Positions 1 through 64,000 of a DNA stretch of 64,000 nucleotides are shown one piece after another (position 1 is the stretch's first letter; each line of letters begins with the position of its first letter). The translations under genes and the position numbers were made by a program. The DNA lies in assembly GCF_019703835.1 (NCBI RefSeq), contig NZ_AP023055.1, forward strand, positions 1,674,001 to 1,738,000. Direction: 5' to 3'. The DNA comes from Thaumasiovibrio subtropicus (GTDB lineage: Bacteria; Pseudomonadota; Gammaproteobacteria; Enterobacterales; Vibrionaceae). The notes beneath the pieces were generated by a model. The model worked only from the letters and a program-made list of their open reading frames with translations. It was not told the origin of the DNA and searched no databases.

Positions 1-279
1 TTCCTTGCCGTTGCCGGTGAGCAAATTTTGGTTGAGGTACTACTCTTCCCTCAATCCGAAGTAAAAGACGTGGCAGCATTGAATGACGACATTCTGCGCA
101 CGCACAAGATGTTCCCTCTATCAACATTGGGCATCAATGAGATTCAAGGTGACAGCTACTATGTCGCGTTTGGTTCACTTTCATCTCAGTCAAAAGAAGA
201 GAGTGTTGTCATCGAAGTTGCGACTCTGTTCCGCAACGTAGAAGCATTTATTGAACTATATCAAGATCATTTAGCATAA
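1..279 (+). CDS. DUF2170 protein, YjfI-like (5' partial)
   Basis: This is the C-terminal part (92 codons) of a gene that begins before the window; frame 1 is open from base 1. The remaining protein is acidic and soluble, and fits DUF2170 (YjfI of E. coli), a family of unknown function. The assignment rests mainly on gene order: it is followed by PspA/IM30, DUF2491, DUF350 and DUF1190 genes, the same order as yjfI-J-K-L-M. The next gene starts 10 bases downstream with an AAGGA ribosome site, so the genes are co-transcribed. Confidence 0.75.
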   Translation, partial: FLAVAGEQILVEVLLFPQSEVKDVAALNDDILRTHKMFPLSTLGINEIQGDSYYVAFGSLSSQSKEESVVIEVATLFRNVEAFIELYQDHLA

Positions 280-289
280 GGATCGTCGC

Positions 290-976
290 ATGGGCGTATG
301 GAAAAAACTGGTCACTGCTATTAAAGGCGGTGCAAACGAAGCTGCAGAAGCGATTGTCGACAATCAGGCACTACGTATTTTGGATCAAGAAATCCGTGAA
401 GCGAAAGAAGAACTTCGCCGCTCAGACAAAGCACTGGTAGGCATCGTCGCCAAGCGTAAAGTCGCTGAGCAAAAAGTCGCTGGCATCGAGAACGGTATTG
501 CTGAATATGAAGGACATGCGCGTTCAGCAATGGAAAAGGGTCAACAAGATCTCGCGCTTGAGTGTGCTAAAAAAGTGGCAGACCTGCGTAATGAACTAGA
601 AGGTGAGCAAACGTACCTAAACCAGTTCAAGAGTTCAGAAAGCACCATGATGGCAAACATTAGCCAAGCGAAAGATAAGCTACGTCAGCTAGAACAACAA
701 GTTGACGTTGTACGTGCCAACGAGCAAGTGCAAAAAGCACAAGCCGCGGTTTCAGCGACCAACGTTGGTGCTAATGCCAAAATGCATACCGCAGTCGAAT
801 CGCTAGAGCGTATCAAAAATCGCCAAACGGAGCGTGCTGCAGAGCTAGAAGCAGCCGCTGAGTTAGCAGAGATGCAGTCAGGTGACGCATTAGATAAGAA
901 ACTTGCTGAAGCAGGCATCTCTGGACCTGGGCAGTCTTCTGCCGAAGACGAACTGGCACGCATCTTAGGTAAGTAA
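290..976 (+). CDS. PspA/IM30 family membrane-remodelling protein, YjfJ-like
   Basis: 228 aa, almost wholly helical, with long Lys/Glu/Gln-rich coiled coil from about residue 25 to 200 and an N-terminal start (MGVWKKLVTAIKGG) that can act as an amphipathic membrane anchor. These are the marks of PspA/IM30, the bacterial ESCRT-III-like family that coats stressed membranes. It lacks the pspBC neighbours of the classical phage-shock operon and instead lies in a yjfIJKLM-type operon, so it is the second PspA-type paralogue rather than PspA itself. The stop is followed after 2 bases by the channel gene, which implies translational coupling. Confidence 0.88.
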   Translation: MGVWKKLVTAIKGGANEAAEAIVDNQALRILDQEIREAKEELRRSDKALVGIVAKRKVAEQKVAGIENGIAEYEGHARSAMEKGQQDLALECAKKVADLRNELEGEQTYLNQFKSSESTMMANISQAKDKLRQLEQQVDVVRANEQVQKAQAAVSATNVGANAKMHTAVESLERIKNRQTERAAELEAAAELAEMQSGDALDKKLAEAGISGPGQSSAEDELARILGK

Positions 977-978
977 CC

Positions 979-2004
979 ATGCCTATTTGGCTAACGGTAC
1001 GCCGATGGGTCTTTCAGCATTTTCAATCCCTAACAGGGCGCAACTTGTTAATGCTGTTTTTAGGCTACATTTCTGTATCGTGGTTGCTGTATTGGATCGC
1101 CGATGAAACGGCGATCTATGGTACCGCGACCGACTTTATTTATTATCTCGTGGTGACAGCGTCAACGGTTGGTTATGGCGATATGTCACCCGTTACCCCG
1201 ATGGGGAAATGGTTCGCCCTGCTGTTTGTCATTCCGGCAGGCCTTGGTCTGTTTGCGATTGTTGTTGGTCGACTAGCAACAGCGATGGCGGATTACTGGC
1301 GCCGCAGCGTAACCGGAAAAAGAGGACTCAGTGTGGAAAATCACATTGTTATTTTGGGTTGGAATGGTCAACGTACCCTTCACCTCGTGCGCATGCTGCA
1401 GCATGAAGTTAAACATCAAAAGACCATCGTACTTTGCGTGCGACCAGAGATGGAAAACCCGCTGCCGGGTGAAGTCGAGTTCATTCGAACCGAAACCTTT
1501 ACCGACGCCATTGCAATGGAAAAAGCCTGTTTAAGCAAAGCAGACACCATTCTCATTGATAACCCAGAAGATGATGTCACCTTAAGCAGCGCACTCTATT
1601 GTGCAAGCTTGAACCCCAATGCGCATATGTTGGCGTACTTTAATGATGAAAAGCTAAGCGACCTTCTTCACCATCACTGCCCGAATGTAGAGTGCATTCC
1701 TTCCGTCGCCGTAGAGATGATGGCGAAAGCCGCGATCGATCCTGGTTCTAGCCAACTTCACCATGAGCTACTTGCGACCGATCATGGCATGACACAATAC
1801 GCTGTCGAGTACCCGGAAACACTTGCAGCCTGTAGTGTTGATTCGGTTTTTACGCGTTTAAAGAAAGATTACGACGCAACCCTTATTGGCCTTATGCCAC
1901 CCCAAGGTGATATGCAGTTAAATCCCTCTTTGAACCAGCAAATTACACCTGGGTCGACACTTTTCTATATTGCAGATGAGCGTATACCTTCGATTCAATG
2001 GTAA
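979..2004 (+). CDS. Potassium channel with RCK/TrkA-N domain
   Basis: 341 aa. Two transmembrane helices flank a pore loop with the canonical K+ selectivity filter TVGYGD (about residue 61-66). A Rossmann-type RCK/TrkA-N domain starts at HIVILGWNGQR (about 122) and continues towards the C-terminus. The architecture is that of simple 2TM ligand-gated prokaryotic K+ channels. It sits 2 bases after the PspA-like gene and 12 bases before the DUF2491 gene. As far as I recall, E. coli yjfIJKLM has no channel at this position, so this is a lineage-specific addition. The functional link between PspA and K+ flux is inference. Confidence 0.9.
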   Translation: MPIWLTVRRWVFQHFQSLTGRNLLMLFLGYISVSWLLYWIADETAIYGTATDFIYYLVVTASTVGYGDMSPVTPMGKWFALLFVIPAGLGLFAIVVGRLATAMADYWRRSVTGKRGLSVENHIVILGWNGQRTLHLVRMLQHEVKHQKTIVLCVRPEMENPLPGEVEFIRTETFTDAIAMEKACLSKADTILIDNPEDDVTLSSALYCASLNPNAHMLAYFNDEKLSDLLHHHCPNVECIPSVAVEMMAKAAIDPGSSQLHHELLATDHGMTQYAVEYPETLAACSVDSVFTRLKKDYDATLIGLMPPQGDMQLNPSLNQQITPGSTLFYIADERIPSIQW

Positions 2005-2016
2005 GGATCTTTCATT

Positions 2017-2646
2017 ATGTTTGATTGGCTGAAGAAAAAGAAAGCACCCGAAGTGCCAATGGCACCTGAAGTGCTTGGTTTGCGTCTTGGTGGTGCTTTC
2101 GAGCTCGATGACTTGAAGTTTAGACTCATTGAACCAGAACTCACCATCGAGGGTGCAAGTCGCACTCATATGATTCAAGCCGTCGGTGAAGTAAAGCTTG
2201 ATGAAAACACGCGGATTGTTCGCTATTACACCGATGATGATGCGTTTTTACAGGTCCTCCAGCACGGGGTGAATGACGAAGATATCAGCGAAGTGAAGCT
2301 TTTCTATTTCTTTGATACCAACGCCATTGATACCAGTGCGCAGTGGGATGATTGGATCAACAACAACATTGTTCAACCCCAGTTTGAACTCGATGGTGAA
2401 ACCTTTACCAAAGTCTGGGACAACGTTGTCCCTGTAGCGATGACTGAGAATACTTGGTCTCGAGAAGGTAAAGTGACACGCACAGACCAGTTCATCATGC
2501 TCTATGAACGCCAATGCAGTGAAGATTTATACGAATCTATGCTCGTGGCGGCAGAAGAGAAAATTTCCGGTACGCATGTCGATCGTTGCGTCGTGTTTAG
2601 CACTGGCATTGATCTCACGCCAACCGACTTTAAATTATTAGGCTAA
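2017..2646 (+). CDS. DUF2491 protein, YjfK-like
   Basis: 209 aa, acidic, no signal peptide or membrane segment. The N-terminal MFDWLKKKK stretch is followed by a beta-rich region. It matches DUF2491 (YjfK) by operon position and general character: about 210 aa, between the PspA-like and DUF350 genes. Function is unknown. Its ribosome site is AAGGA at 2003-2007, directly after the channel stop, so it belongs to the same transcript. The family call is moderately sure. Confidence 0.75.
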   Translation: MFDWLKKKKAPEVPMAPEVLGLRLGGAFELDDLKFRLIEPELTIEGASRTHMIQAVGEVKLDENTRIVRYYTDDDAFLQVLQHGVNDEDISEVKLFYFFDTNAIDTSAQWDDWINNNIVQPQFELDGETFTKVWDNVVPVAMTENTWSREGKVTRTDQFIMLYERQCSEDLYESMLVAAEEKISGTHVDRCVVFSTGIDLTPTDFKLLG

Positions 2647-2659
2647 GGATAGAATAATC

Positions 2660-3070
2660 ATGGTTTCACAATATCTAGCAGGACTGCCAGCATTTGGCAT
2701 GTACTTTGGCTTATCGCTCGTATTCCTGTTGGTGTTTAAGTTCATCTACACCCGTATTACGCCACACGACGAGTGGCATTTAGTCAAAGAAGAGAAGAAC
2801 ACCTCAGCAGCGGTTGCTTTGGCGGGTGCATTTCTCGGTTACGCCATTGCAATTGCTGGCGCAGCGAGCAACTCTGTCAACCTTGTCGATTTTGCACTTT
2901 GGGGCGTCATTGCGCTACTCGCACAAATTGCAGCATTTGCCATCATCCGCTTTGGTTTTATGCCAAAACTCATCGAGCGCATTAAAAATGATGAGTTGCC
3001 GGCAGCCATTATCATGGCAACCATGTCAATCTCAGTGGGCATGCTGAACTCCGCTTGCATGACTTACTAA
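2660..3070 (+). CDS. DUF350 integral membrane protein, YjfL-like
   Basis: 136 aa with four predicted transmembrane helices (about residues 12-30, 48-68, 75-97 and 112-132) and small-residue-rich helices such as AVALAGAFLGYAIAIAGAAS. This is the pattern of DUF350 (YjfL) proteins, whose function is unknown. It lies 13 bases after the DUF2491 gene and 9 bases before the DUF1190 gene. With PspA and a K+ channel in the same operon, a role in inner-membrane integrity or ion homeostasis is plausible but inferred. Confidence 0.85.
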   Translation: MVSQYLAGLPAFGMYFGLSLVFLLVFKFIYTRITPHDEWHLVKEEKNTSAAVALAGAFLGYAIAIAGAASNSVNLVDFALWGVIALLAQIAAFAIIRFGFMPKLIERIKNDELPAAIIMATMSISVGMLNSACMTY

Positions 3071-3079
3071 GGAGGTGAC

Positions 3080-3784
3080 ATGAAACGCAGTCAATTAGTC
3101 AATAAAAGCCGTATCCGTAAAGATTGGCGCTGGTTTGCGCTTGCCCCTGTTGCTGGCGCTGTTATGACTGGCTGTAGTGGCGAGCCTGAAACAGAAGCAC
3201 GCATCTACAAATCCGTCGATGACTGTACGCGTGACAACCCATCCTTCAAGCAGGAATGTTTAGCCGCATACCAAGAAGCCTTGTTAGATGCACAACGTGT
3301 CGCACCAAAATTCAATACCGTCGCTGATTGTGAGAATGAGTTTGGTGTTAATGCGTGCATGCAACCTCCTCAGCAGAATTGGTTTATGCCAATGATGGCT
3401 GGGTTTATGTTCGCGCGCCTCTTTGACGAACGTCGCTACTACACCCAACCGATGTACTATTCACGTCATCGCGATAGTTTCTATTACGATCACTGGACGA
3501 CCGCAGATGGCTATCGCTATGGTTCGGTCAACAGCCGTTCTCACTATCGCATTACTCGTGAAGATATGAAGCCAAAACCGACTGTCACACGCACTATCGA
3601 ACGTGGTGGTTTCGGCTCTGTCGCTAAAGCGAAAGCCAGTTGGAATGGGCCAAATTCAAACACAACGGCCTCAACGACTTCTTCTCGCACCAGCACAAGT
3701 ACTACATCGAGTCGCAGTAGCACATCGTCACGTTCTTCAAGTTCGTCGCGATCGTCATCACGCTCATCAGGATGGGGTGGGTAA
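3080..3784 (+). CDS. DUF1190 protein, YjfM/YgiB-like
   Basis: 234 aa. A basic N-terminus leads into a hydrophobic stretch ending GAVMTGCSG, a plausible lipobox with Cys about residue 32. Next come DDCTRDNP and ADCENEFG Cys motifs typical of DUF1190 (YgiB), a MMAGFMFARL segment, Tyr/Arg-rich sequence, and a Ser/Thr/Arg low-complexity tail of about 40 residues ending GWGG. Family members end in the same sort of tail. In E. coli the next gene is a glutathionylspermidine-synthase-like ATP-grasp protein (YjfC/YgiC); here the operon stops instead at a terminator. Start is preceded by AAGGAGGTGA at 3070-3079, a very strong ribosome site. Confidence 0.85.
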   Translation: MKRSQLVNKSRIRKDWRWFALAPVAGAVMTGCSGEPETEARIYKSVDDCTRDNPSFKQECLAAYQEALLDAQRVAPKFNTVADCENEFGVNACMQPPQQNWFMPMMAGFMFARLFDERRYYTQPMYYSRHRDSFYYDHWTTADGYRYGSVNSRSHYRITREDMKPKPTVTRTIERGGFGSVAKAKASWNGPNSNTTASTTSSRTSTSTTSSRSSTSSRSSSSSRSSSRSSGWGG

Positions 3785-3814
3785 TCGCCTCATTCACTTG
3801 GCGATTCCAAGTAC

Positions 3815-3847
3815 AAAAAAGCGATGCTTAGACAGCATCGCTTTTTT
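3815..3847. terminator. Rho-independent terminator of the yjf-type operon
   Basis: An 8-bp stem, GCGATGCT (3821-3828) with AGCATCGC (3834-3841), is flanked by A6 and T6. It can work in both directions and separates the yjf-type operon from the convergent marR gene. Confidence 0.9.
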
Positions 3848-3872
3848 ATTGTCTGCAGAGAATAACGTGCGG

Positions 3873-4349
3873 TTACTCTTGTTCTGTGACGCTTCCTGTC
3901 CACATGACGGGTGCAACATCGAGGTGCTCTGCATTCATCATGCTTGAAATGCGCTGTAATGACGATAACAGCAAGGATTGCTCCCAAGCCTCCAACTCCG
4001 TGAACTGCTTGATAAAGCCTTCCTGAAGCGGCTGAGGCGCACCATTGAGCAATGTTTCCCCCTCTTCGGTGAGATAAGCATGTACTCGTCGTTTATCAAG
4101 AGAGCTTCGACGCCTCTCTATCAAATCGCGCTTTTCCAATCGGTCAAGAATTGTCGTCGCAGTTGCTTGACTCATATTGGTATTGTTAGCAAGTTGACGA
4201 ATCGTCACCTCGCCCGATTGACGTATCTCACGCATTAACAATAGCTGAGGTCCCGTCAAGCCAGACTCTTTTGAGAGTTTTTTCGAATGTAGATCGATGG
4301 CGCGAATAATCTGCCGCAAGGCGATCAACACTTCATCATGCTTTTCCAT
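3873..4349 (-). CDS. MarR family transcriptional regulator
   Basis: 158 aa. It has the winged-helix MarR fold: the recognition region IRQLANNTNMSQATATTILD (about residues 50-69) is followed by LEKRDLIERRRSSLDKRRVH, the wing with the DxR motif. MarR proteins are dimeric repressors released by small phenolic or other ligands. No divergent partner gene is present: the kdgR gene upstream points the same way and has its own terminator. Its targets therefore cannot be read from context. Confidence 0.92.
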   Translation of the reverse strand: MEKHDEVLIALRQIIRAIDLHSKKLSKESGLTGPQLLLMREIRQSGEVTIRQLANNTNMSQATATTILDRLEKRDLIERRRSSLDKRRVHAYLTEEGETLLNGAPQPLQEGFIKQFTELEAWEQSLLLSSLQRISSMMNAEHLDVAPVMWTGSVTEQE

Positions 4350-4448
4350 TTTTTGCCCTTATCGACGTAATGGAAGGAAATTACCCCAAGACCAGCAAAA
4401 CACAAAGAAAAAAACGCATTCTATGTGCGAAAAAACAACCCAGAAAGC

Positions 4449-4483
4449 AAAAAACCCACTAAGGTGAACCTTAATGGGTTTTG
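4449..4483 (-). terminator. Terminator behind kdgR
   Basis: The stem AAAACCCA (4451-4458) pairs with TGGGTTTT (4475-4482), with further inner pairing AAGGT/ACCTT. On the minus strand it is followed by a T run, and it lies 18 bases after the kdgR stop. Confidence 0.8.
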
Positions 4484-4500
4484 TACGACCGCGTTAGCGC

Positions 4501-5295
4501 TTATTCAACCTTGCCGTAAGGGTACTGTTTACACCCTAACTTGCCTGAAATACGCGCAGCAGCTTGGTGCAATTGATCGATATAGTCGGCACGTTTTTCT
4601 TCACTAAAACGGATCACTGGCAGCGAAACACTCATGCCAGCAACAACGTTGTTAAAACGATCAAGCACAGGAACGGCAATACAGCGTAACCCTTCTTCCT
4701 GCTCTTCATTGTCTTCGCCAACTCCAGTTTCACGGACGGTATTCAACTCTTCAATCAAAGAGTCAATCGTTTCGTGCGTGCGCGTTGTTGACTTTACGAA
4801 CTCTACTGGCGCCAGAATCTGGCGTACTTCTTCTTCTGGGCGCTCTGCCAACAACACTTTACCAATTGCCGTACTGTAAAGTGGATTCCGACGGCCAATA
4901 CGAGATTGCATACGTAGGTTGTATTTCGAATCTATCTTGTGGATGTAGATAATGGCATCTTCATCTAAGGCGCCCAAGTGTAAGGCTTCAGAGGTTGCAT
5001 CACCGATTCGACGCATCTCGAAATCAGCTAACTCAACAAGATCAACATACTCAAGCGCATTAGCGCCAACTTCAAACAGTTTCAATGTCAACGAGTAGTT
5101 TTCGCTGTCACCGTCTTGCGAAACAAAACCCAAGGTTTTCATTGTTTGTAGGAAGCGGTAAACCGTACTTTTAGACATCATAAGCCGTTGAGCAAGTTCA
5201 CTAATACCAATATCCTTTTGCTCACTTAATGCCTGCAAGATGCCAAATGTTTTTAATACCGAAGAGACTGACTCCGGCTGTTTTGTGGCTGTCAT
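4501..5295 (-). CDS. kdgR: KdgR, IclR-family repressor of uronate catabolism genes
   Basis: 264 aa, near full-length similarity to E. coli/Dickeya KdgR from memory of that sequence. The N-terminal helix-turn-helix includes MMSKSTVYRFLQTMKTLG (about residues 39-56). The C-terminal effector domain carries IHLGALDED-like LHLGALDEDAIIYIHKID, SRIGRRNPLYSTAIGKVLL and GEDNEEQEEGLRCIAVPV. KdgR represses genes for pectin and other uronate breakdown and is released by 2-keto-3-deoxygluconate (KDG). It is divergent from a sulfatase preceded by an excellent KdgR box, and a second box lies before galE. It is therefore the likely regulator of the carbohydrate genes in this window. Confidence 0.95.
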   Translation of the reverse strand: MTATKQPESVSSVLKTFGILQALSEQKDIGISELAQRLMMSKSTVYRFLQTMKTLGFVSQDGDSENYSLTLKLFEVGANALEYVDLVELADFEMRRIGDATSEALHLGALDEDAIIYIHKIDSKYNLRMQSRIGRRNPLYSTAIGKVLLAERPEEEVRQILAPVEFVKSTTRTHETIDSLIEELNTVRETGVGEDNEEQEEGLRCIAVPVLDRFNNVVAGMSVSLPVIRFSEEKRADYIDQLHQAAARISGKLGCKQYPYGKVE

Positions 5296-5344
5296 TCTTT
5301 ATCCTAATACTGCGTGATATGTTGTTATACCTAAAATACCTCAA

Positions 5345-5362
5345 TGAGGTAGCTTGGGTATA
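5345..5362 (-). repeat. Dispersed intergenic repeat, copy 1
   Basis: TGAGGTAGCTTGGGTATA is a diverged copy of the family TGAGGTGGCTTGAGTATA seen at several other intergenic sites in this window. The following bases GGC are also shared with the copy at 55645. Confidence 0.55.
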
Positions 5363-5699
5363 GGCTAATTCCACCTTCCTCATATGAAACCCAACTAATC
5401 TATTGTGGGCATCATTGACTAGTTCATTAAATGTAAAACAATGTTCTTATAAAAAAAAGCCTCTCCATACTTTTTTTAAACCTAATCGTCTCAGAATCCA
5501 TACACTCGTCCTATTTCAGTTGGCAAAAATGCCTGAAAGCACTGAAATAAACGGCATAACTGCCAAAGAAATCTGCGCAAGAGATGCGCTATAGCGATGT
5601 TTTTTTGCACGAAACGGTGAAAACGAGAACAGGATCACAAGACCACAACCTCGCCAAGATGAAACCTTCACGGTACGAATGAAAAACCATAAACTATTA

Positions 5700-5718
5700 A
5701 ATGAAACAATGATTCATT
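5700..5718. promoter_or_regulatory. KdgR operator before the sulfatase
   Basis: AATGAAACAATGATTCATT matches the published KdgR consensus AATRAAAYRNYRTTTYATT at 17 of 18 defined positions. Its 7-bp arms can be seen as AAATGAA-N7-TTCATTT. It ends 20 bases before the sulfatase start, a position suited to repression, and kdgR itself is the divergent neighbour. Confidence 0.85.
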
Positions 5719-5738
5719 TTTAATAAAAAGGCCGACCA

Positions 5739-7208
5739 TTGAAATCATCAACTTCTCAACCTAATGTCATTGTCATCTATGCCGATGATCTCGGTTTTGG
5801 TGACATTGGCTGCTACGGCGCTAATGACATCCCCACTCCGAATTTAGATAAACTTGCCGATGAAGGGATCAAGTTTCACCAAGGTTATGCTCCTGCCGCG
5901 ACCTGCACACCCTCACGCTACAGTTTACTGACGGGAAGCTACCCTTGGCGTAACCCAAATGCCGCAGTACTGCCGGGTGATGCGCCACAGATCATTGCAC
6001 CCGATGCACCAACCCTACCTAAAATGTTGCAATCTCAAGGTTATCGAACCGGCATTGTGGGTAAATGGCACCTGGGCTTAGGGAATGGCGAACTCGATTT
6101 CAATACTGAAATTCAAGGCACGCCCAATGATGTCGGCTTTGATACTTCCTATATCATGGCTGCCACCAATGATCGGGTTCCTTGTGTGTACATCAACAAT
6201 CGGCATGTTGAGAATCTCGATCCTAACGATCCCATCGAAGTCACTTATGAATGGGACAACGCCTTCCCTGACGTACCAACCGGTCGCCATAACCCTGAAC
6301 TCCTCGACATGATGTACGATCACGGCCATGACGGTACCATTATCAATGGCGTAAGCCGTATTGGCCACATGCGCGGCGGTAAGCGTGCTGTATGGGATGA
6401 TGAAACCATGGGGGAGCACTTTGCTGACAAAGCCAAGAGCTTTATCAGTGAGAATGCTGAACAGCCTTTTTTCCTTTACTATGCCTTACATCAACCACAT
6501 GTGCCGCGCATTCCGGCCCCGCAATTTAGAGGTGTCACGCCACATGGGCCACGAGGCGATGTGATAGTGGAAATGGATTGGTGCATTGGGCAAGTACTCG
6601 ATCATCTCGAATCCTTGGGACTTAAAGAAAATACCTTAGTGATCTTCTCTAGCGACAATGGCCCTGTACTCAATGATGGCTACAAAGACCAAGCGATCGA
6701 GAAGAATGGCAATCACCGTATGGCAGGCCCTTTGCGAGGCGGTAAATACAGCTTGTTTGATGGAGGCACCAAAGTCCCCTTCTTGCTGCGCTGGCCCGCA
6801 AATGTACAACCAGGAGAAAGCAACACCATCTTTGGTCATGTCGACCTCTATGCCTCACTCGCCGCCCTCACTGGGGCAACGTTGGCTGAAGACGAAGCAC
6901 CAGATAGCCATAACATGCTGTCAACTCTGACGGATGCACAGCAAACAGGCCGAGAGGAGATTGCCCTCGAAGGAATGCAAGGCGGCAACGTATATCGCTA
7001 CCGTCATTGGGGTTACATCCCACCGCATGACGGCGAAGCTATCTGCTGCTATACCGGCAACGAAAAAGGCAACCTCAATGCGCCACAGCTGTATGACTTA
7101 AGCAAAGATGTCGGACAGCAACATAATTTAGCAGAGCAATACCCCGATGTTGTCGACGAACTGGCTACACGTTTTGCAGCCCATATGCGGTTAGATAAAA
7201 CCCGATAA
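5739..7208 (+). CDS. Cytoplasmic type I sulfatase (Cys-type)
   Basis: 489 aa. The signature CTPSR with Cys56 is the site of formylglycine formation. Metal ligands are suggested by YADDLG (Asp16, Asp17) and SSDNG late in the protein, and GKWHLGLG is the usual conserved block. It removes sulfate from a sugar or other ester. There is no signal peptide, so it should act in the cytoplasm on imported sulfated oligosaccharides. The start is TTG: the upstream ATGs at 5701 and 5709 are quickly stopped, and AAAAGG lies about 8 bases before the TTG. Formylglycine needs a maturase (anSME or FGE), which is not in this window. The exact substrate cannot be read from sequence. Confidence 0.9.
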   Translation: MKSSTSQPNVIVIYADDLGFGDIGCYGANDIPTPNLDKLADEGIKFHQGYAPAATCTPSRYSLLTGSYPWRNPNAAVLPGDAPQIIAPDAPTLPKMLQSQGYRTGIVGKWHLGLGNGELDFNTEIQGTPNDVGFDTSYIMAATNDRVPCVYINNRHVENLDPNDPIEVTYEWDNAFPDVPTGRHNPELLDMMYDHGHDGTIINGVSRIGHMRGGKRAVWDDETMGEHFADKAKSFISENAEQPFFLYYALHQPHVPRIPAPQFRGVTPHGPRGDVIVEMDWCIGQVLDHLESLGLKENTLVIFSSDNGPVLNDGYKDQAIEKNGNHRMAGPLRGGKYSLFDGGTKVPFLLRWPANVQPGESNTIFGHVDLYASLAALTGATLAEDEAPDSHNMLSTLTDAQQTGREEIALEGMQGGNVYRYRHWGYIPPHDGEAICCYTGNEKGNLNAPQLYDLSKDVGQQHNLAEQYPDVVDELATRFAAHMRLDKTR

Positions 7209-7258
7209 GATCTTTACTCAAGCACTCGCTGTCACTGCTTCACTCTATCAACACCTTT

Positions 7259-7284
7259 GCGCCAGCCGTCGTTGGCGCTTTTTT
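7259..7284 (+). terminator. Terminator behind the sulfatase
   Basis: The stem GCGCCAGC with GTTGGCGC (one G-U pair), loop CGTC, is followed by T6. It lies about 50 bases after the sulfatase stop, so the sulfatase is a single-gene transcript. Confidence 0.8.
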
Positions 7285-7343
7285 GATCTAATTATCGCCC
7301 AATCTCCTCCTAAGTACGGTAAAATCCGTTCAAACCACCAATT

Positions 7344-7362
7344 GATAACAACTATCATTTGC
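7344..7362. promoter_or_regulatory. Fur-box-like site
   Basis: GATAACAACTATCATTTGC agrees with the 19-bp Fur consensus GATAATGATAATCATTATC at 13 of 19 positions (14 when read on the other strand). It lies about 110 bases before the small gene at 7473 in a very AT-rich stretch that probably holds its promoter. Iron control of that gene and of the YejF-like ATPase is inferred. Confidence 0.45.
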
Positions 7363-7472
7363 AATTGTTATTGAATTTCATTTTAATTAAGCACAAGTGA
7401 CAGACACGCAAAGCACCATGCGATGTCGGTCAAACGAAATGCCGTTGAATGGGTAAGAAAAGGAATGTAGAC

Positions 7473-7967
7473 GTGGATGTGAATCAATGCTGGACGCAGT
7501 TCTTGCAAGCAGAGCACTATATGGCAGAGGGATGCTGGACCGAGGCACGAGAGCTTTTTGATGGCGTATTAGCGCACCTACCGGCACACATTGATCACGC
7601 CATCAGCTGTGACCAAACCAAGCCCTGCCAGCTGGCCTGCTTGATTGGTGGCCTCAAAGATGCCGCGGTCGCTCAATCCACCTTACTCAATAAAATTCAT
7701 TTATGCGATCACGCCTACGAGATCCTGAATCAAACTTATGCGCAACTGCAGTTTATCGCTTTAGAGCCAACAGAAAACACCGCTAAGATTGACCACCTTA
7801 TCGAGCAACACAGTGAAAACCTATTCCGTCACATCGCGGCGTTTTGTGTGGCTCAGCGCAGCGCTAAATGGATGCTCGAATTAGATGCCCTTCAAAAAGC
7901 GCACCACCATTTCGCTAGCCTAAAGTCAGCGTCAAGCTATCAAGCCGCACCACACACACTGAATTAA
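7473..7967 (+). CDS. Small helical protein of unknown function
   Basis: 164 aa from a GTG start at 7473, chosen because AAGGA at 7460-7464 sits 8 bases before it; an in-frame ATG at 7449 would add 8 residues but has no ribosome site. The protein is helical, Cys- and His-rich (about eight Cys), with a two-helix TPR-like opening. It has no signal peptide or membrane segment. I do not recognise it securely; the vibrio family DUF2753 has a similar look, but I cannot confirm it. It ends 10 bases before the YejF-like ATPase gene and is likely co-transcribed with it. A Fur-like box lies upstream. Confidence 0.65.
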   Translation: MDVNQCWTQFLQAEHYMAEGCWTEARELFDGVLAHLPAHIDHAISCDQTKPCQLACLIGGLKDAAVAQSTLLNKIHLCDHAYEILNQTYAQLQFIALEPTENTAKIDHLIEQHSENLFRHIAAFCVAQRSAKWMLELDALQKAHHHFASLKSASSYQAAPHTLN

Positions 7968-7977
7968 TGGATTAACT

Positions 7978-9579
7978 ATGTCAGTTTCACCACTTTTGAC
8001 CGTTAACAACCTGACGGTCGACTTCACCACTAACGATGGCATTGTCCACGCCGTTAAAGACGTTAACCTCACTTTAACGAAGGGCGAAACCCTCGCCATT
8101 GTTGGCGAGTCTGGATCAGGAAAATCCGTCTCGACCAATGCCGTGATGCGTCTGCTACCGCAAAATGCCATCATCAACTCGGAAGCAGAGATACGCTTCG
8201 ACAACAAGCCGCTTCACACTTTGTCAGAAAAAGAGATGCAAGGCATCCGCGGTGACCGTATCGGGATGATATTCCAAGAGCCGATGACTTCCCTCAATCC
8301 TTACATGCGTGTCGGTAAGCAAGTGGCTGAAGCCTTAATGTGCCATCGCAACGTCGACAAACATCAAGCAAAAGCACGCGTCCTTGAGCTCTTTGACCTC
8401 GTACATCTTCCTCAGCCCAAAATAGCCTACAACAAATACCCACACGAGTTCTCTGGTGGTCAGTTACAACGCATTATGATCGCCATGGCATTAATGAATG
8501 AACCGGATATTCTCATCGCCGATGAGCCTACAACCGCACTTGATGTCACCGTACAAGCCGAAGTACTCAACCTCATCAAAGAGATCCAAGCCAAAATGGG
8601 CATGGCGATCCTGTTTATCACTCACGATCTTACCGTGGTAAAACACGTTGCTGATCGCGTCATGGTCATGTGCAAAGGAGAAGTGGTTGAAGAAGGCGAT
8701 ACGGACACCATCTTTAACCGCCCGACACAGGATTACACCAAGATGTTGATCGATGCGATTCCGAAAGGACGTAAAGATCCGGTGGAAGACGATGCGCCAG
8801 CTCTCATCAAAGCGGATGACATTCGCGTAAAATTCCTCATTAAACAACACTTCATTCAAAGCCGCAGTGAGTATTTTGAGGCCGTAAAAGGCATTTCACT
8901 GGAGCTAAAGCAAGGCGAAACCTTAGGGATTGTGGGTGAGTCTGGATCGGGAAAATCGACCCTAGGCCGCGCCCTCATCGGTCTGCTCCGTGCTTCTGGC
9001 GAAATTCACTTCAAGGGTCAAGATATCAGCCGTCTCTCTTCCAAAGCGCGTTTTGCACTCAAGAAAGATATCCAAATGGTATTCCAGGATCCTTATGGTT
9101 CACTCTCACCGCGTATGACGGTTGGCGATATCATTACCGAAGGATTGACCGTGCATCAGCCTCATCTGACGCGAAAAGAACGCCTTGCTCGCGCTCGTGT
9201 TGCGCTCCAAGAGGTACGGTTAGAGGCCAGCGCCATCAACCGCTACCCACATGAGTTCTCTGGTGGGCAACGCCAGCGTATCGCCATTGCGCGCGCTTTA
9301 ATCTTAGAGCCCTCTTTCATCCTCCTTGATGAACCGACATCCGCACTGGATCGCTCCGTACAACTTACCGTCATCGACTTACTGAAAGACATTCAGAAAA
9401 AACACAACATTGGCTTTTTATTCATTAGTCATGACCTCAGTGTTGTTAAAGCGTTATCAGACCGCGTGATGGTGATGCAGAAAGGTGAGGTCGTTGAAGA
9501 GGGTGGCGCGGAGGCGATCTTTAACTCGCCACAAACTGCTTATACACAGCGACTGATCAACGACAGTATGCTGGCATAA
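7978..9579 (+). CDS. YejF-type ABC transporter ATPase with two nucleotide-binding domains
   Basis: 533 aa with two complete ATPase domains: Walker A GESGSGKS (about residues 43-50 and 323-330), signature FSGGQLQR and FSGGQRQR, and Walker B DILIADEP and FILLDEP. The fused form and the domain order resemble YejF, the ATPase of the YejABEF peptide/microcin C importer, and fit the DppD-DppF type. No binding protein or permease is adjacent, so its partners must be encoded elsewhere, or it serves the permeases at 13871-16039, which however have their own fused ATPase. The upstream small gene and this gene are separated by 10 bases. Confidence 0.9.
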   Translation: MSVSPLLTVNNLTVDFTTNDGIVHAVKDVNLTLTKGETLAIVGESGSGKSVSTNAVMRLLPQNAIINSEAEIRFDNKPLHTLSEKEMQGIRGDRIGMIFQEPMTSLNPYMRVGKQVAEALMCHRNVDKHQAKARVLELFDLVHLPQPKIAYNKYPHEFSGGQLQRIMIAMALMNEPDILIADEPTTALDVTVQAEVLNLIKEIQAKMGMAILFITHDLTVVKHVADRVMVMCKGEVVEEGDTDTIFNRPTQDYTKMLIDAIPKGRKDPVEDDAPALIKADDIRVKFLIKQHFIQSRSEYFEAVKGISLELKQGETLGIVGESGSGKSTLGRALIGLLRASGEIHFKGQDISRLSSKARFALKKDIQMVFQDPYGSLSPRMTVGDIITEGLTVHQPHLTRKERLARARVALQEVRLEASAINRYPHEFSGGQRQRIAIARALILEPSFILLDEPTSALDRSVQLTVIDLLKDIQKKHNIGFLFISHDLSVVKALSDRVMVMQKGEVVEEGGAEAIFNSPQTAYTQRLINDSMLA

Positions 9580-9596
9580 CACGATTTAGATGCACG

Positions 9597-9624
9597 AAAG
9601 GCGACGGAGTATCGTCGCCTTTTC
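9597..9624 (+). terminator. Terminator behind the YejF-like gene
   Basis: The stem AAAGGCGAC (9597-9605) pairs with GTCGCCTTT (9614-9622). It is short of a long T run but well placed between two convergent genes and usable on both strands. Confidence 0.75.
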
Positions 9625-9630
9625 ATTCAA

Positions 9631-10053
9631 TCAAGAAATGGCGAGCTGCTCTGTTAACGCACCACCTTCTAACGCGGCCAAAATGACCTGTGTCGCTCGC
9701 TTTAACACCACGTCATCCTCATCATATGCGAGAGGGTATACAACCTCTATTGCGCCACGCTCTTTTATCACCCTTACGACACCAGTACTCGTGCCTACAT
9801 TAAGATGTCGCGAGCGAAAGCGCGGATCCAAGTCCCATACCGCCGCGGTGATCGCATAGTCGGCAAACGTCGCAGTATCCATTAAACGATCTAGTCGAGT
9901 ATTCTTGAGATCTAACACCTTCTTAAACCGACGAATATTCTGCTCTGCGTCGCGAGAGATAGAGCGCCCCTCACCGCATGGAATACAACGCATCTGGGAA
10001 GCCGCCTCTGTGCCTTCTAAAAGCTCTGTTTTACACACATCACAACTGAGCAT
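9631..10053 (-). CDS. Small zinc-ribbon protein of unknown function
   Basis: 140 aa. Near the N-terminus two CxxC knuckles (CDVC and CIPC, about 19 residues apart) suggest a zinc ribbon. The rest is a mixed alpha/beta domain without known motifs. The ATG at 10053 is preferred over the GTG two codons upstream because AAGGAG lies 5 bases before the ATG and would overlap the GTG. It is convergent with the YejF-like gene. I do not recognise the family. Confidence 0.65.
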   Translation of the reverse strand: MLSCDVCKTELLEGTEAASQMRCIPCGEGRSISRDAEQNIRRFKKVLDLKNTRLDRLMDTATFADYAITAAVWDLDPRFRSRHLNVGTSTGVVRVIKERGAIEVVYPLAYDEDDVVLKRATQVILAALEGGALTEQLAIS

Positions 10054-10240
10054 AATCACTCCTTACCTTAAATATGGCATCTGAGCCTATTCGTGATACT
10101 TACAATTGCAATCAAGAACACGGCTTCGTGCCCCCAGATTCGGCACATTCAACACCGATAGGAAAAATGTTGAAAACGAGAGACAAAAACTGTCTGATGA
10201 CTCTAAATATTTATCACCCAGTTTTTAGGCTCATATAGAT

Positions 10241-10263
10241 AAAAAAGCCCGCGGATAGCGGGC
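10241..10263 (-). terminator. Terminator of the left arm of the carbohydrate locus
   Basis: On the minus strand the stem GCCCGC/GCGGGC (10247-10263) is followed by T6. It closes the transcript that ends with the DUF2264 gene. Confidence 0.8.
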
Positions 10264-10307
10264 GAAAAACAACAAAAACAAATAGATTGTCATTAAGGGA
10301 AATGTCG

Positions 10308-12056
10308 CTAGGCCGGTACCCGACCTGCTCGAATAATGGTCCGTAACACGGATTTTCCTTTCCGTATTTGGCCGCTTGCGGAAGGGACCGAACACTGAGT
10401 AAAGCGTAAATTACTATTGGGTGCACAAGGCAGCGGCGCGCAACGACCACCATCTTCAATCTCAAGTTCACTCCACACTGTCGCGCCACCAATACGGCAG
10501 GTGTTATCTTTGATCGCGTTAGGATCGGTTAAGCACGAAACCCAACTGTCGACAGCGTATCCAGTGGCGACAAAATGAAGATCAAAATCACTGTTAATCT
10601 CGTGCTCTCGGACTTCGCCATCGAGAGAGAAGCGCTGTCGCGTCGTCACGTGACAGCCTGCAAAAGGTTGCCACACCGTTTCTAGCCAGCCGCCGGACCA
10701 GCGACGATCAATGAGATCGCTTCGGCTAAACCATTGCTTAGTTTCTGGGTGCTGAAACGCCAACAAGTTATCACCGACAAACCCCTGCTCTAACCACTGT
10801 GTGCTTTCAACACAGAATCCGTGATCACTGCTGTAGGCAAATTTCAGATACTTATCCGCACTATGGCGCAGCTCTGCACTGCCCATGCCGCCCGTCAGCA
10901 TATACACCCCGCGATCGCGCTTGATCACTTGATGCTGATGCTGGAAAACCATGATCGATTTTTCTTTATCGTCGGTGGGGTTTAAACGCCAAAAAGGGTG
11001 ATCTGGACCAAGACGCAAGACTGAAAATGCCTTCAATGCCAGAAGCGGCGACATCGCGCTGGTGTAAAACTCCGAAACATTCAGGTTCGGATAGCTAAAA
11101 CCACATTGCAAACCGAAACGGTCATCCCATATCGGTTGTTGAGACCACCACTGCATGTTGCGTTGCCAATGGCCACGATAGTGCTGGATCTTCTGCGGCA
11201 GATCCGTCATCTCTGCCAACTGCCCCCATAGTGCCGCGGCCGCGAAACGATAGTTTAATGAGCGACCGTAAACAAGCTGCGCACCATCATCTGCAAACCA
11301 AAATCGATAGCGTTCAGCAAACTCAAACGCACGTTGTAGATAGAGCTGAGCCCGTTGCGGATCGCGGCGACGACACCAACGCACATACGTCAGCGCGTAA
11401 AAATGGAAAGCAAATGGGTTGTAGTAATCATAGACTTCGCGAGGCCCGTCATGATACCAACCCTCTGAGGTATATGAACGCTCCACCAACGCAAAATCAT
11501 ACTCCAGCACCGAGCGATCAATCGGCTCTATTGCGCCGCCCACCAGCTCCAACGCCGTGAGAATCAGAATACGGAAAAAGCGCCAATTATTTTCTGGGAG
11601 TTTGAGCGTGGCGACACTGCCAAGCCAGTTAAGTAGGTTAGCCTGCGATTCCGGTGATAGAGCGTCAAAGAAAATCTCCCTCGCATCAATCATCGCCACG
11701 GCAATCGACGTCATCTCGACAACGCGCTGATCAAAATCAATCGGTACACCCCAATAGTTTGGATGCACAGGGTTAACGCCGTTTTCAATGCGTTCACGTA
11801 ACGCTGCACAGGCGTCAGGGAGAGAGTCAGCCGCAGGGACAACCGCCCACATTAATCGCGCCACCCCTTCGAGGTTCTGAGCACTCGCATCAAAATGCGC
11901 CGCCGGGGTCAGGTTGGCCGTTTGCTGACAATGGTCATTAACGAAATGTGCCGCGATTTCTTTCAAAGGTGTTAGGGTCGTTTCAAAATCAGCAAACAAG
12001 GTTTGCTCTATCTCTGGATGTAATCGTGCGATCAAATCCGTAATTCGATAAGCCAT
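10308..12056 (-). CDS. DUF2264 protein, probable glycan-processing enzyme
   Basis: 582 aa with the look of DUF2264: a helical N-terminal domain, with conserved blocks such as NYWGVP, LPENNWRFFRIL and YHDGPREVYDYYNPFAFHFY, then a beta-rich C-terminal part. The first part suggests an alpha/alpha toroid as in several glycoside hydrolases and lyases. I recall that some DUF2264 members have been assigned to a CAZy beta-glucuronidase family (GH154), but cannot verify this. No signal peptide, hence cytoplasmic. It is the last gene of the RpiR-ABC arm, 147 bases after the ATPase gene, so it should act on the imported oligosaccharide, perhaps on a uronic acid end. Confidence 0.8.
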   Translation of the reverse strand: MAYRITDLIARLHPEIEQTLFADFETTLTPLKEIAAHFVNDHCQQTANLTPAAHFDASAQNLEGVARLMWAVVPAADSLPDACAALRERIENGVNPVHPNYWGVPIDFDQRVVEMTSIAVAMIDAREIFFDALSPESQANLLNWLGSVATLKLPENNWRFFRILILTALELVGGAIEPIDRSVLEYDFALVERSYTSEGWYHDGPREVYDYYNPFAFHFYALTYVRWCRRRDPQRAQLYLQRAFEFAERYRFWFADDGAQLVYGRSLNYRFAAAALWGQLAEMTDLPQKIQHYRGHWQRNMQWWSQQPIWDDRFGLQCGFSYPNLNVSEFYTSAMSPLLALKAFSVLRLGPDHPFWRLNPTDDKEKSIMVFQHQHQVIKRDRGVYMLTGGMGSAELRHSADKYLKFAYSSDHGFCVESTQWLEQGFVGDNLLAFQHPETKQWFSRSDLIDRRWSGGWLETVWQPFAGCHVTTRQRFSLDGEVREHEINSDFDLHFVATGYAVDSWVSCLTDPNAIKDNTCRIGGATVWSELEIEDGGRCAPLPCAPNSNLRFTQCSVPSASGQIRKGKSVLRTIIRAGRVPA

Positions 12057-12203
12057 AGTTTCTTCTTATTGTTGACGACAATCTGCGCTGTCGGTCTTTG
12101 AGTTAGGGTCGTGTTGGAGGCTGCTCACCGCACCTTCCATGGCACAGTGAACAGAAAAGATTTGCCCTGATGAGAGGCATAACACCGAGCAAATCCTTAT
12201 TCG

Positions 12204-13871
12204 TTAAGCCACGGGTGGTAGCTCGACTTTAGGTACGGCGTTAATCAAGGTTTGCGTGTAAGGCTGTTGTGGATTCTCAATCACTTCCTCAATGCTGCCT
12301 TGCTCGACAATTTGGCCGCGTTTAAGCACAACCACGCGATCACAGAAGTACTTCACTGTCGCAATATCGTGTGTGATCAACACAAATGCCGTGCCGTAAC
12401 GATTTTGGAACTCAATCAGCAGATCCAATACCTGTGCACGCAACGACACATCCAATGCCGCTGTCGCTTCATCCGCAATCACCAGCTTAGGGCGAGTAAT
12501 CAAAGCACGCGCAATCACAATACGTTGACGCTGACCACCAGAGAAGGCATGCGGGTAACGACTGGAGAAACTCGCAGGGAGCCCCACCCATTCCATCATG
12601 TCACGCACGCGTTGACGTCGCTCATCATTGCTAAGCTCAGTGCGTAGTTTGGTTAGCGGCTCTTCGATAATCTCAAAGACCGTCATGCGCGGGTTGAGCG
12701 ATGACCATGGGTCTTGGAAGATCAAACGCAGATCGGCAAACAGCGGGTCACGTGGCGGGCGCTTATAATCACTCAACTCCAATGCGGTTTCGCCATCCGT
12801 ATATTTAATGTTGCCTGATGTTGCTGGTGACATACCCAGTACGGCGCGGCCAAGGGTACTCTTACCTGACCCCGATTCACCGACAATGCCCAAGGATTCG
12901 CCGGGATGCAGCGTCAAGCTGACATCATCGACCGCTTTCAAGATCTCTTTTTTCTTCCAGAAGTCTTTGCGCACATCAAACTGTTTATTGACGTTTTGCA
13001 CATCTAAGATAGGAGTGCCCGCAGTGCCGTAATCAAACGGTTTTTTGTACTGAGAACTGCGTTCTAGCCGCTGCGTCGCTTCCATTAATTTGATGGTGTA
13101 CGGATGTTCTGGCGCTTCGAAAATTTGCCGCACATCGCCCTTTTCAACGACGATACCTTTTTCCATAACGACAACACGATCCGAGATTTGTGCCACCACC
13201 CCTAAGTCATGGGTGATGAACAAAATTGCCATCCCGGTTTCTTCTTGTAACTTGGCAAACAGACGTAAGATCTCAGCCTGTGTGGTCACATCCAATGCGG
13301 TGGTCGGCTCATCCGCGATCAAAATGTCAGGACGGCTCGCCATCGCCATCGCAATCACCACCCGCTGGCGTTGGCCGCCAGACAGTTCAAACGAGTATTT
13401 ATTGATGAAGTTTTTCGGATCCGGCAACATCACCTGCTCTAAGAGCTCAATGGCGCGCTGATGTGCGGTCTCCTTATTGAGGCCACTGTCGACCAGCAAC
13501 AAGGTTTCTTTAATCTGGTCGCCCACCGTATGCACTGGGCTTAACGCACTCATCGGCTCTTGCGACACCAACGAGAAGTTAAAACAACGGATTTTGCGCA
13601 TCTCAATACTGTTCGGGGCATAATTCGTGATGTCCACTTTGCTGCCGTCGAGATGGAGCATGATCTCACCCGAGTCGATTCGACCAGGCTTATTGAGGAT
13701 TTGCAATATTGCATTCGAAGTCACGGATTTACCCGAACCCGATTCACCAATGACTGACAATGTTTCACCACGGCGAATATCAAAACTCACGTCTTTCACC
13801 GCATGGAATGTTTCCATGGTCGTCGGAAAACTCACGTTTAGATTTTTAACTTCCAGAATCACATCAGACAT
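12204..13871 (-). CDS. Oligosaccharide/peptide-type ABC importer, fused double ATPase
   Basis: 555 aa with two ATPase domains of the Dpp/Opp type: Walker A GESGSGKS twice (about residues 42-49 and 312-319), signatures LSGGQRQR and FSGGQRQR, and Walker B DILIADEP and LVIADEA. It powers the permease pair encoded just upstream. Its ATG overlaps the stop of the upstream permease by one base (TAATG), a sign of translational coupling. Family 5 transporters with this architecture carry peptides but also chitobiose and other oligosaccharides in vibrios; the surrounding enzymes favour a sugar. Confidence 0.93.
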   Translation of the reverse strand: MSDVILEVKNLNVSFPTTMETFHAVKDVSFDIRRGETLSVIGESGSGKSVTSNAILQILNKPGRIDSGEIMLHLDGSKVDITNYAPNSIEMRKIRCFNFSLVSQEPMSALSPVHTVGDQIKETLLLVDSGLNKETAHQRAIELLEQVMLPDPKNFINKYSFELSGGQRQRVVIAMAMASRPDILIADEPTTALDVTTQAEILRLFAKLQEETGMAILFITHDLGVVAQISDRVVVMEKGIVVEKGDVRQIFEAPEHPYTIKLMEATQRLERSSQYKKPFDYGTAGTPILDVQNVNKQFDVRKDFWKKKEILKAVDDVSLTLHPGESLGIVGESGSGKSTLGRAVLGMSPATSGNIKYTDGETALELSDYKRPPRDPLFADLRLIFQDPWSSLNPRMTVFEIIEEPLTKLRTELSNDERRQRVRDMMEWVGLPASFSSRYPHAFSGGQRQRIVIARALITRPKLVIADEATAALDVSLRAQVLDLLIEFQNRYGTAFVLITHDIATVKYFCDRVVVLKRGQIVEQGSIEEVIENPQQPYTQTLINAVPKVELPPVA

Positions 13872-15028
13872 TATTTTGCTCCTTGCTCGTGGTATGGGTC
13901 ACAAGCATCGCGTAGACCATCGCCGGCAAAGTTCATTGCCAGAATCACCACTACAACCGCCGCTGCAGGGATCAGTAACCAAATTGCTTCTGCTAGCGCG
14001 CGAATGTTCTGCGCATCTTGGAGCAAGACACCCCAGCTAACTAACGGCGCTTGCAAACCAAGCCCAAGGAAACTCAACGCGGTTTCACCCAGAATCATCC
14101 CTGGAACAGCCAGCGTCACCACCGCAATAATGTGGCTAAGGAAGTTAGGCACCATATAGCGACGGACGATTTCTGCTGAGCTGTTGCCATCTAGCCAAGC
14201 CGCAGCAATGTACTCTTCCGAACGCAATGAAATAAAGCGGCTGCGAACGACACGCGCCATATCAGGCCACGACACAAGGCCAAGAATAATGGTCACAAGG
14301 AAGTAGCGGGTCAATGCACTCCATTCGCCTGGCAGTGAAGCCGTCAATGCCATCCACAATGGTAACGTTGGAATCGACTTTACAAACTCAATCGTGCGCT
14401 GAATGAAGTTGTCCACTCGGCCACCCATGTAGCCAGAGATACCGCCAATCACAATACCGATGATCAGCGTGAAGAAGACCCCCATCAATCCCACAGACAA
14501 TGAGATACGCCCACCATGAATTAAGCGCGAGAAGACATCACGCCCCATCCGATCTGAACCTAAGATGAAAAAAGGCTTCTTCGGATCATGCGGTGCAAGA
14601 AACTTACGCTCCATCGGGATGAAACCCATCAACTCATAAGGTTCGGTTTTGCCAAAGAAAGAGAAATAAGCGCGCTCTGAATCGTCTTCTTCATAGTGAC
14701 GCTGCAATGTGCGGCGATCTGTTACCACCTTATACATTTCAAGGTGCGGCGCCCACTGCCAACCCTCATCGGTTTTCTCAAATAGATGTACCGACTGTGG
14801 TGGCGAGTAGGTATGACGACGCCAGTTTTGGGTTGCATCAAAGGGAGCAAAAAACTCAGCAAAGATAGCAACAAAATAGACGATAGCTAAGAACCAGATA
14901 CTGTACCAAGCGAGTTTGTGTCGACGCAGTTTAATCCCAATTAGCTGCCATTGCGTCGCTTCGGAAATATCGAGTGGGGTCTTCTCTCGCTTCGCGAAAG
15001 GAATAAGTGATAGTGCTCTCGATAACAT
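13871..15028 (-). CDS. ABC importer permease, DppC/OppC type
   Basis: 385 aa. After an N-terminal cytoplasmic stretch and one transmembrane helix (about residues 40-62) comes a long periplasmic insert (about 70-165), then the permease core with five helices. It contains the block GSDRMGRDVFSRLIHGGRIS, typical of DppC/OppC proteins, and the ATPase-coupling EAA loop near EEYIAAAWLDGNSSAEIVRR. The periplasmic insert makes it longer than DppC (about 300 aa) and resembles YejE-like permeases. It is coupled to the ATPase gene by a one-base overlap. Confidence 0.93.
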   Translation of the reverse strand: MLSRALSLIPFAKREKTPLDISEATQWQLIGIKLRRHKLAWYSIWFLAIVYFVAIFAEFFAPFDATQNWRRHTYSPPQSVHLFEKTDEGWQWAPHLEMYKVVTDRRTLQRHYEEDDSERAYFSFFGKTEPYELMGFIPMERKFLAPHDPKKPFFILGSDRMGRDVFSRLIHGGRISLSVGLMGVFFTLIIGIVIGGISGYMGGRVDNFIQRTIEFVKSIPTLPLWMALTASLPGEWSALTRYFLVTIILGLVSWPDMARVVRSRFISLRSEEYIAAAWLDGNSSAEIVRRYMVPNFLSHIIAVVTLAVPGMILGETALSFLGLGLQAPLVSWGVLLQDAQNIRALAEAIWLLIPAAAVVVVILAMNFAGDGLRDACDPYHEQGAK

Positions 15029-15031
15029 AGC

Positions 15032-16039
15032 TTAAAACTCCTTGGCAACGCCAACGCGCACGCGTGGGTCGACCCAGTACAACAATAAATCTGAAATCAA
15101 GGTACCGATGATAGTCAGGCCAGACATAATCAATAGAATGTCTCCGGCAACATACATATCTTGAGTACGTAATGAGTTAAGTAGCAAAGGACCGAGTGTC
15201 GGTACGTTCATCACTTGCGAGACAATCACATCAGCACCTAGCAGTGCAGGCAGCATCCAACCAATGGTACTGACCATAGGTAATAGCGCGACCCTCACTG
15301 GGTACTTCAGAATCAAGCGACCTTCACTCATCCCTTTTGCTCTCGCCGTCTTGACGTAAGGCTTAGTCAGCTCATCAAGTAAGTTAGCGCGCATGATGCG
15401 AATGATGCCCGCCATGCCACCAGTACCTACCACAAGCACATAGATCCAACCGCGAGAGACACCGTCCCAAAACTTATCCCAAGACATGGGTTCATTAAGG
15501 AACTGATCCGAAAAGAGACCGGATACCACAGTGTCGAAGTGAAAATAACCAATGAGTAGCGCGACAATTGCTAACACAAAGTTAGGTGTCGCCATACCAA
15601 TAAAACCAAAGACAGTTGCGACGTAATCTCCCCACGAGTATTGACGCAATGCAGAAAAGATACCGATTGGAATTGCAATCAGGTGGCTAAAGATGAAGAC
15701 CGCGCCAGCCAGTGCCATTGTAGGTCCGATTCGGGGTTGAATGGTCTCCCATACAGGCTGGTTGTCTGTCAGAGACATCCCAAGGTCACCTTGTAACAAG
15801 CCGCCGACCCAACTCAGGTAGCGCTCATACAAAGGCTTATCAAGACCATACATTTCGCGGAGTGAGAAGATCAGCTCTGGGTCTACGGTTTGACCCATGG
15901 ATTGCATTTCAGCAATACGAGACGTCGCGAAATCACCTGGGGGAAGGTCAATAACGGCAAAGACAACAACCGATACTGCCAGCAACGTTATCAACATCGA
16001 TAACAAGCGTTTTCCCGCAAAGAGAAAAAAACTGTTCAT
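15032..16039 (-). CDS. ABC importer permease, DppB/OppB type
   Basis: 335 aa with six predicted transmembrane helices. The N-terminal block (LITLLAVSVVVFAVIDLPPGD) and the EAA loop YVKTARAKGMSEGRLILKYP are those of DppB/OppB permeases. It forms the pore with the second permease, whose gene begins 3 bases downstream. A hairpin at 16056-16076 separates it from the binding-protein gene. Confidence 0.94.
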   Translation of the reverse strand: MNSFFLFAGKRLLSMLITLLAVSVVVFAVIDLPPGDFATSRIAEMQSMGQTVDPELIFSLREMYGLDKPLYERYLSWVGGLLQGDLGMSLTDNQPVWETIQPRIGPTMALAGAVFIFSHLIAIPIGIFSALRQYSWGDYVATVFGFIGMATPNFVLAIVALLIGYFHFDTVVSGLFSDQFLNEPMSWDKFWDGVSRGWIYVLVVGTGGMAGIIRIMRANLLDELTKPYVKTARAKGMSEGRLILKYPVRVALLPMVSTIGWMLPALLGADVIVSQVMNVPTLGPLLLNSLRTQDMYVAGDILLIMSGLTIIGTLISDLLLYWVDPRVRVGVAKEF

Positions 16040-16055
16040 GGTTTTTCCTTGTAAT

Positions 16056-16076
16056 GCCCCTCACCTGAGTGAGGGG
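16056..16076 (-). other. Intercistronic hairpin after the binding-protein gene
   Basis: GCCCCTCA (16056-16063) pairs with TGAGGGGC (16069-16076). There is no T run, so it is more likely a stabilising or partial-stop structure. Such structures often raise binding-protein levels above permease levels in ABC operons. Confidence 0.6.
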
Positions 16077-16086
16077 CGTTTGTTAC

Positions 16087-17985
16087 TTACTGTTCTTTCC
16101 AAAGCTGCCCAAGGCGCATTGGTCCCGGAGTTGGGAAGGTGTAGGACTGAGGCATGTCGTGAGGCACGTTGCGGATCTTGTTATTGATCACAACACCCTC
16201 TTCCAACGATGACACAGTACCAATCACATAGAATTGCTCTTTAGCAATTGCCATGATTTCTTTCATTAAGCGCTGCTGCTCTGCTTGGTCAGCGGTGTTA
16301 CGCACTTTCTCAAACAGTTCAATTTGGCGCTTAACGTGCGCAGGTGGCTCAACCGCATACTCGTGGTTCGGATCTTGTGCCCAGTTGTAGTAGCCCAGAC
16401 CCCAAGTCGACTCAGGGCTATACGGTAGGTAGCTGCGCGCCTCATCAATGATGCCCACACCGCCATCACCTGGCATTGGGATCAGTTCAAAATCATTGGT
16501 GATACGCAGAGAAGTGAGGTAGTTAGTCTCGACAACACGGATATCAAGGAAAACGCCGATCTCTTTCCATTGGTTTTTCACCAGTTCAAGCGAGTCAGAC
16601 ACGCCACCCAGATCAGCAGTGGTGGTCAACGCTTCTATACGAAGACGACGGCCGTCTTTCATCAAGCGATAACCCGCGCTATCGCGCTTCTCTAGACCTA
16701 GACCATCAAGTAGCTTGTTCGCCGTTTCGACATCGTAGTCGGTGTATTGGCTCGCCATCTCTTCATCGTAAAAAGCGGAAGATTCAATCGGCGCTGCTTG
16801 GTAAGGTTCAACAACACCTGAATATACCGTCTCGCTGATGTCTTCACGGTCGATACCATGTGACAGTGCAACGCGGAAGTCTTTCTGCGCAAACAGTTCC
16901 GCTTTCACTTTGTCACTTGTGGTTTGGTTCAGACCCAATACCATGCTGTTCATCAGTGTGGTAGGACGGAAGTGATAGGTGTAACCACCCTTTTCTTCAT
17001 TGGCAATCAACATTGGACGGTGTGATGGGCCACCAATATGACGCGCTTGGAAATCCGTCTCACCTGCCGCAGCACGCAACACCATCTCTTCACTGTCTTC
17101 GCTGAAACGCCATCTCACGCTGTCAAGATAAGGAAGCTGATTCCCTTCTGTATCCACTTGCCAGTAGAACGGGTTACGCTCAAATTCTGCGATAGGCGTA
17201 TTTGGCCCTGGTGGGGTCTTCACTTTCCACGCCGTCAATACAGGACGATCGACATTGGTGTAGTGCTCAATGAAGTAAGCAGAACGACACTTGGTCATTG
17301 AATATTGACGCCATGTAGAGAAGCCCGCCGCCTCTGCTTCAGCATCTAGATTCTTGTTGTATTGCGGGTAAAACTGAGAACAGTAGTGTTTTGGATAGGT
17401 CGCGAAGCTTGCGCCATCAATCGTAGCGAGCTGGCGAATGAACAAACCGTTTGGTTCTTTAAGTTCAATCTTGACTGTGTGGGCATCAACCGCTGTCGCT
17501 TTCGCTGCGTCTGGGCTGCTAATAAATAGCGGACGGTTACCTGCGTGGTCAGGATCACCAATGACTTCATTGATATAGAATACAATATCGTCAGCGGTGA
17601 ACGGATGACCATCAGACCATTTCACACCTTTACGTAGCGAAAGGGTAAATACAGTATTCTCTTCGTTTGCGGTAAAGCCAGTCGCTAAGTTAGGCACAAC
17701 CTCATTATATTTCTCATTGAAATTGAATAAGTTGTCGTATGCAATAATACGGATGCGGTGTACGTTATCAGGTGCGCGACCCAACAGGTTTAATGTACCA
17801 CCATATTTACCTACTGAATCAAATGGGGTAACAACTAAAGGCTCTTGTGGTAAGCGGTCACTCACTTCTGGAAGCTGTCCGGCTTCTACTAGCTTGGTGA
17901 GTTGAGGCGCTTCACTATATTCAGCAGCTAACGCAGGTGTAGCAAGGCACATCGCGATACTGAGCGCGACTACATTCTTTTTCAT
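16087..17985 (-). CDS. Family 5 solute-binding protein of the ABC importer
   Basis: 632 aa with a clear signal peptide (MKKNVVALSIAMCLATPALA, cleavage about residue 20). The body is of the SBP_bac_5 type, including LSLRKGVKWSDGHPFTADD, the family's most recognisable block, and RVALSHGIDRE. It is about 100 aa longer than DppA/OppA, like members that bind oligosaccharides. In the periplasm it would deliver ligand to the permeases encoded downstream. It is the first structural gene after rpiR. The ligand is not readable from sequence; the sulfatase, GH88 and GH112 context suggests an acidic galactosyl-HexNAc oligosaccharide. Confidence 0.92.
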   Translation of the reverse strand: MKKNVVALSIAMCLATPALAAEYSEAPQLTKLVEAGQLPEVSDRLPQEPLVVTPFDSVGKYGGTLNLLGRAPDNVHRIRIIAYDNLFNFNEKYNEVVPNLATGFTANEENTVFTLSLRKGVKWSDGHPFTADDIVFYINEVIGDPDHAGNRPLFISSPDAAKATAVDAHTVKIELKEPNGLFIRQLATIDGASFATYPKHYCSQFYPQYNKNLDAEAEAAGFSTWRQYSMTKCRSAYFIEHYTNVDRPVLTAWKVKTPPGPNTPIAEFERNPFYWQVDTEGNQLPYLDSVRWRFSEDSEEMVLRAAAGETDFQARHIGGPSHRPMLIANEEKGGYTYHFRPTTLMNSMVLGLNQTTSDKVKAELFAQKDFRVALSHGIDREDISETVYSGVVEPYQAAPIESSAFYDEEMASQYTDYDVETANKLLDGLGLEKRDSAGYRLMKDGRRLRIEALTTTADLGGVSDSLELVKNQWKEIGVFLDIRVVETNYLTSLRITNDFELIPMPGDGGVGIIDEARSYLPYSPESTWGLGYYNWAQDPNHEYAVEPPAHVKRQIELFEKVRNTADQAEQQRLMKEIMAIAKEQFYVIGTVSSLEEGVVINNKIRNVPHDMPQSYTFPTPGPMRLGQLWKEQ

Positions 17986-18169
17986 GGTATTACCTAATTA
18001 TCATTATTAATCGGTTATTGGATTAGTATGAATTACTTTTAGGTACAGTCTTATAAAGCAATCCATATTTTATTTAATACTGTTTATTTTATTCTTGATT
18101 CCATCCTCCCAATCCCTTGAGAATATTTATTCGATACTGTTACACTCGAATAATTACACCCTAATGAGT

Positions 18170-19048
18170 TTATTGACCCTTAATATATTGATTGACCGCC
18201 TCTTGACCATTAGCAATGGCTTGATGATCTTTCAAAAGTGCATTGAGTTTGTAAAACAACACATCAAACGTAATCATTTGCATCACTTGCGATGTCACCA
18301 CACCCATTTGACTATGATCTTCGTTGTATCTGAAGGGGAGGTGTAAATCGACCAGCTGGCCGACGGTATCGCGCCCAAAACGGGTGAGGCCAATGGAAAC
18401 CGCACCTTTACGGCGACTATTTTGCAACGCACAGATGACTTCTTTTGTCTCACCGCGCGCCGAAACGGCGATCACCACATCTCCTTCTGCAACCAAGTTG
18501 CTGCATGCCAGTTGCAAATGGGCATCGGGAGTAAACTGAACTGGAAGATTGAGGCGCAACAGTTTATTGAAAATGTCATTGGCGACCACCGCAGACGAGC
18601 CGACACCGAGTAAAACAATTTTGTTGGCTCGAGTGATAACTTCCGCTGCTTGCTCGACCACTTCCGCCTCTAATAGCTTCAGTGAACTCTCGATATGCTG
18701 GCTAAACAGCTGCGCGGACTTCGCAATCATGGATTGCGTATCATCTTCCGCTTCCAATCCTTGAAAGATGGGCATCGCAGGTTGTTGGCGAAGCTCGGCT
18801 AATAACGCCACTTTGAAATCAGCGTAACCGTTGAAACCTAAGCGTTGTGCAAATCGAACCACCGTCGCATTACTCATCTGACACATGCTGCCTAACTTCA
18901 CAGCGCTATAGGGCGCGATATCATAGTTAAGATCACCCAAGGTCTGCGCTAAGCGTTGATCTTTGCCGACGCCTGCATATCGCAATGCGTCTATCTTGGT
19001 CATCAAATCTCTCATCACAGTCCTTTCGTCCTTTTCAGCACCTTCCAC
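18170..19048 (-). CDS. RpiR/MurR-family regulator with SIS domain
   Basis: 292 aa. The N-terminal RpiR helix-turn-helix (about residues 20-85) includes MCQMSNATVVRFAQRLGF. The SIS sugar-phosphate-binding domain (about 125-260) includes KIVLLGVGSSAVVANDIFNKL. Such proteins sense sugar phosphates and control the adjacent catabolic genes. It lies upstream of, and in line with, the binding-protein gene and is divergent from galE. A perfect inverted repeat in the divergent region (19240-19258) is a good candidate for its operator. The upstream extension MEGAEKDERTV makes the exact start uncertain; the ATG at 19015 (MRDLMTKIDAL) is an alternative. Confidence 0.9.
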   Translation of the reverse strand: MEGAEKDERTVMRDLMTKIDALRYAGVGKDQRLAQTLGDLNYDIAPYSAVKLGSMCQMSNATVVRFAQRLGFNGYADFKVALLAELRQQPAMPIFQGLEAEDDTQSMIAKSAQLFSQHIESSLKLLEAEVVEQAAEVITRANKIVLLGVGSSAVVANDIFNKLLRLNLPVQFTPDAHLQLACSNLVAEGDVVIAVSARGETKEVICALQNSRRKGAVSIGLTRFGRDTVGQLVDLHLPFRYNEDHSQMGVVTSQVMQMITFDVLFYKLNALLKDHQAIANGQEAVNQYIKGQ

Positions 19049-19220
19049 TCACTGCTGAACACAAGTGTGCTCTAAACATTCAGGGAGCAAATGGCTACCT
19101 CTTCTAACACATCCCGTGGCGTTCACGTGTCTTGTCTACATACAACCTCATGATTTAATGAGATTTACACCAAGAAACGCTGTTTCAGAACGTGTTACTA
19201 ACTTCTCTCCAAAACGTTAT

Positions 19221-19258
19221 GTACATTATCGTTTCATTAAATGTACGACTTGTACATT
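19221..19258. promoter_or_regulatory. Candidate RpiR operator cluster
   Basis: A perfect inverted repeat AATGTAC-GACTT-GTACATT spans 19240-19258. A third half site GTACATT lies at 19221-19227. The cluster is about 170 bases before the rpiR start. It differs from the KdgR motif, so it may be the site of the local RpiR protein; this is inference. Confidence 0.5.
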
Positions 19259-19349
19259 CACGAACATTATAAATCTGACTGCGATCACAAAGGTTGTATT
19301 CAGGAATTTAAAAACATTGAAAAATTGAATGAAAAAATGGAACTTAATT

Positions 19350-19368
19350 ATTGAAACGCTATTTCATA
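19350..19368. promoter_or_regulatory. KdgR operator before galE
   Basis: ATTGAAACGCTATTTCATA matches AATRAAAYRNYRTTTYATT at 16 of 18 defined positions and keeps the perfect TGAAA-N5-TTTCA core. A second, overlapping inverted repeat (TTTCATA 19362-19368 and TATGAAA 19376-19382) adds another ATGAAACA half site. It lies about 230 bases before the galE ATG. Confidence 0.7.
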
Positions 19369-19592
19369 CTTAAAATATGAAACAACTGGCATTGCTATAT
19401 GGGTGTTGTTCGTAAAGCTAAACCTCTGATTTTTAAAAGAACCATATGCAACTCGCCTTTTATTTCTGTTGACGTAGTGATGATAGAAAGCAAGCGATAA
19501 AAATGATTCATACATTTTTAGTTAATTATCTAGGCGACGATTTTCACGGCAAATTCGATTCGCCATATATGAGCAGACAATCTGAGATCAAA

Positions 19593-20612
19593 ATGAAAAT
19601 TCTAGTGACAGGCGGTGCAGGTTATATAGGCACACACACTTGTTTAGCACTGATTGAACAAGGTTTTACTCCGATTGTAGTGGATAACTTTTCCAACAGT
19701 TCCCCACTCGCCATAAAGCGTGTCGAACAGCTCAGCAACACATCGATCCCCGTCATCAAGGCGGATATCTGTGATCGTGCTGCCTTAGATACCATCTTCC
19801 AAGAGCATGATATTCAAGCTGTCATGCACTTCGCTGGATTAAAGGCGGTAGGGGAATCCGTTGCGATTCCACTCAGCTACTATCACAACAACATTCATGG
19901 CAGCCTAAACGTGCTGCAAGCGATGGAAGCTGCCAATGTACAGCAGTTTATTTTCAGTTCATCGGCTACGGTTTACGGTGACCCCGCCTCTGTCCCGATC
20001 AAGGAAAGTGATCCGACCGGAAATACCACTAACCCTTATGGTTACAGTAAATATGTGGTTGAAAGCTTGCTCGAAGATATCTGTCGCGCCAACCCTGCAC
20101 TCAGTGCAACGCGCCTGCGGTATTTCAATCCTGTCGGCGCACATATTTCCGGCCAAATTGGCGAGGATCCCAGCGGCATTCCGAACAACCTGATGCCATT
20201 CATCACGCAAGTTGCAATAGGTCGCCGTGAAAAGTTAGCGATTTTTGGCGATGACTACCCCACACCGGACGGTACGGGGGTTCGAGACTATATCCATGTG
20301 CAAGATCTCGCTGACGGCCACGTCTCCGCATTGCGCCATGGCCTCGAATATCCAGGGCTACACACGTTCAATTTGGGCACTGGCCAAGGTATCAGCGTCA
20401 AAGAGATGCACCGTGCGATGGAAGAAGCGGTCGGTAAATGCATTCCAGCGGAGATCCAGCCACGCCGCCCCGGCGACATCGCGCAGTGTTATGCCGACCC
20501 GAGTAAAGCAGAAAGTGAATTAAATTGGCGCGCCACCCGCAGTGTCAACGATATGGCAACCGACAGCTGGCGTTGGCAATCACAGAATCCAAACGGCTAC
20601 AACAATGCGTAA
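19593..20612 (+). CDS. galE: UDP-glucose 4-epimerase GalE
   Basis: 339 aa. NAD-binding motif GGAGYIG (about residues 7-13), SSSATVYG with the active-site Ser, and YGYSK with catalytic Tyr and Lys are all present, as is the GalE block FNPVGAH. It interconverts UDP-galactose and UDP-glucose. The ATG at 19593 (MKILVTGG) is chosen because it gives the standard 338-339 aa length; the longer open frame from 19503 adds residues unlike GalE. It leads an operon with galT, GH88 and GH112. Confidence 0.96.
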   Translation: MKILVTGGAGYIGTHTCLALIEQGFTPIVVDNFSNSSPLAIKRVEQLSNTSIPVIKADICDRAALDTIFQEHDIQAVMHFAGLKAVGESVAIPLSYYHNNIHGSLNVLQAMEAANVQQFIFSSSATVYGDPASVPIKESDPTGNTTNPYGYSKYVVESLLEDICRANPALSATRLRYFNPVGAHISGQIGEDPSGIPNNLMPFITQVAIGRREKLAIFGDDYPTPDGTGVRDYIHVQDLADGHVSALRHGLEYPGLHTFNLGTGQGISVKEMHRAMEEAVGKCIPAEIQPRRPGDIAQCYADPSKAESELNWRATRSVNDMATDSWRWQSQNPNGYNNA

Positions 20613-20691
20613 CAACAACCACTAATACGCAAGCAATGACCCTAACGGCAACATTAATAAAAATATTAATTATCAATAAGTAAGTACAACC

Positions 20692-21735
20692 ATGACGAGT
20701 CTCTTTAATCCAACTGATCACCCGCACCGTCGCTTCAATCCGCTTACCGGAGAGTGGGTGTTGGTCTCTCCGCACCGCGCTAAGAGACCGTGGCAAGGTC
20801 AACAAGAAACCCCCGCGCTTGATGAAAAACCAAGCTACGATAAAACCTGCTATCTTTGCCCTGGCAACGAGCGTATTACTGGTGATGTCAATCCTAAATA
20901 TACTGGTACGTTTGTCTTTACCAATGACTTTGCCGCGTTGCAGTCAGATACACCAGATTGCCCAGACAGTTCTGACCACTTGTTTCAGCAACAAACCGCT
21001 CGCGGGGAAGCACGTGTTATCTGCTTTTCTCCCGACCATAGCAAAACTCTGCCCGAGCTTTCTGAGCAAGAACTTGCCGCGGTGGTAGAGACATGGCAAG
21101 AACAAACCCAAGAACTCGGCGCTCACTACCCATGGGTGCAAGTGTTTGAGAACAAGGGCGAAACCATGGGGTGCTCAATGCCGCACCCTCATGGCCAAGT
21201 TTGGGCCAATAGCTTTATTCCTTCTCATGTTGATAAGAAAGACCACCGGTTATTTGATTACTGGGACACACACAACGCGAACTTGTTAGTCGACTACGCC
21301 CAGCGTGAAATGGCGGAAAAAAGCCGCATTGTTGTCGAAACCGAACATTGGTTAGCGGTTGTGCCTTACTGGGCTGCGTGGCCATTTGAAACCATGCTGT
21401 TACCCAAAGCCGTTTGTCAGCGCTTAACAGAACTAAGTGCAGCGCAAAAAGCGGACCTCCCTGCCGCCATCAAGCAGCTGACGACCAAATACGACAACTT
21501 GTTTAACTGCAGTTTCCCCTATTCCATGGGCTGGCATGGCGCGCCTTTTACGGAAGAAGATCAACCACACTGGCAAGTCCACGCGCTGTTTTATCCTCCT
21601 CTGTTACGCTCGGCAACGGTACGAAAGTTCATGGTGGGGTATGAAATGTTGGGCGAAAGCCAGCGTGACTTAACACCTGAGCAAGCTGCACAACGCTTAC
21701 GTGATGCTGGCGATGTACACTACCGCCAACGATAA
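20692..21735 (+). CDS. galT: Galactose-1-phosphate uridylyltransferase GalT
   Basis: 347 aa, the normal GalT length. The catalytic motif HPHGQVW (about residue 164-170) contains the His that carries the uridylyl group, and [12 protein letters not shown] is the zinc-binding region near residue 52. It converts galactose-1-phosphate plus UDP-glucose into UDP-galactose and glucose-1-phosphate. No galactokinase gene follows. In this operon the Gal-1-P can come straight from the GH112 phosphorylase, which makes galK unnecessary for this route. Confidence 0.96.
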
Positions 21736-21827
21736 GCCAACGACGGCGAAAACCACTCATCGATACAGTCGATGAATGTTGCAATTTACTAACGACTTTT
21801 TGGGTTTCACCCTAAGCTAGGAATATT

Positions 21828-22991
21828 ATGTCTATTACACTGCCACCCTTACCTGACACATTGAACGCTCGCCGCGTTGTCGACCACCTGCCAACGGTGA
21901 TTGAAAGCATTCGCCGAAACATCGCAAATATCGGTGACCGCAACCCACGTATCGGCCGTGCGGATAACAGCTGGGACTACTGCGACCAATATGATTGGGT
22001 CTCTTCTTTCTGGACAGGTGAACTGTGGCTAAGTTACCAGATCACGGGCGAATCTATTTTTAAAAATAGCGCCAACCTACGCAAACGTTACTTTGCCAAC
22101 ATGCTACTTGATCCCTTCTGGCTTGATCACGACTTGGGTTTCCAATACAGCTTAAGCTGTGTTGCTGGCCACAAGCTAACGGGTGATGAAGAATACAAAA
22201 TGATGGCAATCCGCGCTGCAGATCACCTGATTCACCGTTTTCGAAAGATTGGTGGCTACATTGTTGCTTGGAATGACACCCACCCATTAGGGCCTGAAAT
22301 CACTCAGGGTAAGTCAATCATTGACTCGCTACAAAATACCGCTCTACTCTTTTGGGCATCGAAAGTGACCGGCTCGCCAGTCTATGCTGAAGCCGCTACC
22401 CGTCACTGTCGCACCATGGCGAAACACATTGTACGTGACGATTATTCGACCTATCACTCGTTCAACTTCCACCCTGTAACACAAGAGCCAATCAAAGGGG
22501 AAACATTCCAAGGCTATGCAGACGATTCCTGCTGGGCTCGCGGCCAATCTTGGGCTATTCATGGGTTTGCTCAAACCTACCTCTACACGGGGGATGAAAC
22601 CTTCTTAGAGACAGCCAAACGCCTTGCTAAATACGCCGTAGAGCAAATTACCCCTGATGGTGTACCGGTTTGGGATTACTCGCTACCCGAGCATGAAACA
22701 CAATATAAAGACAGTTCTGCTGGTGCGATTACCGCCGCAGGTCTCTTGCTCATTTCGCAATGTATTGATGATGTCACTGAAGCGCGTCAATACCGTGACT
22801 GGGGACTCTTCTTACTGCAGGGCCTAATGAAACAGTGCGACCTTACTTTAGATCCGACCGCACATGGCCTACTTGCTAATGGTGCGTCATTTGTGAAAGT
22901 TGGCTTGTGCGACAACATGCTGCCATACGGCGACTACTACTACCTCGAAGCGCTAATGCGCGCTAACGGTTACACCGAGTTCTTCTGGTAA
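21828..22991 (+). CDS. GH88 unsaturated glucuronyl hydrolase
   Basis: 387 aa, the length of GH88 enzymes, with alpha/alpha-barrel type helices. The two acidic residues of the family are placed as expected: Asp102 in HDLGF and Asp166 in IIDSLQN, matching Asp88 and Asp149 of Bacillus UGL. The enzyme hydrates and releases 4,5-unsaturated uronic acid from the end of oligosaccharides made by polysaccharide lyases, for example from chondroitin or hyaluronan. No signal peptide, so it acts in the cytoplasm on imported material. Its product feeds the KDG route and would give the KdgR inducer. A GH105 member is less likely because of the HDLGF motif. Confidence 0.9.
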   Translation: MSITLPPLPDTLNARRVVDHLPTVIESIRRNIANIGDRNPRIGRADNSWDYCDQYDWVSSFWTGELWLSYQITGESIFKNSANLRKRYFANMLLDPFWLDHDLGFQYSLSCVAGHKLTGDEEYKMMAIRAADHLIHRFRKIGGYIVAWNDTHPLGPEITQGKSIIDSLQNTALLFWASKVTGSPVYAEAATRHCRTMAKHIVRDDYSTYHSFNFHPVTQEPIKGETFQGYADDSCWARGQSWAIHGFAQTYLYTGDETFLETAKRLAKYAVEQITPDGVPVWDYSLPEHETQYKDSSAGAITAAGLLLISQCIDDVTEARQYRDWGLFLLQGLMKQCDLTLDPTAHGLLANGASFVKVGLCDNMLPYGDYYYLEALMRANGYTEFFW

Positions 22992-23017
22992 TTCTTATTC
23001 CGATCACTATTTATTTG

Positions 23018-23038
23018 CGCGCTCCCTTCGAGCGCGCG
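23018..23038 (+). other. GC-rich hairpin between GH88 and GH112 genes
   Basis: GCGCGCTC pairs with GAGCGCGC around a CCTTC loop, just before the AAGGAG ribosome site of the next gene. There is no T run. It may modulate message stability or the relative dose of the phosphorylase. Confidence 0.5.
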
Positions 23039-23049
23039 AAGGAGCCAAC

Positions 23050-25221
23050 ATGCAAAAAAAAGGACATATGACCCTGCCGGTAGAAGTCGGTCAAGAAGAG
23101 GTCGTGCTCGATTTATACAAACGCTGGCAAGCGGATGCGCTACGCGATAGCGATGGTACCAGTATGCCAGACTCGTTAGCCCAGCAAGATTGCGATATTT
23201 ACTCCGTCATGTGTTTAGTACGTGCTGACCAAGATTTTGCCAATGCACACCCTGAATATCTCCACCGTAAATACTTAATGTCATTCCCTGTCACAGCAAT
23301 GGGCACGAGTGTCACGCTATCGCCACTGAAGGGCTACAGCGCGGATAAATATGAACTCGATGATGACAGTGACCCACACACATGGTGGGAAGTGCGCAAT
23401 CGCACCACCAATACGGTGATTGACAAAGCAGAGTGGCACTTCGACCCAGAGTCCTCCACGGTTGAAGTGTGCAATACCACGCCGTACCATGAATACACGG
23501 TCACCTTTATGGCTCGTCAAGTCTGGGATAGCGTATCGATGTATAACGCCCTCACCAATGACTGGAAAGGACCACGCATCAAGAGTCTTGACCCGTATCA
23601 CCCGGCCTGCCGTGAGCACCTCATCAAGCATTTTGCGCACTGGCTAGAAACACACCCGAACACCTCGGTTGTGCGTTTCACAACATTCGCATTCCTTTTT
23701 GTGATTGACACAGGTGACAAAAACCAAGACATCTATCGGGATTGGACAGGGTATGGCGAGACCGTTAGCCCACGCGCGCTACAAGACTTTGAAGCCGAGT
23801 ATGGTTACGCCTTAACTCCTGAAGATTTTGTTGATTCGGGTTATTACAACGGCACCTATAAAGTTCCATCAAAACGCTACCAAGACTGGATGACCTTCGT
23901 GCAGCGTTTTGTCGTGGATTTTGCCGCAGAGCTCGTCAAAATGGCTCATGACGCGGGTAAGAAAACCGCCATGTTCCAAGGTGACCACTGGATTGGCACC
24001 GAACCTTTCCTAAAGAGCTATCAAGAGATTGGCCTCGATATCAACATTGGTGCCGTAGAAGATGGTGTCGCCCTGCGCCGTTTGACTGATTCGGGTGGCG
24101 ACCAGATCCGCGAAGCACGTTTCTACCCCTACTTCTTCCCAGATGTTTTCCAAGCAGGCAACGACCCTGTGATTGAATCCATGTCTAACTGGGTGAAAAT
24201 TCGTCGCGCTATGTTGCAAAAGCCATTAGATCGAATTGGGTATGGCGGCTACCTTTCGCTTGCCAATCAGTTCCCACATTTCATTGATCATGTCACTGAG
24301 ATTTCCAATGAGTTTGGTAAATACCTCACCCAAACCCAGCGCACAGAATCTCAGAAACTGCCTGGCAAAATTGCCGTATTGAATGCCTGGGGCAAATCAC
24401 GTAGTTGGCTACAAAATCAAGCCCGTGACCAACGCTTCTATGTACCGCCACGTCCGGACGTCATGGAATTTGTTGGCAACAACCTGCTTGAATGCCTTGC
24501 TGGTCTGCCATTTGACGTCGAGTTTATCAGCTTTGATGATGTACGCGAAAACGGTATCAGTGACGATATCAAGGTGATCATCAACACAGGTGATGCGAAC
24601 TCGGCGTGGAGTGGAGGTGAGCACTGGGGTGATGGCGATATACTGGTTGCACTGAGACAATTTGTCGCCAACGGCGGGGGGTTACTCGGGGTGACGGATC
24701 CTTCTGCACACCAGCAGAATGGGCGTTTCTTCCAACTTGGCGATATCCTAGGCCTAGAAAAAGAGACCGCACTCACCATGGGTCGCGTTGCGATGCCTGT
24801 AAGTCTTGATACAGAGCACTACCTATCGAAAGCTCTCTCAGGACGCGAAGACTTCGGCAACAATAGCTATGTCTACCCTCAAGCCGACGACTTAAGTGTG
24901 ATTCACGCAGCTGGCCAGCACCTTGCACTTACCGCTCGAGAATATGGCAATGGGCGTGCAAGCTATCTTGCGAACCTGCCTTATTCACAAGAAAATGCGC
25001 GAATACTCCAGCATATCTTGATTTGGTTGAGCCAAGAAGAAACCAAGCAACACTGTTGGTTATCTGATAACCCCTATGTTGACGTGGCTTATTATCCAAA
25101 AACCGATAACGTCGCGATAGTGAACAGCAGTGACGAAAAGCAAGAAGTGACACTGCTAAACAATAAATTTGAGACGGTGTCTGTGACATTGAGTCCATTT
25201 GAATGGACATGGTTGAACTAA
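23050..25221 (+). CDS. GH112 galacto-N-biose/lacto-N-biose phosphorylase
   Basis: 723 aa, close in length to the family (about 720-750). The N-terminal TIM-barrel carries RFTTFAFLFV and MFQGDHWIGTEPF; Asp312 in GDHW corresponds to the catalytic acid Asp313 known from the Bifidobacterium enzyme. A glutamine-amidotransferase-like domain and a C-terminal beta domain follow. GH112 enzymes cleave beta-1,3-galactosyl-HexNAc (or, in a subgroup, beta-1,4-galactosyl-rhamnose) with phosphate, giving Gal-1-P. A Vibrio vulnificus member is a characterised lacto-N-biose phosphorylase. No signal peptide. AAGGAG 6 bases before ATG supports this start. Acceptor preference cannot be read here. Confidence 0.92.
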   Translation: MQKKGHMTLPVEVGQEEVVLDLYKRWQADALRDSDGTSMPDSLAQQDCDIYSVMCLVRADQDFANAHPEYLHRKYLMSFPVTAMGTSVTLSPLKGYSADKYELDDDSDPHTWWEVRNRTTNTVIDKAEWHFDPESSTVEVCNTTPYHEYTVTFMARQVWDSVSMYNALTNDWKGPRIKSLDPYHPACREHLIKHFAHWLETHPNTSVVRFTTFAFLFVIDTGDKNQDIYRDWTGYGETVSPRALQDFEAEYGYALTPEDFVDSGYYNGTYKVPSKRYQDWMTFVQRFVVDFAAELVKMAHDAGKKTAMFQGDHWIGTEPFLKSYQEIGLDINIGAVEDGVALRRLTDSGGDQIREARFYPYFFPDVFQAGNDPVIESMSNWVKIRRAMLQKPLDRIGYGGYLSLANQFPHFIDHVTEISNEFGKYLTQTQRTESQKLPGKIAVLNAWGKSRSWLQNQARDQRFYVPPRPDVMEFVGNNLLECLAGLPFDVEFISFDDVRENGISDDIKVIINTGDANSAWSGGEHWGDGDILVALRQFVANGGGLLGVTDPSAHQQNGRFFQLGDILGLEKETALTMGRVAMPVSLDTEHYLSKALSGREDFGNNSYVYPQADDLSVIHAAGQHLALTAREYGNGRASYLANLPYSQENARILQHILIWLSQEETKQHCWLSDNPYVDVAYYPKTDNVAIVNSSDEKQEVTLLNNKFETVSVTLSPFEWTWLN

Positions 25222-25386
25222 TTTGACCGCGAGCGTTCAAAATGTGATGGAATTCATAAAAGTTACATCATTCGTAATTATAGTTGGCAAAAAATAATTA
25301 CTTGAACTACTCGCTTATGTTTCCACTCATCATCTTGGCCGCTGCATCCTCCCCCGATACAGTTGATGATGAGTTAAGCATTAAAA

Positions 25387-25407
25387 AACCGGACGTTACG
25401 TCCGGTT
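25387..25407. repeat. Target-site duplication, left copy (palindromic terminator)
   Basis: A 21-base perfect palindrome with 10-bp arms (AACCGGACGT and ACGTCCGGTT) around one T, preceded by A6. It is identical to 26998-27018. It appears to be the terminator hairpin behind the GH112 gene, duplicated when the IS inserted. Confidence 0.85.
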
Positions 25408-25419
25408 CAGATTGATGAC

Positions 25420-25450
25420 GAACCCCGCTTTTTAAGCGGGGTTCTTTTTT
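25420..25450 (+). terminator. Terminator inside the left IS end
   Basis: GAACCCCGCTT pairs with AAGCGGGGTTC around TTT and is followed by T6. It would stop transcripts coming from the GH112 operon before they reach the transposase region. Confidence 0.85.
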
Positions 25451-25486
25451 GGAAGCGACCGTAGGTCGCGATCGCGATATTTTTTG

Positions 25487-26921
25487 CTATGTCGTGCGCA
25501 GAAGTTTCCGTTCATTACATAGGCATACAGAAGCAAGTATTTGCCTCATTTCTGCCATGTTTAAGCCTATTTTTCGGAGATAGTTCATCACCAGCGCTAT
25601 CTTCTTGATGTTTTGGGCTGCCGCTGCCAACCAACATTGCATTTGCACATTGGCTAGACCGCGGAAGCGAGCATAACGATGACCGTGATGTTGCTTAGCG
25701 TCTGCAAAGCTACGTTCTACTGTTTCACTTCGACGTCTATAAGTCTTCTTGCCGTAGGAAGAGAGCCGCATTTGGTTTGCCCTCTCTACTGCGTCACTAT
25801 AGATATGCCGTGTAATCACTTTCTTCATATTTCTGCTTTGAGTACAGTCATCCCTCATTGGACAGAACGCACATTCTTTGGGGGCTGAGTGGTATTCTCG
25901 ATACGCATCGCGTGAGGTAGTTTTATAAAGCAACTCCTGACCATTCGGACATTGGTAGCTGTCTCTTTGCGCATCGTAAGTAAAGTGCTTCTTTTTGAAC
26001 GTATTTTTCGTTCTAGATGGACGTCGATAACCGAACACGCCAAGAATAGCTCGACGTTCAAGTGACTCCGCCACTGGAGCAGTAAAGTAGCCCGCATCCA
26101 GTCCAACAGCTATCGGGTTCAATTGGAATGTGGCAAGCGTGTAATCTAAGCGTTGAACGTAAGGCTGTGAGTCATTGATGTTACCCGCGGTGGTGTAGGT
26201 ATCGAGAATAATTCCGTGTTGACCATCAACGGTTCGATGGTCGAGATAAAAGAAGCCTTGAGGCTTATTATCACGAGTCATGAAGCCACTCTCTGGGTCA
26301 GTGGTGCTGGTTTTAGTATTCTTTGTTTTGGCTCTGACTCCCGAGCCTTAAGTGGCTTCTTACCTGCTTTTCTCGGTCTAAAGCGACGTCTTCATCCAGC
26401 ATATCAAGATAGGTACTGGCACGAACCGCCGTGACTTTATTGGTGTGTTTATTCTTGTTGGCGTTCGCTTTGAGATGAGTACTGTCCGTAAAGAGCTCTT
26501 GACCCGCGACCAAGCCTTTCGACATGGCTTGCTCTACGATATTGATAAAAATACGTTCGAATACATCCGTGCCATTAAAGCGACGAATGCGGTTCTGGCT
26601 GAGAGTAGAAGCGTGAATGACTTTCTCTGTTAATGACATCCGCAAGAACCAACGGTAAGCGACATTCACTTCAATCTCTTTGACGAGCTGACGCTCACTT
26701 TTTATGCCAAAGATGTAGCCAAGTAAGATGATTTTGAAGAGGCGGACAGGGTCAACAGGTGGGCGTCCATTATCTTTACAGTAAAGATGAGCGACTTCAT
26801 CTCGAATGAATTCGAAGTCGATAGCATTATCGATTTTACGCACTAAATGGTTTTTAGGAACTAACTGTTCCATCGTCACCATTTCCAGTTCGTATTGTTG
26901 CGGAGTAGGCTCTTGAAGCAT
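25487..26921 (-). pseudogene. IS1182-family transposase, frameshifted
   Basis: The N-terminal part (from 26921) has the IS1182 blocks VPKNHLVRKIDNAIDF, LFKIILLGYIFGIKSERQLV and ELFTDSTHLKANANKNKH. The C-terminal part has TTDPESGFMTRDNKPQGFFY, CPMRDDCTQS and ERSFADAKQHHGHRYARFRG, so catalytic regions survive. The frame breaks twice, at A-runs of four where five are expected: plus-strand T4 at 26368-26371 and at 26326-26329. Between them the expected frame reads KAGKKPLKARESEPK. Two identical-type homopolymer losses 42 bases apart could be real decay or sequencing error. If error, the gene would encode about 475 aa. Confidence 0.85.
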
Positions 26922-26957
26922 AACGGAGTGTCCATATTTCGATACCCCTATTAGATC

Positions 26958-26985
26958 AAAGGTCTAGCTCGAAAGCTAGACCTTT
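26958..26985. other. Hairpin inside the right IS end
   Basis: Perfect 12-bp arms AAAGGTCTAGCT and AGCTAGACCTTT enclose CGAA. It sits between the right inverted repeat and the transposase start, mirroring the hairpin at the left end. Confidence 0.8.
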
Positions 26986-26997
26986 GTCAGCAGTCTG

Positions 26998-27018
26998 AAC
27001 CGGACGTTACGTCCGGTT
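26998..27018. repeat. Target-site duplication, right copy (palindromic terminator)
   Basis: Identical to 25387-25407. It keeps the downstream T run (TTTCTTTTT), so on the plus strand it is still a full terminator. It faces the end of the gene at 27032. Confidence 0.85.
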
Positions 27019-27031
27019 TCTTTTTACTCAC

Positions 27032-27442
27032 TCAACTTAGCTTTTCTAGCGGATAGATTTTTACAATACTCTGCATGGGTAGTGTGACAGTGAATGCACC
27101 TTGCGATAAACGCGTTTTGAAAGTGAGTTGACTGCCTTGCCATTGAGGCTTGTGTATATTGTCGACGGATAAATTGATATATAGAGCGCGACGTTGGTAA
27201 CTTGCCTCTGGCAAAACAACACCACTTACGCTCGTATTCACCTCAACATAAGGGGTGCAGTTGCTTTCTACGACCCGTTGATAAGCATGTAAAAAAGACA
27301 TGACTTCGGGGCCCGCCACTTCAGGCGCCATCAACGCGTTATACGTCGCTTTTCGTTTTAACATCAACACCAACTGACTACCAAAAAATGCGATAAGTAT
27401 AAGAGAAACAAAAAAAACCGTTGGATACATATCGGTACTCAT
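27032..27442 (-). CDS. Membrane-anchored protein of unknown function
   Basis: 136 aa. One N-terminal transmembrane helix (about residues 7-28), a short basic stretch (LKRKATY), then a periplasmic beta-rich domain with VEVNTSVSGVVLPEASYQRR and LTFKTRLSQGAFTVTLPMQS. I do not recognise the family. It was convergent with the GH112 operon across a shared terminator before the IS inserted. Confidence 0.6.
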   Translation of the reverse strand: MSTDMYPTVFFVSLILIAFFGSQLVLMLKRKATYNALMAPEVAGPEVMSFLHAYQRVVESNCTPYVEVNTSVSGVVLPEASYQRRALYINLSVDNIHKPQWQGSQLTFKTRLSQGAFTVTLPMQSIVKIYPLEKLS

Positions 27443-27841
27443 CTACTGGTCAGACTTCAAACTCTAACACTCGTAATAGCAGACGCACCGCTTGTTTAAC
27501 CCCAAAAAACAATAATGAGCATGTAATCGTTAACATTAAGCAATCAATTGAAAATGTAACAAATTTTATCGAGATAGATCTACGTAACGCCAATTAGCCA
27601 TACATTTTTCGCGGCAAATATTGTGCCACTCACTAATGATAATTGTCGATCTCATACATAATTCCACTCTTATACTCAGCCTATCCAAAAACGAATTTAG
27701 TCGTACAACCTTATGCTCAGAAAAAATTGAAATTCCTCTGACGTAACGGTGAATTTAGTCACTATACTTTTGTACTTAGATCAGTTTTTCGCTTCTCTTG
27801 GTTAAATGAACAATAGGGCGAGTTAATTAAATGGAAAAGTT
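27443..27841. other. Intergenic region
   Basis: About 400 AT-rich bases between divergent genes. A Fur-like half site TAATGATAAT occurs at 27634-27643, but the other half is poor. Nothing else recognisable. Confidence 0.4.
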
Positions 27842-28099
27842 ATGCAGCATTCACGTACGGTACTCATTGTTTTATCTACAATCTCCTTAATGGGTTGCAA
27901 CTTAATGTTTAAAGATAGAGAGCCTGTTGAGTCACAAACCACATTAACCAATACTGCATCGATGTACTGTGTTGAAAAAGAAGGGCAACTCGAAACGGTG
28001 ACAGAAGCGAACAAACGCGTGACCTATTGCTTACTACCTGATGGCGATAAACAAGAACAATGGGCGCTCTATAACAACCGCTCCCAACCCGCCGAATAA
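27842..28099 (+). CDS. Small DUF333 lipoprotein
   Basis: 85 aa. Signal sequence with lipobox SLMGC (Cys19) marks an envelope lipoprotein. The rest fits DUF333, often mislabelled hemolysin: NTASMYCVEKEGQLETVTE, then YCLLPDGDKQEQWALYN, with the family's two Cys and the EWALY-like end. Function unknown. Single gene; the dispersed repeat follows 10 bases after the stop. Confidence 0.88.
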   Translation: MQHSRTVLIVLSTISLMGCNLMFKDREPVESQTTLTNTASMYCVEKEGQLETVTEANKRVTYCLLPDGDKQEQWALYNNRSQPAE

Positions 28100-28109
28100 G
28101 CGAATTTAA

Positions 28110-28130
28110 ACTCAAGCCACCTCAAGGTGC
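28110..28130 (+). repeat. Dispersed intergenic repeat, copy 2
   Basis: ACTCAAGCCACCTCAAGG followed by TGC. This is the forward form of the family (reverse complement GCACCTTGAGGTGGCTTGAGT). Confidence 0.7.
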
Positions 28131-28188
28131 TTGTTCAGCGAGCACTTCGAGGCTTGCCAGTAAGGCTCTGTTTTGAAGGTCTAGTGGG

Positions 28189-29352
28189 CTAAAAAAGCTC
28201 CACATCGCCTCCACTCAACGAAGCACTCGGTGGCTCACGTTCTGGTTCTAATAGAATATCTGACGACGTCAAATGCTTAGAAAGGTCCTCTAAGTCCTCT
28301 TTAACATGGGCCATATCTTTCTTCGCCATCAGCATAGAGCGGAAGACTTTTTCAAACATATCCGTAAAGTGGTTTTCTTGGTCCATCGTCATATCGAGAA
28401 AATGAAAGCTGCTATTGAGCTCTTCCATCGTTTCGCGATACAAAGACTTGAACGATTCTTCAAACTGATCCGTTCTACTCGCGATATCCTCAATGGAGGA
28501 AGCGATGTTCTCTACGACTTGCAGTAAGGTGTTCTGACGTTTGATATCAAGATATTTTGCTTCTAGCCCTTCGCTCATCACAGCAAGTGTGTCTCTTAAC
28601 ACGCCGACGCGTTGCGGATCCTCGGGCAGGTTCTTAATAAGAAAAGCCGTATGACCATCTTGCAAAAGCATCCGCTTACCAAATTGATAAATGCGCCCTT
28701 CGGATTTTAAAATCTCAAACACGTTGCGTTCGATGGGGTTCACCACTCCGACACTACTATCGAAGTAGAGGTTTTCATCGTCACGAATAACCAGTGATGC
28801 ATGTAAATCAAGTGCACTAAGGGATTGAAACAAGGTAAAACTGAGTTGCTCTAAAAACGTGCAGCATGACAACTCGCGGTAAAATTGCACAATCGTGCCA
28901 TATTGGGTCGCTTCAATCATCAACCCGCGCGTGGTTAAATGCGCATCTTCGTACTGGGAAACTAAACCATGCTTTTCATTAAGGAAGTTACTTAAGATAC
29001 GCAACTTTGCAACAAGCTCAAACTGCTGAAACACCCTTGGCATCACATCAGATGCCCCGGCTTCATAGGCCAGCAAACGAGACTCTAAACTGTCTACCTC
29101 AAGAAAAAACAGCTTTTCAAAGTGGTGATCTTGCTCGAACTTTTTCAGCTCGTGGTAAAGAATAACCGTTGAATCTTCATCTAAATAATTGCCAACCAAA
29201 ACAATATCGGGTTTGAATGAGAAAAACTGTTCAGAAAAAGCTTCAAAGTCTTCGACAACCTCAACGAAATACTTATCGCCGAGTACGGATTGAATATTTG
29301 ATAAAAACGCACGATTTGAATCAATCGCCAACACCCGGTGATCCACACTCAT
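28189..29352 (-). CDS. Degenerate-receiver signalling protein
   Basis: 387 aa. Residues 5-120 have a CheY-like layout, but the acidic pair is reduced to Asp11-Ser12 (AIDSN) and the phosphorylation site after PDIVLV is Gly54 instead of Asp. It is thus a pseudo-receiver that cannot be phosphorylated in the normal way. The middle (about 140-270) could be a GAF-like sensory fold with STREAM SLVIRDDENLYFDSSVGVVN, and the C-terminus (about 275-360) is a coiled helical region. No HD-GYP, GGDEF or kinase domain is visible. Possibly an adaptor; I do not recognise the specific family. Confidence 0.7.
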   Translation of the reverse strand: MSVDHRVLAIDSNRAFLSNIQSVLGDKYFVEVVEDFEAFSEQFFSFKPDIVLVGNYLDEDSTVILYHELKKFEQDHHFEKLFFLEVDSLESRLLAYEAGASDVMPRVFQQFELVAKLRILSNFLNEKHGLVSQYEDAHLTTRGLMIEATQYGTIVQFYRELSCCTFLEQLSFTLFQSLSALDLHASLVIRDDENLYFDSSVGVVNPIERNVFEILKSEGRIYQFGKRMLLQDGHTAFLIKNLPEDPQRVGVLRDTLAVMSEGLEAKYLDIKRQNTLLQVVENIASSIEDIASRTDQFEESFKSLYRETMEELNSSFHFLDMTMDQENHFTDMFEKVFRSMLMAKKDMAHVKEDLEDLSKHLTSSDILLEPEREPPSASLSGGDVELF

Positions 29353-29529
29353 CTTGTTATTCCTCCCTCAGCAAACAGCTAATCAACAAATTGCTTATAA
29401 GCATAAGTGTAGCATCGGCGCCAAAACCCGCTTAAAGACTGAGGAAAATGTTCAGCGCAGCTCGAAAGGGAAAGGCCATTCCTGCACAGCTTGCCCTGCA
29501 CTCGACGCACTGAGCCGCTTCTGAATCCA

Positions 29530-29547
29530 GCATCTTGAGATGGTTTA
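29530..29547 (-). repeat. Dispersed intergenic repeat, copy 3
   Basis: GCATCTTGAGATGGTTTA, a diverged copy of GCATCTTGAGGTGGTTTGAG, just behind the hydrolase gene. Confidence 0.55.
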
Positions 29548-29556
29548 CGTTTAGCG

Positions 29557-30534
29557 CTATTTCCATTGCCAACGATCACTCCCTTTCAACCATTCCCGCA
29601 CAGACTCACTTCGCAATCGCTGTTTGGCAGCTGGGGAATGAGACAAATAGGCGTGCCAATACTGCACTGAAATCTTCTCAATGGCGTTTTGATGATGGGC
29701 TAAACGTCGCTTGAGAGTATGGTGAGAGGGAGTAAAATCTGAAAAACTAAAATGGTGGGCACCATCTAGCACCAGCTCGAAGTGCTCTCCTTGAAGCAAA
29801 GGAAATAGCCTTAGACGTTCATGTGCCTGAGTACCAAACAGAGGCACGTCATCCTCTGATCCTGTCATGATTAACCACGGGCGATCCACTTGCGTATAAC
29901 TGTTCTCTCTATGCCCACGCTTTACATAGTGGGGGCTTAGCAACAGTGCCGCTTTGAAACGGCTATCGCTATACGCTGCTTTGTCGTACCCGGTGCCTTG
30001 TCCTGTCATCACTTGTGCGGTCAACGCCCCAAATGAATGTCCAGCTATCCCAATATTGGCTAAATCTAACTGACCATACAAACGACTATGTTCATCATCT
30101 TGCCAAACAGAGAGCTGATGTAACGTCGCCACAATATCGTTCACACGCCAACGAAGTTCATTTTCTGATGCGGCTAGACGAAAATGTCGAGGCCATCGCC
30201 AACGGGGTTTATCAAACCAAAGCGTGTCATCACTGCCACTATGCCGAACCAACACAACCACAAATCCCGCGGCTGCCCAAGCATGAGATAGCGATCGAAA
30301 GTGGTGAGGAGAGCCTCCTAAGCCATGGCTGAAAACAATCACCGGCTTTGGTTGCGACGTCGGTGTCATATGCACAGTCACTTCGGTCGCTCTTGGCGCA
30401 TCAGGTAACATCAACGGAAACGAAGTAATATCAATAACAGCAGGCTCTGCGTGAACGGGGAGTAAGCAAGCCACCATCAGTACCAATCGCAAACCTTGTA
30501 TAAAGCGCAATCTAGCCACCTCTAATAAGCTCAT
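29557..30534 (-). CDS. Secreted alpha/beta hydrolase
   Basis: 325 aa from the ATG at 30534; a TTG three codons earlier is possible. An N-terminal signal peptide ends near PVHAEPA. The oxyanion block VIVFSHGLGGSPHHFRSL and nucleophile elbow GIAGHSFGALTA (Ser in GHSFG) place it with dienelactone-hydrolase or PAF-acetylhydrolase-like esterases; the His is likely in DGAHHFSFSDF. It would act in the periplasm or outside on an ester substrate that cannot be named. Two CRP-like sites lie 140-190 bases upstream. Confidence 0.85.
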   Translation of the reverse strand: MSLLEVARLRFIQGLRLVLMVACLLPVHAEPAVIDITSFPLMLPDAPRATEVTVHMTPTSQPKPVIVFSHGLGGSPHHFRSLSHAWAAAGFVVVLVRHSGSDDTLWFDKPRWRWPRHFRLAASENELRWRVNDIVATLHQLSVWQDDEHSRLYGQLDLANIGIAGHSFGALTAQVMTGQGTGYDKAAYSDSRFKAALLLSPHYVKRGHRENSYTQVDRPWLIMTGSEDDVPLFGTQAHERLRLFPLLQGEHFELVLDGAHHFSFSDFTPSHHTLKRRLAHHQNAIEKISVQYWHAYLSHSPAAKQRLRSESVREWLKGSDRWQWK

Positions 30535-30674
30535 CCTATACAATCATAGCCAATCATTACGCTAGTGGTACGACCAGAACGCGAAATCTTCAGATCATTG
30601 GCGACTCATAATTAGCATAAAATGCTAAAAAATAGCACTTATAGCCAACATCCTATTCATAACCCCCAACCAAG

Positions 30675-30690
30675 TGTGACCATAGTCACA
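30675..30690. promoter_or_regulatory. CRP site
   Basis: TGTGA-CCATAG-TCACA is a perfect match to the CRP core with 6-base spacer and has the favoured flanks AAG and TTT. Confidence 0.8.
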
Positions 30691-30699
30691 TTTAACACA

Positions 30700-30717
30700 C
30701 ATCACTAATTAGTGATG
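30700..30717. promoter_or_regulatory. 18-bp perfect palindrome
   Basis: CATCACTAATTAGTGATG is self-complementary over its whole length and lies between the two CRP-like sites, overlapping the second. It is a candidate site for another dimeric regulator. Confidence 0.5.
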
Positions 30718-30726
30718 ATAGTCACA
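30711..30726. promoter_or_regulatory. Second CRP-like site
   Basis: AGTGA-TGATAG-TCACA differs from the CRP core at one base and is centred 36 bases from the first site. Confidence 0.55.
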
Positions 30727-30988
30727 CTTATGTGGCTGGTTTTTTGTATATAAAACCTAGACTTGCGAACTATCTATAATTTCGTTTCTAAACGGTACAG
30801 ACTATTGATGACCTAAATTTGAGTGATTTCCAACTCACAGTTGATGGGAAAGTCAACAATATAATCCGCTAGACTGAGGTTAATTATCTATAGAAATCAG
30901 TAAATTAGTGGGTATATTTTTTCGCTTGTCACCACGATTTTTATTCTGTAACTTGCATAGCCGAAGGAATGAAGACAGGTGAGTGTTT

Positions 30989-31342
30989 ATGGTATTACCT
31001 ATGGTTTGTATGTTTGCGTTTACAGTTTGGATGTATGCCTCCATTTTTCTGCATACCAAACGTCTAGCGCAATGGAACCAAGCCCCCTTTGGCGTACTCA
31101 CAACAATTAATCGCATTCACTACTCATGTATTAGTCGTGAAAGCTGCGAGTTCTTACCCAAGGGACACATTGAATGGTTGATCGATAACCACTACGCGCA
31201 ATTTGAAACCACAACATCAGCTAGCCATTTATGCAATGATTTGGATGCCAAGCTGGTGCTGACCAAAAAATGGTATCGCTTTTTTGATCAGCTAACCGTT
31301 GATTTTGACTACAGAAACCCTATTAGCTCTGATTCAGTCTAG
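30989..31342 (+). CDS. Small membrane protein of unknown function
   Basis: 117 aa from the ATG at 30989, chosen over the GTG at 30983 because AGGTGAG (30977-30983) would overlap the latter. An N-terminal transmembrane helix (about residues 1-20) is followed by a cytoplasmic domain with several Cys and aromatic residues. The gene overlaps the 3' end of the convergent acetyltransferase gene by 4 bases. Not recognised. Confidence 0.55.
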   Translation: MVLPMVCMFAFTVWMYASIFLHTKRLAQWNQAPFGVLTTINRIHYSCISRESCEFLPKGHIEWLIDNHYAQFETTTSASHLCNDLDAKLVLTKKWYRFFDQLTVDFDYRNPISSDSV

Positions 31343-31860
31343 AAATAAGCGCCGTCTAGGTAAACCTCTCCAGATGGCCATTTTTCTTTCGCATTGACGG
31401 CGAGTACCATCACTTTGTCACCAATGCCCCACTCTCCACTCTCTGCCATCAAGTGCAAGTTTTCCACTTTTTGATAGCCTGTTGAGCCATACACTTCGGT
31501 CTCCCCAAAGAGCACTGAAAACGCCATCCCTAAGGCTTTTTGTTTTTCATGTAGATGCTTCAATAGCAAATGAACAAGGCCTTGTCCTCGATAGGCGGGC
31601 AACACACAGACTTCTGATACACCACCAATGGCGATGACTTTGTCATTCACATTAACGGTACGCTCATGCAAAGCAATATGTGCCACGACTTCATCTTGGT
31701 CGCCCAAGATATACCACCGATGCTGAGGAAGCTGATTATAATATCGCTGCGTCTTAAACCGCGCATTATGCGCACCGACAAAACACGTGCTTAACAACGT
31801 TCGTAATTTAAGGTCTAGCTCATTATCAACGTTGCTATCAAGGATATATTTTACGTCCAT
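31339..31860 (-). CDS. GNAT-family N-acetyltransferase
   Basis: 173 aa. The acetyl-CoA-binding motif appears as VCVLPAYRGQGLVHLLLKHL (about residues 84-103), the R/QxxGxG/A core of the GNAT fold. Upstream strands carry VAHIALHERTV. It should transfer an acetyl group to an amine; the substrate is unknown. Convergent with the small membrane protein gene. Confidence 0.88.
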   Translation of the reverse strand: MDVKYILDSNVDNELDLKLRTLLSTCFVGAHNARFKTQRYYNQLPQHRWYILGDQDEVVAHIALHERTVNVNDKVIAIGGVSEVCVLPAYRGQGLVHLLLKHLHEKQKALGMAFSVLFGETEVYGSTGYQKVENLHLMAESGEWGIGDKVMVLAVNAKEKWPSGEVYLDGAYF

Positions 31861-31949
31861 TTTTTATCATCCAATTTGAGTCAGTACGGCAAAACTACAC
31901 TAACTAATAAAGCAATAACTTGATTTAGTTACAAAAAATGGATTTAAGC

Positions 31950-31968
31950 TAGAATGCGAAGCATTCTA
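31950..31968. other. Short perfect hairpin
   Basis: TAGAATGC-GAA-GCATTCTA lies in the 255-base gap before the DUF1127 gene. Without a T run it is not a terminator; it could be an operator or RNA hairpin. Confidence 0.4.
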
Positions 31969-32115
31969 CTGGACGAAGAATCGGCATAAAAACCAGATAT
32001 AAACGCTGGCCACTCAGTTAAGAAAAACTTATCCAAAGGAAAAAATCAATCGTTTGTCACTCCCCACTTATTTCAGGGATAGTAGCCCTACAAACCCGAG
32101 ATGAGGAGTAAAGTG

Positions 32116-32343
32116 ATGAATCTATCCCATGAAACGCTGATAAATACGCAACGTAGCAAACAGACACTTCGCCAAGCTTTTCGCCTTATAGTTAAGAGCG
32201 CGTTAACCCAAGTGCGCCAATGGCGTCATAACTATCGTTCTCGTCGACACCTTGCCGATCTACCTCAACACCTACGTGACGACATTGGTTACGATAACAA
32301 AACGATTCTAGATGAAACACGCAAACCTTTCTGGCGAGAATAG
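32116..32343 (+). CDS. DUF1127 (YjiS-like) small protein
   Basis: 75 aa. The C-terminal half, RQWRHNYRSRRHLADLPQHL followed by RDDIGYD, is the DUF1127 motif. The ATG at 32116 has AGGAG 8 bases upstream (32103-32107); the ATG at 32101 does not. Short Arg-rich DUF1127 proteins act in RNA, phosphate or stress-related control in other bacteria; here the role is unknown. Monocistronic. Confidence 0.9.
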   Translation: MNLSHETLINTQRSKQTLRQAFRLIVKSALTQVRQWRHNYRSRRHLADLPQHLRDDIGYDNKTILDETRKPFWRE

Positions 32344-32536
32344 GGTTTTAACATCACATGAGACCGCCTTCTACAGGCAAGGTCTCATGTGATTTTTGTA
32401 ATGCTAATCGTCGCAAACACACCAGATGATGGTAGATACCCTCATCGCTTTCTTCCTGACGCGTAAAGGCCATCACCTTCACGAGTGACCATCGAGTCTA
32501 GGGAAATGTGAGAGTCGCGCAAGCCTGTATATTGGC

Positions 32537-33649
32537 CTAGCGATAACGTCCTTCAAAGCTCATATCTTTACTGACACACTGCAAAAAAGCGTCAACGACA
32601 TACGGATCATAGAGACGATTTCGCCCAGCTTTAATCACATTAAGCGCTTCCACTTTTCCTAACGATTTTCGGTATGGCCTATCGCTGGCCATTGCATCGA
32701 AAGTGTCTGCAACCGCGATGATCCGCGCTTCCAGCAAAATATCCGCCCCTTTCAAACCATGCGGATACCCCGAACCGTCGAAGCGCTCGTGGTGCTGCTC
32801 TACCATTTGAATAATTGGCCAAGGGAAATTCACATCTTTAAATATACTTGCCCCCATTTCAGCATGACATTTAAGCAACTCATATTCTGCGGGTAGTAAC
32901 TTCCCTATCTTATTCAAGATTTGAGATGGTATGACCAATTTACCAATATCATGAACAAGCGCTCCTACGACGAGTCCCACACGCATGTTCTCGGTAAGTT
33001 TTAATTGCAACGCTATCTGCTCACAAATATGTGCCACATTACGTTGGTGAGACGAGGTGTACTCATCCCTCATTTCTAATGCACGAGAAATCGCGCCGAG
33101 CATGTTGAGAAGAATATCGTGCGGCGAGTTAGAACTAAACGTGAATATCTGGTCATTGTAAGCACTTTCAATCGTATCGATTTTGGCTTGTACCGCTGGC
33201 CAGAGAGTACTGACCATGTCATACAGCACTTCAACTTGGCGTTCACTGTAATTGGAATCAGCATTACCAAAACCGACCACGGCGCGCACAACGTTTCCCA
33301 TTTTGACAGGCAGATTAAAATGTCGGTACAACTTTGGAGCCCCCTGAGGTAAAGGCCCTTTCTCACATTTTAACCGTTGATAATCATTGTGAATGACAGG
33401 TTTTTGCTCACGGATACAATCTCCCCAGTGTCCCACTTCCCCTAGCACTTTCGCGTGTTCATAAATTGTCGGGCAATGCTCTATGACGCGTTTCGACCAG
33501 ACATTAGGCTCCAATACTTGGGTTACCTGATCGAAGTAATAGATATAACCCAGCTCGGAGTGGGATGCGTCCACAAGGAAGTCGATCAAGTCACAGCAAA
33601 AGTCATGCTTGGAGAGGTACCTTTTGTCTAGTAACAGCTCGATGTCCAT
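32537..33649 (-). CDS. GAF-like/HD-GYP cyclic-di-GMP phosphodiesterase
   Basis: 370 aa. The N-terminal 170 residues have a GAF-like pattern (GYIYYFDQV, GKVVRAVVGFGNA-type VVRAVVGFGNADS). The HD-GYP domain starts about residue 190: HDIGK, later HHERFDGSGYP, then ADTFDAMASDRPYR. All metal and GYP residues seem intact, so it should hydrolyse c-di-GMP. No transmembrane segment: cytoplasmic sensor enzyme. It is the first of three HD-GYP genes in the window. Confidence 0.93.
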   Translation of the reverse strand: MDIELLLDKRYLSKHDFCCDLIDFLVDASHSELGYIYYFDQVTQVLEPNVWSKRVIEHCPTIYEHAKVLGEVGHWGDCIREQKPVIHNDYQRLKCEKGPLPQGAPKLYRHFNLPVKMGNVVRAVVGFGNADSNYSERQVEVLYDMVSTLWPAVQAKIDTIESAYNDQIFTFSSNSPHDILLNMLGAISRALEMRDEYTSSHQRNVAHICEQIALQLKLTENMRVGLVVGALVHDIGKLVIPSQILNKIGKLLPAEYELLKCHAEMGASIFKDVNFPWPIIQMVEQHHERFDGSGYPHGLKGADILLEARIIAVADTFDAMASDRPYRKSLGKVEALNVIKAGRNRLYDPYVVDAFLQCVSKDMSFEGRYR

Positions 33650-34096
33650 GATCGTCCCCTCGAGTGTTAAACGGGTTCACAGCTCAAACCAAACATCCAA
33701 GTTTCATTCAGCATCATTTTCCTTTACTCAGCGGGCTAATTACGCCGTTCACTCTGTTTAAACTAAATTGCTTTCATATTAATAAGCTTAGGAAGCATTG
33801 TTAGCGAGCTCAAGGGCACATTTGCAAAGAACAAAGGCCAAGGACTTCCACACGCGCTTGCATCAAATCGCGATGATCAATTTGAACCCACGCTCATTTT
33901 CCTTAATCCACGCGCTACAAAATGCTACCAAGCTAACGGGATGAGACATAATTCATACTGAATGGCCATCTTTTGCGCTAAAACTGTTTATGAGCAATAC
34001 ATATTTCACAACTAGTCAGCAAGTAACTCGCAGAACATTGATTTCGCGTACATATTCACATAACGTATCAATCTAAACATACAACAAGGCTACGCT
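33650..34096. other. Intergenic region
   Basis: About 450 bases between divergent genes. I see no gene, repeat or clear operator here. Confidence 0.4.
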
Positions 34097-34561
34097 ATGA
34101 AAAACTTTTTGAAATCCGCTCTGGTTGCCTTGGCCTTTGCTTTCCCTGCCTTCGCAGCAGAAGAAACAGAGGCTTGGTACCTTTCAAATGGTGATGAGTA
34201 CTTAGTACAAGAAGCACTGCATGAATCACTTTATGCACTTTTGTCAATCTCGGAGGGCGATGAGGTCTCTGTTTATCTCTTCTTTGACGACGAAGACTGC
34301 CTCACCGAAGATGGTGATGTCTACGAGCACAACCCATTACTGATCAATGGCCAACTCGTCAAGATGTCACAGTATTGCGATGATATCCGTCGTTACTTCT
34401 TCCCATCATCTGAAGCAGGTAGAAAGCATCTTATTGATCAGTTCATTAAGAAAAATGTCGTCGAAATTAAGTCACACGATGACAGCTTCCGTACCCTGTT
34501 CTCAGCGAAAGGCTTTACCAAGCTCTACCGTAAGATGCTCTTCGAGAACGAAGCGATCTAA
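34097..34561 (+). CDS. Exported protein of unknown function
   Basis: 154 aa with a clear signal peptide (MKNFLKSALVALAFAFPAFA, cleavage about residue 20). The mature part is acidic (EGDE, FFDDEDC, EDGDV), with two Cys that could form a disulfide. No known motif. It is followed by its own terminator, so it is a single-gene transcript. Confidence 0.75.
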   Translation: MKNFLKSALVALAFAFPAFAAEETEAWYLSNGDEYLVQEALHESLYALLSISEGDEVSVYLFFDDEDCLTEDGDVYEHNPLLINGQLVKMSQYCDDIRRYFFPSSEAGRKHLIDQFIKKNVVEIKSHDDSFRTLFSAKGFTKLYRKMLFENEAI

Positions 34562-34587
34562 CTCGACGTTAGACAGCACACATGCAA

Positions 34588-34614
34588 GAAGCACCGCAAA
34601 TCGCGGTGCTTTTT
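34588..34614 (+). terminator. Terminator behind the exported protein gene
   Basis: AGCACCGC (34590-34597) pairs with GCGGTGCT (34603-34610) and is followed by TTTT. Confidence 0.85.
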
Positions 34615-34705
34615 ATTCTTTAACAGCCAGTTCACTCAAACCCGTGTCTGCATCATAATCGCGACGTAAGGTCACCCCCACGCCGCAGTCGCACCGCCTA
34701 TGGTT

Positions 34706-35305
34706 TTACCATCCGCGCATATCCAACTCATTGTGGATCAATGTGACACATTGCGAGGCAAATAGCATCTTAGGACCCAAACTGATCTTTTCTGTACCTA
34801 AACGCTTTAAGCTATTAAACGATTTCTTCGGCATGGGAATATGGTCAGTTAATAGGAAGCAAGGATTTGCAGCAATCTCTGCGTCACGCATAGGCTCGCC
34901 TTTTTTATCCATCATGTAGAGTTGATGGTCCTCTGACAGCTCTGCGACAAGCTTTTCAAAGCTGATCGTTCGCACCGTTAAGCCAGGCTCAACGTCTCGA
35001 CACTGCTCTTTACTCATACCCACTGACTTATCAAGGGCAGAGGCCACTTTTTTAAGTAACGCTTGCTCATGAAACCCACCGAGTTCCGTAAGGCGGTTTA
35101 CGTCAAACGTCACTGTTCGCGAGAAATCTTTCGTGCTCTCAAGCACCACATACACCATCACATCTTCACGATGAGATTGAGCGACGAACATCGCGTTCAT
35201 CAGCGTGTGCGCCATTATCTCACTGTGCGCATCCTCCCCCACTCCAGCCAGCATCTGCTGACTATCGGTCGATGCCGCGCGCGCGCGTAAAACAAAAGAT
35301 CGCAT
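34706..35305 (-). CDS. trmY: TrmY-type tRNA pseudouridine-54 N1-methyltransferase homologue (SPOUT)
   Basis: 199 aa. It begins MRSFVLRARAAS and contains AQSHREDVMVYVVLESTKDF, GGFHEQALLKKVASALD, LLTDHIPMPKKSF and LGPKMLFASQCVTLIHNELD, all characteristic of COG1901/TrmY, a SPOUT-fold methyltransferase. The archaeal enzyme makes N1-methylpseudouridine at tRNA position 54. Vibrios carry a homologue annotated as a putative pseudouridine methyltransferase, whose substrate is not settled. The ATG at 35305 is preferred (AGGA 8 bases upstream) over the GTG before it. Confidence 0.92.
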   Translation of the reverse strand: MRSFVLRARAASTDSQQMLAGVGEDAHSEIMAHTLMNAMFVAQSHREDVMVYVVLESTKDFSRTVTFDVNRLTELGGFHEQALLKKVASALDKSVGMSKEQCRDVEPGLTVRTISFEKLVAELSEDHQLYMMDKKGEPMRDAEIAANPCFLLTDHIPMPKKSFNSLKRLGTEKISLGPKMLFASQCVTLIHNELDMRGW

Positions 35306-35389
35306 CACTGTGTTCCTATCATTACCTATTCTAAACTGGCGCTACTTTACCGTAAGCGGCAGCATACGGCGACTATTACTGCACAGTAG

Positions 35390-35416
35390 AAAAAAGGCGG
35401 CGCTCACTGCGCCGCC
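35390..35416 (-). terminator. Orphan minus-strand terminator
   Basis: GGCGGCGC (35396-35403) pairs with GCGCCGCC (35409-35416); on the minus strand it is followed by T6. No intact minus-strand gene precedes it, which points to a lost small gene or a non-coding RNA. Confidence 0.75.
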
Positions 35417-35423
35417 AAAACGG

Positions 35424-35677
35424 TTAATGTAACTCAAACACCAAGGTGATCGCGGCCGTGTTTTGGTGACTTTCAGTAACTACTCGTGCGCGTTTTTTCA
35501 GTGATAAGACTGATAATTCGATCCTCACAGTAATGGATGCACAACATTTACTAGTTCAAATTTATTGAACACATCTAAATCAGTTAAATTAATCCTATGC
35601 ACTTCATTTACTTCACATATCCAATAATTTTTATTATTTAATTCAATAAATTTGAACAACACAATTTCAAGGACTAT
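35424..35677 (-). pseudogene. Possible remnant of a small AT-rich gene
   Basis: Two minus-strand open frames overlap: one from 35677 to a TGA at 35525 (51 codons, containing LFKFIELNNKNYWICEVNEV and NLTDLDVFNKFELVNVVHPL) and one from 35555 to a TAA at 35424 (44 codons, ending RARVVTESHQNTAAITLVFE plus LH). A single-base shift would join them into about 85 aa. The second ends 8 bases before the strong terminator. No clear start or ribosome site is seen, and the stretch is more AT-rich than its neighbours. This may be chance. Confidence 0.3.
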
Positions 35678-35947
35678 TCAGTCTCCAGTACCAAATATGC
35701 AACCATTCTCACAAACAAGACACTATTGAACCAAGATCACATAGGCAACACATCAACCAACTGATTAAATCATCACCTGCCATGACTTATATCAATAAGA
35801 CTCATAGCCAGATCCATAAGAATTTAGTTATGCACGACAAATACGGATTAGTGCCGGATTTTCAGTCAGTTATTTATGCGCCCTGCAAATATCAATATTA
35901 ATTGGGTGCACATCACCACCAGTCAGCTATCGGTAGGGAAATGAGAC

Positions 35948-37495
35948 ATGAGCGGTAATCGAAAGACGTACGCCTCCAATATCAACTTGATCTCCACAAC
36001 AACCCCAGAAAGTCATATCACTTATTGCAACGATCACTTTTGCCAAGTGGCGGGATATGAAAAACAGTCGTTGCTCGATCAGCCACATAACATGATTCGC
36101 CATCAGGATATGCCCAAGGCTGCATTCAAACAGATGTGGTCTTACATTCAAAATGGGAACAGTTGGATGGGTCTGGTTAAGAATCAATGTAAGGATAGCC
36201 AGCACTACTGGGTTTCGGCATTCGTGACGCCCATACATAACGCTCAAGGCGAGATACACGAATATCAGTCAGTGCGACACCTTCCTAACGACGACCAGAT
36301 AGCGCGCGCTGATACTCTCTATAAAGGGCTGCAGAAAAATGTCTCACCACGTCAATGGCGTATGTCTTGGCTCAAAGTGGCGGGTGCACTGCTACTCATT
36401 CAAAGCTTATTGTTACTCGGCATGACTATCGGCTCAGACAGTCTGCTCAGCACGTTTATCGGCTTACAAGCATTGGTGACCATCGGCATTGGTGTCGGTT
36501 TAGTCTTTTATCATCAACGCCACCAAACACTAGTTGAGCAAGCTAGACAGGCTTATCACAACCCACTGATGGAGCAGCCTTACACTGGCTATTTTGACGA
36601 CCATTCAGCCATCGAACTTGCGCTAATGATGAAGAAAGCGGAACTCCGCGCTGTGGCTGCTCGTGCATCCGAAACGACTGATCAAATTCTTCGCTCAGCG
36701 GAAGAAGAACAAGCCAACTGCGAATCAACGCAGCACAACCTCGCGAAGCAAAGCGATGATACTCAGACCATTGCCGCTGCAACTGAAGAGTTGTCTAGCT
36801 CGATCAACGATGTGGCAACCAATGCGGAATCCGCGGCGGAAAAAGCCTCGCAAACACATGATACGGCGACGCGTGGACTTGAGGTCATGCATTCAACAGA
36901 AAGTGCGATTGGTCATCTCAGCGAAAACCTTGATCAGTCACAGCACATCATCGAGCAGCTGTTACAGGAAACACAAACTATCGATGGTATTTTGGAGATC
37001 ATCACTGGGATAGCGGAACAAACAAACTTGTTGGCACTCAACGCCGCGATAGAAGCAGCCCGCGCTGGCAACGCTGGGCGTGGTTTTGCCGTTGTCGCCG
37101 ATGAAGTTCGCAATCTCTCGGAAAAAACGCGACTCTCTGTCACAGACATTCAAACCATGATTTCCAACTTGCAAGCCACAACAACACAAGCGACTGAGAT
37201 CATGCAGAAAGGACAAACACTCTCTGAAACCTGCCGCACCAATGCCACTCAGAGTGCGCAATCTTTCGAAGAGATTGTCACCAACATGGCGCAAATTACC
37301 GAGCGAAGCGGACAAATCTCCGTTGCGATGTTACAGCAATCCGCTGTCACTCAAGAAATCGCCGAAAACCTCCATGGCGTTAAAGCCACAACAGACAACA
37401 CGGTTGAACTCTCAGAAATTTCTGTCAACAACACGGAACATTTGGTGCAACGGCTGCAAAGTCTCTCTCGGCTTATTCATCAGTTCGAACAGTAA
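35948..37495 (+). CDS. Aer-like methyl-accepting chemotaxis protein with PAS domain
   Basis: 515 aa. The N-terminal PAS domain (about residues 10-115; [40 protein letters not shown]) is of the Aer type, which binds FAD and senses redox. Two hydrophobic helices (about 137-185) form a membrane hairpin. The signalling domain has the hairpin tip [20 protein letters not shown] and [18 protein letters not shown]. It should couple to CheA/CheW to steer swimming. Single gene with its own terminator. Confidence 0.94.
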
Positions 37496-37502
37496 AGTGC
37501 AA

Positions 37503-37527
37503 AAAGGGCGAGTCCCTCTCGCCCTTT
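37503..37527. terminator. Bidirectional terminator between convergent genes
   Basis: AAAGGGCGAG pairs with CTCGCCCTTT (10 bp). It lies 7 bases after the chemoreceptor stop and 10 bases from the end of the convergent HD-GYP gene. Confidence 0.85.
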
Positions 37528-37537
37528 CAATCCTCTG

Positions 37538-40390
37538 CTATATCGTCGCTGCAGGCTGTGTGGTGGATGGCAAGAACTCAGTAATATCTACCGTATCGAT
37601 TTGCGATTTCTTCATATATTGCTCTGCATACTGCTGATAAATACCTTCTTCCAAAAATAACCTAAACAGATCTTTATCAAGGTGCTCTTCTTCGACCATG
37701 AAGTACATAATGCGTAACGCCTCAGTCAGTGTTTTCCCTTTCTTATAGGGGCGATCTGACGCAGTCAACGCTTCAAACACATCGGCGATTGCCATCATGC
37801 GCGCCGTTAATGACATTTGCTCGCCCCTCAGCCCTCTTGGGTACCCAGTGCCATCCATCTTTTCATGATGCCCTCCGGCAATGTCTGGTACTGCCGCAAG
37901 ATGGGGAGGGAAAGGGAGTTCTTCAAGCATAAGAATCGTTTGAACAATGTGGTCATTTATTTTATGCCGCTCTTCGTTATTCAAGGTGCCACGCCGAATA
38001 CTCAAGTTATAGAGCTCGCCACTATTTTGCATTAACGCTAGGGGAGTTAAATTGAAGCGTGCGTAGCGCGATTGGTCAACCTCGCTATTATGCGTGATAC
38101 AGTGCTCCGGTTTGTTCGCGAGTAGAGGCTCTTGGGTAGGGAGCTCTGGTGCCGGTGCAGTGTAACGCTGCAATGCAAGGTGCCCGACACCCAATCGGTC
38201 ATTCAGGGTTCTTGTCCATGTTTGTTTACCGATATCCTCCAATCTCGCGATGTCTGCGTCAGACATAAACTCGCCACCGACATTGCATTTAGCCACGAAG
38301 GCAAACTGCTCATCATACTCAGCCCATCGCTGCTTCAAATCAAGATAACTCACAGGTTTACCGTTAGCTAATGCCTGCCAATAGGCGACTTCCGCATCAC
38401 GTTTTAAGACTTCAAACCGCATCCTGATCTCATGAATCCGGTCATAAATCGTTTCTAACTTTGTTGCTTTATCCACTATGTACTCGGGGGTAGTCACTTT
38501 TCCGCAATCGTGAAGCCAAGATGCGACAAAGAGCTCTTCCCACTGTGTTTCATTGAGATTAAAGTCTTCAAACTTGCCGCCTCGTTGACGCTGTGCTGAT
38601 TGCGCCAACATTTTTGTTAATGCCGGTACACGTTCACAATGCTTACCCGTGTAGGGTGACTTGGCATCGATCGCCTTCGCTATCAAGCGAATAAAGGCAT
38701 GCATCAATGCCTTTTGGTGTTCTACTAACTGGCGGTTTTCGATCGCGACGGTAATGACACCGCTGAGCGCTTCCAAAAAGGATAATTGCTGTGGATTAAC
38801 TTCGACACCGGAAGCATCGTGGAACACCATCAATCCCACTCTCTCCCCTTCTTTATTCATCAATGGGCAAGCAAGATAAGAGTACGATTCTCCCTCAACC
38901 GTAAATGGACCTTGCGCAACACGCGTCAGTGATGCCAATGCAGCCTGCAAGGGGTGTTCGACATCATCAATGCAAGCCGGCATCTTTAACCACGACCCTC
39001 GCGAGGCAACGACAGTCATTTTATCGTCTTCTTTGAGATAGATTGCCGCGGCTGGCTTTTTGGAAATCAAAATAAGCTCTTCTAGATACAAGCCAATCAA
39101 TCGCTGGAAGTTGTCTTCTTTCCCAACCATCGCGGAAACGTTGGCAAACTGCTCAATGGTTTGCTGCAACTGATGGGTGGTATGACTTAGCTGGTACACT
39201 TCAAGCACATTGGAATTCACCCGAGACGCGCGATCAAAATCAAAACCCATGATGGCCTCACTTTGACGTTTAAGCGCGTTCAATGGCCGAGAGATAAAGC
39301 CAGAAACCCATAGGGCGACAGGAATCGACAACACAATAATGAAAAATGAGATAAGAATTGTCGCGTCGCGGCTTGCTTTTGCCTCACTTAATAGTTCGTC
39401 GGTCGGCGTCACAATCGCTAGCGATACATCCGCAATCCCCAAATGCAACGTTTTGAGATCGGTACGCCAACTCACTCCCTCTTGCTGCACATGACGTACC
39501 CCTTCTTCGGTTACGCCAGCAAGGTCTCGAATGACAGGGTGAGAACTTTCACTAAGACGTTGCAGGCCATCGCCTGCTTCATTCAATAGCATCTGTGGAT
39601 CACTGTGTGCTAACAGATACTGTCTCGGGCCAAAGAGTAAGACTTCGGTATTTGGCGAAAACACCTGCCCCTCGAGTTGCGCAGACAATCGCGATAAGGC
39701 GATATCAACCCCGACAACCTGATGTTTATCTACACTGGTTTGGGCGAGGGTAAAACCGATATCTTTGCCGGTAAAAAAACGATACGGCGGGGTCACAATC
39801 ACCCCTTGCTCGCTCCGAGCCATGCGATACCATGTGCGTTCGCGGGGATCATAAGGGTACGGACGAGGTGGTGTCGCGAGCTGCTCGCGCACCTTGGAAA
39901 AAAAGCGTATTTCACCCGTCCCTTGATTCACCGTGTTAACCATCAACGCGGCTTCTGGTGGCGCAGCAACTTGCGCTCGCTCTTCATCGTCATTTAAGGC
40001 GCGCACTAGGTAGAAGTTCCCCGCTCCATCACCCATATACATGGCGGTCAAGGCATCGTGCTTTTCAAGCACCGCTTGAAAATAGGTCAGCCAACGATGC
40101 TCTTGACGCATGATCTCTTCAATAGAAGGCGCAAATGCCCCCAGCGCAGCGGTGGCAGAAAGCGCGCCATTCAACAACGCTTGTGTTTCAACCTGTATTT
40201 TTTCAGTCACCGTTTCGAACAAAACATGTTGATTACTTTCGACAATTCGGCTGGTTTTAACATAATTGAAAGTCGCAACTGAAAGGCCAGACAGGCACAA
40301 AACCAGAATCATGATTGTGGCGATATGTATCTGAAGCGGGAAGCGTTGCTGTTTCAATGTTGAGAAGGCACTGTTAAGCATTTTATCCAT
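37538..40390 (-). CDS. Large membrane HD-GYP protein with Cache, HAMP and GAF domains
   Basis: 950 aa. A transmembrane helix (about residues 21-43), a dCache-like periplasmic sensor (about 50-330; DPRERTWYRMARSEQGVIVTPPY), a second helix (about 340-365) and HAMP region, then a GAF-like domain (about 420-570). The HD-GYP domain has HDCGK about residue 630 and HHEKMDGTGYP about 840. The 209 residues between these motifs compare with about 56 in the HD-GYP protein at 54497, so about 150 residues are inserted after the HD motif. Catalytic residues look intact. Likely a c-di-GMP phosphodiesterase controlled by an external ligand. Confidence 0.92.
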   Translation of the reverse strand: MDKMLNSAFSTLKQQRFPLQIHIATIMILVLCLSGLSVATFNYVKTSRIVESNQHVLFETVTEKIQVETQALLNGALSATAALGAFAPSIEEIMRQEHRWLTYFQAVLEKHDALTAMYMGDGAGNFYLVRALNDDEERAQVAAPPEAALMVNTVNQGTGEIRFFSKVREQLATPPRPYPYDPRERTWYRMARSEQGVIVTPPYRFFTGKDIGFTLAQTSVDKHQVVGVDIALSRLSAQLEGQVFSPNTEVLLFGPRQYLLAHSDPQMLLNEAGDGLQRLSESSHPVIRDLAGVTEEGVRHVQQEGVSWRTDLKTLHLGIADVSLAIVTPTDELLSEAKASRDATILISFFIIVLSIPVALWVSGFISRPLNALKRQSEAIMGFDFDRASRVNSNVLEVYQLSHTTHQLQQTIEQFANVSAMVGKEDNFQRLIGLYLEELILISKKPAAAIYLKEDDKMTVVASRGSWLKMPACIDDVEHPLQAALASLTRVAQGPFTVEGESYSYLACPLMNKEGERVGLMVFHDASGVEVNPQQLSFLEALSGVITVAIENRQLVEHQKALMHAFIRLIAKAIDAKSPYTGKHCERVPALTKMLAQSAQRQRGGKFEDFNLNETQWEELFVASWLHDCGKVTTPEYIVDKATKLETIYDRIHEIRMRFEVLKRDAEVAYWQALANGKPVSYLDLKQRWAEYDEQFAFVAKCNVGGEFMSDADIARLEDIGKQTWTRTLNDRLGVGHLALQRYTAPAPELPTQEPLLANKPEHCITHNSEVDQSRYARFNLTPLALMQNSGELYNLSIRRGTLNNEERHKINDHIVQTILMLEELPFPPHLAAVPDIAGGHHEKMDGTGYPRGLRGEQMSLTARMMAIADVFEALTASDRPYKKGKTLTEALRIMYFMVEEEHLDKDLFRLFLEEGIYQQYAEQYMKKSQIDTVDITEFLPSTTQPAATI

Positions 40391-40543
40391 ACCTGCTTGA
40401 TTCTACTTACTTTATAGCCTAGTTCATTCCCGCCATTCTGCGCCCTTTCATTATGCAAACTGTTACGTTTACGCCGCGCCAATCAAAAGAAAAGGCAGCA
40501 CTTGGCTGCCTCCTCCCCCTTGCCGCCCGTTATTCGGCAAAGT

Positions 40544-41008
40544 TTAATTGATAACCCATTGGCCATCGGCACTGTTTAACACCACCTGTTGCGGCAAACT
40601 GCCATCGTAAAACCAGATTTCAGCTAAGTAGCGCATCTCTACCTCGCACAATGCTAACGCGATCTCTGCTTTACCCTCATTCAATGCCGTCGATGCAATC
40701 TTTGAGTTGTAATGAGGGACAAGGTCTCCATTCTCTGCCTCCGTGTAGGCTTCATACACCGTCAGGTAAGCGCGCTCAGTCGTGGTCGCAGAGATATCAA
40801 CCGTTAAAGTAGACATGGCGATCGGGTCATAGTCAGTGCCTTCCGGTGCGATCAAATCGCGTGTTTGAATAACCTCTGCCGATGGCGTTGGTGCCACGGG
40901 GGCTGGTGCAACCGGAGAGGTACCAATATCACCGCCACCGCCGCCTCCACCACCACATCCAACGAGAGTAAACATCATCGCAGTACTTACTAGTAATTGA
41001 ATATTCAT
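40544..41008 (-). CDS. Small lipoprotein with poly-glycine linker
   Basis: 154 aa. The lipobox TLVGC (Cys18) is directly followed by eight Gly and a Pro/Ala/Val linker (APAPVAPTPSAE), then a beta-rich domain of about 100 residues. This is a typical surface lipoprotein layout with a flexible tether. It is 10 bases downstream of the LruC gene and in the same direction, so the two are probably one operon. No known domain recognised. Confidence 0.8.
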   Translation of the reverse strand: MNIQLLVSTAMMFTLVGCGGGGGGGGDIGTSPVAPAPVAPTPSAEVIQTRDLIAPEGTDYDPIAMSTLTVDISATTTERAYLTVYEAYTEAENGDLVPHYNSKIASTALNEGKAEIALALCEVEMRYLAEIWFYDGSLPQQVVLNSADGQWVIN

Positions 41009-41018
41009 GACGGGCTCC

Positions 41019-43157
41019 TTACTCTACAAAAATTTTGCCGTTGGTGAAGTTCATGTACCAATCGAGGTTTTCTTTATTGCCCGACTCACAGTACTGTTCG
41101 AAATCTGGATACGCTTGCAGCAAATCGACGCGCTCTTGCGGCCACTGCCATTCGTCATACACCATGATGGCCCATGGCAGATTGTTGGCTGTTAAGAAAT
41201 AACGACCAGCACTGGCGTCACTGCTGTCGTCCCCTTGCTGAAAGTAACTCGTATTGAATTTTTCCGTCGGTGCTTTATTGGGCAGGTGCACTTCCATCGA
41301 GCGTCCAGGTAGCTCACTAAAGATGCTGCCGTGATAGCGATTTTCCGTTGCAAAAATAAAGGGGTCATAAGGCATATCACCAATCGTCCCTGTATCGACC
41401 GGATTGTTAAAGCTGACATGGAGTTCAAATGGGACCTTGCTGCCCTTATTGCAATTTGCTTGCGTTTTGAAGAACTGACACTCGCTATTCACGGCCGTCT
41501 TGGTGTTATCAAAAATAATGAAGCTCGCATCAGAGGTACCAGACTCTAAGTTCGCACTCGTCTGCTGTACGCCATCAATGATCAAGCGTGTACGCGTCAG
41601 ATCAATATTCTCTGGCGCAACGCCGGGAATCCGCACCGCAAATCCATTGTGATAATCGGCACCCACCGCCACCAACTCTCCATGGACTTTGGTCTTCGCG
41701 ACCATGCCTTCTTTAAGGGTTTCAGTCACACCATAACGAACCACGACATCATTGAGATCAAAGTCATCCACTAACGGCCAGTTATCTTCGTAGGCGAGTG
41801 TCACCAAACTCGACTCGGACGGAAAATAGCGTCTTGTGGTATCGACATCATCAATCACAACCGCTTGATCTTCGACTTCACCGGATTTGGCACCACCGTC
41901 AAAAGAGAGGCCTGTTTGATTGGAGATACGAAAACGTGCCCAAGTGTCCCCGGCTACCGCATCAATCGGCACCTCTATCACGCGAACATTATTGCCTGCT
42001 GAAACCGTCGTATCTGACAACACCTGTTCAGACTCGCTGAAAGTACCATCTTGGTTCCAATCCACCCAAGCAACAACGTAGCCTGTGCTATTGGCATACA
42101 TATTTATAATACTATCGAGGCCCGGTTCAATCGCACTGACAATCGCTGCACCGCCTTCATCATTCTCACCGACATCGTCATCCGCGAGTTTTAATTGCGC
42201 GTCGGGATTGTCAGGATCCACCGTGTTATCGGCCGCTGTGGTTCCTAAATCGCCATCAGGCTTTGCAACACCAAACCAAATCGCGTCATCAATTTCATGA
42301 CGAGGGCCATTGGATTTTAGCGTTGTCGAGTAAGAGTCCGGCGCATCACCAAAGTCAAAACCAGAGTCTTCGTCAATGATTGGTGCTTGAGCACAGCGTG
42401 CACCATCATTTTTAGTCGAAAACGGGCCGGCTGCGAACATCTCCGCAGTCACATCATTCGGGTCACGATCTGCACCAAGGTTGATACGAAAAATAAAGCC
42501 ATCACTGTTGCGCGACATGTAATAGTTACCGTCCACATCGAAATAGCCCGCACCGAAAGTGCCTGTCACACCCGTATCACCCACACTGGTTGCTTCACCC
42601 GTGGTCAAATCAAACTGGTGCAAAATGCCTGTTTTGTTATCAACACCGTACATTTGGCTATCAACCGGGTTAATGGCAAAATCGGTCAACTGTACCGAAG
42701 CATTACTGGTAATGCGTTGCGCAGTGAGTTGCGCTTCAGGATCACTGTCTAACGGTGCCAACGGAATTTTGTATAAGCCAATGCCCTTGCGGTAGAGATA
42801 ATAGTGATGCTCATATACATCCCCGACGAAGAAATGATCGTTGGCTGGCAATCCTGACACGTTCAAGTATTGCACTTTAAAGTCATCACCTAGACGCACC
42901 ACACGGAGATCATCGGTTGCGTAGGCATACATATAGCGGTCAGTAAAGTTAAACCCTACGGCATTCACGCCACTGTTAGTGCCGAGATCACTGGCGAGAA
43001 CATTGCTGCTGCCTGAGAGTAAATTGACGCCATACACTGAAGCTGGCGCGCCTTGGAAAAGAAAGGCCTTGCTAGGGCAGGAATCGAACGGACCAGCTAT
43101 TGCTGTATGACTTACCGCTAATGCGACCGTGCCAAGGATGAAAGTAGACTTTTTCAT
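41019..43157 (-). CDS. LruC-domain exported protein
   Basis: 712 aa from the ATG at 43157, which has AAGGAGC 5 bases upstream and yields a clean signal peptide (MKKSTFILGTVALAVSHTAIAG). After a beta-propeller-like first third (repeats such as DFAINPVDSQMYGVDNKTG) comes FGDAPDSYST and a GEVED-type domain ending SGEVEDQAVVIDD. The last 280 residues form the LruC domain (DFDLNDVVVRYG, GFAVRIPGV, NLPWAIMVYDEWQWPQE). LruC proteins are exported and found in marine and predatory bacteria; the function is unknown. Partner of the lipoprotein encoded downstream. Confidence 0.88.
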   Translation of the reverse strand: MKKSTFILGTVALAVSHTAIAGPFDSCPSKAFLFQGAPASVYGVNLLSGSSNVLASDLGTNSGVNAVGFNFTDRYMYAYATDDLRVVRLGDDFKVQYLNVSGLPANDHFFVGDVYEHHYYLYRKGIGLYKIPLAPLDSDPEAQLTAQRITSNASVQLTDFAINPVDSQMYGVDNKTGILHQFDLTTGEATSVGDTGVTGTFGAGYFDVDGNYYMSRNSDGFIFRINLGADRDPNDVTAEMFAAGPFSTKNDGARCAQAPIIDEDSGFDFGDAPDSYSTTLKSNGPRHEIDDAIWFGVAKPDGDLGTTAADNTVDPDNPDAQLKLADDDVGENDEGGAAIVSAIEPGLDSIINMYANSTGYVVAWVDWNQDGTFSESEQVLSDTTVSAGNNVRVIEVPIDAVAGDTWARFRISNQTGLSFDGGAKSGEVEDQAVVIDDVDTTRRYFPSESSLVTLAYEDNWPLVDDFDLNDVVVRYGVTETLKEGMVAKTKVHGELVAVGADYHNGFAVRIPGVAPENIDLTRTRLIIDGVQQTSANLESGTSDASFIIFDNTKTAVNSECQFFKTQANCNKGSKVPFELHVSFNNPVDTGTIGDMPYDPFIFATENRYHGSIFSELPGRSMEVHLPNKAPTEKFNTSYFQQGDDSSDASAGRYFLTANNLPWAIMVYDEWQWPQERVDLLQAYPDFEQYCESGNKENLDWYMNFTNGKIFVE

Positions 43158-43400
43158 AACGGGCTCCTTGATAAAGTTGCATATCAAAGAGCAAGCGGGA
43201 TGCCAAAAGAGCAATTTTATTGCGTTTCCAATAAAATCAGCCCCTTAAAGAAACAGTCTCAATATTGAGGACATAATCGCGATTTTGATTTTGCAATTTG
43301 AAAGAGCTATTACTCTAATTTTGAGCAGTTTGGCGATGGCACAGCAGTGTATTTGTCCACTCACAGCGCGACAGTTTGTATAAAAACAAAGCGTTAACGT

Positions 43401-44318
43401 CTAGTTTCTCTCATTTGTAATATAGGAAAACCGTAAATCACTGGCTTCTAGCATGCGCCGGAACTCTTCAGTCAGCCAATGCGCCACCTTGCTTGTTGCA
43501 CCATCGCGCCGCTTCACAACCCCGACTTCCACGATGAGCGCTTGCTGAATATGCTGCGGACAAAGCTCTACCACTTCGTCTTTAAACCAATCAGACTCAG
43601 AGACATGTGATGGCACCAAGGCCCACCCCAAGTTGCGAATCACCATTTCAGTAATGAAGAAATAACTGTCAATATGCCAATGGTTCGCACTGAGGGGTTT
43701 ATCGCGACCCACCCCTGTTCGGTCACAAATGACCAACTGACGATGGGCTTGCAGTTCGGCAACGGTTGGCGCTGAAGACTGTGCTAAAGGGTGTGTTGGC
43801 GAGACGATTAATCGTTGATCAAACTGCCCTACGGACTGGAAATCCAGATTGTCGGGTAAATCACCATGTCGGAACATTAAGCCAAAGTCTGCTCGCCCTT
43901 CCATGACCGCTTGAAGAACATCGTCACGTGAACCGTGAATAAACGTCATACGAATACCGGGAAACTGCTCTTCAAGAGCAACCAAGACTTGATAAAAGGA
44001 GCCGACCGGCACGGCCTCATCACCCGCCAGTACTAAAGAAATCTGCTCACTCTGAGCAGCAGTGAGTGCTCGAGAATTCAAGCGCTCACATTGCGCCAAC
44101 ACGGATGTTGCATCCGTCAGCATCTCTTTTCCTAAGTCAGTCAGCACGGGTAACTTGGCGCGACGGTCAAAAAGCTCAAAGCCCAGATCGGCTTCAAGAT
44201 TGGCAATCGCACTACTCACCCGTGATTGTGCTTTACCTAAGTGCCGTGCTGCGGCAGAAAAGGAACCTAGCTTGGCCGCGGTAACAAATGATTGAAGTTG
44301 ATCTAATGTCCAGTTCAT
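43401..44318 (-). CDS. LysR-family transcriptional regulator
   Basis: 305 aa from the ATG at 44318 (MNWTLDQLQSFV), preceded by GAGGAG; a longer frame to 44375 has no support. The N-terminal helix-turn-helix is AAKLGSFSAAARHLGKAQSR (about residues 14-33), followed by the LysR effector domain. It is divergent from the MATE exporter gene, 124 bases away, and so is its likely regulator. Confidence 0.93.
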   Translation of the reverse strand: MNWTLDQLQSFVTAAKLGSFSAAARHLGKAQSRVSSAIANLEADLGFELFDRRAKLPVLTDLGKEMLTDATSVLAQCERLNSRALTAAQSEQISLVLAGDEAVPVGSFYQVLVALEEQFPGIRMTFIHGSRDDVLQAVMEGRADFGLMFRHGDLPDNLDFQSVGQFDQRLIVSPTHPLAQSSAPTVAELQAHRQLVICDRTGVGRDKPLSANHWHIDSYFFITEMVIRNLGWALVPSHVSESDWFKDEVVELCPQHIQQALIVEVGVVKRRDGATSKVAHWLTEEFRRMLEASDLRFSYITNERN

Positions 44319-44442
44319 CGCACTTATCTCCTCACTCAACCCCGCCAATGTATCCGATTTCCGGATGGTAACCAACTTTCATACATCTCTTTGAGTTATA
44401 TAATCCCCCGCAATTCATCGAATCTTGGTCAAGAGTGTATTC

Positions 44443-45807
44443 ATGCAAGACAACACCATCGCGGTTAACAAATCTGACTCCATCGCAAAAACCTTCTGGC
44501 GATTCGCGATCCCCTCACTGGCAGCAATGATCGTCAACGGTCTCTATCAAGTCATCGATGGCATCTTCGTCGGCCATTACATTGGTTTTGAAGGGCTTGC
44601 CGGCATCAACATGGCTTGGCCTGCACTCGGTGCCATCATGGGTTTCGGGATCATGATTGGCATGGGCGGGGGAACCCTTATCTCGATTGCCCGTGGCGAA
44701 AAAGCGCTCGATAAGGCAAAACTCGCCTTATCGACATCGATTTGGCTCATCATTCTCTTTGGTGCGTTAAGTATGGCGATCTTGCAAATGGGGGGTGAGC
44801 GTTTTCTACTCCTTCAGAATGGTGAAGGTCGTCCATTAGCTTATGGGCTCGACTATATTGGTGTGTTTTCTTATGGTGCCGTGTTTTCGATCGCAGCCTG
44901 TGCGCTTCCCACGTTGGTAAGAAATGACGATAGCCCAAAAATCGCTACCGCTTTAACCGTCATTAGCGCCTTACTCAATATTGTCTTAGATTACCTGTTT
45001 ATAGGCGTATTTCAGTGGGGGCTGAAGGGGGCAGCCATCGCGACCTTAATATCGCAAGTTGTCGTGGTCGTCCTTGGATTGGGGTACTTTTTGGTAGCAA
45101 GCCAAGCATTAAAACTTCGCCAAGCACCTTTCTCAATCAAAGAAGCGTGGCGCATCGTGACGATTGGTGCCTCTAGCCTACTCATGTTTATCTATTTTGG
45201 CTTTATCATCGCCTTTCACAATAGTTTACTCATGAGCTATGGTTCAGCGGTCCATGTGGGTGCTTTTGCCATCATAGGTTATATCGCGACGATGTACTAT
45301 TTGACCGCAGAAGGCATTGCAGGTGGCCTACAACCTCCTGTCAGCTATTATTTGGGCGCACAGGAGTACGTGAAAATAGAGAAAACGGTCAAGCTCGCGT
45401 TCTCAGTCATTCTGGGTGCAGGTCTCCTCACCTTAGCCGTACTAAATGTGTTCCCAGACACCATCATCAACATATTCTCGCGAGGAGACAGCGCACTACT
45501 CGAAGCCGCATCTCACGGCATGCGCTTACACTTAAGCGCGATCTTTTTAGATGGTTTCTTGTTTCTTGCGTCGATCTATTTCATGGCGGTCGATAAAGGG
45601 GGCAAAGCCTTGGTTATCGCGGCAGGCAATATGGTTGTTCAAATACCTTTCTTGTACGCGCTACCTCAATGGTTCGGCATTGATGGTGTGTGGCTCGCGG
45701 TACCGCTTTCAAATGTCGCACTGACGCTCGTCATTGCCCCTATGCTTTGGAAAGATATGAAGTCCCTCTCTAAGCAGCAAGTCCCTGCTGATAGCATCAT
45801 TGCCTAG
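44443..45807 (+). CDS. MATE-family multidrug/metabolite exporter
   Basis: 454 aa from the ATG at 44443; a TTG at 44425 is possible. Twelve hydrophobic helices in two halves, with MATE blocks such as RFAIPSLAAMIVNGLYQVID and AWPALGAIMGFGIMIGMGGG. MATE proteins export cations or drugs in exchange for Na+ or H+. Divergent from a LysR regulator. The substrate is unknown. Confidence 0.92.
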   Translation: MQDNTIAVNKSDSIAKTFWRFAIPSLAAMIVNGLYQVIDGIFVGHYIGFEGLAGINMAWPALGAIMGFGIMIGMGGGTLISIARGEKALDKAKLALSTSIWLIILFGALSMAILQMGGERFLLLQNGEGRPLAYGLDYIGVFSYGAVFSIAACALPTLVRNDDSPKIATALTVISALLNIVLDYLFIGVFQWGLKGAAIATLISQVVVVVLGLGYFLVASQALKLRQAPFSIKEAWRIVTIGASSLLMFIYFGFIIAFHNSLLMSYGSAVHVGAFAIIGYIATMYYLTAEGIAGGLQPPVSYYLGAQEYVKIEKTVKLAFSVILGAGLLTLAVLNVFPDTIINIFSRGDSALLEAASHGMRLHLSAIFLDGFLFLASIYFMAVDKGGKALVIAAGNMVVQIPFLYALPQWFGIDGVWLAVPLSNVALTLVIAPMLWKDMKSLSKQQVPADSIIA

Positions 45808-45831
45808 CCAAATGACAAATAATCGGCAAAA

Positions 45832-45857
45832 AAAGCCCAGCCAAATGGCTGGGCTTT
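45832..45857. terminator. Bidirectional terminator between MATE gene and its convergent neighbour
   Basis: AAAGCCCAGCCA pairs with TGGCTGGGCTTT (12 bp) around AA, with A-rich and T-rich flanks. Confidence 0.9.
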
Positions 45858-45880
45858 CTCTCTTTCACATCGCGCGGCGC

Positions 45881-46369
45881 TTAGATACCAGCACGTTTGA
45901 ACAACCCTGCCATCAACGCAGAGCCAGATTTCATCTGTTTGGACTTCGAGGTCAAATCACGGACCAAATCATCCGCTTTAATTTCTTTCGCAATGTAGAT
46001 CATGGTGCGATAGACATCGCCTGAGTTCTTCACTCGATCTTTATCACTCATAGGTTGAAGCAGTTTCATTGCTTCGCCACCCGATAACTTGTTCTCTACC
46101 GCATGAAACTTCACGGCATCTAGCAGGCGATCCATGTCCGCAACGAACTCAGAATTTTCGCCACCTTGCTCTTTAATCGATTTCATCGTGCGTTTGCGCA
46201 CCATGTTAATCACGAAGGTAGGGCGGTTCATCACTTTGTAAGCAATGAAAGCACCAACTAGCAGCACACCAATCACGCCGAACACCCACACCCAGATTGA
46301 AGTTGTCTCTTCTGGAAGTTGGGATACGATCTCTGCGGTGCTGGCTATGGACTCTGGTACATCAGACAT
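45881..46369 (-). CDS. Single-pass membrane protein of unknown function
   Basis: 162 aa. A short acidic N-terminus, one transmembrane helix (about residues 25-46, VWVFGVIGVLLVGAFIAYKV), then a basic helical cytoplasmic domain of about 115 residues (RPTFVINMVRKRTMKSIKEQ). No known domain recognised. Single gene, convergent with the MATE gene. Confidence 0.7.
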   Translation of the reverse strand: MSDVPESIASTAEIVSQLPEETTSIWVWVFGVIGVLLVGAFIAYKVMNRPTFVINMVRKRTMKSIKEQGGENSEFVADMDRLLDAVKFHAVENKLSGGEAMKLLQPMSDKDRVKNSGDVYRTMIYIAKEIKADDLVRDLTSKSKQMKSGSALMAGLFKRAGI

Positions 46370-46611
46370 ATTTTGAAACCTTTCTAACTCTAAAACTGTA
46401 ACGTCGATACATTATGCCCTCTACCTCGCAGAAACCATGCTATTTATCAAATTTCTTTCGAATAGGGCGACACGCGTCAAGATTATAACAATCTCTTATA
46501 AAATCCACCCCTTTCGTCTTGAAAAATTCACCTTCAAAACCGCTTATTTTTCACCCCGAATCGGCGCATTCACCTAGGATGATCAGTAGGTGTGGTACAG
46601 AGAGGCGAATA

Positions 46612-47232
46612 ATGAAAAGACGACAGCTATTGAAGTTATCTGCATACGCCGCAACCTGTTTCATTTTTTCTAATCCAATTCAGGCTTTTATGGCATGTTC
46701 GAAGTACGACCAATTTGGTGTCCAGCTTTGTGAAGCGGGCATTTTATCACCGGTATTTGCGAAACATATTTCTCCTCAACATCACACCTTTTTTATTCAA
46801 TGGAGTTGGGCTGCCAGCTTAGAAACCATATTGCACTATTACGGTTTACAACTTTCCCAAACCGAAATAGCGGCACAGCTGTGGGGAAAAATAGACCAAC
46901 AACCGCTTGCCGAAAATGAAATATTGCGCAGTTTCAATCGTGAATGGACCGATACTAATGGACAACGCTTCAGGATAGATTGTGAACCCCTCGCGCATAC
47001 GCCCTTAAATGCGGCAGAAGATTTGAGTAAGAACCGGCCGGTGCTGATCATCTCTTCTGGTCACGCTATGGTACTGACCGCCATTCGCTATCGGCAAATT
47101 GACAATGGACGGCAGCAGATCATTGATGCCAATGTCAGTGACCCTTGGCCACAAAACGCAAAAAAACAGCTCAGCGCCAGAGAATGGCAAGAAGCGAAGT
47201 TACTTGCACGTATTAGAGTCAGTCGGTTATGA
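46612..47232 (+). CDS. Papain-like (C39/C70-type) protein with Ser in place of catalytic Cys
   Basis: 206 aa. The N-terminus MKRRQLLKLSAYAATCFIFS has a twin-arginine motif and hydrophobic stretch, suggesting Tat export. The block QWSWAASLETILHYYG (about residues 64-79) is the papain-like motif normally written with CWAA, but the nucleophile position is Ser65. His151 in GHAMVLTAI and the later DANVSDPWP match the rest of the catalytic layout. So it is either an inactive pseudo-peptidase or a serine variant. The start at 46612 is set by GAGAGG upstream; a longer frame to 46519 is unlikely. Confidence 0.75.
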   Translation: MKRRQLLKLSAYAATCFIFSNPIQAFMACSKYDQFGVQLCEAGILSPVFAKHISPQHHTFFIQWSWAASLETILHYYGLQLSQTEIAAQLWGKIDQQPLAENEILRSFNREWTDTNGQRFRIDCEPLAHTPLNAAEDLSKNRPVLIISSGHAMVLTAIRYRQIDNGRQQIIDANVSDPWPQNAKKQLSAREWQEAKLLARIRVSRL

Positions 47233-47260
47233 CGCGATTAACGTGTCTCTTTGAGTAGTT

Positions 47261-47278
47261 TGAGGTGGCTTGAGTATA
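47261..47278 (-). repeat. Dispersed intergenic repeat, copy 4 (left arm of an inverted pair)
   Basis: TGAGGTGGCTTGAGTATA; 17 of its bases are the exact reverse complement of the copy at 47499-47515. Confidence 0.8.
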
Positions 47279-47498
47279 AACATTTTTACTTTTTAACTGG
47301 GATGATTTTTCATCTATCCCGGTAATTATCCTAAATTAACAACAATACCCCGTTCAAAATAACCACAAATAGAACAAATAATTAACAACACCTACCGAGT
47401 TAAATAACACCTATTGATAAAGTGGTTTATTTGTGACGCTAAACAGCGTAAATATAGGCTAAAGAAAATGCCTTTGATATGTGATTTGTCGCATTAAT

Positions 47499-47515
47499 TA
47501 TACTCAAGCCACCTC
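47499..47515 (+). repeat. Dispersed intergenic repeat, copy 5 (right arm of an inverted pair)
   Basis: TATACTCAAGCCACCTC, exact inverted partner of 47262-47278. Confidence 0.8.
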
Positions 47516-47611
47516 CTCCTGATGAGTCTACGTATAAAGCGGTTAAACAGAGAACAATCCAACAAATACATCTCAAAGTCATTTTAAAATAAAACTCCAC
47601 AGGAGAAACCC

Positions 47612-48604
47612 ATGCTCAACATTGCCTTTTTTAGTGCAAAGGGTTACGACGAAACGTCATTTAACCAAGTTAATCAAGATTTTAACTACCAGCTTCATTA
47701 CCATGATTTCCGTCTATCGACGAAAACAGCAAAGATGGCCGATGGCTGTGAGGTGGTCTGCGCCTTCGTCAACGATGATCTTTCCGAACCCGTCTTGACC
47801 CGCCTCGCGCTTCAAGGAACACGGTTAATTGTGATGCGCTGCGCGGGCTATGATCGCGTTGACCTTGTTGCTGCCCAAAAACTGGGAATTCGCGTCGCTC
47901 GCGTACCTGCCTATTCTCCAGAGGCTGTCGCCGAGCATACCGTTGGCTTGATGATGACGCTTAATCGTCGTTTTCATAAAGCTTATCAACGTACTCGTGA
48001 TGCGAACTTCTCCCTTGACGGTCTAGTTGGCTTCAACTTTTATGGCAAAACCGTCGGTGTTATCGGCACAGGAAAGATAGGCATTGCCACCATGCGGATC
48101 TTAAAAGGGCTCGGTATGGACGTATTGTGCTTTGACCCATTTGAGAACCCACAGGCATTAGAAATGGGCGCAAGATACAGCTCGTTAGACGAAATCTACG
48201 CTAAAGCCGATGTCATCACTTTACATTGCCCAATGACACCGGATAATTACCATCTTCTCAACGCAAATGCCTTTGGTAAAATGCGCGACGGCGTCATGAT
48301 CATCAACACTAGCCGTGGCGGTTTACTCGATGCAGATGCCGCGATAGAAGCACTGAAAGCGAGCCGCATTGGTGCGCTAGGACTTGATGTTTACGAGGAA
48401 GAGAAAGAGCTGTTCTTCGAAGACAAGTCGAATGATGTCATTACCGATGATACGTTCCGTCGCCTCTCCGCCTGCCATAATGTTGTCTTCACTGGGCACC
48501 AAGCCTTCTTAACCGAAGATGCATTGGCCAACATCGCGACTACAACGCTACAAAATGTCAGCGATTTTGCGCAAGGGAAAAGCAGCGACACCGTGCTCGT
48601 CTGA
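47612..48604 (+). CDS. ldhA: Fermentative D-lactate dehydrogenase
   Basis: 330 aa, one residue from E. coli LdhA. Conserved features: RCAGYDRVDL with the substrate Arg, GVIGTGKIG NAD-binding motif (about residue 148), NTSRGGLLD, GLDVYEEE and GHQAFLT with the catalytic His. It reduces pyruvate to D-lactate with NADH in fermentation. AGGAG lies 9 bases before the ATG. It is followed 66 bases later by yjjX in the same direction. Confidence 0.96.
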   Translation: MLNIAFFSAKGYDETSFNQVNQDFNYQLHYHDFRLSTKTAKMADGCEVVCAFVNDDLSEPVLTRLALQGTRLIVMRCAGYDRVDLVAAQKLGIRVARVPAYSPEAVAEHTVGLMMTLNRRFHKAYQRTRDANFSLDGLVGFNFYGKTVGVIGTGKIGIATMRILKGLGMDVLCFDPFENPQALEMGARYSSLDEIYAKADVITLHCPMTPDNYHLLNANAFGKMRDGVMIINTSRGGLLDADAAIEALKASRIGALGLDVYEEEKELFFEDKSNDVITDDTFRRLSACHNVVFTGHQAFLTEDALANIATTTLQNVSDFAQGKSSDTVLV

Positions 48605-48670
48605 TATTCGCAACTCTCACTTGCAGCGCATGGACTCGAATGCGCTGCAATTATTTAGGAATACGACACC

Positions 48671-49210
48671 ATGTCCAACATACTCACCGTTATCGTAGGT
48701 TCGCAAAATCCCGTCAAAGTGAGCGCCGTCAAGAATGCGCTGCAGTCCGTTTACCCAGATGCGGACATCGAGTGCCAAGGCGTCGACGCGCCATCCGGTG
48801 TGCCCGATCAACCCATGACCGCCGCAGAAACTCGCGCTGGCGCGTTGAACCGCATGCATTTTTGCCGCAACCATCATCATGCTGACTTTTATGCGGCGAT
48901 TGAAGGTGGGTTAGAAGTGCTGGAAGATGGTCCTGTCACCTGTGCTTATGTGGCAATTGCGGATAACCAAAGAACGTCAGTAGGGCGCAGTGCTGCCTTA
49001 CCCCTTCCTCAAGCCGTCTATGATGGCCTCGTCGCTGGAGATGAGCTCAGTGATGTAATCGACGCCCAATTTGGTACGCAAAACATCAAACACAAAGAAG
49101 GCGCAATGGGGCTACTCACCAATGGCCTAGCAACACGAGAATCCACCTATCGCCAAGCGCTGATTTTGGCTCTCGCCCCCTTTATGCACCCGCTTAGCTT
49201 TTCTGCATAA
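48671..49210 (+). CDS. yjjX: Inosine/xanthosine triphosphatase YjjX
   Basis: 179 aa. The motif VGSQNPVKVSAVKNAL at the N-terminus, PDQPMTAAETRAGALNR, YAAIEGGLE and KEGAMGLLTNGLATRESTYR are the YjjX signature. The enzyme hydrolyses ITP and XTP, cleaning damaged nucleotides from the pool. Possibly in a transcript with ldhA. Confidence 0.94.
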   Translation: MSNILTVIVGSQNPVKVSAVKNALQSVYPDADIECQGVDAPSGVPDQPMTAAETRAGALNRMHFCRNHHHADFYAAIEGGLEVLEDGPVTCAYVAIADNQRTSVGRSAALPLPQAVYDGLVAGDELSDVIDAQFGTQNIKHKEGAMGLLTNGLATRESTYRQALILALAPFMHPLSFSA

Positions 49211-49402
49211 CAACGCTAAGTTATCGTCTCGACGGCAGGCTTTCCTCCCAAGCCTGCATATTAACATCCCCTACCAGCACCATGATAAGACACGAACGCT
49301 GATCAGGCTTGCGGGCATTGTTTGAGGATAGCGGCAACAATCCAACCCAATAAAGCGCTGCTATACTGATACTTATTCTTAATAAGCACCAGAGTATCCT
49401 CC

Positions 49403-50368
49403 ATGCAAATCCCTGATAAACCAGAGAATGAAGAAAGTCGACTTGCAAGCCTACGCGGTCTCAAGGTGCTAGATACCGAGCCTGAAGAACGCTATGACCG
49501 CATTACACGATTAGCAAGGCGCTTGTTTAACGTCCCGATCGCGTTAGTCAGTTTGGTCGATGAAAACCGCCAATGGTTCAAGTCTTGCTTTGGGCTTGAC
49601 GTCACCGAGACGCCTAGAGACATCTCATTCTGTGGCCATGCGATTTTAGATAACAAACCGTTCATCATCGAAGATGCCCGAGAGGATTCACGCTTCGCCG
49701 ATAACCCGTTGGTAACAGGTCCGCCTCACATTCGCTTTTATGCGGGTATTCCTCTTGTTCACGAAGATGGCGAAAAACTGGGTACACTGTGTATCATTGA
49801 TAGCGAACCTCACACCCTTTCCTGTGAAGAGATTGAAGATCTCATTGACCTCGCCAAAATGGCCGAGAGAGAGCTGGCAGCGTCAAAAAATGCGGCACTA
49901 GATGAGTTAACGCAGATTTCTAACCGACGTGGCTTTATGGCACTCGCGAGCAAAAGCATCACTTACTGCAAAGTGGCTCAATACCCTTTCTCAGTGGCCT
50001 TTCTCGATATCAATGACTTCAAACCCATCAATGACAAGTTTGGTCATCAAGAGGGCGATTTTGCCCTGCAAACCTTCGCTAACTTAATGCGCGTCAGCTT
50101 CAGAGAATCGGATGTTTTCGCCCGAATTGGTGGCGATGAATTTGTCATCTTCATGTCGGGCGCGTCTAGGAATGTCGCTCAGGTTGCACTCAATCGCTTT
50201 AGAGAAAGTGTAAAAAGTTTCAATAAAGAGGCTAATCGTGGCTACGATCTCTGCTTTAGTGAGGGGATTGCTTCAGCCAAGCCCAACGAAGATGTGTCAC
50301 TGGAAGCGATGCTAGAAGAAGCTGACAAAGCCATGTATAAGCACAAACAGCGATTCAAAACAGCGTAG
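49403..50368 (+). CDS. GAF-GGDEF diguanylate cyclase
   Basis: 321 aa. GAF domain (about residues 25-155; LARRLFNVPIALVSLVDENR, SFCGHAI, FYAGIPLV) and GGDEF domain (about 165-320). The active site reads RIGGDEFVIF, and an RxxD product-inhibition site (RESD) lies 5 residues before GGDEF. It should make c-di-GMP from two GTP in response to a ligand of the GAF domain, which has the FRMsr/bacteriophytochrome-like CGHAI pattern. Cytoplasmic. Confidence 0.95.
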   Translation: MQIPDKPENEESRLASLRGLKVLDTEPEERYDRITRLARRLFNVPIALVSLVDENRQWFKSCFGLDVTETPRDISFCGHAILDNKPFIIEDAREDSRFADNPLVTGPPHIRFYAGIPLVHEDGEKLGTLCIIDSEPHTLSCEEIEDLIDLAKMAERELAASKNAALDELTQISNRRGFMALASKSITYCKVAQYPFSVAFLDINDFKPINDKFGHQEGDFALQTFANLMRVSFRESDVFARIGGDEFVIFMSGASRNVAQVALNRFRESVKSFNKEANRGYDLCFSEGIASAKPNEDVSLEAMLEEADKAMYKHKQRFKTA

Positions 50369-50382
50369 TGACACTCGCATAG

Positions 50383-50406
50383 AAAAAGGGGCTTTTTGCC
50401 CCTTCT
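50383..50406. terminator. Hairpin behind the cyclase gene
   Basis: AAGGGGC pairs with GCCCCTT around T5. The T tract after it is weak, but it is well placed between two convergent genes. Confidence 0.65.
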
Positions 50407-50416
50407 TAACGCCTTA

Positions 50417-50437
50417 GACTCAAACCACCTCAAGATA
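50417..50437 (+). repeat. Dispersed intergenic repeat, copy 6
   Basis: ACTCAAACCACCTCAAGATA lies within this span: the family motif in forward orientation, between two convergent genes. Confidence 0.7.
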
Positions 50438-50461
50438 CATAGAGAGGTCGCTTTACAGCAT

Positions 50462-51457
50462 CTACACCACTTCATCCGCAGGGAAAATGACCCCCGTCTG
50501 ACTGCGTGCTTCTGTGAGGATTCGACTTGTCAGTTTCGAGCGCATCACCGCTTCGCGATCGACCATCCCCGTCAACACTTGCTCAGCAAAAAATGCCGCT
50601 TCGTACTGCATGGAATTTTCAAACTGATCAACCGAAATCAGTTGGGCTTGCTCGCCTCGCGGTTTCCACCAGATTTTATCCAACTCGGAGATCTGCTCGA
50701 TAATCAGTGTGCCTTCCTCGCCTTGAATCTCACTGTGAAGACCGGAATCAGAGACCTTAGAGTGCTGAATAACCACATCAAAGTCGAGATAGCGAAGCAT
50801 CACTGTGCCATGACCATCAACACCGGAGTCCAATAAGCGCGCTGTTGCGGTGACGGACGTCGGCGCTGAGAATAATGAGGCTGCCGTTGCGACACAGTAA
50901 AAGCCGATATCGACCAATGAACCATTGGAAAAAGCGGGATTAAAGGTATTGGGGTTCTCACCATTGAGGTATTTTTGATAGCGGGAAGAGTACTGACAAT
51001 AGTTAAAGACCGCTTTATGAATCGGCCCCAACTTAGGCAAGCACTCTTTGAGAATCGCCATGTTTGGCAAGTAATCAGTCTTAAATGCCTCAAACAACAC
51101 CACATTGTATTGCTTCGCAGCCGCATAAAGGGCTTCGACTTCGCGGCGATTTGAGCCAAGCGGTTTTTCACAAATGACATGCTTACCCGCGGCCATCATC
51201 TGCATGGCTTGATCATGGTGAAGGGAGTTAGGGCTCGCAATATAGACAGCGTCTATCGTCGTCGCTTTGGCCAATGCATCAAGCTGATCGTAACATTGGA
51301 TGGTATTAGGCTCCGTCACAAATTGACTCGCAAAACGTTCAGCAGAGGTCATTGAACGCGAGTAGACCCCGGCCAATTGCCACTGTTCCGTTGCCAATGC
51401 CGCCTGAACATACCTTTCCGTTATCCAGTTTGTGCCGATGATAGCGAACTTCAACAT
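50462..51457 (-). CDS. Gfo/Idh/MocA-family oxidoreductase
   Basis: 331 aa. The NAD(P)-binding N-terminus reads FAIIGTNWITERYVQAAL with a modified glycine motif. The EKPLGSNRREVEALY block carries the catalytic Lys of the family (ICEKPLG). The C-terminal alpha/beta domain is present. Such enzymes oxidise or reduce sugars and related alcohols; the substrate here is unknown. The ATG at 51457 is chosen with AAGGA 9 bases before it. Not obviously linked with the carbohydrate locus 25 kb away. Confidence 0.9.
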   Translation of the reverse strand: MLKFAIIGTNWITERYVQAALATEQWQLAGVYSRSMTSAERFASQFVTEPNTIQCYDQLDALAKATTIDAVYIASPNSLHHDQAMQMMAAGKHVICEKPLGSNRREVEALYAAAKQYNVVLFEAFKTDYLPNMAILKECLPKLGPIHKAVFNYCQYSSRYQKYLNGENPNTFNPAFSNGSLVDIGFYCVATAASLFSAPTSVTATARLLDSGVDGHGTVMLRYLDFDVVIQHSKVSDSGLHSEIQGEEGTLIIEQISELDKIWWKPRGEQAQLISVDQFENSMQYEAAFFAEQVLTGMVDREAVMRSKLTSRILTEARSQTGVIFPADEVV

Positions 51458-51600
51458 CACATCGCTTCCTTGCAGAGTACCAAAAACATCAGTCTAACGA
51501 ATAATTTACGCAATAACCAAAGTCTGCTTCAAAAAAATGTCAAAATCCGTCTTCATCTTTAAAAAAAGGGCTGACACATAACTACCATTAATTCATATAG

Positions 51601-52269
51601 TTACGAAAAAACCATAAACACCAAGGGTGCGAGCAGTGACGTGATCACTCCACATAGTACCAAGGCCATCGAACTCATTGCGGCATCTTGGTGATGTTCT
51701 TCGACGGCACGTGCAGTACCCAATGCATGTGACACAGAACCAATGGCCAATCCACGCGCAATCGGTGATGAAATGCCCATCATACGTAGAATGGGATAGC
51801 CAAACAGGGCGCCGAATAGCCCGGCCACCAGCACCATCAAGGCTGAAATGGTGGTTTCTCCACCTAACCCTTCGGTGACTGACATCGCTATCGGCGTCGT
51901 CACCGATTTCGGTAACACCGCCGCAACCAATTCCAACTCAGCCCCCAACAGTAAGGCAGCCCCCGCGCCACTGAGCATCGCCAATAAACTACCGACAAGA
52001 CAGGCACTCAGTAACAAGCGCCATTGCGCTTTGATAGCTGGCAATTGGGCATACAAGGGGTAAGCAAGTGCAACGACGGCAGGTTGTAGCATTAAGTGGA
52101 TCGCCTGATTACCCTCAAAATAGGTCTCATAAGGCACTTCTAGCAGCAACAATGTCGGGATCAACACCAATAAACTAAACAGTAATGGGTTACTGAGAGG
52201 GTGCTTGACGCGCTGCGCTAGAAAACGGCATGAATAGAATACAACCAGTGTCAAAACTAACCAGATCAT
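51601..52269 (-). CDS. LrgB/CidB-family membrane protein
   Basis: 222 aa, six to seven transmembrane helices. The family blocks PKSVTTPIAMSVTEGLGG and GLAIGSVSHALGTARAVE are clear. With LrgA-type proteins it forms a holin-like or metabolite-transport pair (the Bacillus PftAB pair takes up pyruvate). Its ATG overlaps the stop of the upstream lrgA-like gene (ATGA). Confidence 0.94.
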   Translation of the reverse strand: MIWLVLTLVVFYSCRFLAQRVKHPLSNPLLFSLLVLIPTLLLLEVPYETYFEGNQAIHLMLQPAVVALAYPLYAQLPAIKAQWRLLLSACLVGSLLAMLSGAGAALLLGAELELVAAVLPKSVTTPIAMSVTEGLGGETTISALMVLVAGLFGALFGYPILRMMGISSPIARGLAIGSVSHALGTARAVEEHHQDAAMSSMALVLCGVITSLLAPLVFMVFS

Positions 52270-52604
52270 CTGACACCTCGCTCACAAAGCCAGCCAATCA
52301 GTATCAATACCACCAATGAACTCAATAGGTTACTCACAATCAATGTCAGACCATGTTCGCGAATAATATCCCCTTGTACCATCAAACCGACACTGATCGG
52401 CACAAATAATAGCGCCATGTGTTTCATGATCAGGTCACTACCCGGCCTCACCCATTCTGAGGGAATCATTTTTACAACCATGGCGGCAAAGAGGCTGAGC
52501 ATGCCGACAATCGAGCCCGGAAAAGGCAAGGCGAGCCAATCGGCGAGAAAGTTACCCAGATAGGTAAAAGCAAAGATAATTAAGAATGCGCGTAATAACT
52601 TCAT
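52266..52604 (-). CDS. LrgA/CidA-family membrane protein
   Basis: 112 aa with four transmembrane helices and the family block LPFPGSIVGMLSLFAAM followed by WVRPGSDLIMKHMALLFVPI. Partner of the LrgB-like protein encoded with a 4-base overlap. Roles proposed for the family are control of lysis and pyruvate uptake; with ldhA and dcuC nearby, a link with fermentative metabolism is possible but inferred. The ATG at 52604 is used. Confidence 0.93.
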   Translation of the reverse strand: MKLLRAFLIIFAFTYLGNFLADWLALPFPGSIVGMLSLFAAMVVKMIPSEWVRPGSDLIMKHMALLFVPISVGLMVQGDIIREHGLTLIVSNLLSSLVVLILIGWLCERGVR

Positions 52605-52652
52605 AGGCAAAATGAGAAATGAATCACACTTTGCAGTGTACTAAATCAACAG

Positions 52653-52680
52653 AAACGGCGCTATAGGTATAGCGCCGTTT
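52653..52680. terminator. Hairpin between dcuC and the lrgAB pair
   Basis: AAACGGCGCTATA and TATAGCGCCGTTT are perfect 13-bp arms around GG. It lies 127 bases beyond the dcuC stop and upstream of lrgA; the T tract is short. Likely the dcuC terminator. Confidence 0.65.
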
Positions 52681-52806
52681 CCTCCCCAAATAACAATTAA
52701 TTACGAAAGCAAGTTGATCATATTGGCGACCATTATCGCCAACACGCCACGATGCTCGCCTATCCGAGGCATAGATTGAGGCACAGTATCCTCACGCCAT
52801 CCCGTA

Positions 52807-54174
52807 TTAAGCAGCCATTGGAACTAAGACCAGTGTACCCAGTATCACCGTCACTAACCCAGCAAGCACAGGGACAGACGTTCGCTTCACGACCTCAAAT
52901 GGGCTAATTTTACCCATTCCTGATGTCGCTACCACGACCCCAGAGACAGGCGAAATGGTGCGGCCCAAGTTCGACGCTTGCAGCATCGGGATAATCAAGA
53001 ACGCCGGATTTAAGCCCATTTTTGCTGCCAAGGATGGCGCGAGTTCCACGAACGCATAGAAAGGCGCGTTCCCCGACCCCGTTGCTATCGCAGCCGCGAC
53101 AGTCAATCCCGTCAGAATGAGCATCAAGGCCACGCCGCCAGCGCCGGCTGCTTCAGCCAATCCAATCAGGTTATCAATTGCACCAATAGACATCAGCCCT
53201 TGGGCAAACACACCTGCCGCAACTAACAGCATAACGACGCCTTTGAAGGCATCAGCCATCCCTTCATAGCACGACTCGAGGTCTTCCAACGTCTTCTGGC
53301 CATCGAAACGCTTGCGAACAAAATCCACAATGGCCGCGACGAACACAGAAAGCACTACAATGGTGTAGATGTCTAAGTACAAACCATCAATCGTACGCCC
53401 ATTGAAGACGAAGACACCAATAATCGGTAAAAACGGCAACACGGCATAATAAGCAGGCGCATTCACTTCCATTTCAGACACATCGACACGCTCCATAGGC
53501 GTGTTCTCTTTCTTGTCTAAATATTTATTCCAGAAAAAGGCCGCAGCGGCCATCACTGCGATAGCACAGAATGACACAGGGAGTACGGTTTGAATCGCAA
53601 ACACATCCAGTGCTAACCCTGATTTCTCCGCCGCAATAACCACATCACCTGACGTCGGTGACAAAATTATCGCCGCCGGAGAGGCACAGACTGCAACGGC
53701 GGCAGGACGAGAAATCCCCATCGCCGTCATCATTGGGAATAGTGTCGCCATCAACAACACGCCAAGTCCGGTCGCTGAACTCACGGCCAATGACATCAAA
53801 CAAGCAACAATGTAAGCAGCAACTAACAGTACATAGGGCGATTTGATAAAGGAGAGAGGTTTAGAGAACTGTTTAACGACTACGTTATTTGCACCAATAT
53901 GTGTCATGTAAGACGCGAAGCCACACAGCAACATAATTTGTAACCCAAGGCCACCGCCTCGGTATTGCAGCATATACTTCACATACTCTAATGAATCTGT
54001 CAGTACATTGCCCGTTGGGTCAACCTTACTGGGGAGTACTGTGTGTCCCAGCACACCCGTGATAATCAATAATCCGATACCGGCAGTCAACAGCACACCT
54101 GCTGGTCGATACCCCTTTACGATGAAATATCCAACCGCTACCGTCACCGCCAATCCAATCAACAGCTCTAACAT
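52807..54174 (-). CDS. dcuC: DcuC-family C4-dicarboxylate transporter
   Basis: 455 aa from the ATG at 54174, with GAGGAAG just before it. About 12 transmembrane helices. Long stretches agree with E. coli DcuC as remembered: MSLAVSSATGLGVLLMATLF, SPAAIILSPTSGDVV, GVFAQGLMSIG, TGSGNAPFYAFVELAP and SNLGRTISPVSGVVVA. DcuC exports succinate during fermentation. It has its own promoter region (54175-54496). Confidence 0.93.
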   Translation of the reverse strand: MLELLIGLAVTVAVGYFIVKGYRPAGVLLTAGIGLLIITGVLGHTVLPSKVDPTGNVLTDSLEYVKYMLQYRGGGLGLQIMLLCGFASYMTHIGANNVVVKQFSKPLSFIKSPYVLLVAAYIVACLMSLAVSSATGLGVLLMATLFPMMTAMGISRPAAVAVCASPAAIILSPTSGDVVIAAEKSGLALDVFAIQTVLPVSFCAIAVMAAAAFFWNKYLDKKENTPMERVDVSEMEVNAPAYYAVLPFLPIIGVFVFNGRTIDGLYLDIYTIVVLSVFVAAIVDFVRKRFDGQKTLEDLESCYEGMADAFKGVVMLLVAAGVFAQGLMSIGAIDNLIGLAEAAGAGGVALMLILTGLTVAAAIATGSGNAPFYAFVELAPSLAAKMGLNPAFLIIPMLQASNLGRTISPVSGVVVATSGMGKISPFEVVKRTSVPVLAGLVTVILGTLVLVPMAA

Positions 54175-54496
54175 TACTTCCTCTCTTAACGTAAAAACAC
54201 GCAATCAGAAACAAAATGTCACGTTACGCAACCCTTGCTTACACAGAGATAAATACCAAAGAGAGATTTAATAACAAACAACTATTCGAAGAAATATTGA
54301 TATGACAACACAAAAACATGAATTCATTAATGGAATGTTTAATGACTGATCTATGTATTTAACACATAGAGATCGTGAGTATTCGACGCTATTAACATAC
54401 TGATTACTTAATACGGCAGGGCATTTCGAGTGGTATTTACGGGAACTTAAAGTAAAAAAAGGCACGAATGACGGATAAGCTAGCCATACTGAAAAA
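54175..54496. other. Intergenic region upstream of dcuC
   Basis: 322 AT-rich bases between the dcuC start and the end of the response-regulator gene, both on the minus strand. An imperfect palindrome around CTATGTATTTAACACATAG (54351-54369) is the only structure noted. No gene is seen. Confidence 0.4.
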
Positions 54497-55582
54497 CTAA
54501 TCTTTGTACGTTTCCGCCAAATGACGACAATCTGTTTCAATCGCTAAGAATGCATCCACGATATCAGGGTCAAAATGACTCCCACGCCCGTCACGTATGA
54601 TGTTGATCGCTTTTTGATGGGGGAACGCATCTTTATAGATTCGCTTGCTGATCAAGGCATCGTAAACATCAGCAACCGCCATCAACCGAGCACTTAATGG
54701 GATTTGTTGCCCCTGTAATCCTTCCGGATAACCTGAACCATCCCACTTTTCATGATGACAAGCCGCAATCTCTTTCGCTACCGAGATAAAACCAATGCCA
54801 TCTCCCAAGTGTTCCTCTGCCGCTTCCAGCGCTTTCAGTCCCATCCCTGTGTGGCCCTTCATCACATCAAATTCATCATGCGACAGCTTACCCGGCTTCA
54901 ACAAAATGTTGTCTGGAATGCCGACTTTTCCAATGTCATGTAGCGGCGCGGCAATATAAAGCAGCTCAATGTAACTGCTCGTCAATCTATCGACATACTT
55001 ACCTTCTTTTACCAACTCTTTTGCGATCATTTTGACGTAGTTCTGCGTGCGAATAATGTGATTGCCCGTCTCCTGATCGCGCGTTTCAGCAAGACTACAT
55101 AGCGCCAATACGGTGGCATTCTGGAGGCGCGTCAGCTCTTGCGTGCGCAGTTTCACTTCTTCTTCTAAATACTGCTTTTGATCTTTAAGAATATCGCGAG
55201 AAATTTTGTTCTGTAGGTGAGTTTTCACCCTTGCTTTCAATAAGGTAGGGCTGACAGGCTTGTTGATATAGTCCACCGCTCCCAAGGCAAAGCCCCGCTC
55301 TTCATCATCAGAACTGTCTTTGCCCGTTAAAAAAATGACTGGAATATCGGCATGGTCAGGATGGTCTTTTAAGCGCTGAATCACCTCATAGCCATCCATC
55401 TCCGGCATCACAATATCGAGCAATACGAGGTCAATCGGAAACTTTTCGACGATTTTCAGCGCCGCAACACCGGATTTGGCCGCTTTTAACTGATAGCTAT
55501 CACTCAAGCCTTGAGTTAGAAACGCCAAATTCTCACTGCTGTCATCAACAATCAAAATAGTACTGTTTTCTACACTTATCAT
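54497..55582 (-). CDS. RpfG-like response regulator with HD-GYP output
   Basis: 361 aa from the ATG at 55582. The receiver domain (about residues 5-125) is complete: ILIVDDS, LVLLDIVMPEMDG with the phospho-Asp, FLTGK and YINKPVS. A coiled linker leads to the HD-GYP domain with HDIGK, HHEKWDGSGYPEGLQG and ADVYDALISKRIYK. So phosphorylation should control c-di-GMP breakdown. The gene is divergent from a hybrid kinase with HPt domain, the arrangement of sensor and RpfG-type regulator; no RpfF-like synthase is present. Confidence 0.94.
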   Translation of the reverse strand: MISVENSTILIVDDSSENLAFLTQGLSDSYQLKAAKSGVAALKIVEKFPIDLVLLDIVMPEMDGYEVIQRLKDHPDHADIPVIFLTGKDSSDDEERGFALGAVDYINKPVSPTLLKARVKTHLQNKISRDILKDQKQYLEEEVKLRTQELTRLQNATVLALCSLAETRDQETGNHIIRTQNYVKMIAKELVKEGKYVDRLTSSYIELLYIAAPLHDIGKVGIPDNILLKPGKLSHDEFDVMKGHTGMGLKALEAAEEHLGDGIGFISVAKEIAACHHEKWDGSGYPEGLQGQQIPLSARLMAVADVYDALISKRIYKDAFPHQKAINIIRDGRGSHFDPDIVDAFLAIETDCRHLAETYKD

Positions 55583-55644
55583 GACGCGCTTGTTATCCCT
55601 CCCAGCCACAACGCTCGTTTCTACGCAGAAACCTCGCTGAACAA

Positions 55645-55670
55645 ACATCTTGAGTTGGTTTGAGTATAGG
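55645..55670 (-). repeat. Dispersed intergenic repeat, copy 7
   Basis: Contains CATCTTGAGTTGGTTTGAGT followed by ATAGG. It is inverted relative to the shorter copy at 55745. Confidence 0.75.
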
Positions 55671-55744
55671 CATTAATCTTATTTTTATGCTTTTTAGCGC
55701 ATCAAAAGAATCAAGTAGCAAGAATTAATACCCATGAAAGATAA

Positions 55745-55760
55745 CCTATACTCAAGATGT
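55745..55760 (+). repeat. Dispersed intergenic repeat, short copy 8
   Basis: CCTATACTCAAGATGT. Compared with the inverted copy at 55645 it lacks the ten internal bases TTGGTTTGAG (as read there), so it looks like a deletion derivative. Confidence 0.65.
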
Positions 55761-55802
55761 ACTGTTTCAATATAGAAGCAGGTTCTCAAAATCAAGCCTT
55801 CC

Positions 55803-55819
55803 GTTGTGTGACACACAAC
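55803..55819. promoter_or_regulatory. 17-bp perfect palindrome before the hybrid kinase
   Basis: GTTGTGTGACACACAAC: 8-bp arms around a single A, ending 16 bases before the kinase ATG. The one-base centre favours a protein operator over an RNA hairpin. Confidence 0.55.
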
Positions 55820-55835
55820 TTAGATGGAGAAGACA

Positions 55836-58800
55836 ATGCGCTCAATCCGAGGGTTATTCCTTATTTTGTTCGGATTAATGATCATCTTTACCTTGATACT
55901 CAGTGCAACCATTGTCGTCACAGCACAGAAACTTCAAGAAGAGCATGATATCCAACGCTATCGCACCTCTTTTTATCTGCTCTCTCAAGAGCTCAAACAG
56001 AGCTCAGATCATCTCACCAAATTTGCCCGTGCCTATGCAGTGACAGGCAATGACCGCTACGCGGACTTATTCTATTATGTGCTGAATATTCGCAACGGCT
56101 ACCTTCCCTTGCCAAAGAATTATCACACTGATTTCTGGGATAAAGCCGCGCAACCCTTCTTTATTGTCCCAAACCGACAAGATGACATCGTGCGCTTTCC
56201 TACCCTGCTTGAGCGCATCAAGCTCTCGGGCATCAATGAACAGGAGTATCTGGATCTCAGCCGAGCATTAGAGCTCTCAGATGCCTTAGTCAATCTAGAA
56301 GAAGAAGCCTTTCAAGCCATCAAAGGGTTTAGACTCGATCCGTTCGGCAACTATGTCGATACTGGCACTGCCGATCTCCAACACGCGCAAGCCCTGCTGT
56401 TTAGCAACACCTACTTCAACGAGAAAGCGAAAATCATGGCAGCGATCAGTAATGCCAACCAATCCATCATTAAGCGACTTGAGCTTTCTCTTCAAGGTGT
56501 GCAATCCGATGCCACCAAGCTAACCCACTATGAAATGGTAGTGGTTTCACTGCTTATTTTCAGTACCATTCTCTCGCTCTTGCTGCTCATGCGCTTTTAT
56601 ATCAATCCCCTGTCTCGCCTACTCAATACGGTGGTGAAGCAAGTCGAAAGCGACAACTTTGATATCGAAATACAGCAACGAGCCCATGGTGAAATTCGCC
56701 AGTTCATCACCGCACTCAACCGCGTCTTCGCGCGCATTACCTCGCAGATGCAACGCAACAACATGGTGAAAGACTTCAACATCATTCTCAGAAATAGCCA
56801 AACGCCAGAAGAGTTGAGTGCCGACGTCACCAGCTTTTTGCGCCACAAGTTAAACGCAGTCATGGTCGGCTTTTATGATTGGCAAGACCCCAAGTTAACC
56901 CGCATCGCAGGCATTGGCTACGGTGACAAATCACGCGACGTTTATAGTCACCCGTCAACCACGCAGGTCAGCGTCCTGCACACCAAAGAAAATCACTCCA
57001 TGCGCGGACTCAACGGCGCCTATACAGTGAAACTCAATGGTGGGACTATCGAACTTCAAGAGCTGCATTACTTCCCTCTGATTATCAATGACAAACCGCT
57101 TGGTTTATTGGAAATTGGTTGTGTCGAGGCACTGAACAGCCTGCGCTATGAATGGATAATCTCAATTCTTAATGATCTGAGTGTCAGCCTCCAGCTGCTG
57201 AATAACTTCGAGAATCAACGCGCCGTCGAAAAACGTGTCCTAGAGCAGTCATTACTGAACAAAGAGATCTTGGATGCCACCCCCAACCCAATGTACTGCC
57301 TAGACCCTGAGGGTAAATATTTAACCATTAATGCAAGATTTGCCGACCTGGTTGGCATGTTTGAAGTCGATATCATTGGTCAATCACCTGAAACGCTTTT
57401 CAATGAAGAGATTGGTGCTCACTTTAATGAAAGCAAAGCGATTCTCCTTGCTGAACCGGGTAGCAATCGCTTCACCTTTGATCTGCCCATTGGTGAAGAA
57501 ACCCGCAACATGACAGTCTATGAAGCGACATTCTTGAGCGCGGAAGGGCGGGTAGCAGGTATTGTCGGCCTACTACATGATCTCACTGAACAAACGCAAA
57601 TGGAGATCGCGTTACGTGAAGCGAAAGAAACGGCTGATGACATGAGCCGCGCAAAAGGCGAATTCCTGGCCAACATGAGTCATGAAATTCGCACCCCCAT
57701 GAATGCCATTCTCGGTATGGCCCATCTCGCCCTCAATGCCGACCTGAATGACACACAGCATCGTTATGTCAGTCGAATCAATGATTCCGCAAAGAGCCTC
57801 CTCGGCATTATCAATGACATTCTCGATTTCTCGAAAATTGAAGCGGGCAAGCTCGCCATTGAGCATATTGATTACATTCTCGATGATGTCATGGACAACG
57901 TCGCCACCATTGTGGCGTTTAAAGCCCAAGAAAAATCTCTTGAGTTTCTGTTCGATATCGACCCCGCGATTCCACCCGCGCTTATCGGCGATCCTTTGCG
58001 ACTCGGACAAGTGTTGGTCAATCTCTGCGGCAACGCGATCAAGTTCACCGAGCACGGAGAAATAGTGGTTAGTGTTAAACTCAACCGTCGCCAAGATGAC
58101 AATGTGGTCCTCGACTTTTCTGTCAGAGATACTGGCATTGGCATTTCTGATGAGAAGCAAGCCAGTCTCTTTAATGCCTTCTCTCAAGCAGATGGCAGCA
58201 TCACACGACGTTTCGGTGGCACAGGCCTGGGCTTGAGTATCAGTAAACACCTGGTTGAACTGATGGGTGGAGAAATTCGTGTTGAAAGCAAAGAAGGACG
58301 CGGCTCTAACTTTACCTTCAGCGTGGTATGTGGCTTACAAGAGATGAAGATTCGCGAGATCTTCCAACCTGTCGCGTCGTTAAGCAACAAACGCGTACTC
58401 GTTGTCGACGACAACGACTCTGCTCGTTACATCATGCTGTCACTCCTGAATGCGATGCACTTTGATACCGAGGCCGTCGCCAGTGGTGCGGAGGCGCTAG
58501 CCACTTTGGAGACAGAAAACTTTGACATGATCTTCGTCGATTGGAACATGCCAGGGCTGAATGGCGTTGAAACGATCAAGAAAATCACCGAACAGCCACA
58601 CAAATCGATGCCGAAAATTTTTATGGTCACCGCCTATGGCAGAGAAGTTGGACTCAATGCCGAGATAGAAAACCTCGTCGATGGCTTGATCATCAAACCA
58701 GTCAATCCTTCCAACTTACTCGATGCCATTATGGACGCCTATGGTCTCGTTGATCTCGCGAAACACACCAAACCGGCTAACCAGTATGAACTGCCTCAAT

Positions 58801-59834
58801 TCGACGGACAAACCCTCCTTTTGGTCGAAGACAATGAAACAAATCAGGAGGTTGCCAAAGGCGTGTTAGAAGCGGTCGGGCTCAACATTGATATCGCTGA
58901 CAATGGCCTCATCGCCCTAGAGAAACTCGAGAAACAGACCTATGAAATGGTGCTGATGGATATGCAAATGCCCGTCATGGATGGCATTACCGCGACAAAG
59001 AAAATCCGTCTCAATGCCAAGCATCAGGATCTCGTCATACTTGCGATGACAGCCAATGCCATGCAAGTCGATGTCGAGCGTTGTTTAGACGCTGGTATGA
59101 ACGATCACATTGCCAAACCCCTCGATATCCATCAACTCTATGCAAAGCTCAGCGCATACATTGCGCCTTCATCAACCATTCCGGCCACCGCACCGCAAAA
59201 AGCTCAGCCTTCGCTCTCGAGTATGACCAATAAGCTGCCCGATTTACCCGGTATCGATGTGCATGCAGGCATTAAGCGACTTGGCGGCAATGAGGCTAAG
59301 TACTGGAAAATATTGGAGAACTTCCTTCAATCTCAAAGCGAGTTTTTCCAAACCATTGATGACGACATTGCCGCGGGCGACTGGGAAACGGCACAACGTC
59401 TGGCGCATACGCTGAAAGGTTCTTCTGCCAACCTAGGTGCGATGAAACTCAATGCGCTTGCGGCGCAACTTGAAGACCTCCTTCAACATCAAGCACCACC
59501 GCCACCCCACCTTATTCATGAGGTACAACACTCGTTACACTTCGCTTTAGAGAGCTACCAAGATTGGAAATCCAGCACGAATAGCGACGATTCAGCAAGC
59601 AATATCACTAAACTCCCGATGAACAAAGCCACATTAGCAAGCTTGTATACCGAATTTGAGGCCGCGATTGAGAGCTATGATGTCAACGCCCAAACCTTAC
59701 TCGAAACCATCAGTACCTATGGGGTTTGGACGATTGATGATATTCAAAAAATGGCCGAGGCGTTGGAGCAATTTGACTTTGAAGCTGCCCAGACGTTGTA
59801 TGCCGAAATACAGCAATCTCAAACCGTCAAATAA
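55836..59834 (+). CDS. Hybrid sensor histidine kinase with two receivers and HPt domain
   Basis: 1,332 aa from the ATG at 55836 (GGAG 6 bases before). Order: transmembrane helix about 8-30; periplasmic helical sensor to about 230; second helix about 233-255; HAMP; GAF-like region about 320-465; PAS about 485-600; HisKA with His616 in NMSHEIRTP; HATPase ([17 protein letters not shown]); receiver 1 with Asp902; receiver 2 with Asp1042; HPt with His1191 in [12 protein letters not shown]. All phosphorelay residues are present. The HPt could pass phosphate to the divergent HD-GYP response regulator. The stimulus is unknown. Confidence 0.95.
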
Positions 59835-59873
59835 TGCAGTAACGCTAGGTAATGGGTCAGCTAGCAAAAGAGG

Positions 59874-60482
59874 TTAGCGCTTTCGCGCCAATACCGTAAA
59901 CGTGTGCCAATGCTTTTCATGGCCGAGGGCTGTCATACCTCGTTCATCACGCTCTTCAAACTCTAAGAGCTCAAAGCCATCAAACAACCTTTCAACTTGT
60001 CGCATCGAGAATGGGCTCGTCACATGATGGGATCCTTTCGCCCAATCATCTCGGACACCCAGAAAATCACCCGCAAAAACGCCCCCTTGCATGATGGCGT
60101 CACGCATCCGTTGCCAAACCATCTCGACACGCTGCGGCGCAGCAAAATACAAACTCGAATGCGCCAACAGTACGCCCACTGCGGGATAGTCAAAATGCTC
60201 AAAGCTTGCCTGTTCCACACGGACAGCGTCTTGCGGTTCAAAGCGCGTTTGGCACAACTGAACCGCATCATCATTTACATCAAAGCCATAGACTTGCCCG
60301 TAGTGCCGTGACAAATAAGCGAGGTCACTGCCCGTGCCGCATCCCGCGTCAAGGGCAACCGGATATCGAGACTGATCACTCGCTACGGCACGCTCTGTGA
60401 TGGGACGATGGGGCTTTAGCGAGACTTTTTCATAATATTGTCGCCACAATATCGCTTGATCGGAAGCGGTTTTATCTGCCAT
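59874..60482 (-). CDS. Class I SAM-dependent methyltransferase
   Basis: 202 aa. Motif I reads VALDAGCGTGSDLAYL (about residues 42-57), motif II FDVNDDAVQLCQ, and GVLLAHSSLYFA is the motif IV region. It fits the small-molecule methyltransferase superfamily (Methyltransf_25/TehB-like). Substrate unknown. The gene lies 10 bases after the LysE-type gene on the same strand and may be co-transcribed with it. Confidence 0.87.
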   Translation of the reverse strand: MADKTASDQAILWRQYYEKVSLKPHRPITERAVASDQSRYPVALDAGCGTGSDLAYLSRHYGQVYGFDVNDDAVQLCQTRFEPQDAVRVEQASFEHFDYPAVGVLLAHSSLYFAAPQRVEMVWQRMRDAIMQGGVFAGDFLGVRDDWAKGSHHVTSPFSMRQVERLFDGFELLEFEERDERGMTALGHEKHWHTFTVLARKR

Positions 60483-60492
60483 GGCGCGCCCT

Positions 60493-61119
60493 CTATCGTT
60501 GACTCGCTGCTAACGCGATACCTGAGCCAATAAATGTCGAACCAATCAAGCGCTTCAAGAATTTACCTGCAGACGAGGAAGAAAAGAGAGAAACAATTTT
60601 TTTACCGCACACCGCGTAGAGCATGAAGCAGAAAAACGAAACCGCCATACAAATAGCAATCATGACCGTCGATTGCAGCCAAACCCCTTGCGAAGTATCG
60701 AGAAACTGCGGAAACACCGCGCTAAAAAAAACAATCGCTTTCGGGTTACCCGCAGTCACCAACACACCTTGAACAAACAACCGCGTTGCTGTGACAGGCT
60801 CTCTACTGACTTGCACATCTGCACCACCGCTCAGTCGCGCCGCTTTCAACATGCTATAGCCCATATAAACAAGATACGCTGCTCCGCCCCACTTAATGAT
60901 CATAAAGGCGGTTTCTGAGGCTGCGAGAACCGCGCCTAAACCAATAACTGAGATGATCGCTTGGCACATTGTCGCGGAAATATTACCTAAACCACTAAAT
61001 GCAGCGCGCTTCACGCCGTATGACATGCCATGCGTCAACGCCAACAACATACTTGGGCCAGGAATAATCGAAACCACGAACACCGTCGTTGTAAACATCA
61101 TCAAAAACTCTAGCGACAC
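60493..61119 (-). CDS. LysE/RhtB-family amino-acid exporter
   Basis: 208 aa from a GTG at 61119, chosen because GGAG lies 7 bases upstream and the length then fits the family; a longer frame to 61176 is unlikely. Six transmembrane helices. The block VVSIIPGPSMLLALTHGMSY followed by GVKRAAFSGLGN is the LysE signature. It should export an amino acid or derivative, driven by the proton gradient. Confidence 0.92.
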   Translation of the reverse strand: MSLEFLMMFTTTVFVVSIIPGPSMLLALTHGMSYGVKRAAFSGLGNISATMCQAIISVIGLGAVLAASETAFMIIKWGGAAYLVYMGYSMLKAARLSGGADVQVSREPVTATRLFVQGVLVTAGNPKAIVFFSAVFPQFLDTSQGVWLQSTVMIAICMAVSFFCFMLYAVCGKKIVSLFSSSSAGKFLKRLIGSTFIGSGIALAASQR

Positions 61120-61453
61120 CACTATTCTCCCTAATACTATGCCAAGTTTATCTAAGCTGGATAAATGCAAACACACAGATTACCAGTCACATAACTTTAA
61201 AGAATCGGTTTTTGATTCATATAAGCAATCGATATAACAACATGAATTATCGATACCTAAATCATGGTAAACATCTAAAAAAGTAGTTATTTTTCATAGA
61301 AATAGGCGACACCGCTGTCACAAAAGTCTACGTCGTGACTTTGCTTGTATCAAAGCGCAACACTCTTCAACAATCCCCCTGCATTTATTGACGATTTAGT
61401 CACCAGCACCTTAGCCTAGAGCACTTAAATAGGCGATCAAAGGCACTCTCTTC
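61120..61453. other. Intergenic region
   Basis: 334 AT-rich bases between divergent genes. I see no gene or clear regulatory site. Confidence 0.4.
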
Positions 61454-62647
61454 ATGACCAATATCAGGGCGAAAAAACACAGGCCCATACAATTTTTCAA
61501 TGTTCTTTCTCTTTTTATCTTCATCGCTGCACTTTTTGCCACTCCGCCCAGTGCAGCCAGCGAGGATTGTCATCAGGAACTCACTAAAGCGATGCAGCTT
61601 ATCAACGATGGTGATTATCAAAAAGCGCGTCCAGTGTTGGAGGCCATCAAAAATGAAGTGATTGCTGACTATGGTTACGCTAGCTATGAAACCATTTATG
61701 TGAAGTACCTGCTCGCCACTGCCCTTGAGCAACTCGATGACTTAGAGGGTTCTGTCGCATTGTTAGATGAAATGCAAGCCATTAGCCAGCAAATGCCAGC
61801 ACCTTATACCGATTTAGACGCCCTGTTATCGTTTCGGAAGGCAAGTAGGCTAAATCTACAAGGTCACTATCAGCAAGCGCACGACATCATCTATGACCTG
61901 CTTCTCAATTGGCCCCGAATTCAGAATTCAGACTTCCTATCTGCATCAGATCTCACCTACGATTTGGCTCACCTTAAATCACAGCTCGGCCATCAAGCCA
62001 TCGCTTACGAACTCGCTTTAACCCAACTCAGCATGCAGGCGGAATTCAGGCCCGAGAATCAAATAGAAAGATTGAACGGACTGGCCCACACCCTCACGCT
62101 TTCTCGTCAATCTGATGACCACGAACAACGCCTCTCACTCCTCGACGATGCCTTTGTTGTTTGTGATGAACTCAACCGACCTCAGCATCATGCTTGCCTT
62201 CATGCTGAGATACTGAATTACCTTTCTCTTGCTCAAGACGGAAACTATCACGTGATCGTTGAAGGCATTGATGACCTCATTGAGCAAGTTAGTCACAATA
62301 GCACGTCTAAGAAATACCACTTCAACGAAGTCGTCATGTTGAAAATCGACACGCTTTTCGCACTTAATCGCTACTCTGAAGGCATGGATCACTTACAGCA
62401 GCACATCGACTGGCTGTTAGGCACGCCTAACCGAGTACAAAGTGAAATGGCCACCTCTTATCTCAAACTAAGCCAAGGTTACCTCGCTCTGAATCAAAAA
62501 CAACAAGCCACCACCGCCTATGAACAGGCACAGGCTATCTGTACCCAGACTGCCGATCCCAAAGCTCAGTCTCAATGCAAAGCACGATTAGATGCGCTCT
62601 CGCTCAACTCACTCAATGATCCTCGCACGACAGGGGCACAACAATGA
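61454..62647 (+). CDS. Exported TPR-like repeat protein
   Basis: 397 aa. A signal peptide (hydrophobic residues 14-35, ending PPSAASE) leads to an all-helical body of TPR-like pairs, e.g. KAMQLINDGDYQKARPVLEA, FRKASRLNLQGHYQQAHDII and SYLKLSQGYLALNQKQQATT. It would be a periplasmic scaffold for protein-protein contacts. The next gene, a lipoprotein, starts inside its stop codon (ATGA overlap), so they are translationally coupled and may form a complex. No family recognised. Confidence 0.8.
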   Translation: MTNIRAKKHRPIQFFNVLSLFIFIAALFATPPSAASEDCHQELTKAMQLINDGDYQKARPVLEAIKNEVIADYGYASYETIYVKYLLATALEQLDDLEGSVALLDEMQAISQQMPAPYTDLDALLSFRKASRLNLQGHYQQAHDIIYDLLLNWPRIQNSDFLSASDLTYDLAHLKSQLGHQAIAYELALTQLSMQAEFRPENQIERLNGLAHTLTLSRQSDDHEQRLSLLDDAFVVCDELNRPQHHACLHAEILNYLSLAQDGNYHVIVEGIDDLIEQVSHNSTSKKYHFNEVVMLKIDTLFALNRYSEGMDHLQQHIDWLLGTPNRVQSEMATSYLKLSQGYLALNQKQQATTAYEQAQAICTQTADPKAQSQCKARLDALSLNSLNDPRTTGAQQ

Positions 62648-63018
62648 AAATACTGGTTATCTTAATGTGTCTCATCGGGCTAAGTGGCTGTGCCAGCATT
62701 AACTACGACTACAGCATTGAGGTTGACATGCTCTCTTATCGAGACGATTGCCTGTGTACCTATGTCCTTCAAACTGAAAACGACTTCGGTTATGAGCACA
62801 TATCATCAATCGAAAACAGAGTAAGCTTAAACTACACGGTAACAGAGAAGAGAGGGCAACCTTACCTCGACTTCGCTTACGTTGATTACGTTGACGGCGA
62901 CTATAAAATCGTCGGTCGCGACGCTGTGCTCGGCGAGTGGGGAGAGCCAATACGACTGACTTTTGTCGACAAAAAGCAAGGTATCTATTTGGCCAAAGTG
63001 ATTATTGAACGGTTTTAA
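62644..63018 (+). CDS. Small lipoprotein of unknown function
   Basis: 124 aa with lipobox GLSGC (Cys16), then a beta-rich acidic domain with the Cys pair DDCLC. Translationally coupled to the TPR-like gene. Followed by a terminator that ends the two-gene operon. No family recognised. Confidence 0.75.
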   Translation: MKILVILMCLIGLSGCASINYDYSIEVDMLSYRDDCLCTYVLQTENDFGYEHISSIENRVSLNYTVTEKRGQPYLDFAYVDYVDGDYKIVGRDAVLGEWGEPIRLTFVDKKQGIYLAKVIIERF

Positions 63019-63041
63019 TCTCGCGCTTGCCAACAATAAAC

Positions 63042-63069
63042 AAAGCTAGCCAACCTTGGCTAGCTTTTT
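63042..63069. terminator. Terminator of the TPR/lipoprotein operon
   Basis: AAAGCTAGCCAA pairs with TTGGCTAGCTTT (12 bp) and is followed by TT. It also serves the convergent acetyltransferase gene. Confidence 0.85.
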
Positions 63070-63088
63070 CACGTCAATGCAGACACCG

Positions 63089-63805
63089 CTACACTGAGGC
63101 ATAAAGTTCACTCAAACGGGCGATTTGCTGCCCACCCTCATCAAAGTTGGCCGACGCTAACCATCTCTGCTGCGCAAGTCGATGCGTTGGCCAGTCGCGA
63201 TCCAGTAGCGAATGCCACGCAGTATCTCGATTGCGCCCTTTATAGACAATCGCTTGGCGAAAAGTCCCTTCATGTTCAAACCCTAGACGTTCAGCAGCAT
63301 TGCGTGAAGGGTGATTCAAGCTGTCACACTTCCACTCGCAGCGGCGATATTTCAACTCATCGAACAGGTAAGACAACACTAAGTGATACGCTTCCGTGCT
63401 TTGGCGTGTGCGTTGTAACTGAGGGGAAAAAATCACGTAGCCAATTTCTGCCACGCCATGGCGAGTGTCAATGCGCAGCAGCGATAATACCCCCAACGCT
63501 TTACCCGTTCGCTTATCTACCACAGTGAAAAAGTAAGGGTCATTCATCTGTGCCACCTCTTGCAACCACTGCTGAAACGCGACACGCTCATTAAATGGGC
63601 CGACAGAAAGATAAGTCCACATCCTGAGATCGGTATCGATCGCATAAGCGGCATACAGGTCATCACCATGCGCAGCGGGATCAATCCGCTCAAGTCGAAC
63701 ATAGTCACCTTCTAACAACATCGCGTTAGGCACAGAAACGGCTTGCCAACGGGGCATGGCGATCCCAATTGGTTGATCTAAATGGTTGGAAACACACTCG
63801 CTCAT
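63089..63805 (-). CDS. RimJ/RimL-type GNAT acetyltransferase
   Basis: 238 aa. The blocks YVRLERIDPAAHGDDLYAAY, LGVLSLLRIDTRHGVAEIGY, QLQRTRQSTEAYHLVLSYLF and CDSLNHPSRNAAERLGFEHE followed by GTFRQ are those of Acetyltransf_3 (RimJ/RimL-like). The ATG at 63805 has AAGGAG 6 bases upstream. It is divergent from the gene beginning at 63956, whose product may control it. Confidence 0.9.
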   Translation of the reverse strand: MSECVSNHLDQPIGIAMPRWQAVSVPNAMLLEGDYVRLERIDPAAHGDDLYAAYAIDTDLRMWTYLSVGPFNERVAFQQWLQEVAQMNDPYFFTVVDKRTGKALGVLSLLRIDTRHGVAEIGYVIFSPQLQRTRQSTEAYHLVLSYLFDELKYRRCEWKCDSLNHPSRNAAERLGFEHEGTFRQAIVYKGRNRDTAWHSLLDRDWPTHRLAQQRWLASANFDEGGQQIARLSELYASV

Positions 63806-63912
63806 CAAAGACTCCTTTTATCAACTAACTTGCTGCAACTACACCCGTAAAACAGTGGTGGATAACAACAGAAAACACCCCTATCTTGCCGCCGCATTGG
63901 CATGGTGATAAT

Positions 63913-63941
63913 GTCCAGTTATTGAGTATTTGACCAGTCCA
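63913..63941. promoter_or_regulatory. TGGAC direct repeat in a divergent promoter
   Basis: On the minus strand TGGAC occurs twice in the same orientation, 24 bases apart (plus-strand GTCCA at 63913-63917 and 63937-63941), as TTGGACTGGTC and CTGGACATTA. MocR-type regulators such as TauR bind direct repeats with a CTGGAC core, so this may be the site of the regulator that seems to begin at 63956. Confidence 0.4.
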
Positions 63942-63955
63942 ATTTAAGGAAGTGC

Positions 63956-64000
63956 ATGGCCGTTCTCCACTTTCACATTGACAAAACCGCTTCCGCGCCA
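63956..64000 (+). CDS. Start of a gene, possibly a MocR/GntR regulator (3' truncated)
   Basis: Only 15 codons are inside the window (MAVLHFHIDKTASAP). AAGGA at 63946-63950 lies 5 bases before the ATG, so this is a real start. The N-terminus is compatible with GntR/MocR regulators, which open with a short strand before the winged helix, and the divergent acetyltransferase and TGGAC repeats fit; the identity remains a guess. Confidence 0.45.
   Translation, partial: MAVLHFHIDKTASAP

Follow-up and report, generated by a model that had tools for sequence, protein, structure and literature searches.

The window analysed here (64,000 nucleotides of the Thaumasiovibrio subtropicus genome, GCF_019703835.1, contig NZ_AP023055.1) carries a galE-galT-GH88-GH112 gene set. 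Together they probably form the intracellular part of a locus for using glycans of the chondroitin/glycosaminoglycan type, an ortholog of genomic island XII of Vibrio vulnificus, with galactose-1-phosphate (Gal-1-P) passing to GalT and GalE without expenditure of ATP. All four genes (19593-25221) were confirmed where the preliminary description had placed them, and a hairpin follows:

19593..20612, plus strand: galE, UDP-glucose 4-epimerase of the GH112-locus type (TIGR01179, 434 bits, cut-off 262; GDIAQCYA motif)
20692..21735, plus strand: galT, galactose-1-phosphate uridylyltransferase, GH112-locus paralog (TIGR00209, 608 bits, cut-off 102)
21828..22991, plus strand: cytoplasmic GH88 unsaturated glucuronyl/chondroitin disaccharide hydrolase (matches to solved structures)
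23050..25221, plus strand: GH112 beta-1,3-galactosyl-N-acetylhexosamine phosphorylase (TIGR02336, 1172 bits, cut-off 560)
25420..25444, plus strand: terminator-like hairpin of the intrinsic type at the operon end (perfect 11-bp stem, 7 GC pairs, T-run)

The open reading frame of galE begins at 19503 and its conserved start, MKILVTGG, lies at 19593, in agreement with the preliminary description. Gaps between the genes range from 58 to 92 bp, and no internal terminator-like site is listed on the plus strand from galE to GH112. With its short gaps and the strong terminator at 25420, the arrangement looks like a single operon whose genes would be transcribed together.

The GH88 protein has a weak match to Pfam PF07470 (40 bits) and similarity to solved unsaturated glucuronyl hydrolases (2e-72 to 1vd5, 9e-59 to 2zzr, 3e-58 to 3wux). 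GH112 has the three-domain architecture (PF09508, PF17385, PF17386) and matches the solved structures 3wfz/2zus at 2e-172. Its catalytic acid (Asp313 in the enzyme from B. longum) is conserved along with the motifs around it: GDxWIGTEP, VRFTTF, YFFPD and WDxVxMYN align to 3wfz and are invariant or nearly so across 41 homologs. The protein is 78% identical to the copy in a related genome (G325), which is very probably VV2_1091 of V. vulnificus, a characterised GH112 lacto-N-biose phosphorylase that acts on Gal-1-P/GlcNAc (PMC8950772). This identity and the N-acetylhexosamine (HexNAc) equivalog match argue against L-rhamnose, which had been raised initially as an alternative acceptor.

Upstream of the operon, the following features were found:

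18170..19048, minus strand: divergent RpiR/MurR-family regulator (HTH_6 and SIS; PF01418 and PF01380)
16087..17985, minus strand: the importer's periplasmic solute-binding protein, of family 5 (PF00496)
12204..16039, minus strand: ABC importer permeases and fused ATPase (OppB, OppC, OppDF; Pfam)
10308..12056, minus strand: DUF2264 (former GH154) candidate uronate dehydratase (PF10022; 9e-17 to glucuronic acid dehydratase 9o4u)
5739..7208, plus strand: S1_15-like cytoplasmic sulfatase, GalNAc-6-O-sulfatase-like (PF00884; 1e-156 to GalNAc-6-O-sulfatase 6s20)
4501..5295, minus strand: IclR-family regulator at the edge of the locus (PF01614)

The presence of GH88, a divergent importer, a dehydratase and a sulfatase points to a glycosaminoglycan-type locus, a context overlooked by the preliminary description. 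Among solved structures, the binding protein is closest to SPH1118, which binds acidic polysaccharide (pectin), at 2e-114, and a DUF2264/GH154-type dehydratase would ready saturated GlcA ends for GH88 (PMC12269599). Orthologs of the importer, DUF2264 and the sulfatase are all present in related Vibrio/Enterovibrio loci, those of the importer standing downstream of GH112. The sulfatase is 75% identical to that of related GH112 loci, and the IclR regulator shows 81% identity to one adjoining a related GH112 locus (L029 271-1059). We were not able to find chondroitinase PL8, SulP or KduD next to the operon by homology (window 8-36 kb). The sole PL8 lyase of the T. subtropicus genome is 0.41 Mb from the locus and KduI is absent from the genome, and both observations count against our reading.

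No galK was found in the window by tblastn or in the complete genome with two models (PF10509 and TIGR00131), both positive in control genomes, so the operon does lack a galactokinase, as first described. A second galE-galT pair, likewise without galK, is located 0.99 Mb away, and a third galE sits on contig 1, in a region rich in sugar-nucleotide genes. Regarding the released HexNAc, the cluster has no N-acetylhexosamine 1-kinase (NahK): no APH-family match occurs near the locus, all genome-wide APH matches being elsewhere. The expectation that such a kinase would be encoded in another region has yielded only a candidate GlcNAc kinase, within a chitobiose-phosphorylase cluster, which may serve free GlcNAc.

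From 330 Vibrionaceae genomes, GH112 was found in 32. Orthologs of GH88 (at least 74% identity) occur in 31 of these and in none of the GH112-negative genomes. In 30 distinct related loci, the neighbours of GH112 include GH88 (29), GalT (26), PL8 (22), SulP (20) and KduD (18), with sulfatases in 13 each; galT is not in the stretch read for the other 4 loci, which also counts against our reading. An ABC importer, a glucuronate dehydratase of the GH154 type and KduI/KduD/KDG genes accompany GH112 there as well. The gene order in G325 (L078) is that of VV2_1090-1096: PL8, GH112, GH88, KduD, GalT, GalE and sulfate permease (PMC3091676). A plasmid collection gave a single distant match to GH112, which was uninformative because the record carries no annotated genes. 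A link between GH112 and galK loss was rejected, galK being missing in 6 of 32 GH112-positive genomes (present in 26) and in 87 of the 298 others.

In the relatives, tblastn found no galK inside the GH112 loci, and in the four galK loci inspected galT-galK is apart from the GH112 locus. In G325, galE-galT-galK and a downstream galM-sized ORF are on the other chromosome, and a galETKM operon is reported in V. vulnificus (PMC3091676). A separate complete galETK operon, suggested as a sign of dedication, thus exists in relatives and is lacking in T. subtropicus. In the GalT tree, copies from GH112 loci form their own clade (100/99), with the window copy inside it and apart from galK-operon GalT, with which the second GalT of T. 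subtropicus groups. The window GalE similarly groups with GH112-locus GalE (95/95), apart from galK-operon copies. The separate GalT clade, together with the galT-galK genes held elsewhere in relatives, indicates that galE and galT are dedicated to GH112. The original proposal of GH112 as the Gal-1-P source, with dedicated GalT and GalE and no need for a kinase, is supported. Two residue markers were discarded: a Cys in GalE (E. coli Y299 position) as a sign of UDP-HexNAc use, since it is found in every GalE examined, and a GalT motif for GalNAc-1-P use, with no locus-specific signature except a Met in the window copy.

The gene identities, the lack of a recognisable galK, the conserved pairing of GH88 with GH112 and the distinct lineage of GalT are observed here; the order of steps and the identity of the natural galactoside are inferred. 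Acidic oligosaccharides would be imported by the family-5 ABC system, a sulfate would be taken off by the sulfatase, and the unsaturated uronate by GH88, with the dehydratase assisting where the end is saturated. GH112 would then convert the exposed beta-galactosyl-HexNAc and phosphate to alpha-Gal-1-P and HexNAc, and the dedicated GalT and GalE would turn Gal-1-P into UDP-sugars and Glc-1-P. Since these enzymes take Gal-1-P directly, a galactokinase and one ATP per galactose would be unneeded. Against this explanation, galactose is absent from the repeats of hyaluronan and of chondroitin, the main substrate expected, and neither lacto-N-biosidase nor endo-alpha-GalNAcase was seen in the Vibrionaceae loci that were annotated, so that no source of Gal-HexNAc is apparent. 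The gene set is consistent with phosphorolysis of Gal-HexNAc as the physiological route, as first proposed, but gene content alone does not prove it.

The galactose-free repeat could also be accommodated if the GH112 clade of Vibrio glycosaminoglycan loci acted on chondroitin oligosaccharides trimmed by GH88, releasing GalNAc-1-P or another sugar phosphate, which we regard as unlikely. Once GH88 removes the unsaturated uronate, the exposed non-reducing GalNAc of GalNAc-beta-1,4-GlcA would be cleaved, and GalT and GalE (with an open Cys pocket) would make UDP-GalNAc/UDP-GlcNAc, so that the amino-sugar half would also be kinase-free. In complete chondroitin-type loci, only GH112, GalT and GalE could process the amino sugar, the GH88-GH112 pairing is near-obligate, and where a related GH88 (about 66%) occurs without GH112, galT/galE are likewise missing from the locus. 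Planctomycete relatives (68%) adjoin GH123-like beta-GalNAcases; however, a Planctomycetales relative (51%) adjoins GH101, the classical Gal-GalNAc route. The pocket Cys, which would suit this activity, does not discriminate, being common to all GalE copies here. Moreover, the enzyme agrees with its bifidobacterial Gal-HexNAc counterpart in the residues around the catalytic Asp and the acceptor site, and both synthesis and cleavage of Gal-beta-1,3-GlcNAc are reported for the ortholog in V. vulnificus (PMC8950772).

It is quite improbable that galE and galT make UDP-Gal/UDP-GalNAc for surface polysaccharides, their co-transcription with GH88-GH112 being incidental. The reactions of GalE and GalT are reversible and the third galE lies among sugar-nucleotide genes, but GalT is found in 26 of the 30 distinct GH112 loci, in a lineage separate from galK-operon GalT, and a biosynthetic GalT needs Gal-1-P, for which GH112 is the only recognisable supplier in the T. 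subtropicus genome. An ordinary galactose pathway with galK elsewhere and no other galE/galT, the outcome named at first as contrary to a dedicated set, is highly implausible: nothing in the genome favours it, both galK models were negative and the second galE-galT pair also has no galK. This refutes it for recognisable GHMP galactokinases, and a non-homologous galactokinase would revive it.

Under the preferred reading, dedicated GalT and GalE fed by phosphorolysis, the extra genes of V. vulnificus would gain a purpose. In 2010, island XII was a candidate virulence island, with its extra galE/galT assigned to an unknown pathway and VV2_1091 hypothetical (PMC3091676), and a 2022 review lists VV2_1091 as a lacto-N-biose-type phosphorylase (PMC8950772). 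Uniting both gives a concrete pathway and suggests that the extra galE/galT serve a GH112-linked branch. It is puzzling that a phosphorylase of galactosides should be tied almost obligately to a hydrolase of chondroitin disaccharides; the answer would lie either in an acidic host glycan whose galactose has been overlooked or in a phosphorylase of new specificity.

Among known systems, the Vibrio alginolyticus hyaluronan locus has PL8, GH88 and uronate catabolism in common, but uses PTS import, and its text names no phosphorylase or galactose genes (PMC8222515). The Vibrio chitobiose cluster (L149; ABC family 5, BadF kinase, GH94 phosphorylase, mutase) combines family-5 ABC import with cytoplasmic phosphorolysis, as proposed here, although it yields GlcNAc-1-P instead of Gal-1-P and has its own kinase and mutase. 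A close counterpart is island XII (VV2_1090-VV2_1111), with orthologous GH112 (VV2_1091), GH88, GalT and GalE, an ABC importer, DUF2264 (COG4289) and sulfatases, and an extra galET without galK beside chondroitinases (PMC3091676). In contrast, the window has no adjacent PL8, SulP or KduD and has a divergent RpiR regulator, and the T. subtropicus genome is devoid of canonical galK and KduI. VV2_1091 is listed as an isolated enzyme, its genomic context not being discussed in the papers found (PMC8950772). In the Bifidobacterium LNB/GNB operon (GLNBP-NahK-GalT-GalE), Gal-1-P from GH112 goes straight to GalT/GalE, and an ABC importer and a cluster without galactokinase are also shared (PMC8106489). 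The window cluster differs from it in lacking NahK and in its Opp/family-5 importer and, compared with the milk/mucin enzymes of Bifidobacterium, its GH112 is linked to GH88 and glycosaminoglycan enzymes.

The genome of Thaumasiovibrio subtropicus (Vibrionaceae; 5.56 Mb, three contigs, 100% complete, the window being bases 1674001-1738000 on contig 2) contains a probable galE-galT-GH88-GH112 operon without a galactokinase, as the preliminary description had it: the genes, their order and the absence of galK were all found again.

Features of the window discussed here
5739-7208, sulfatase, 75% to the conserved sulfatase of related loci
19593-20612, galE, family score far above the cut-off
20692-21735, galT, family score far above the cut-off
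21828-22991, GH88 protein, weak in Pfam and firm against solved unsaturated glucuronyl/chondroitin-disaccharide hydrolases
23050-25221, GH112, family score far above the cut-off

The four operon genes are arranged head to tail with intergenic gaps of 58-92 bp. A clear intrinsic-terminator-like hairpin lies 3' of GH112 (25420-25444), and no terminator-like site is listed on the plus strand from galE to GH112. Immediately behind the hairpin, on the minus strand (25487-26921), there is a transposase broken across two reading frames.

The galactokinase models PF10509 and TIGR00131 had no match in the whole genome, both models giving hits in control genomes, and in the genus the sole other genome has no TIGR00131 match either. 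At contig 2:705604-707175 there is a second galE-galT pair, likewise without galK, and a third galE is isolated on contig 1. Since this second pair exists and no recognisable galK does, the ordinary galactose pathway, with no other galE/galT and a distant galK, does not apply. The second complete galETK expected for a dedicated set is missing from this genome, but relatives do have it away from the GH112 locus. In the stretch L020 7028-10701 (contig 2:704027-707700), the second pair comes after an MFS protein of the organophosphate antiporter family (GlpT/UhpT/PgtP/UhpC) and a NagC-like ROK regulator; speculatively, galactose-1-phosphate uptake would make a kinase unnecessary there too.

From 330 Vibrionaceae genomes, GH112 is present in 32 and galK in 237; comparison of both lists places galK in 26 of the 32 GH112-positive genomes, while tblastn found none inside the GH112 loci read. 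In all 4 galK loci inspected (L141-L144) galT is joined to galK, with galE directly before galT in three. The related genome G325 carries galE-galT-galK and a downstream galM-sized ORF on its large chromosome, and galE-galT-GH88-GH112 on the small one. In the maximum-likelihood GalT tree, a branch with 100/99 support separates the GH112-locus copies, including that of the window, from the galK-operon copies and the second GalT of T. subtropicus; GalE splits likewise into GH112-locus and other copies (95/95). From these splits, the GH112-locus GalT and GalE look like a dedicated set of single origin, with the long branches of the window copies and the second pair calling for caution.

Orthologs of the window GH88 (at least 74% identity) occur in 31 genomes, every one GH112-positive, and loci with a 66% GH88 but without GH112 have uronate genes and lack galT and galE. 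Therefore, GH112, GalT and GalE move as a unit together with the window-type GH88. In the 32nd GH112-positive genome (G035), GH112 has the importer, PL8 and a sulfatase for neighbours, and its GH88 lies elsewhere. The Vibrio loci L130-L135 combine the 66% GH88 with a LamB porin, a sodium symporter, a sulfatase and a DUF4955/pectate-lyase-like protein, with no GH112 or galactose genes; they are a different locus type, for a sulfated uronic glycan.

The preliminary interpretation, GH112 with dedicated GalT/GalE, is right in its core, but it missed a glycosaminoglycan (GAG) context that needs to be added. In 30 distinct Vibrionaceae GH112 loci, the partners are GH88 (29), GalT (26), PL8 lyase (22), SulP (20), KduD (18), GalE (14), KduI (13), KDG kinase (13), KDPG aldolase (12), two sulfatases (13 each), anaerobic sulfatase maturase (12), the binding protein SBP5 (9) and DUF2264 (8). 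The closest relative of the PL8 enzymes is chondroitinase AC; one sulfatase is nearest to a chondroitin endo-4-O-sulfatase and the other, with the window copy as query, to GalNAc-6-O-sulfatases. DUF2264, the former GH154, was shown in Bacteroides caccae to act as a glucuronate dehydratase, making the saturated ends of chondroitin accessible to GH88 (PMC12269599). Since the sulfatase, DUF2264, an importer and an IclR regulator are all present in the window, the locus spans about 4.5 to 25.4 kb. The importer binding protein is closest to SPH1118, an acidic-polysaccharide binder. By inspection of N-termini, no signal peptide was found in GH88, GH112, DUF2264, both sulfatases or the short PL8, so the final degradation steps are probably cytoplasmic. 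The only PL8 lyase of T. subtropicus (L129 8820-11609, contig 2:1283819-1286608) is chondroitinase-AC-like, has a signal-peptide-like N-terminus and adjoins a TonB receptor, not other GAG genes. No KduI homolog was found in this genome, despite GH88 and the putative uronate dehydratase; the unsaturated uronate would have to take another isomerase or reductase.

Galactose is absent from chondroitin and hyaluronan repeats. Either the imported glycan itself bears Gal-beta-1,3-HexNAc, as favoured by the known activity of the V. vulnificus ortholog, which reportedly prefers lacto-N-biose over galacto-N-biose, and by the conserved GH112 catalytic motifs, or the GH112 of the Vibrionaceae GAG-locus clade takes GAG fragments, as favoured by the strict GAG context. 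For the former case, glucuronylated core-1 type glycans or an acidic polymer with galactose in it would agree with all the genes of the window. A Planctomycetales GH112 relative (51% identity; L042 4654-12169) is downstream of a sodium symporter and a GH101 endo-alpha-GalNAcase, the classical Gal-GalNAc route, whereas planctomycete relatives at 68% are beside GH123-like enzymes.

In the best-supported path, the glycan would be imported and desulfated, its uronate removed by the dehydratase and GH88, and the remainder phosphorolysed by GH112, with GalT and GalE then processing the product; by established chemistry, the GH112 route would save one ATP per galactose. The freed HexNAc may be phosphorylated by a BadF-type kinase, which would suit GlcNAc and not GalNAc. 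This kinase belongs to a complete chitobiose-phosphorylase cluster that also encodes GH94 and a hexose-phosphate mutase, an arrangement shared with Vibrio chitin metabolism:

L149 2046-16353 (contig 1:3156545-3170852), chitobiose-type cluster: family-5 ABC importer, GH9, BadF kinase, GH20, GH94 phosphorylase, phosphohexomutase

The cluster is a second phosphorylase route with the same importer class as the GH112 locus.

The G325 locus, whose GH112 is 78% identical to that of the window, has the order PL8-GH112-GH88-KduD-GalT-GalE-SulP, identical to VV2_1090-VV2_1096 in genomic island XII of V. vulnificus CMCP6 (PMC3091676). There, the galET paralogs were noted as separate from the canonical galETKM operon, with another metabolic pathway suggested, and VV2_1091 was annotated as hypothetical (PMC3091676); it has since been listed as a characterised GH112 acting on galactose-1-phosphate and GlcNAc (PMC8950772). 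Our literature search, with subscription journals mostly outside it, found no paper joining these paralogs with the VV2_1091 activity. The pathway logic is largely the same as in Bifidobacterium and thus largely known, while the setting is new.
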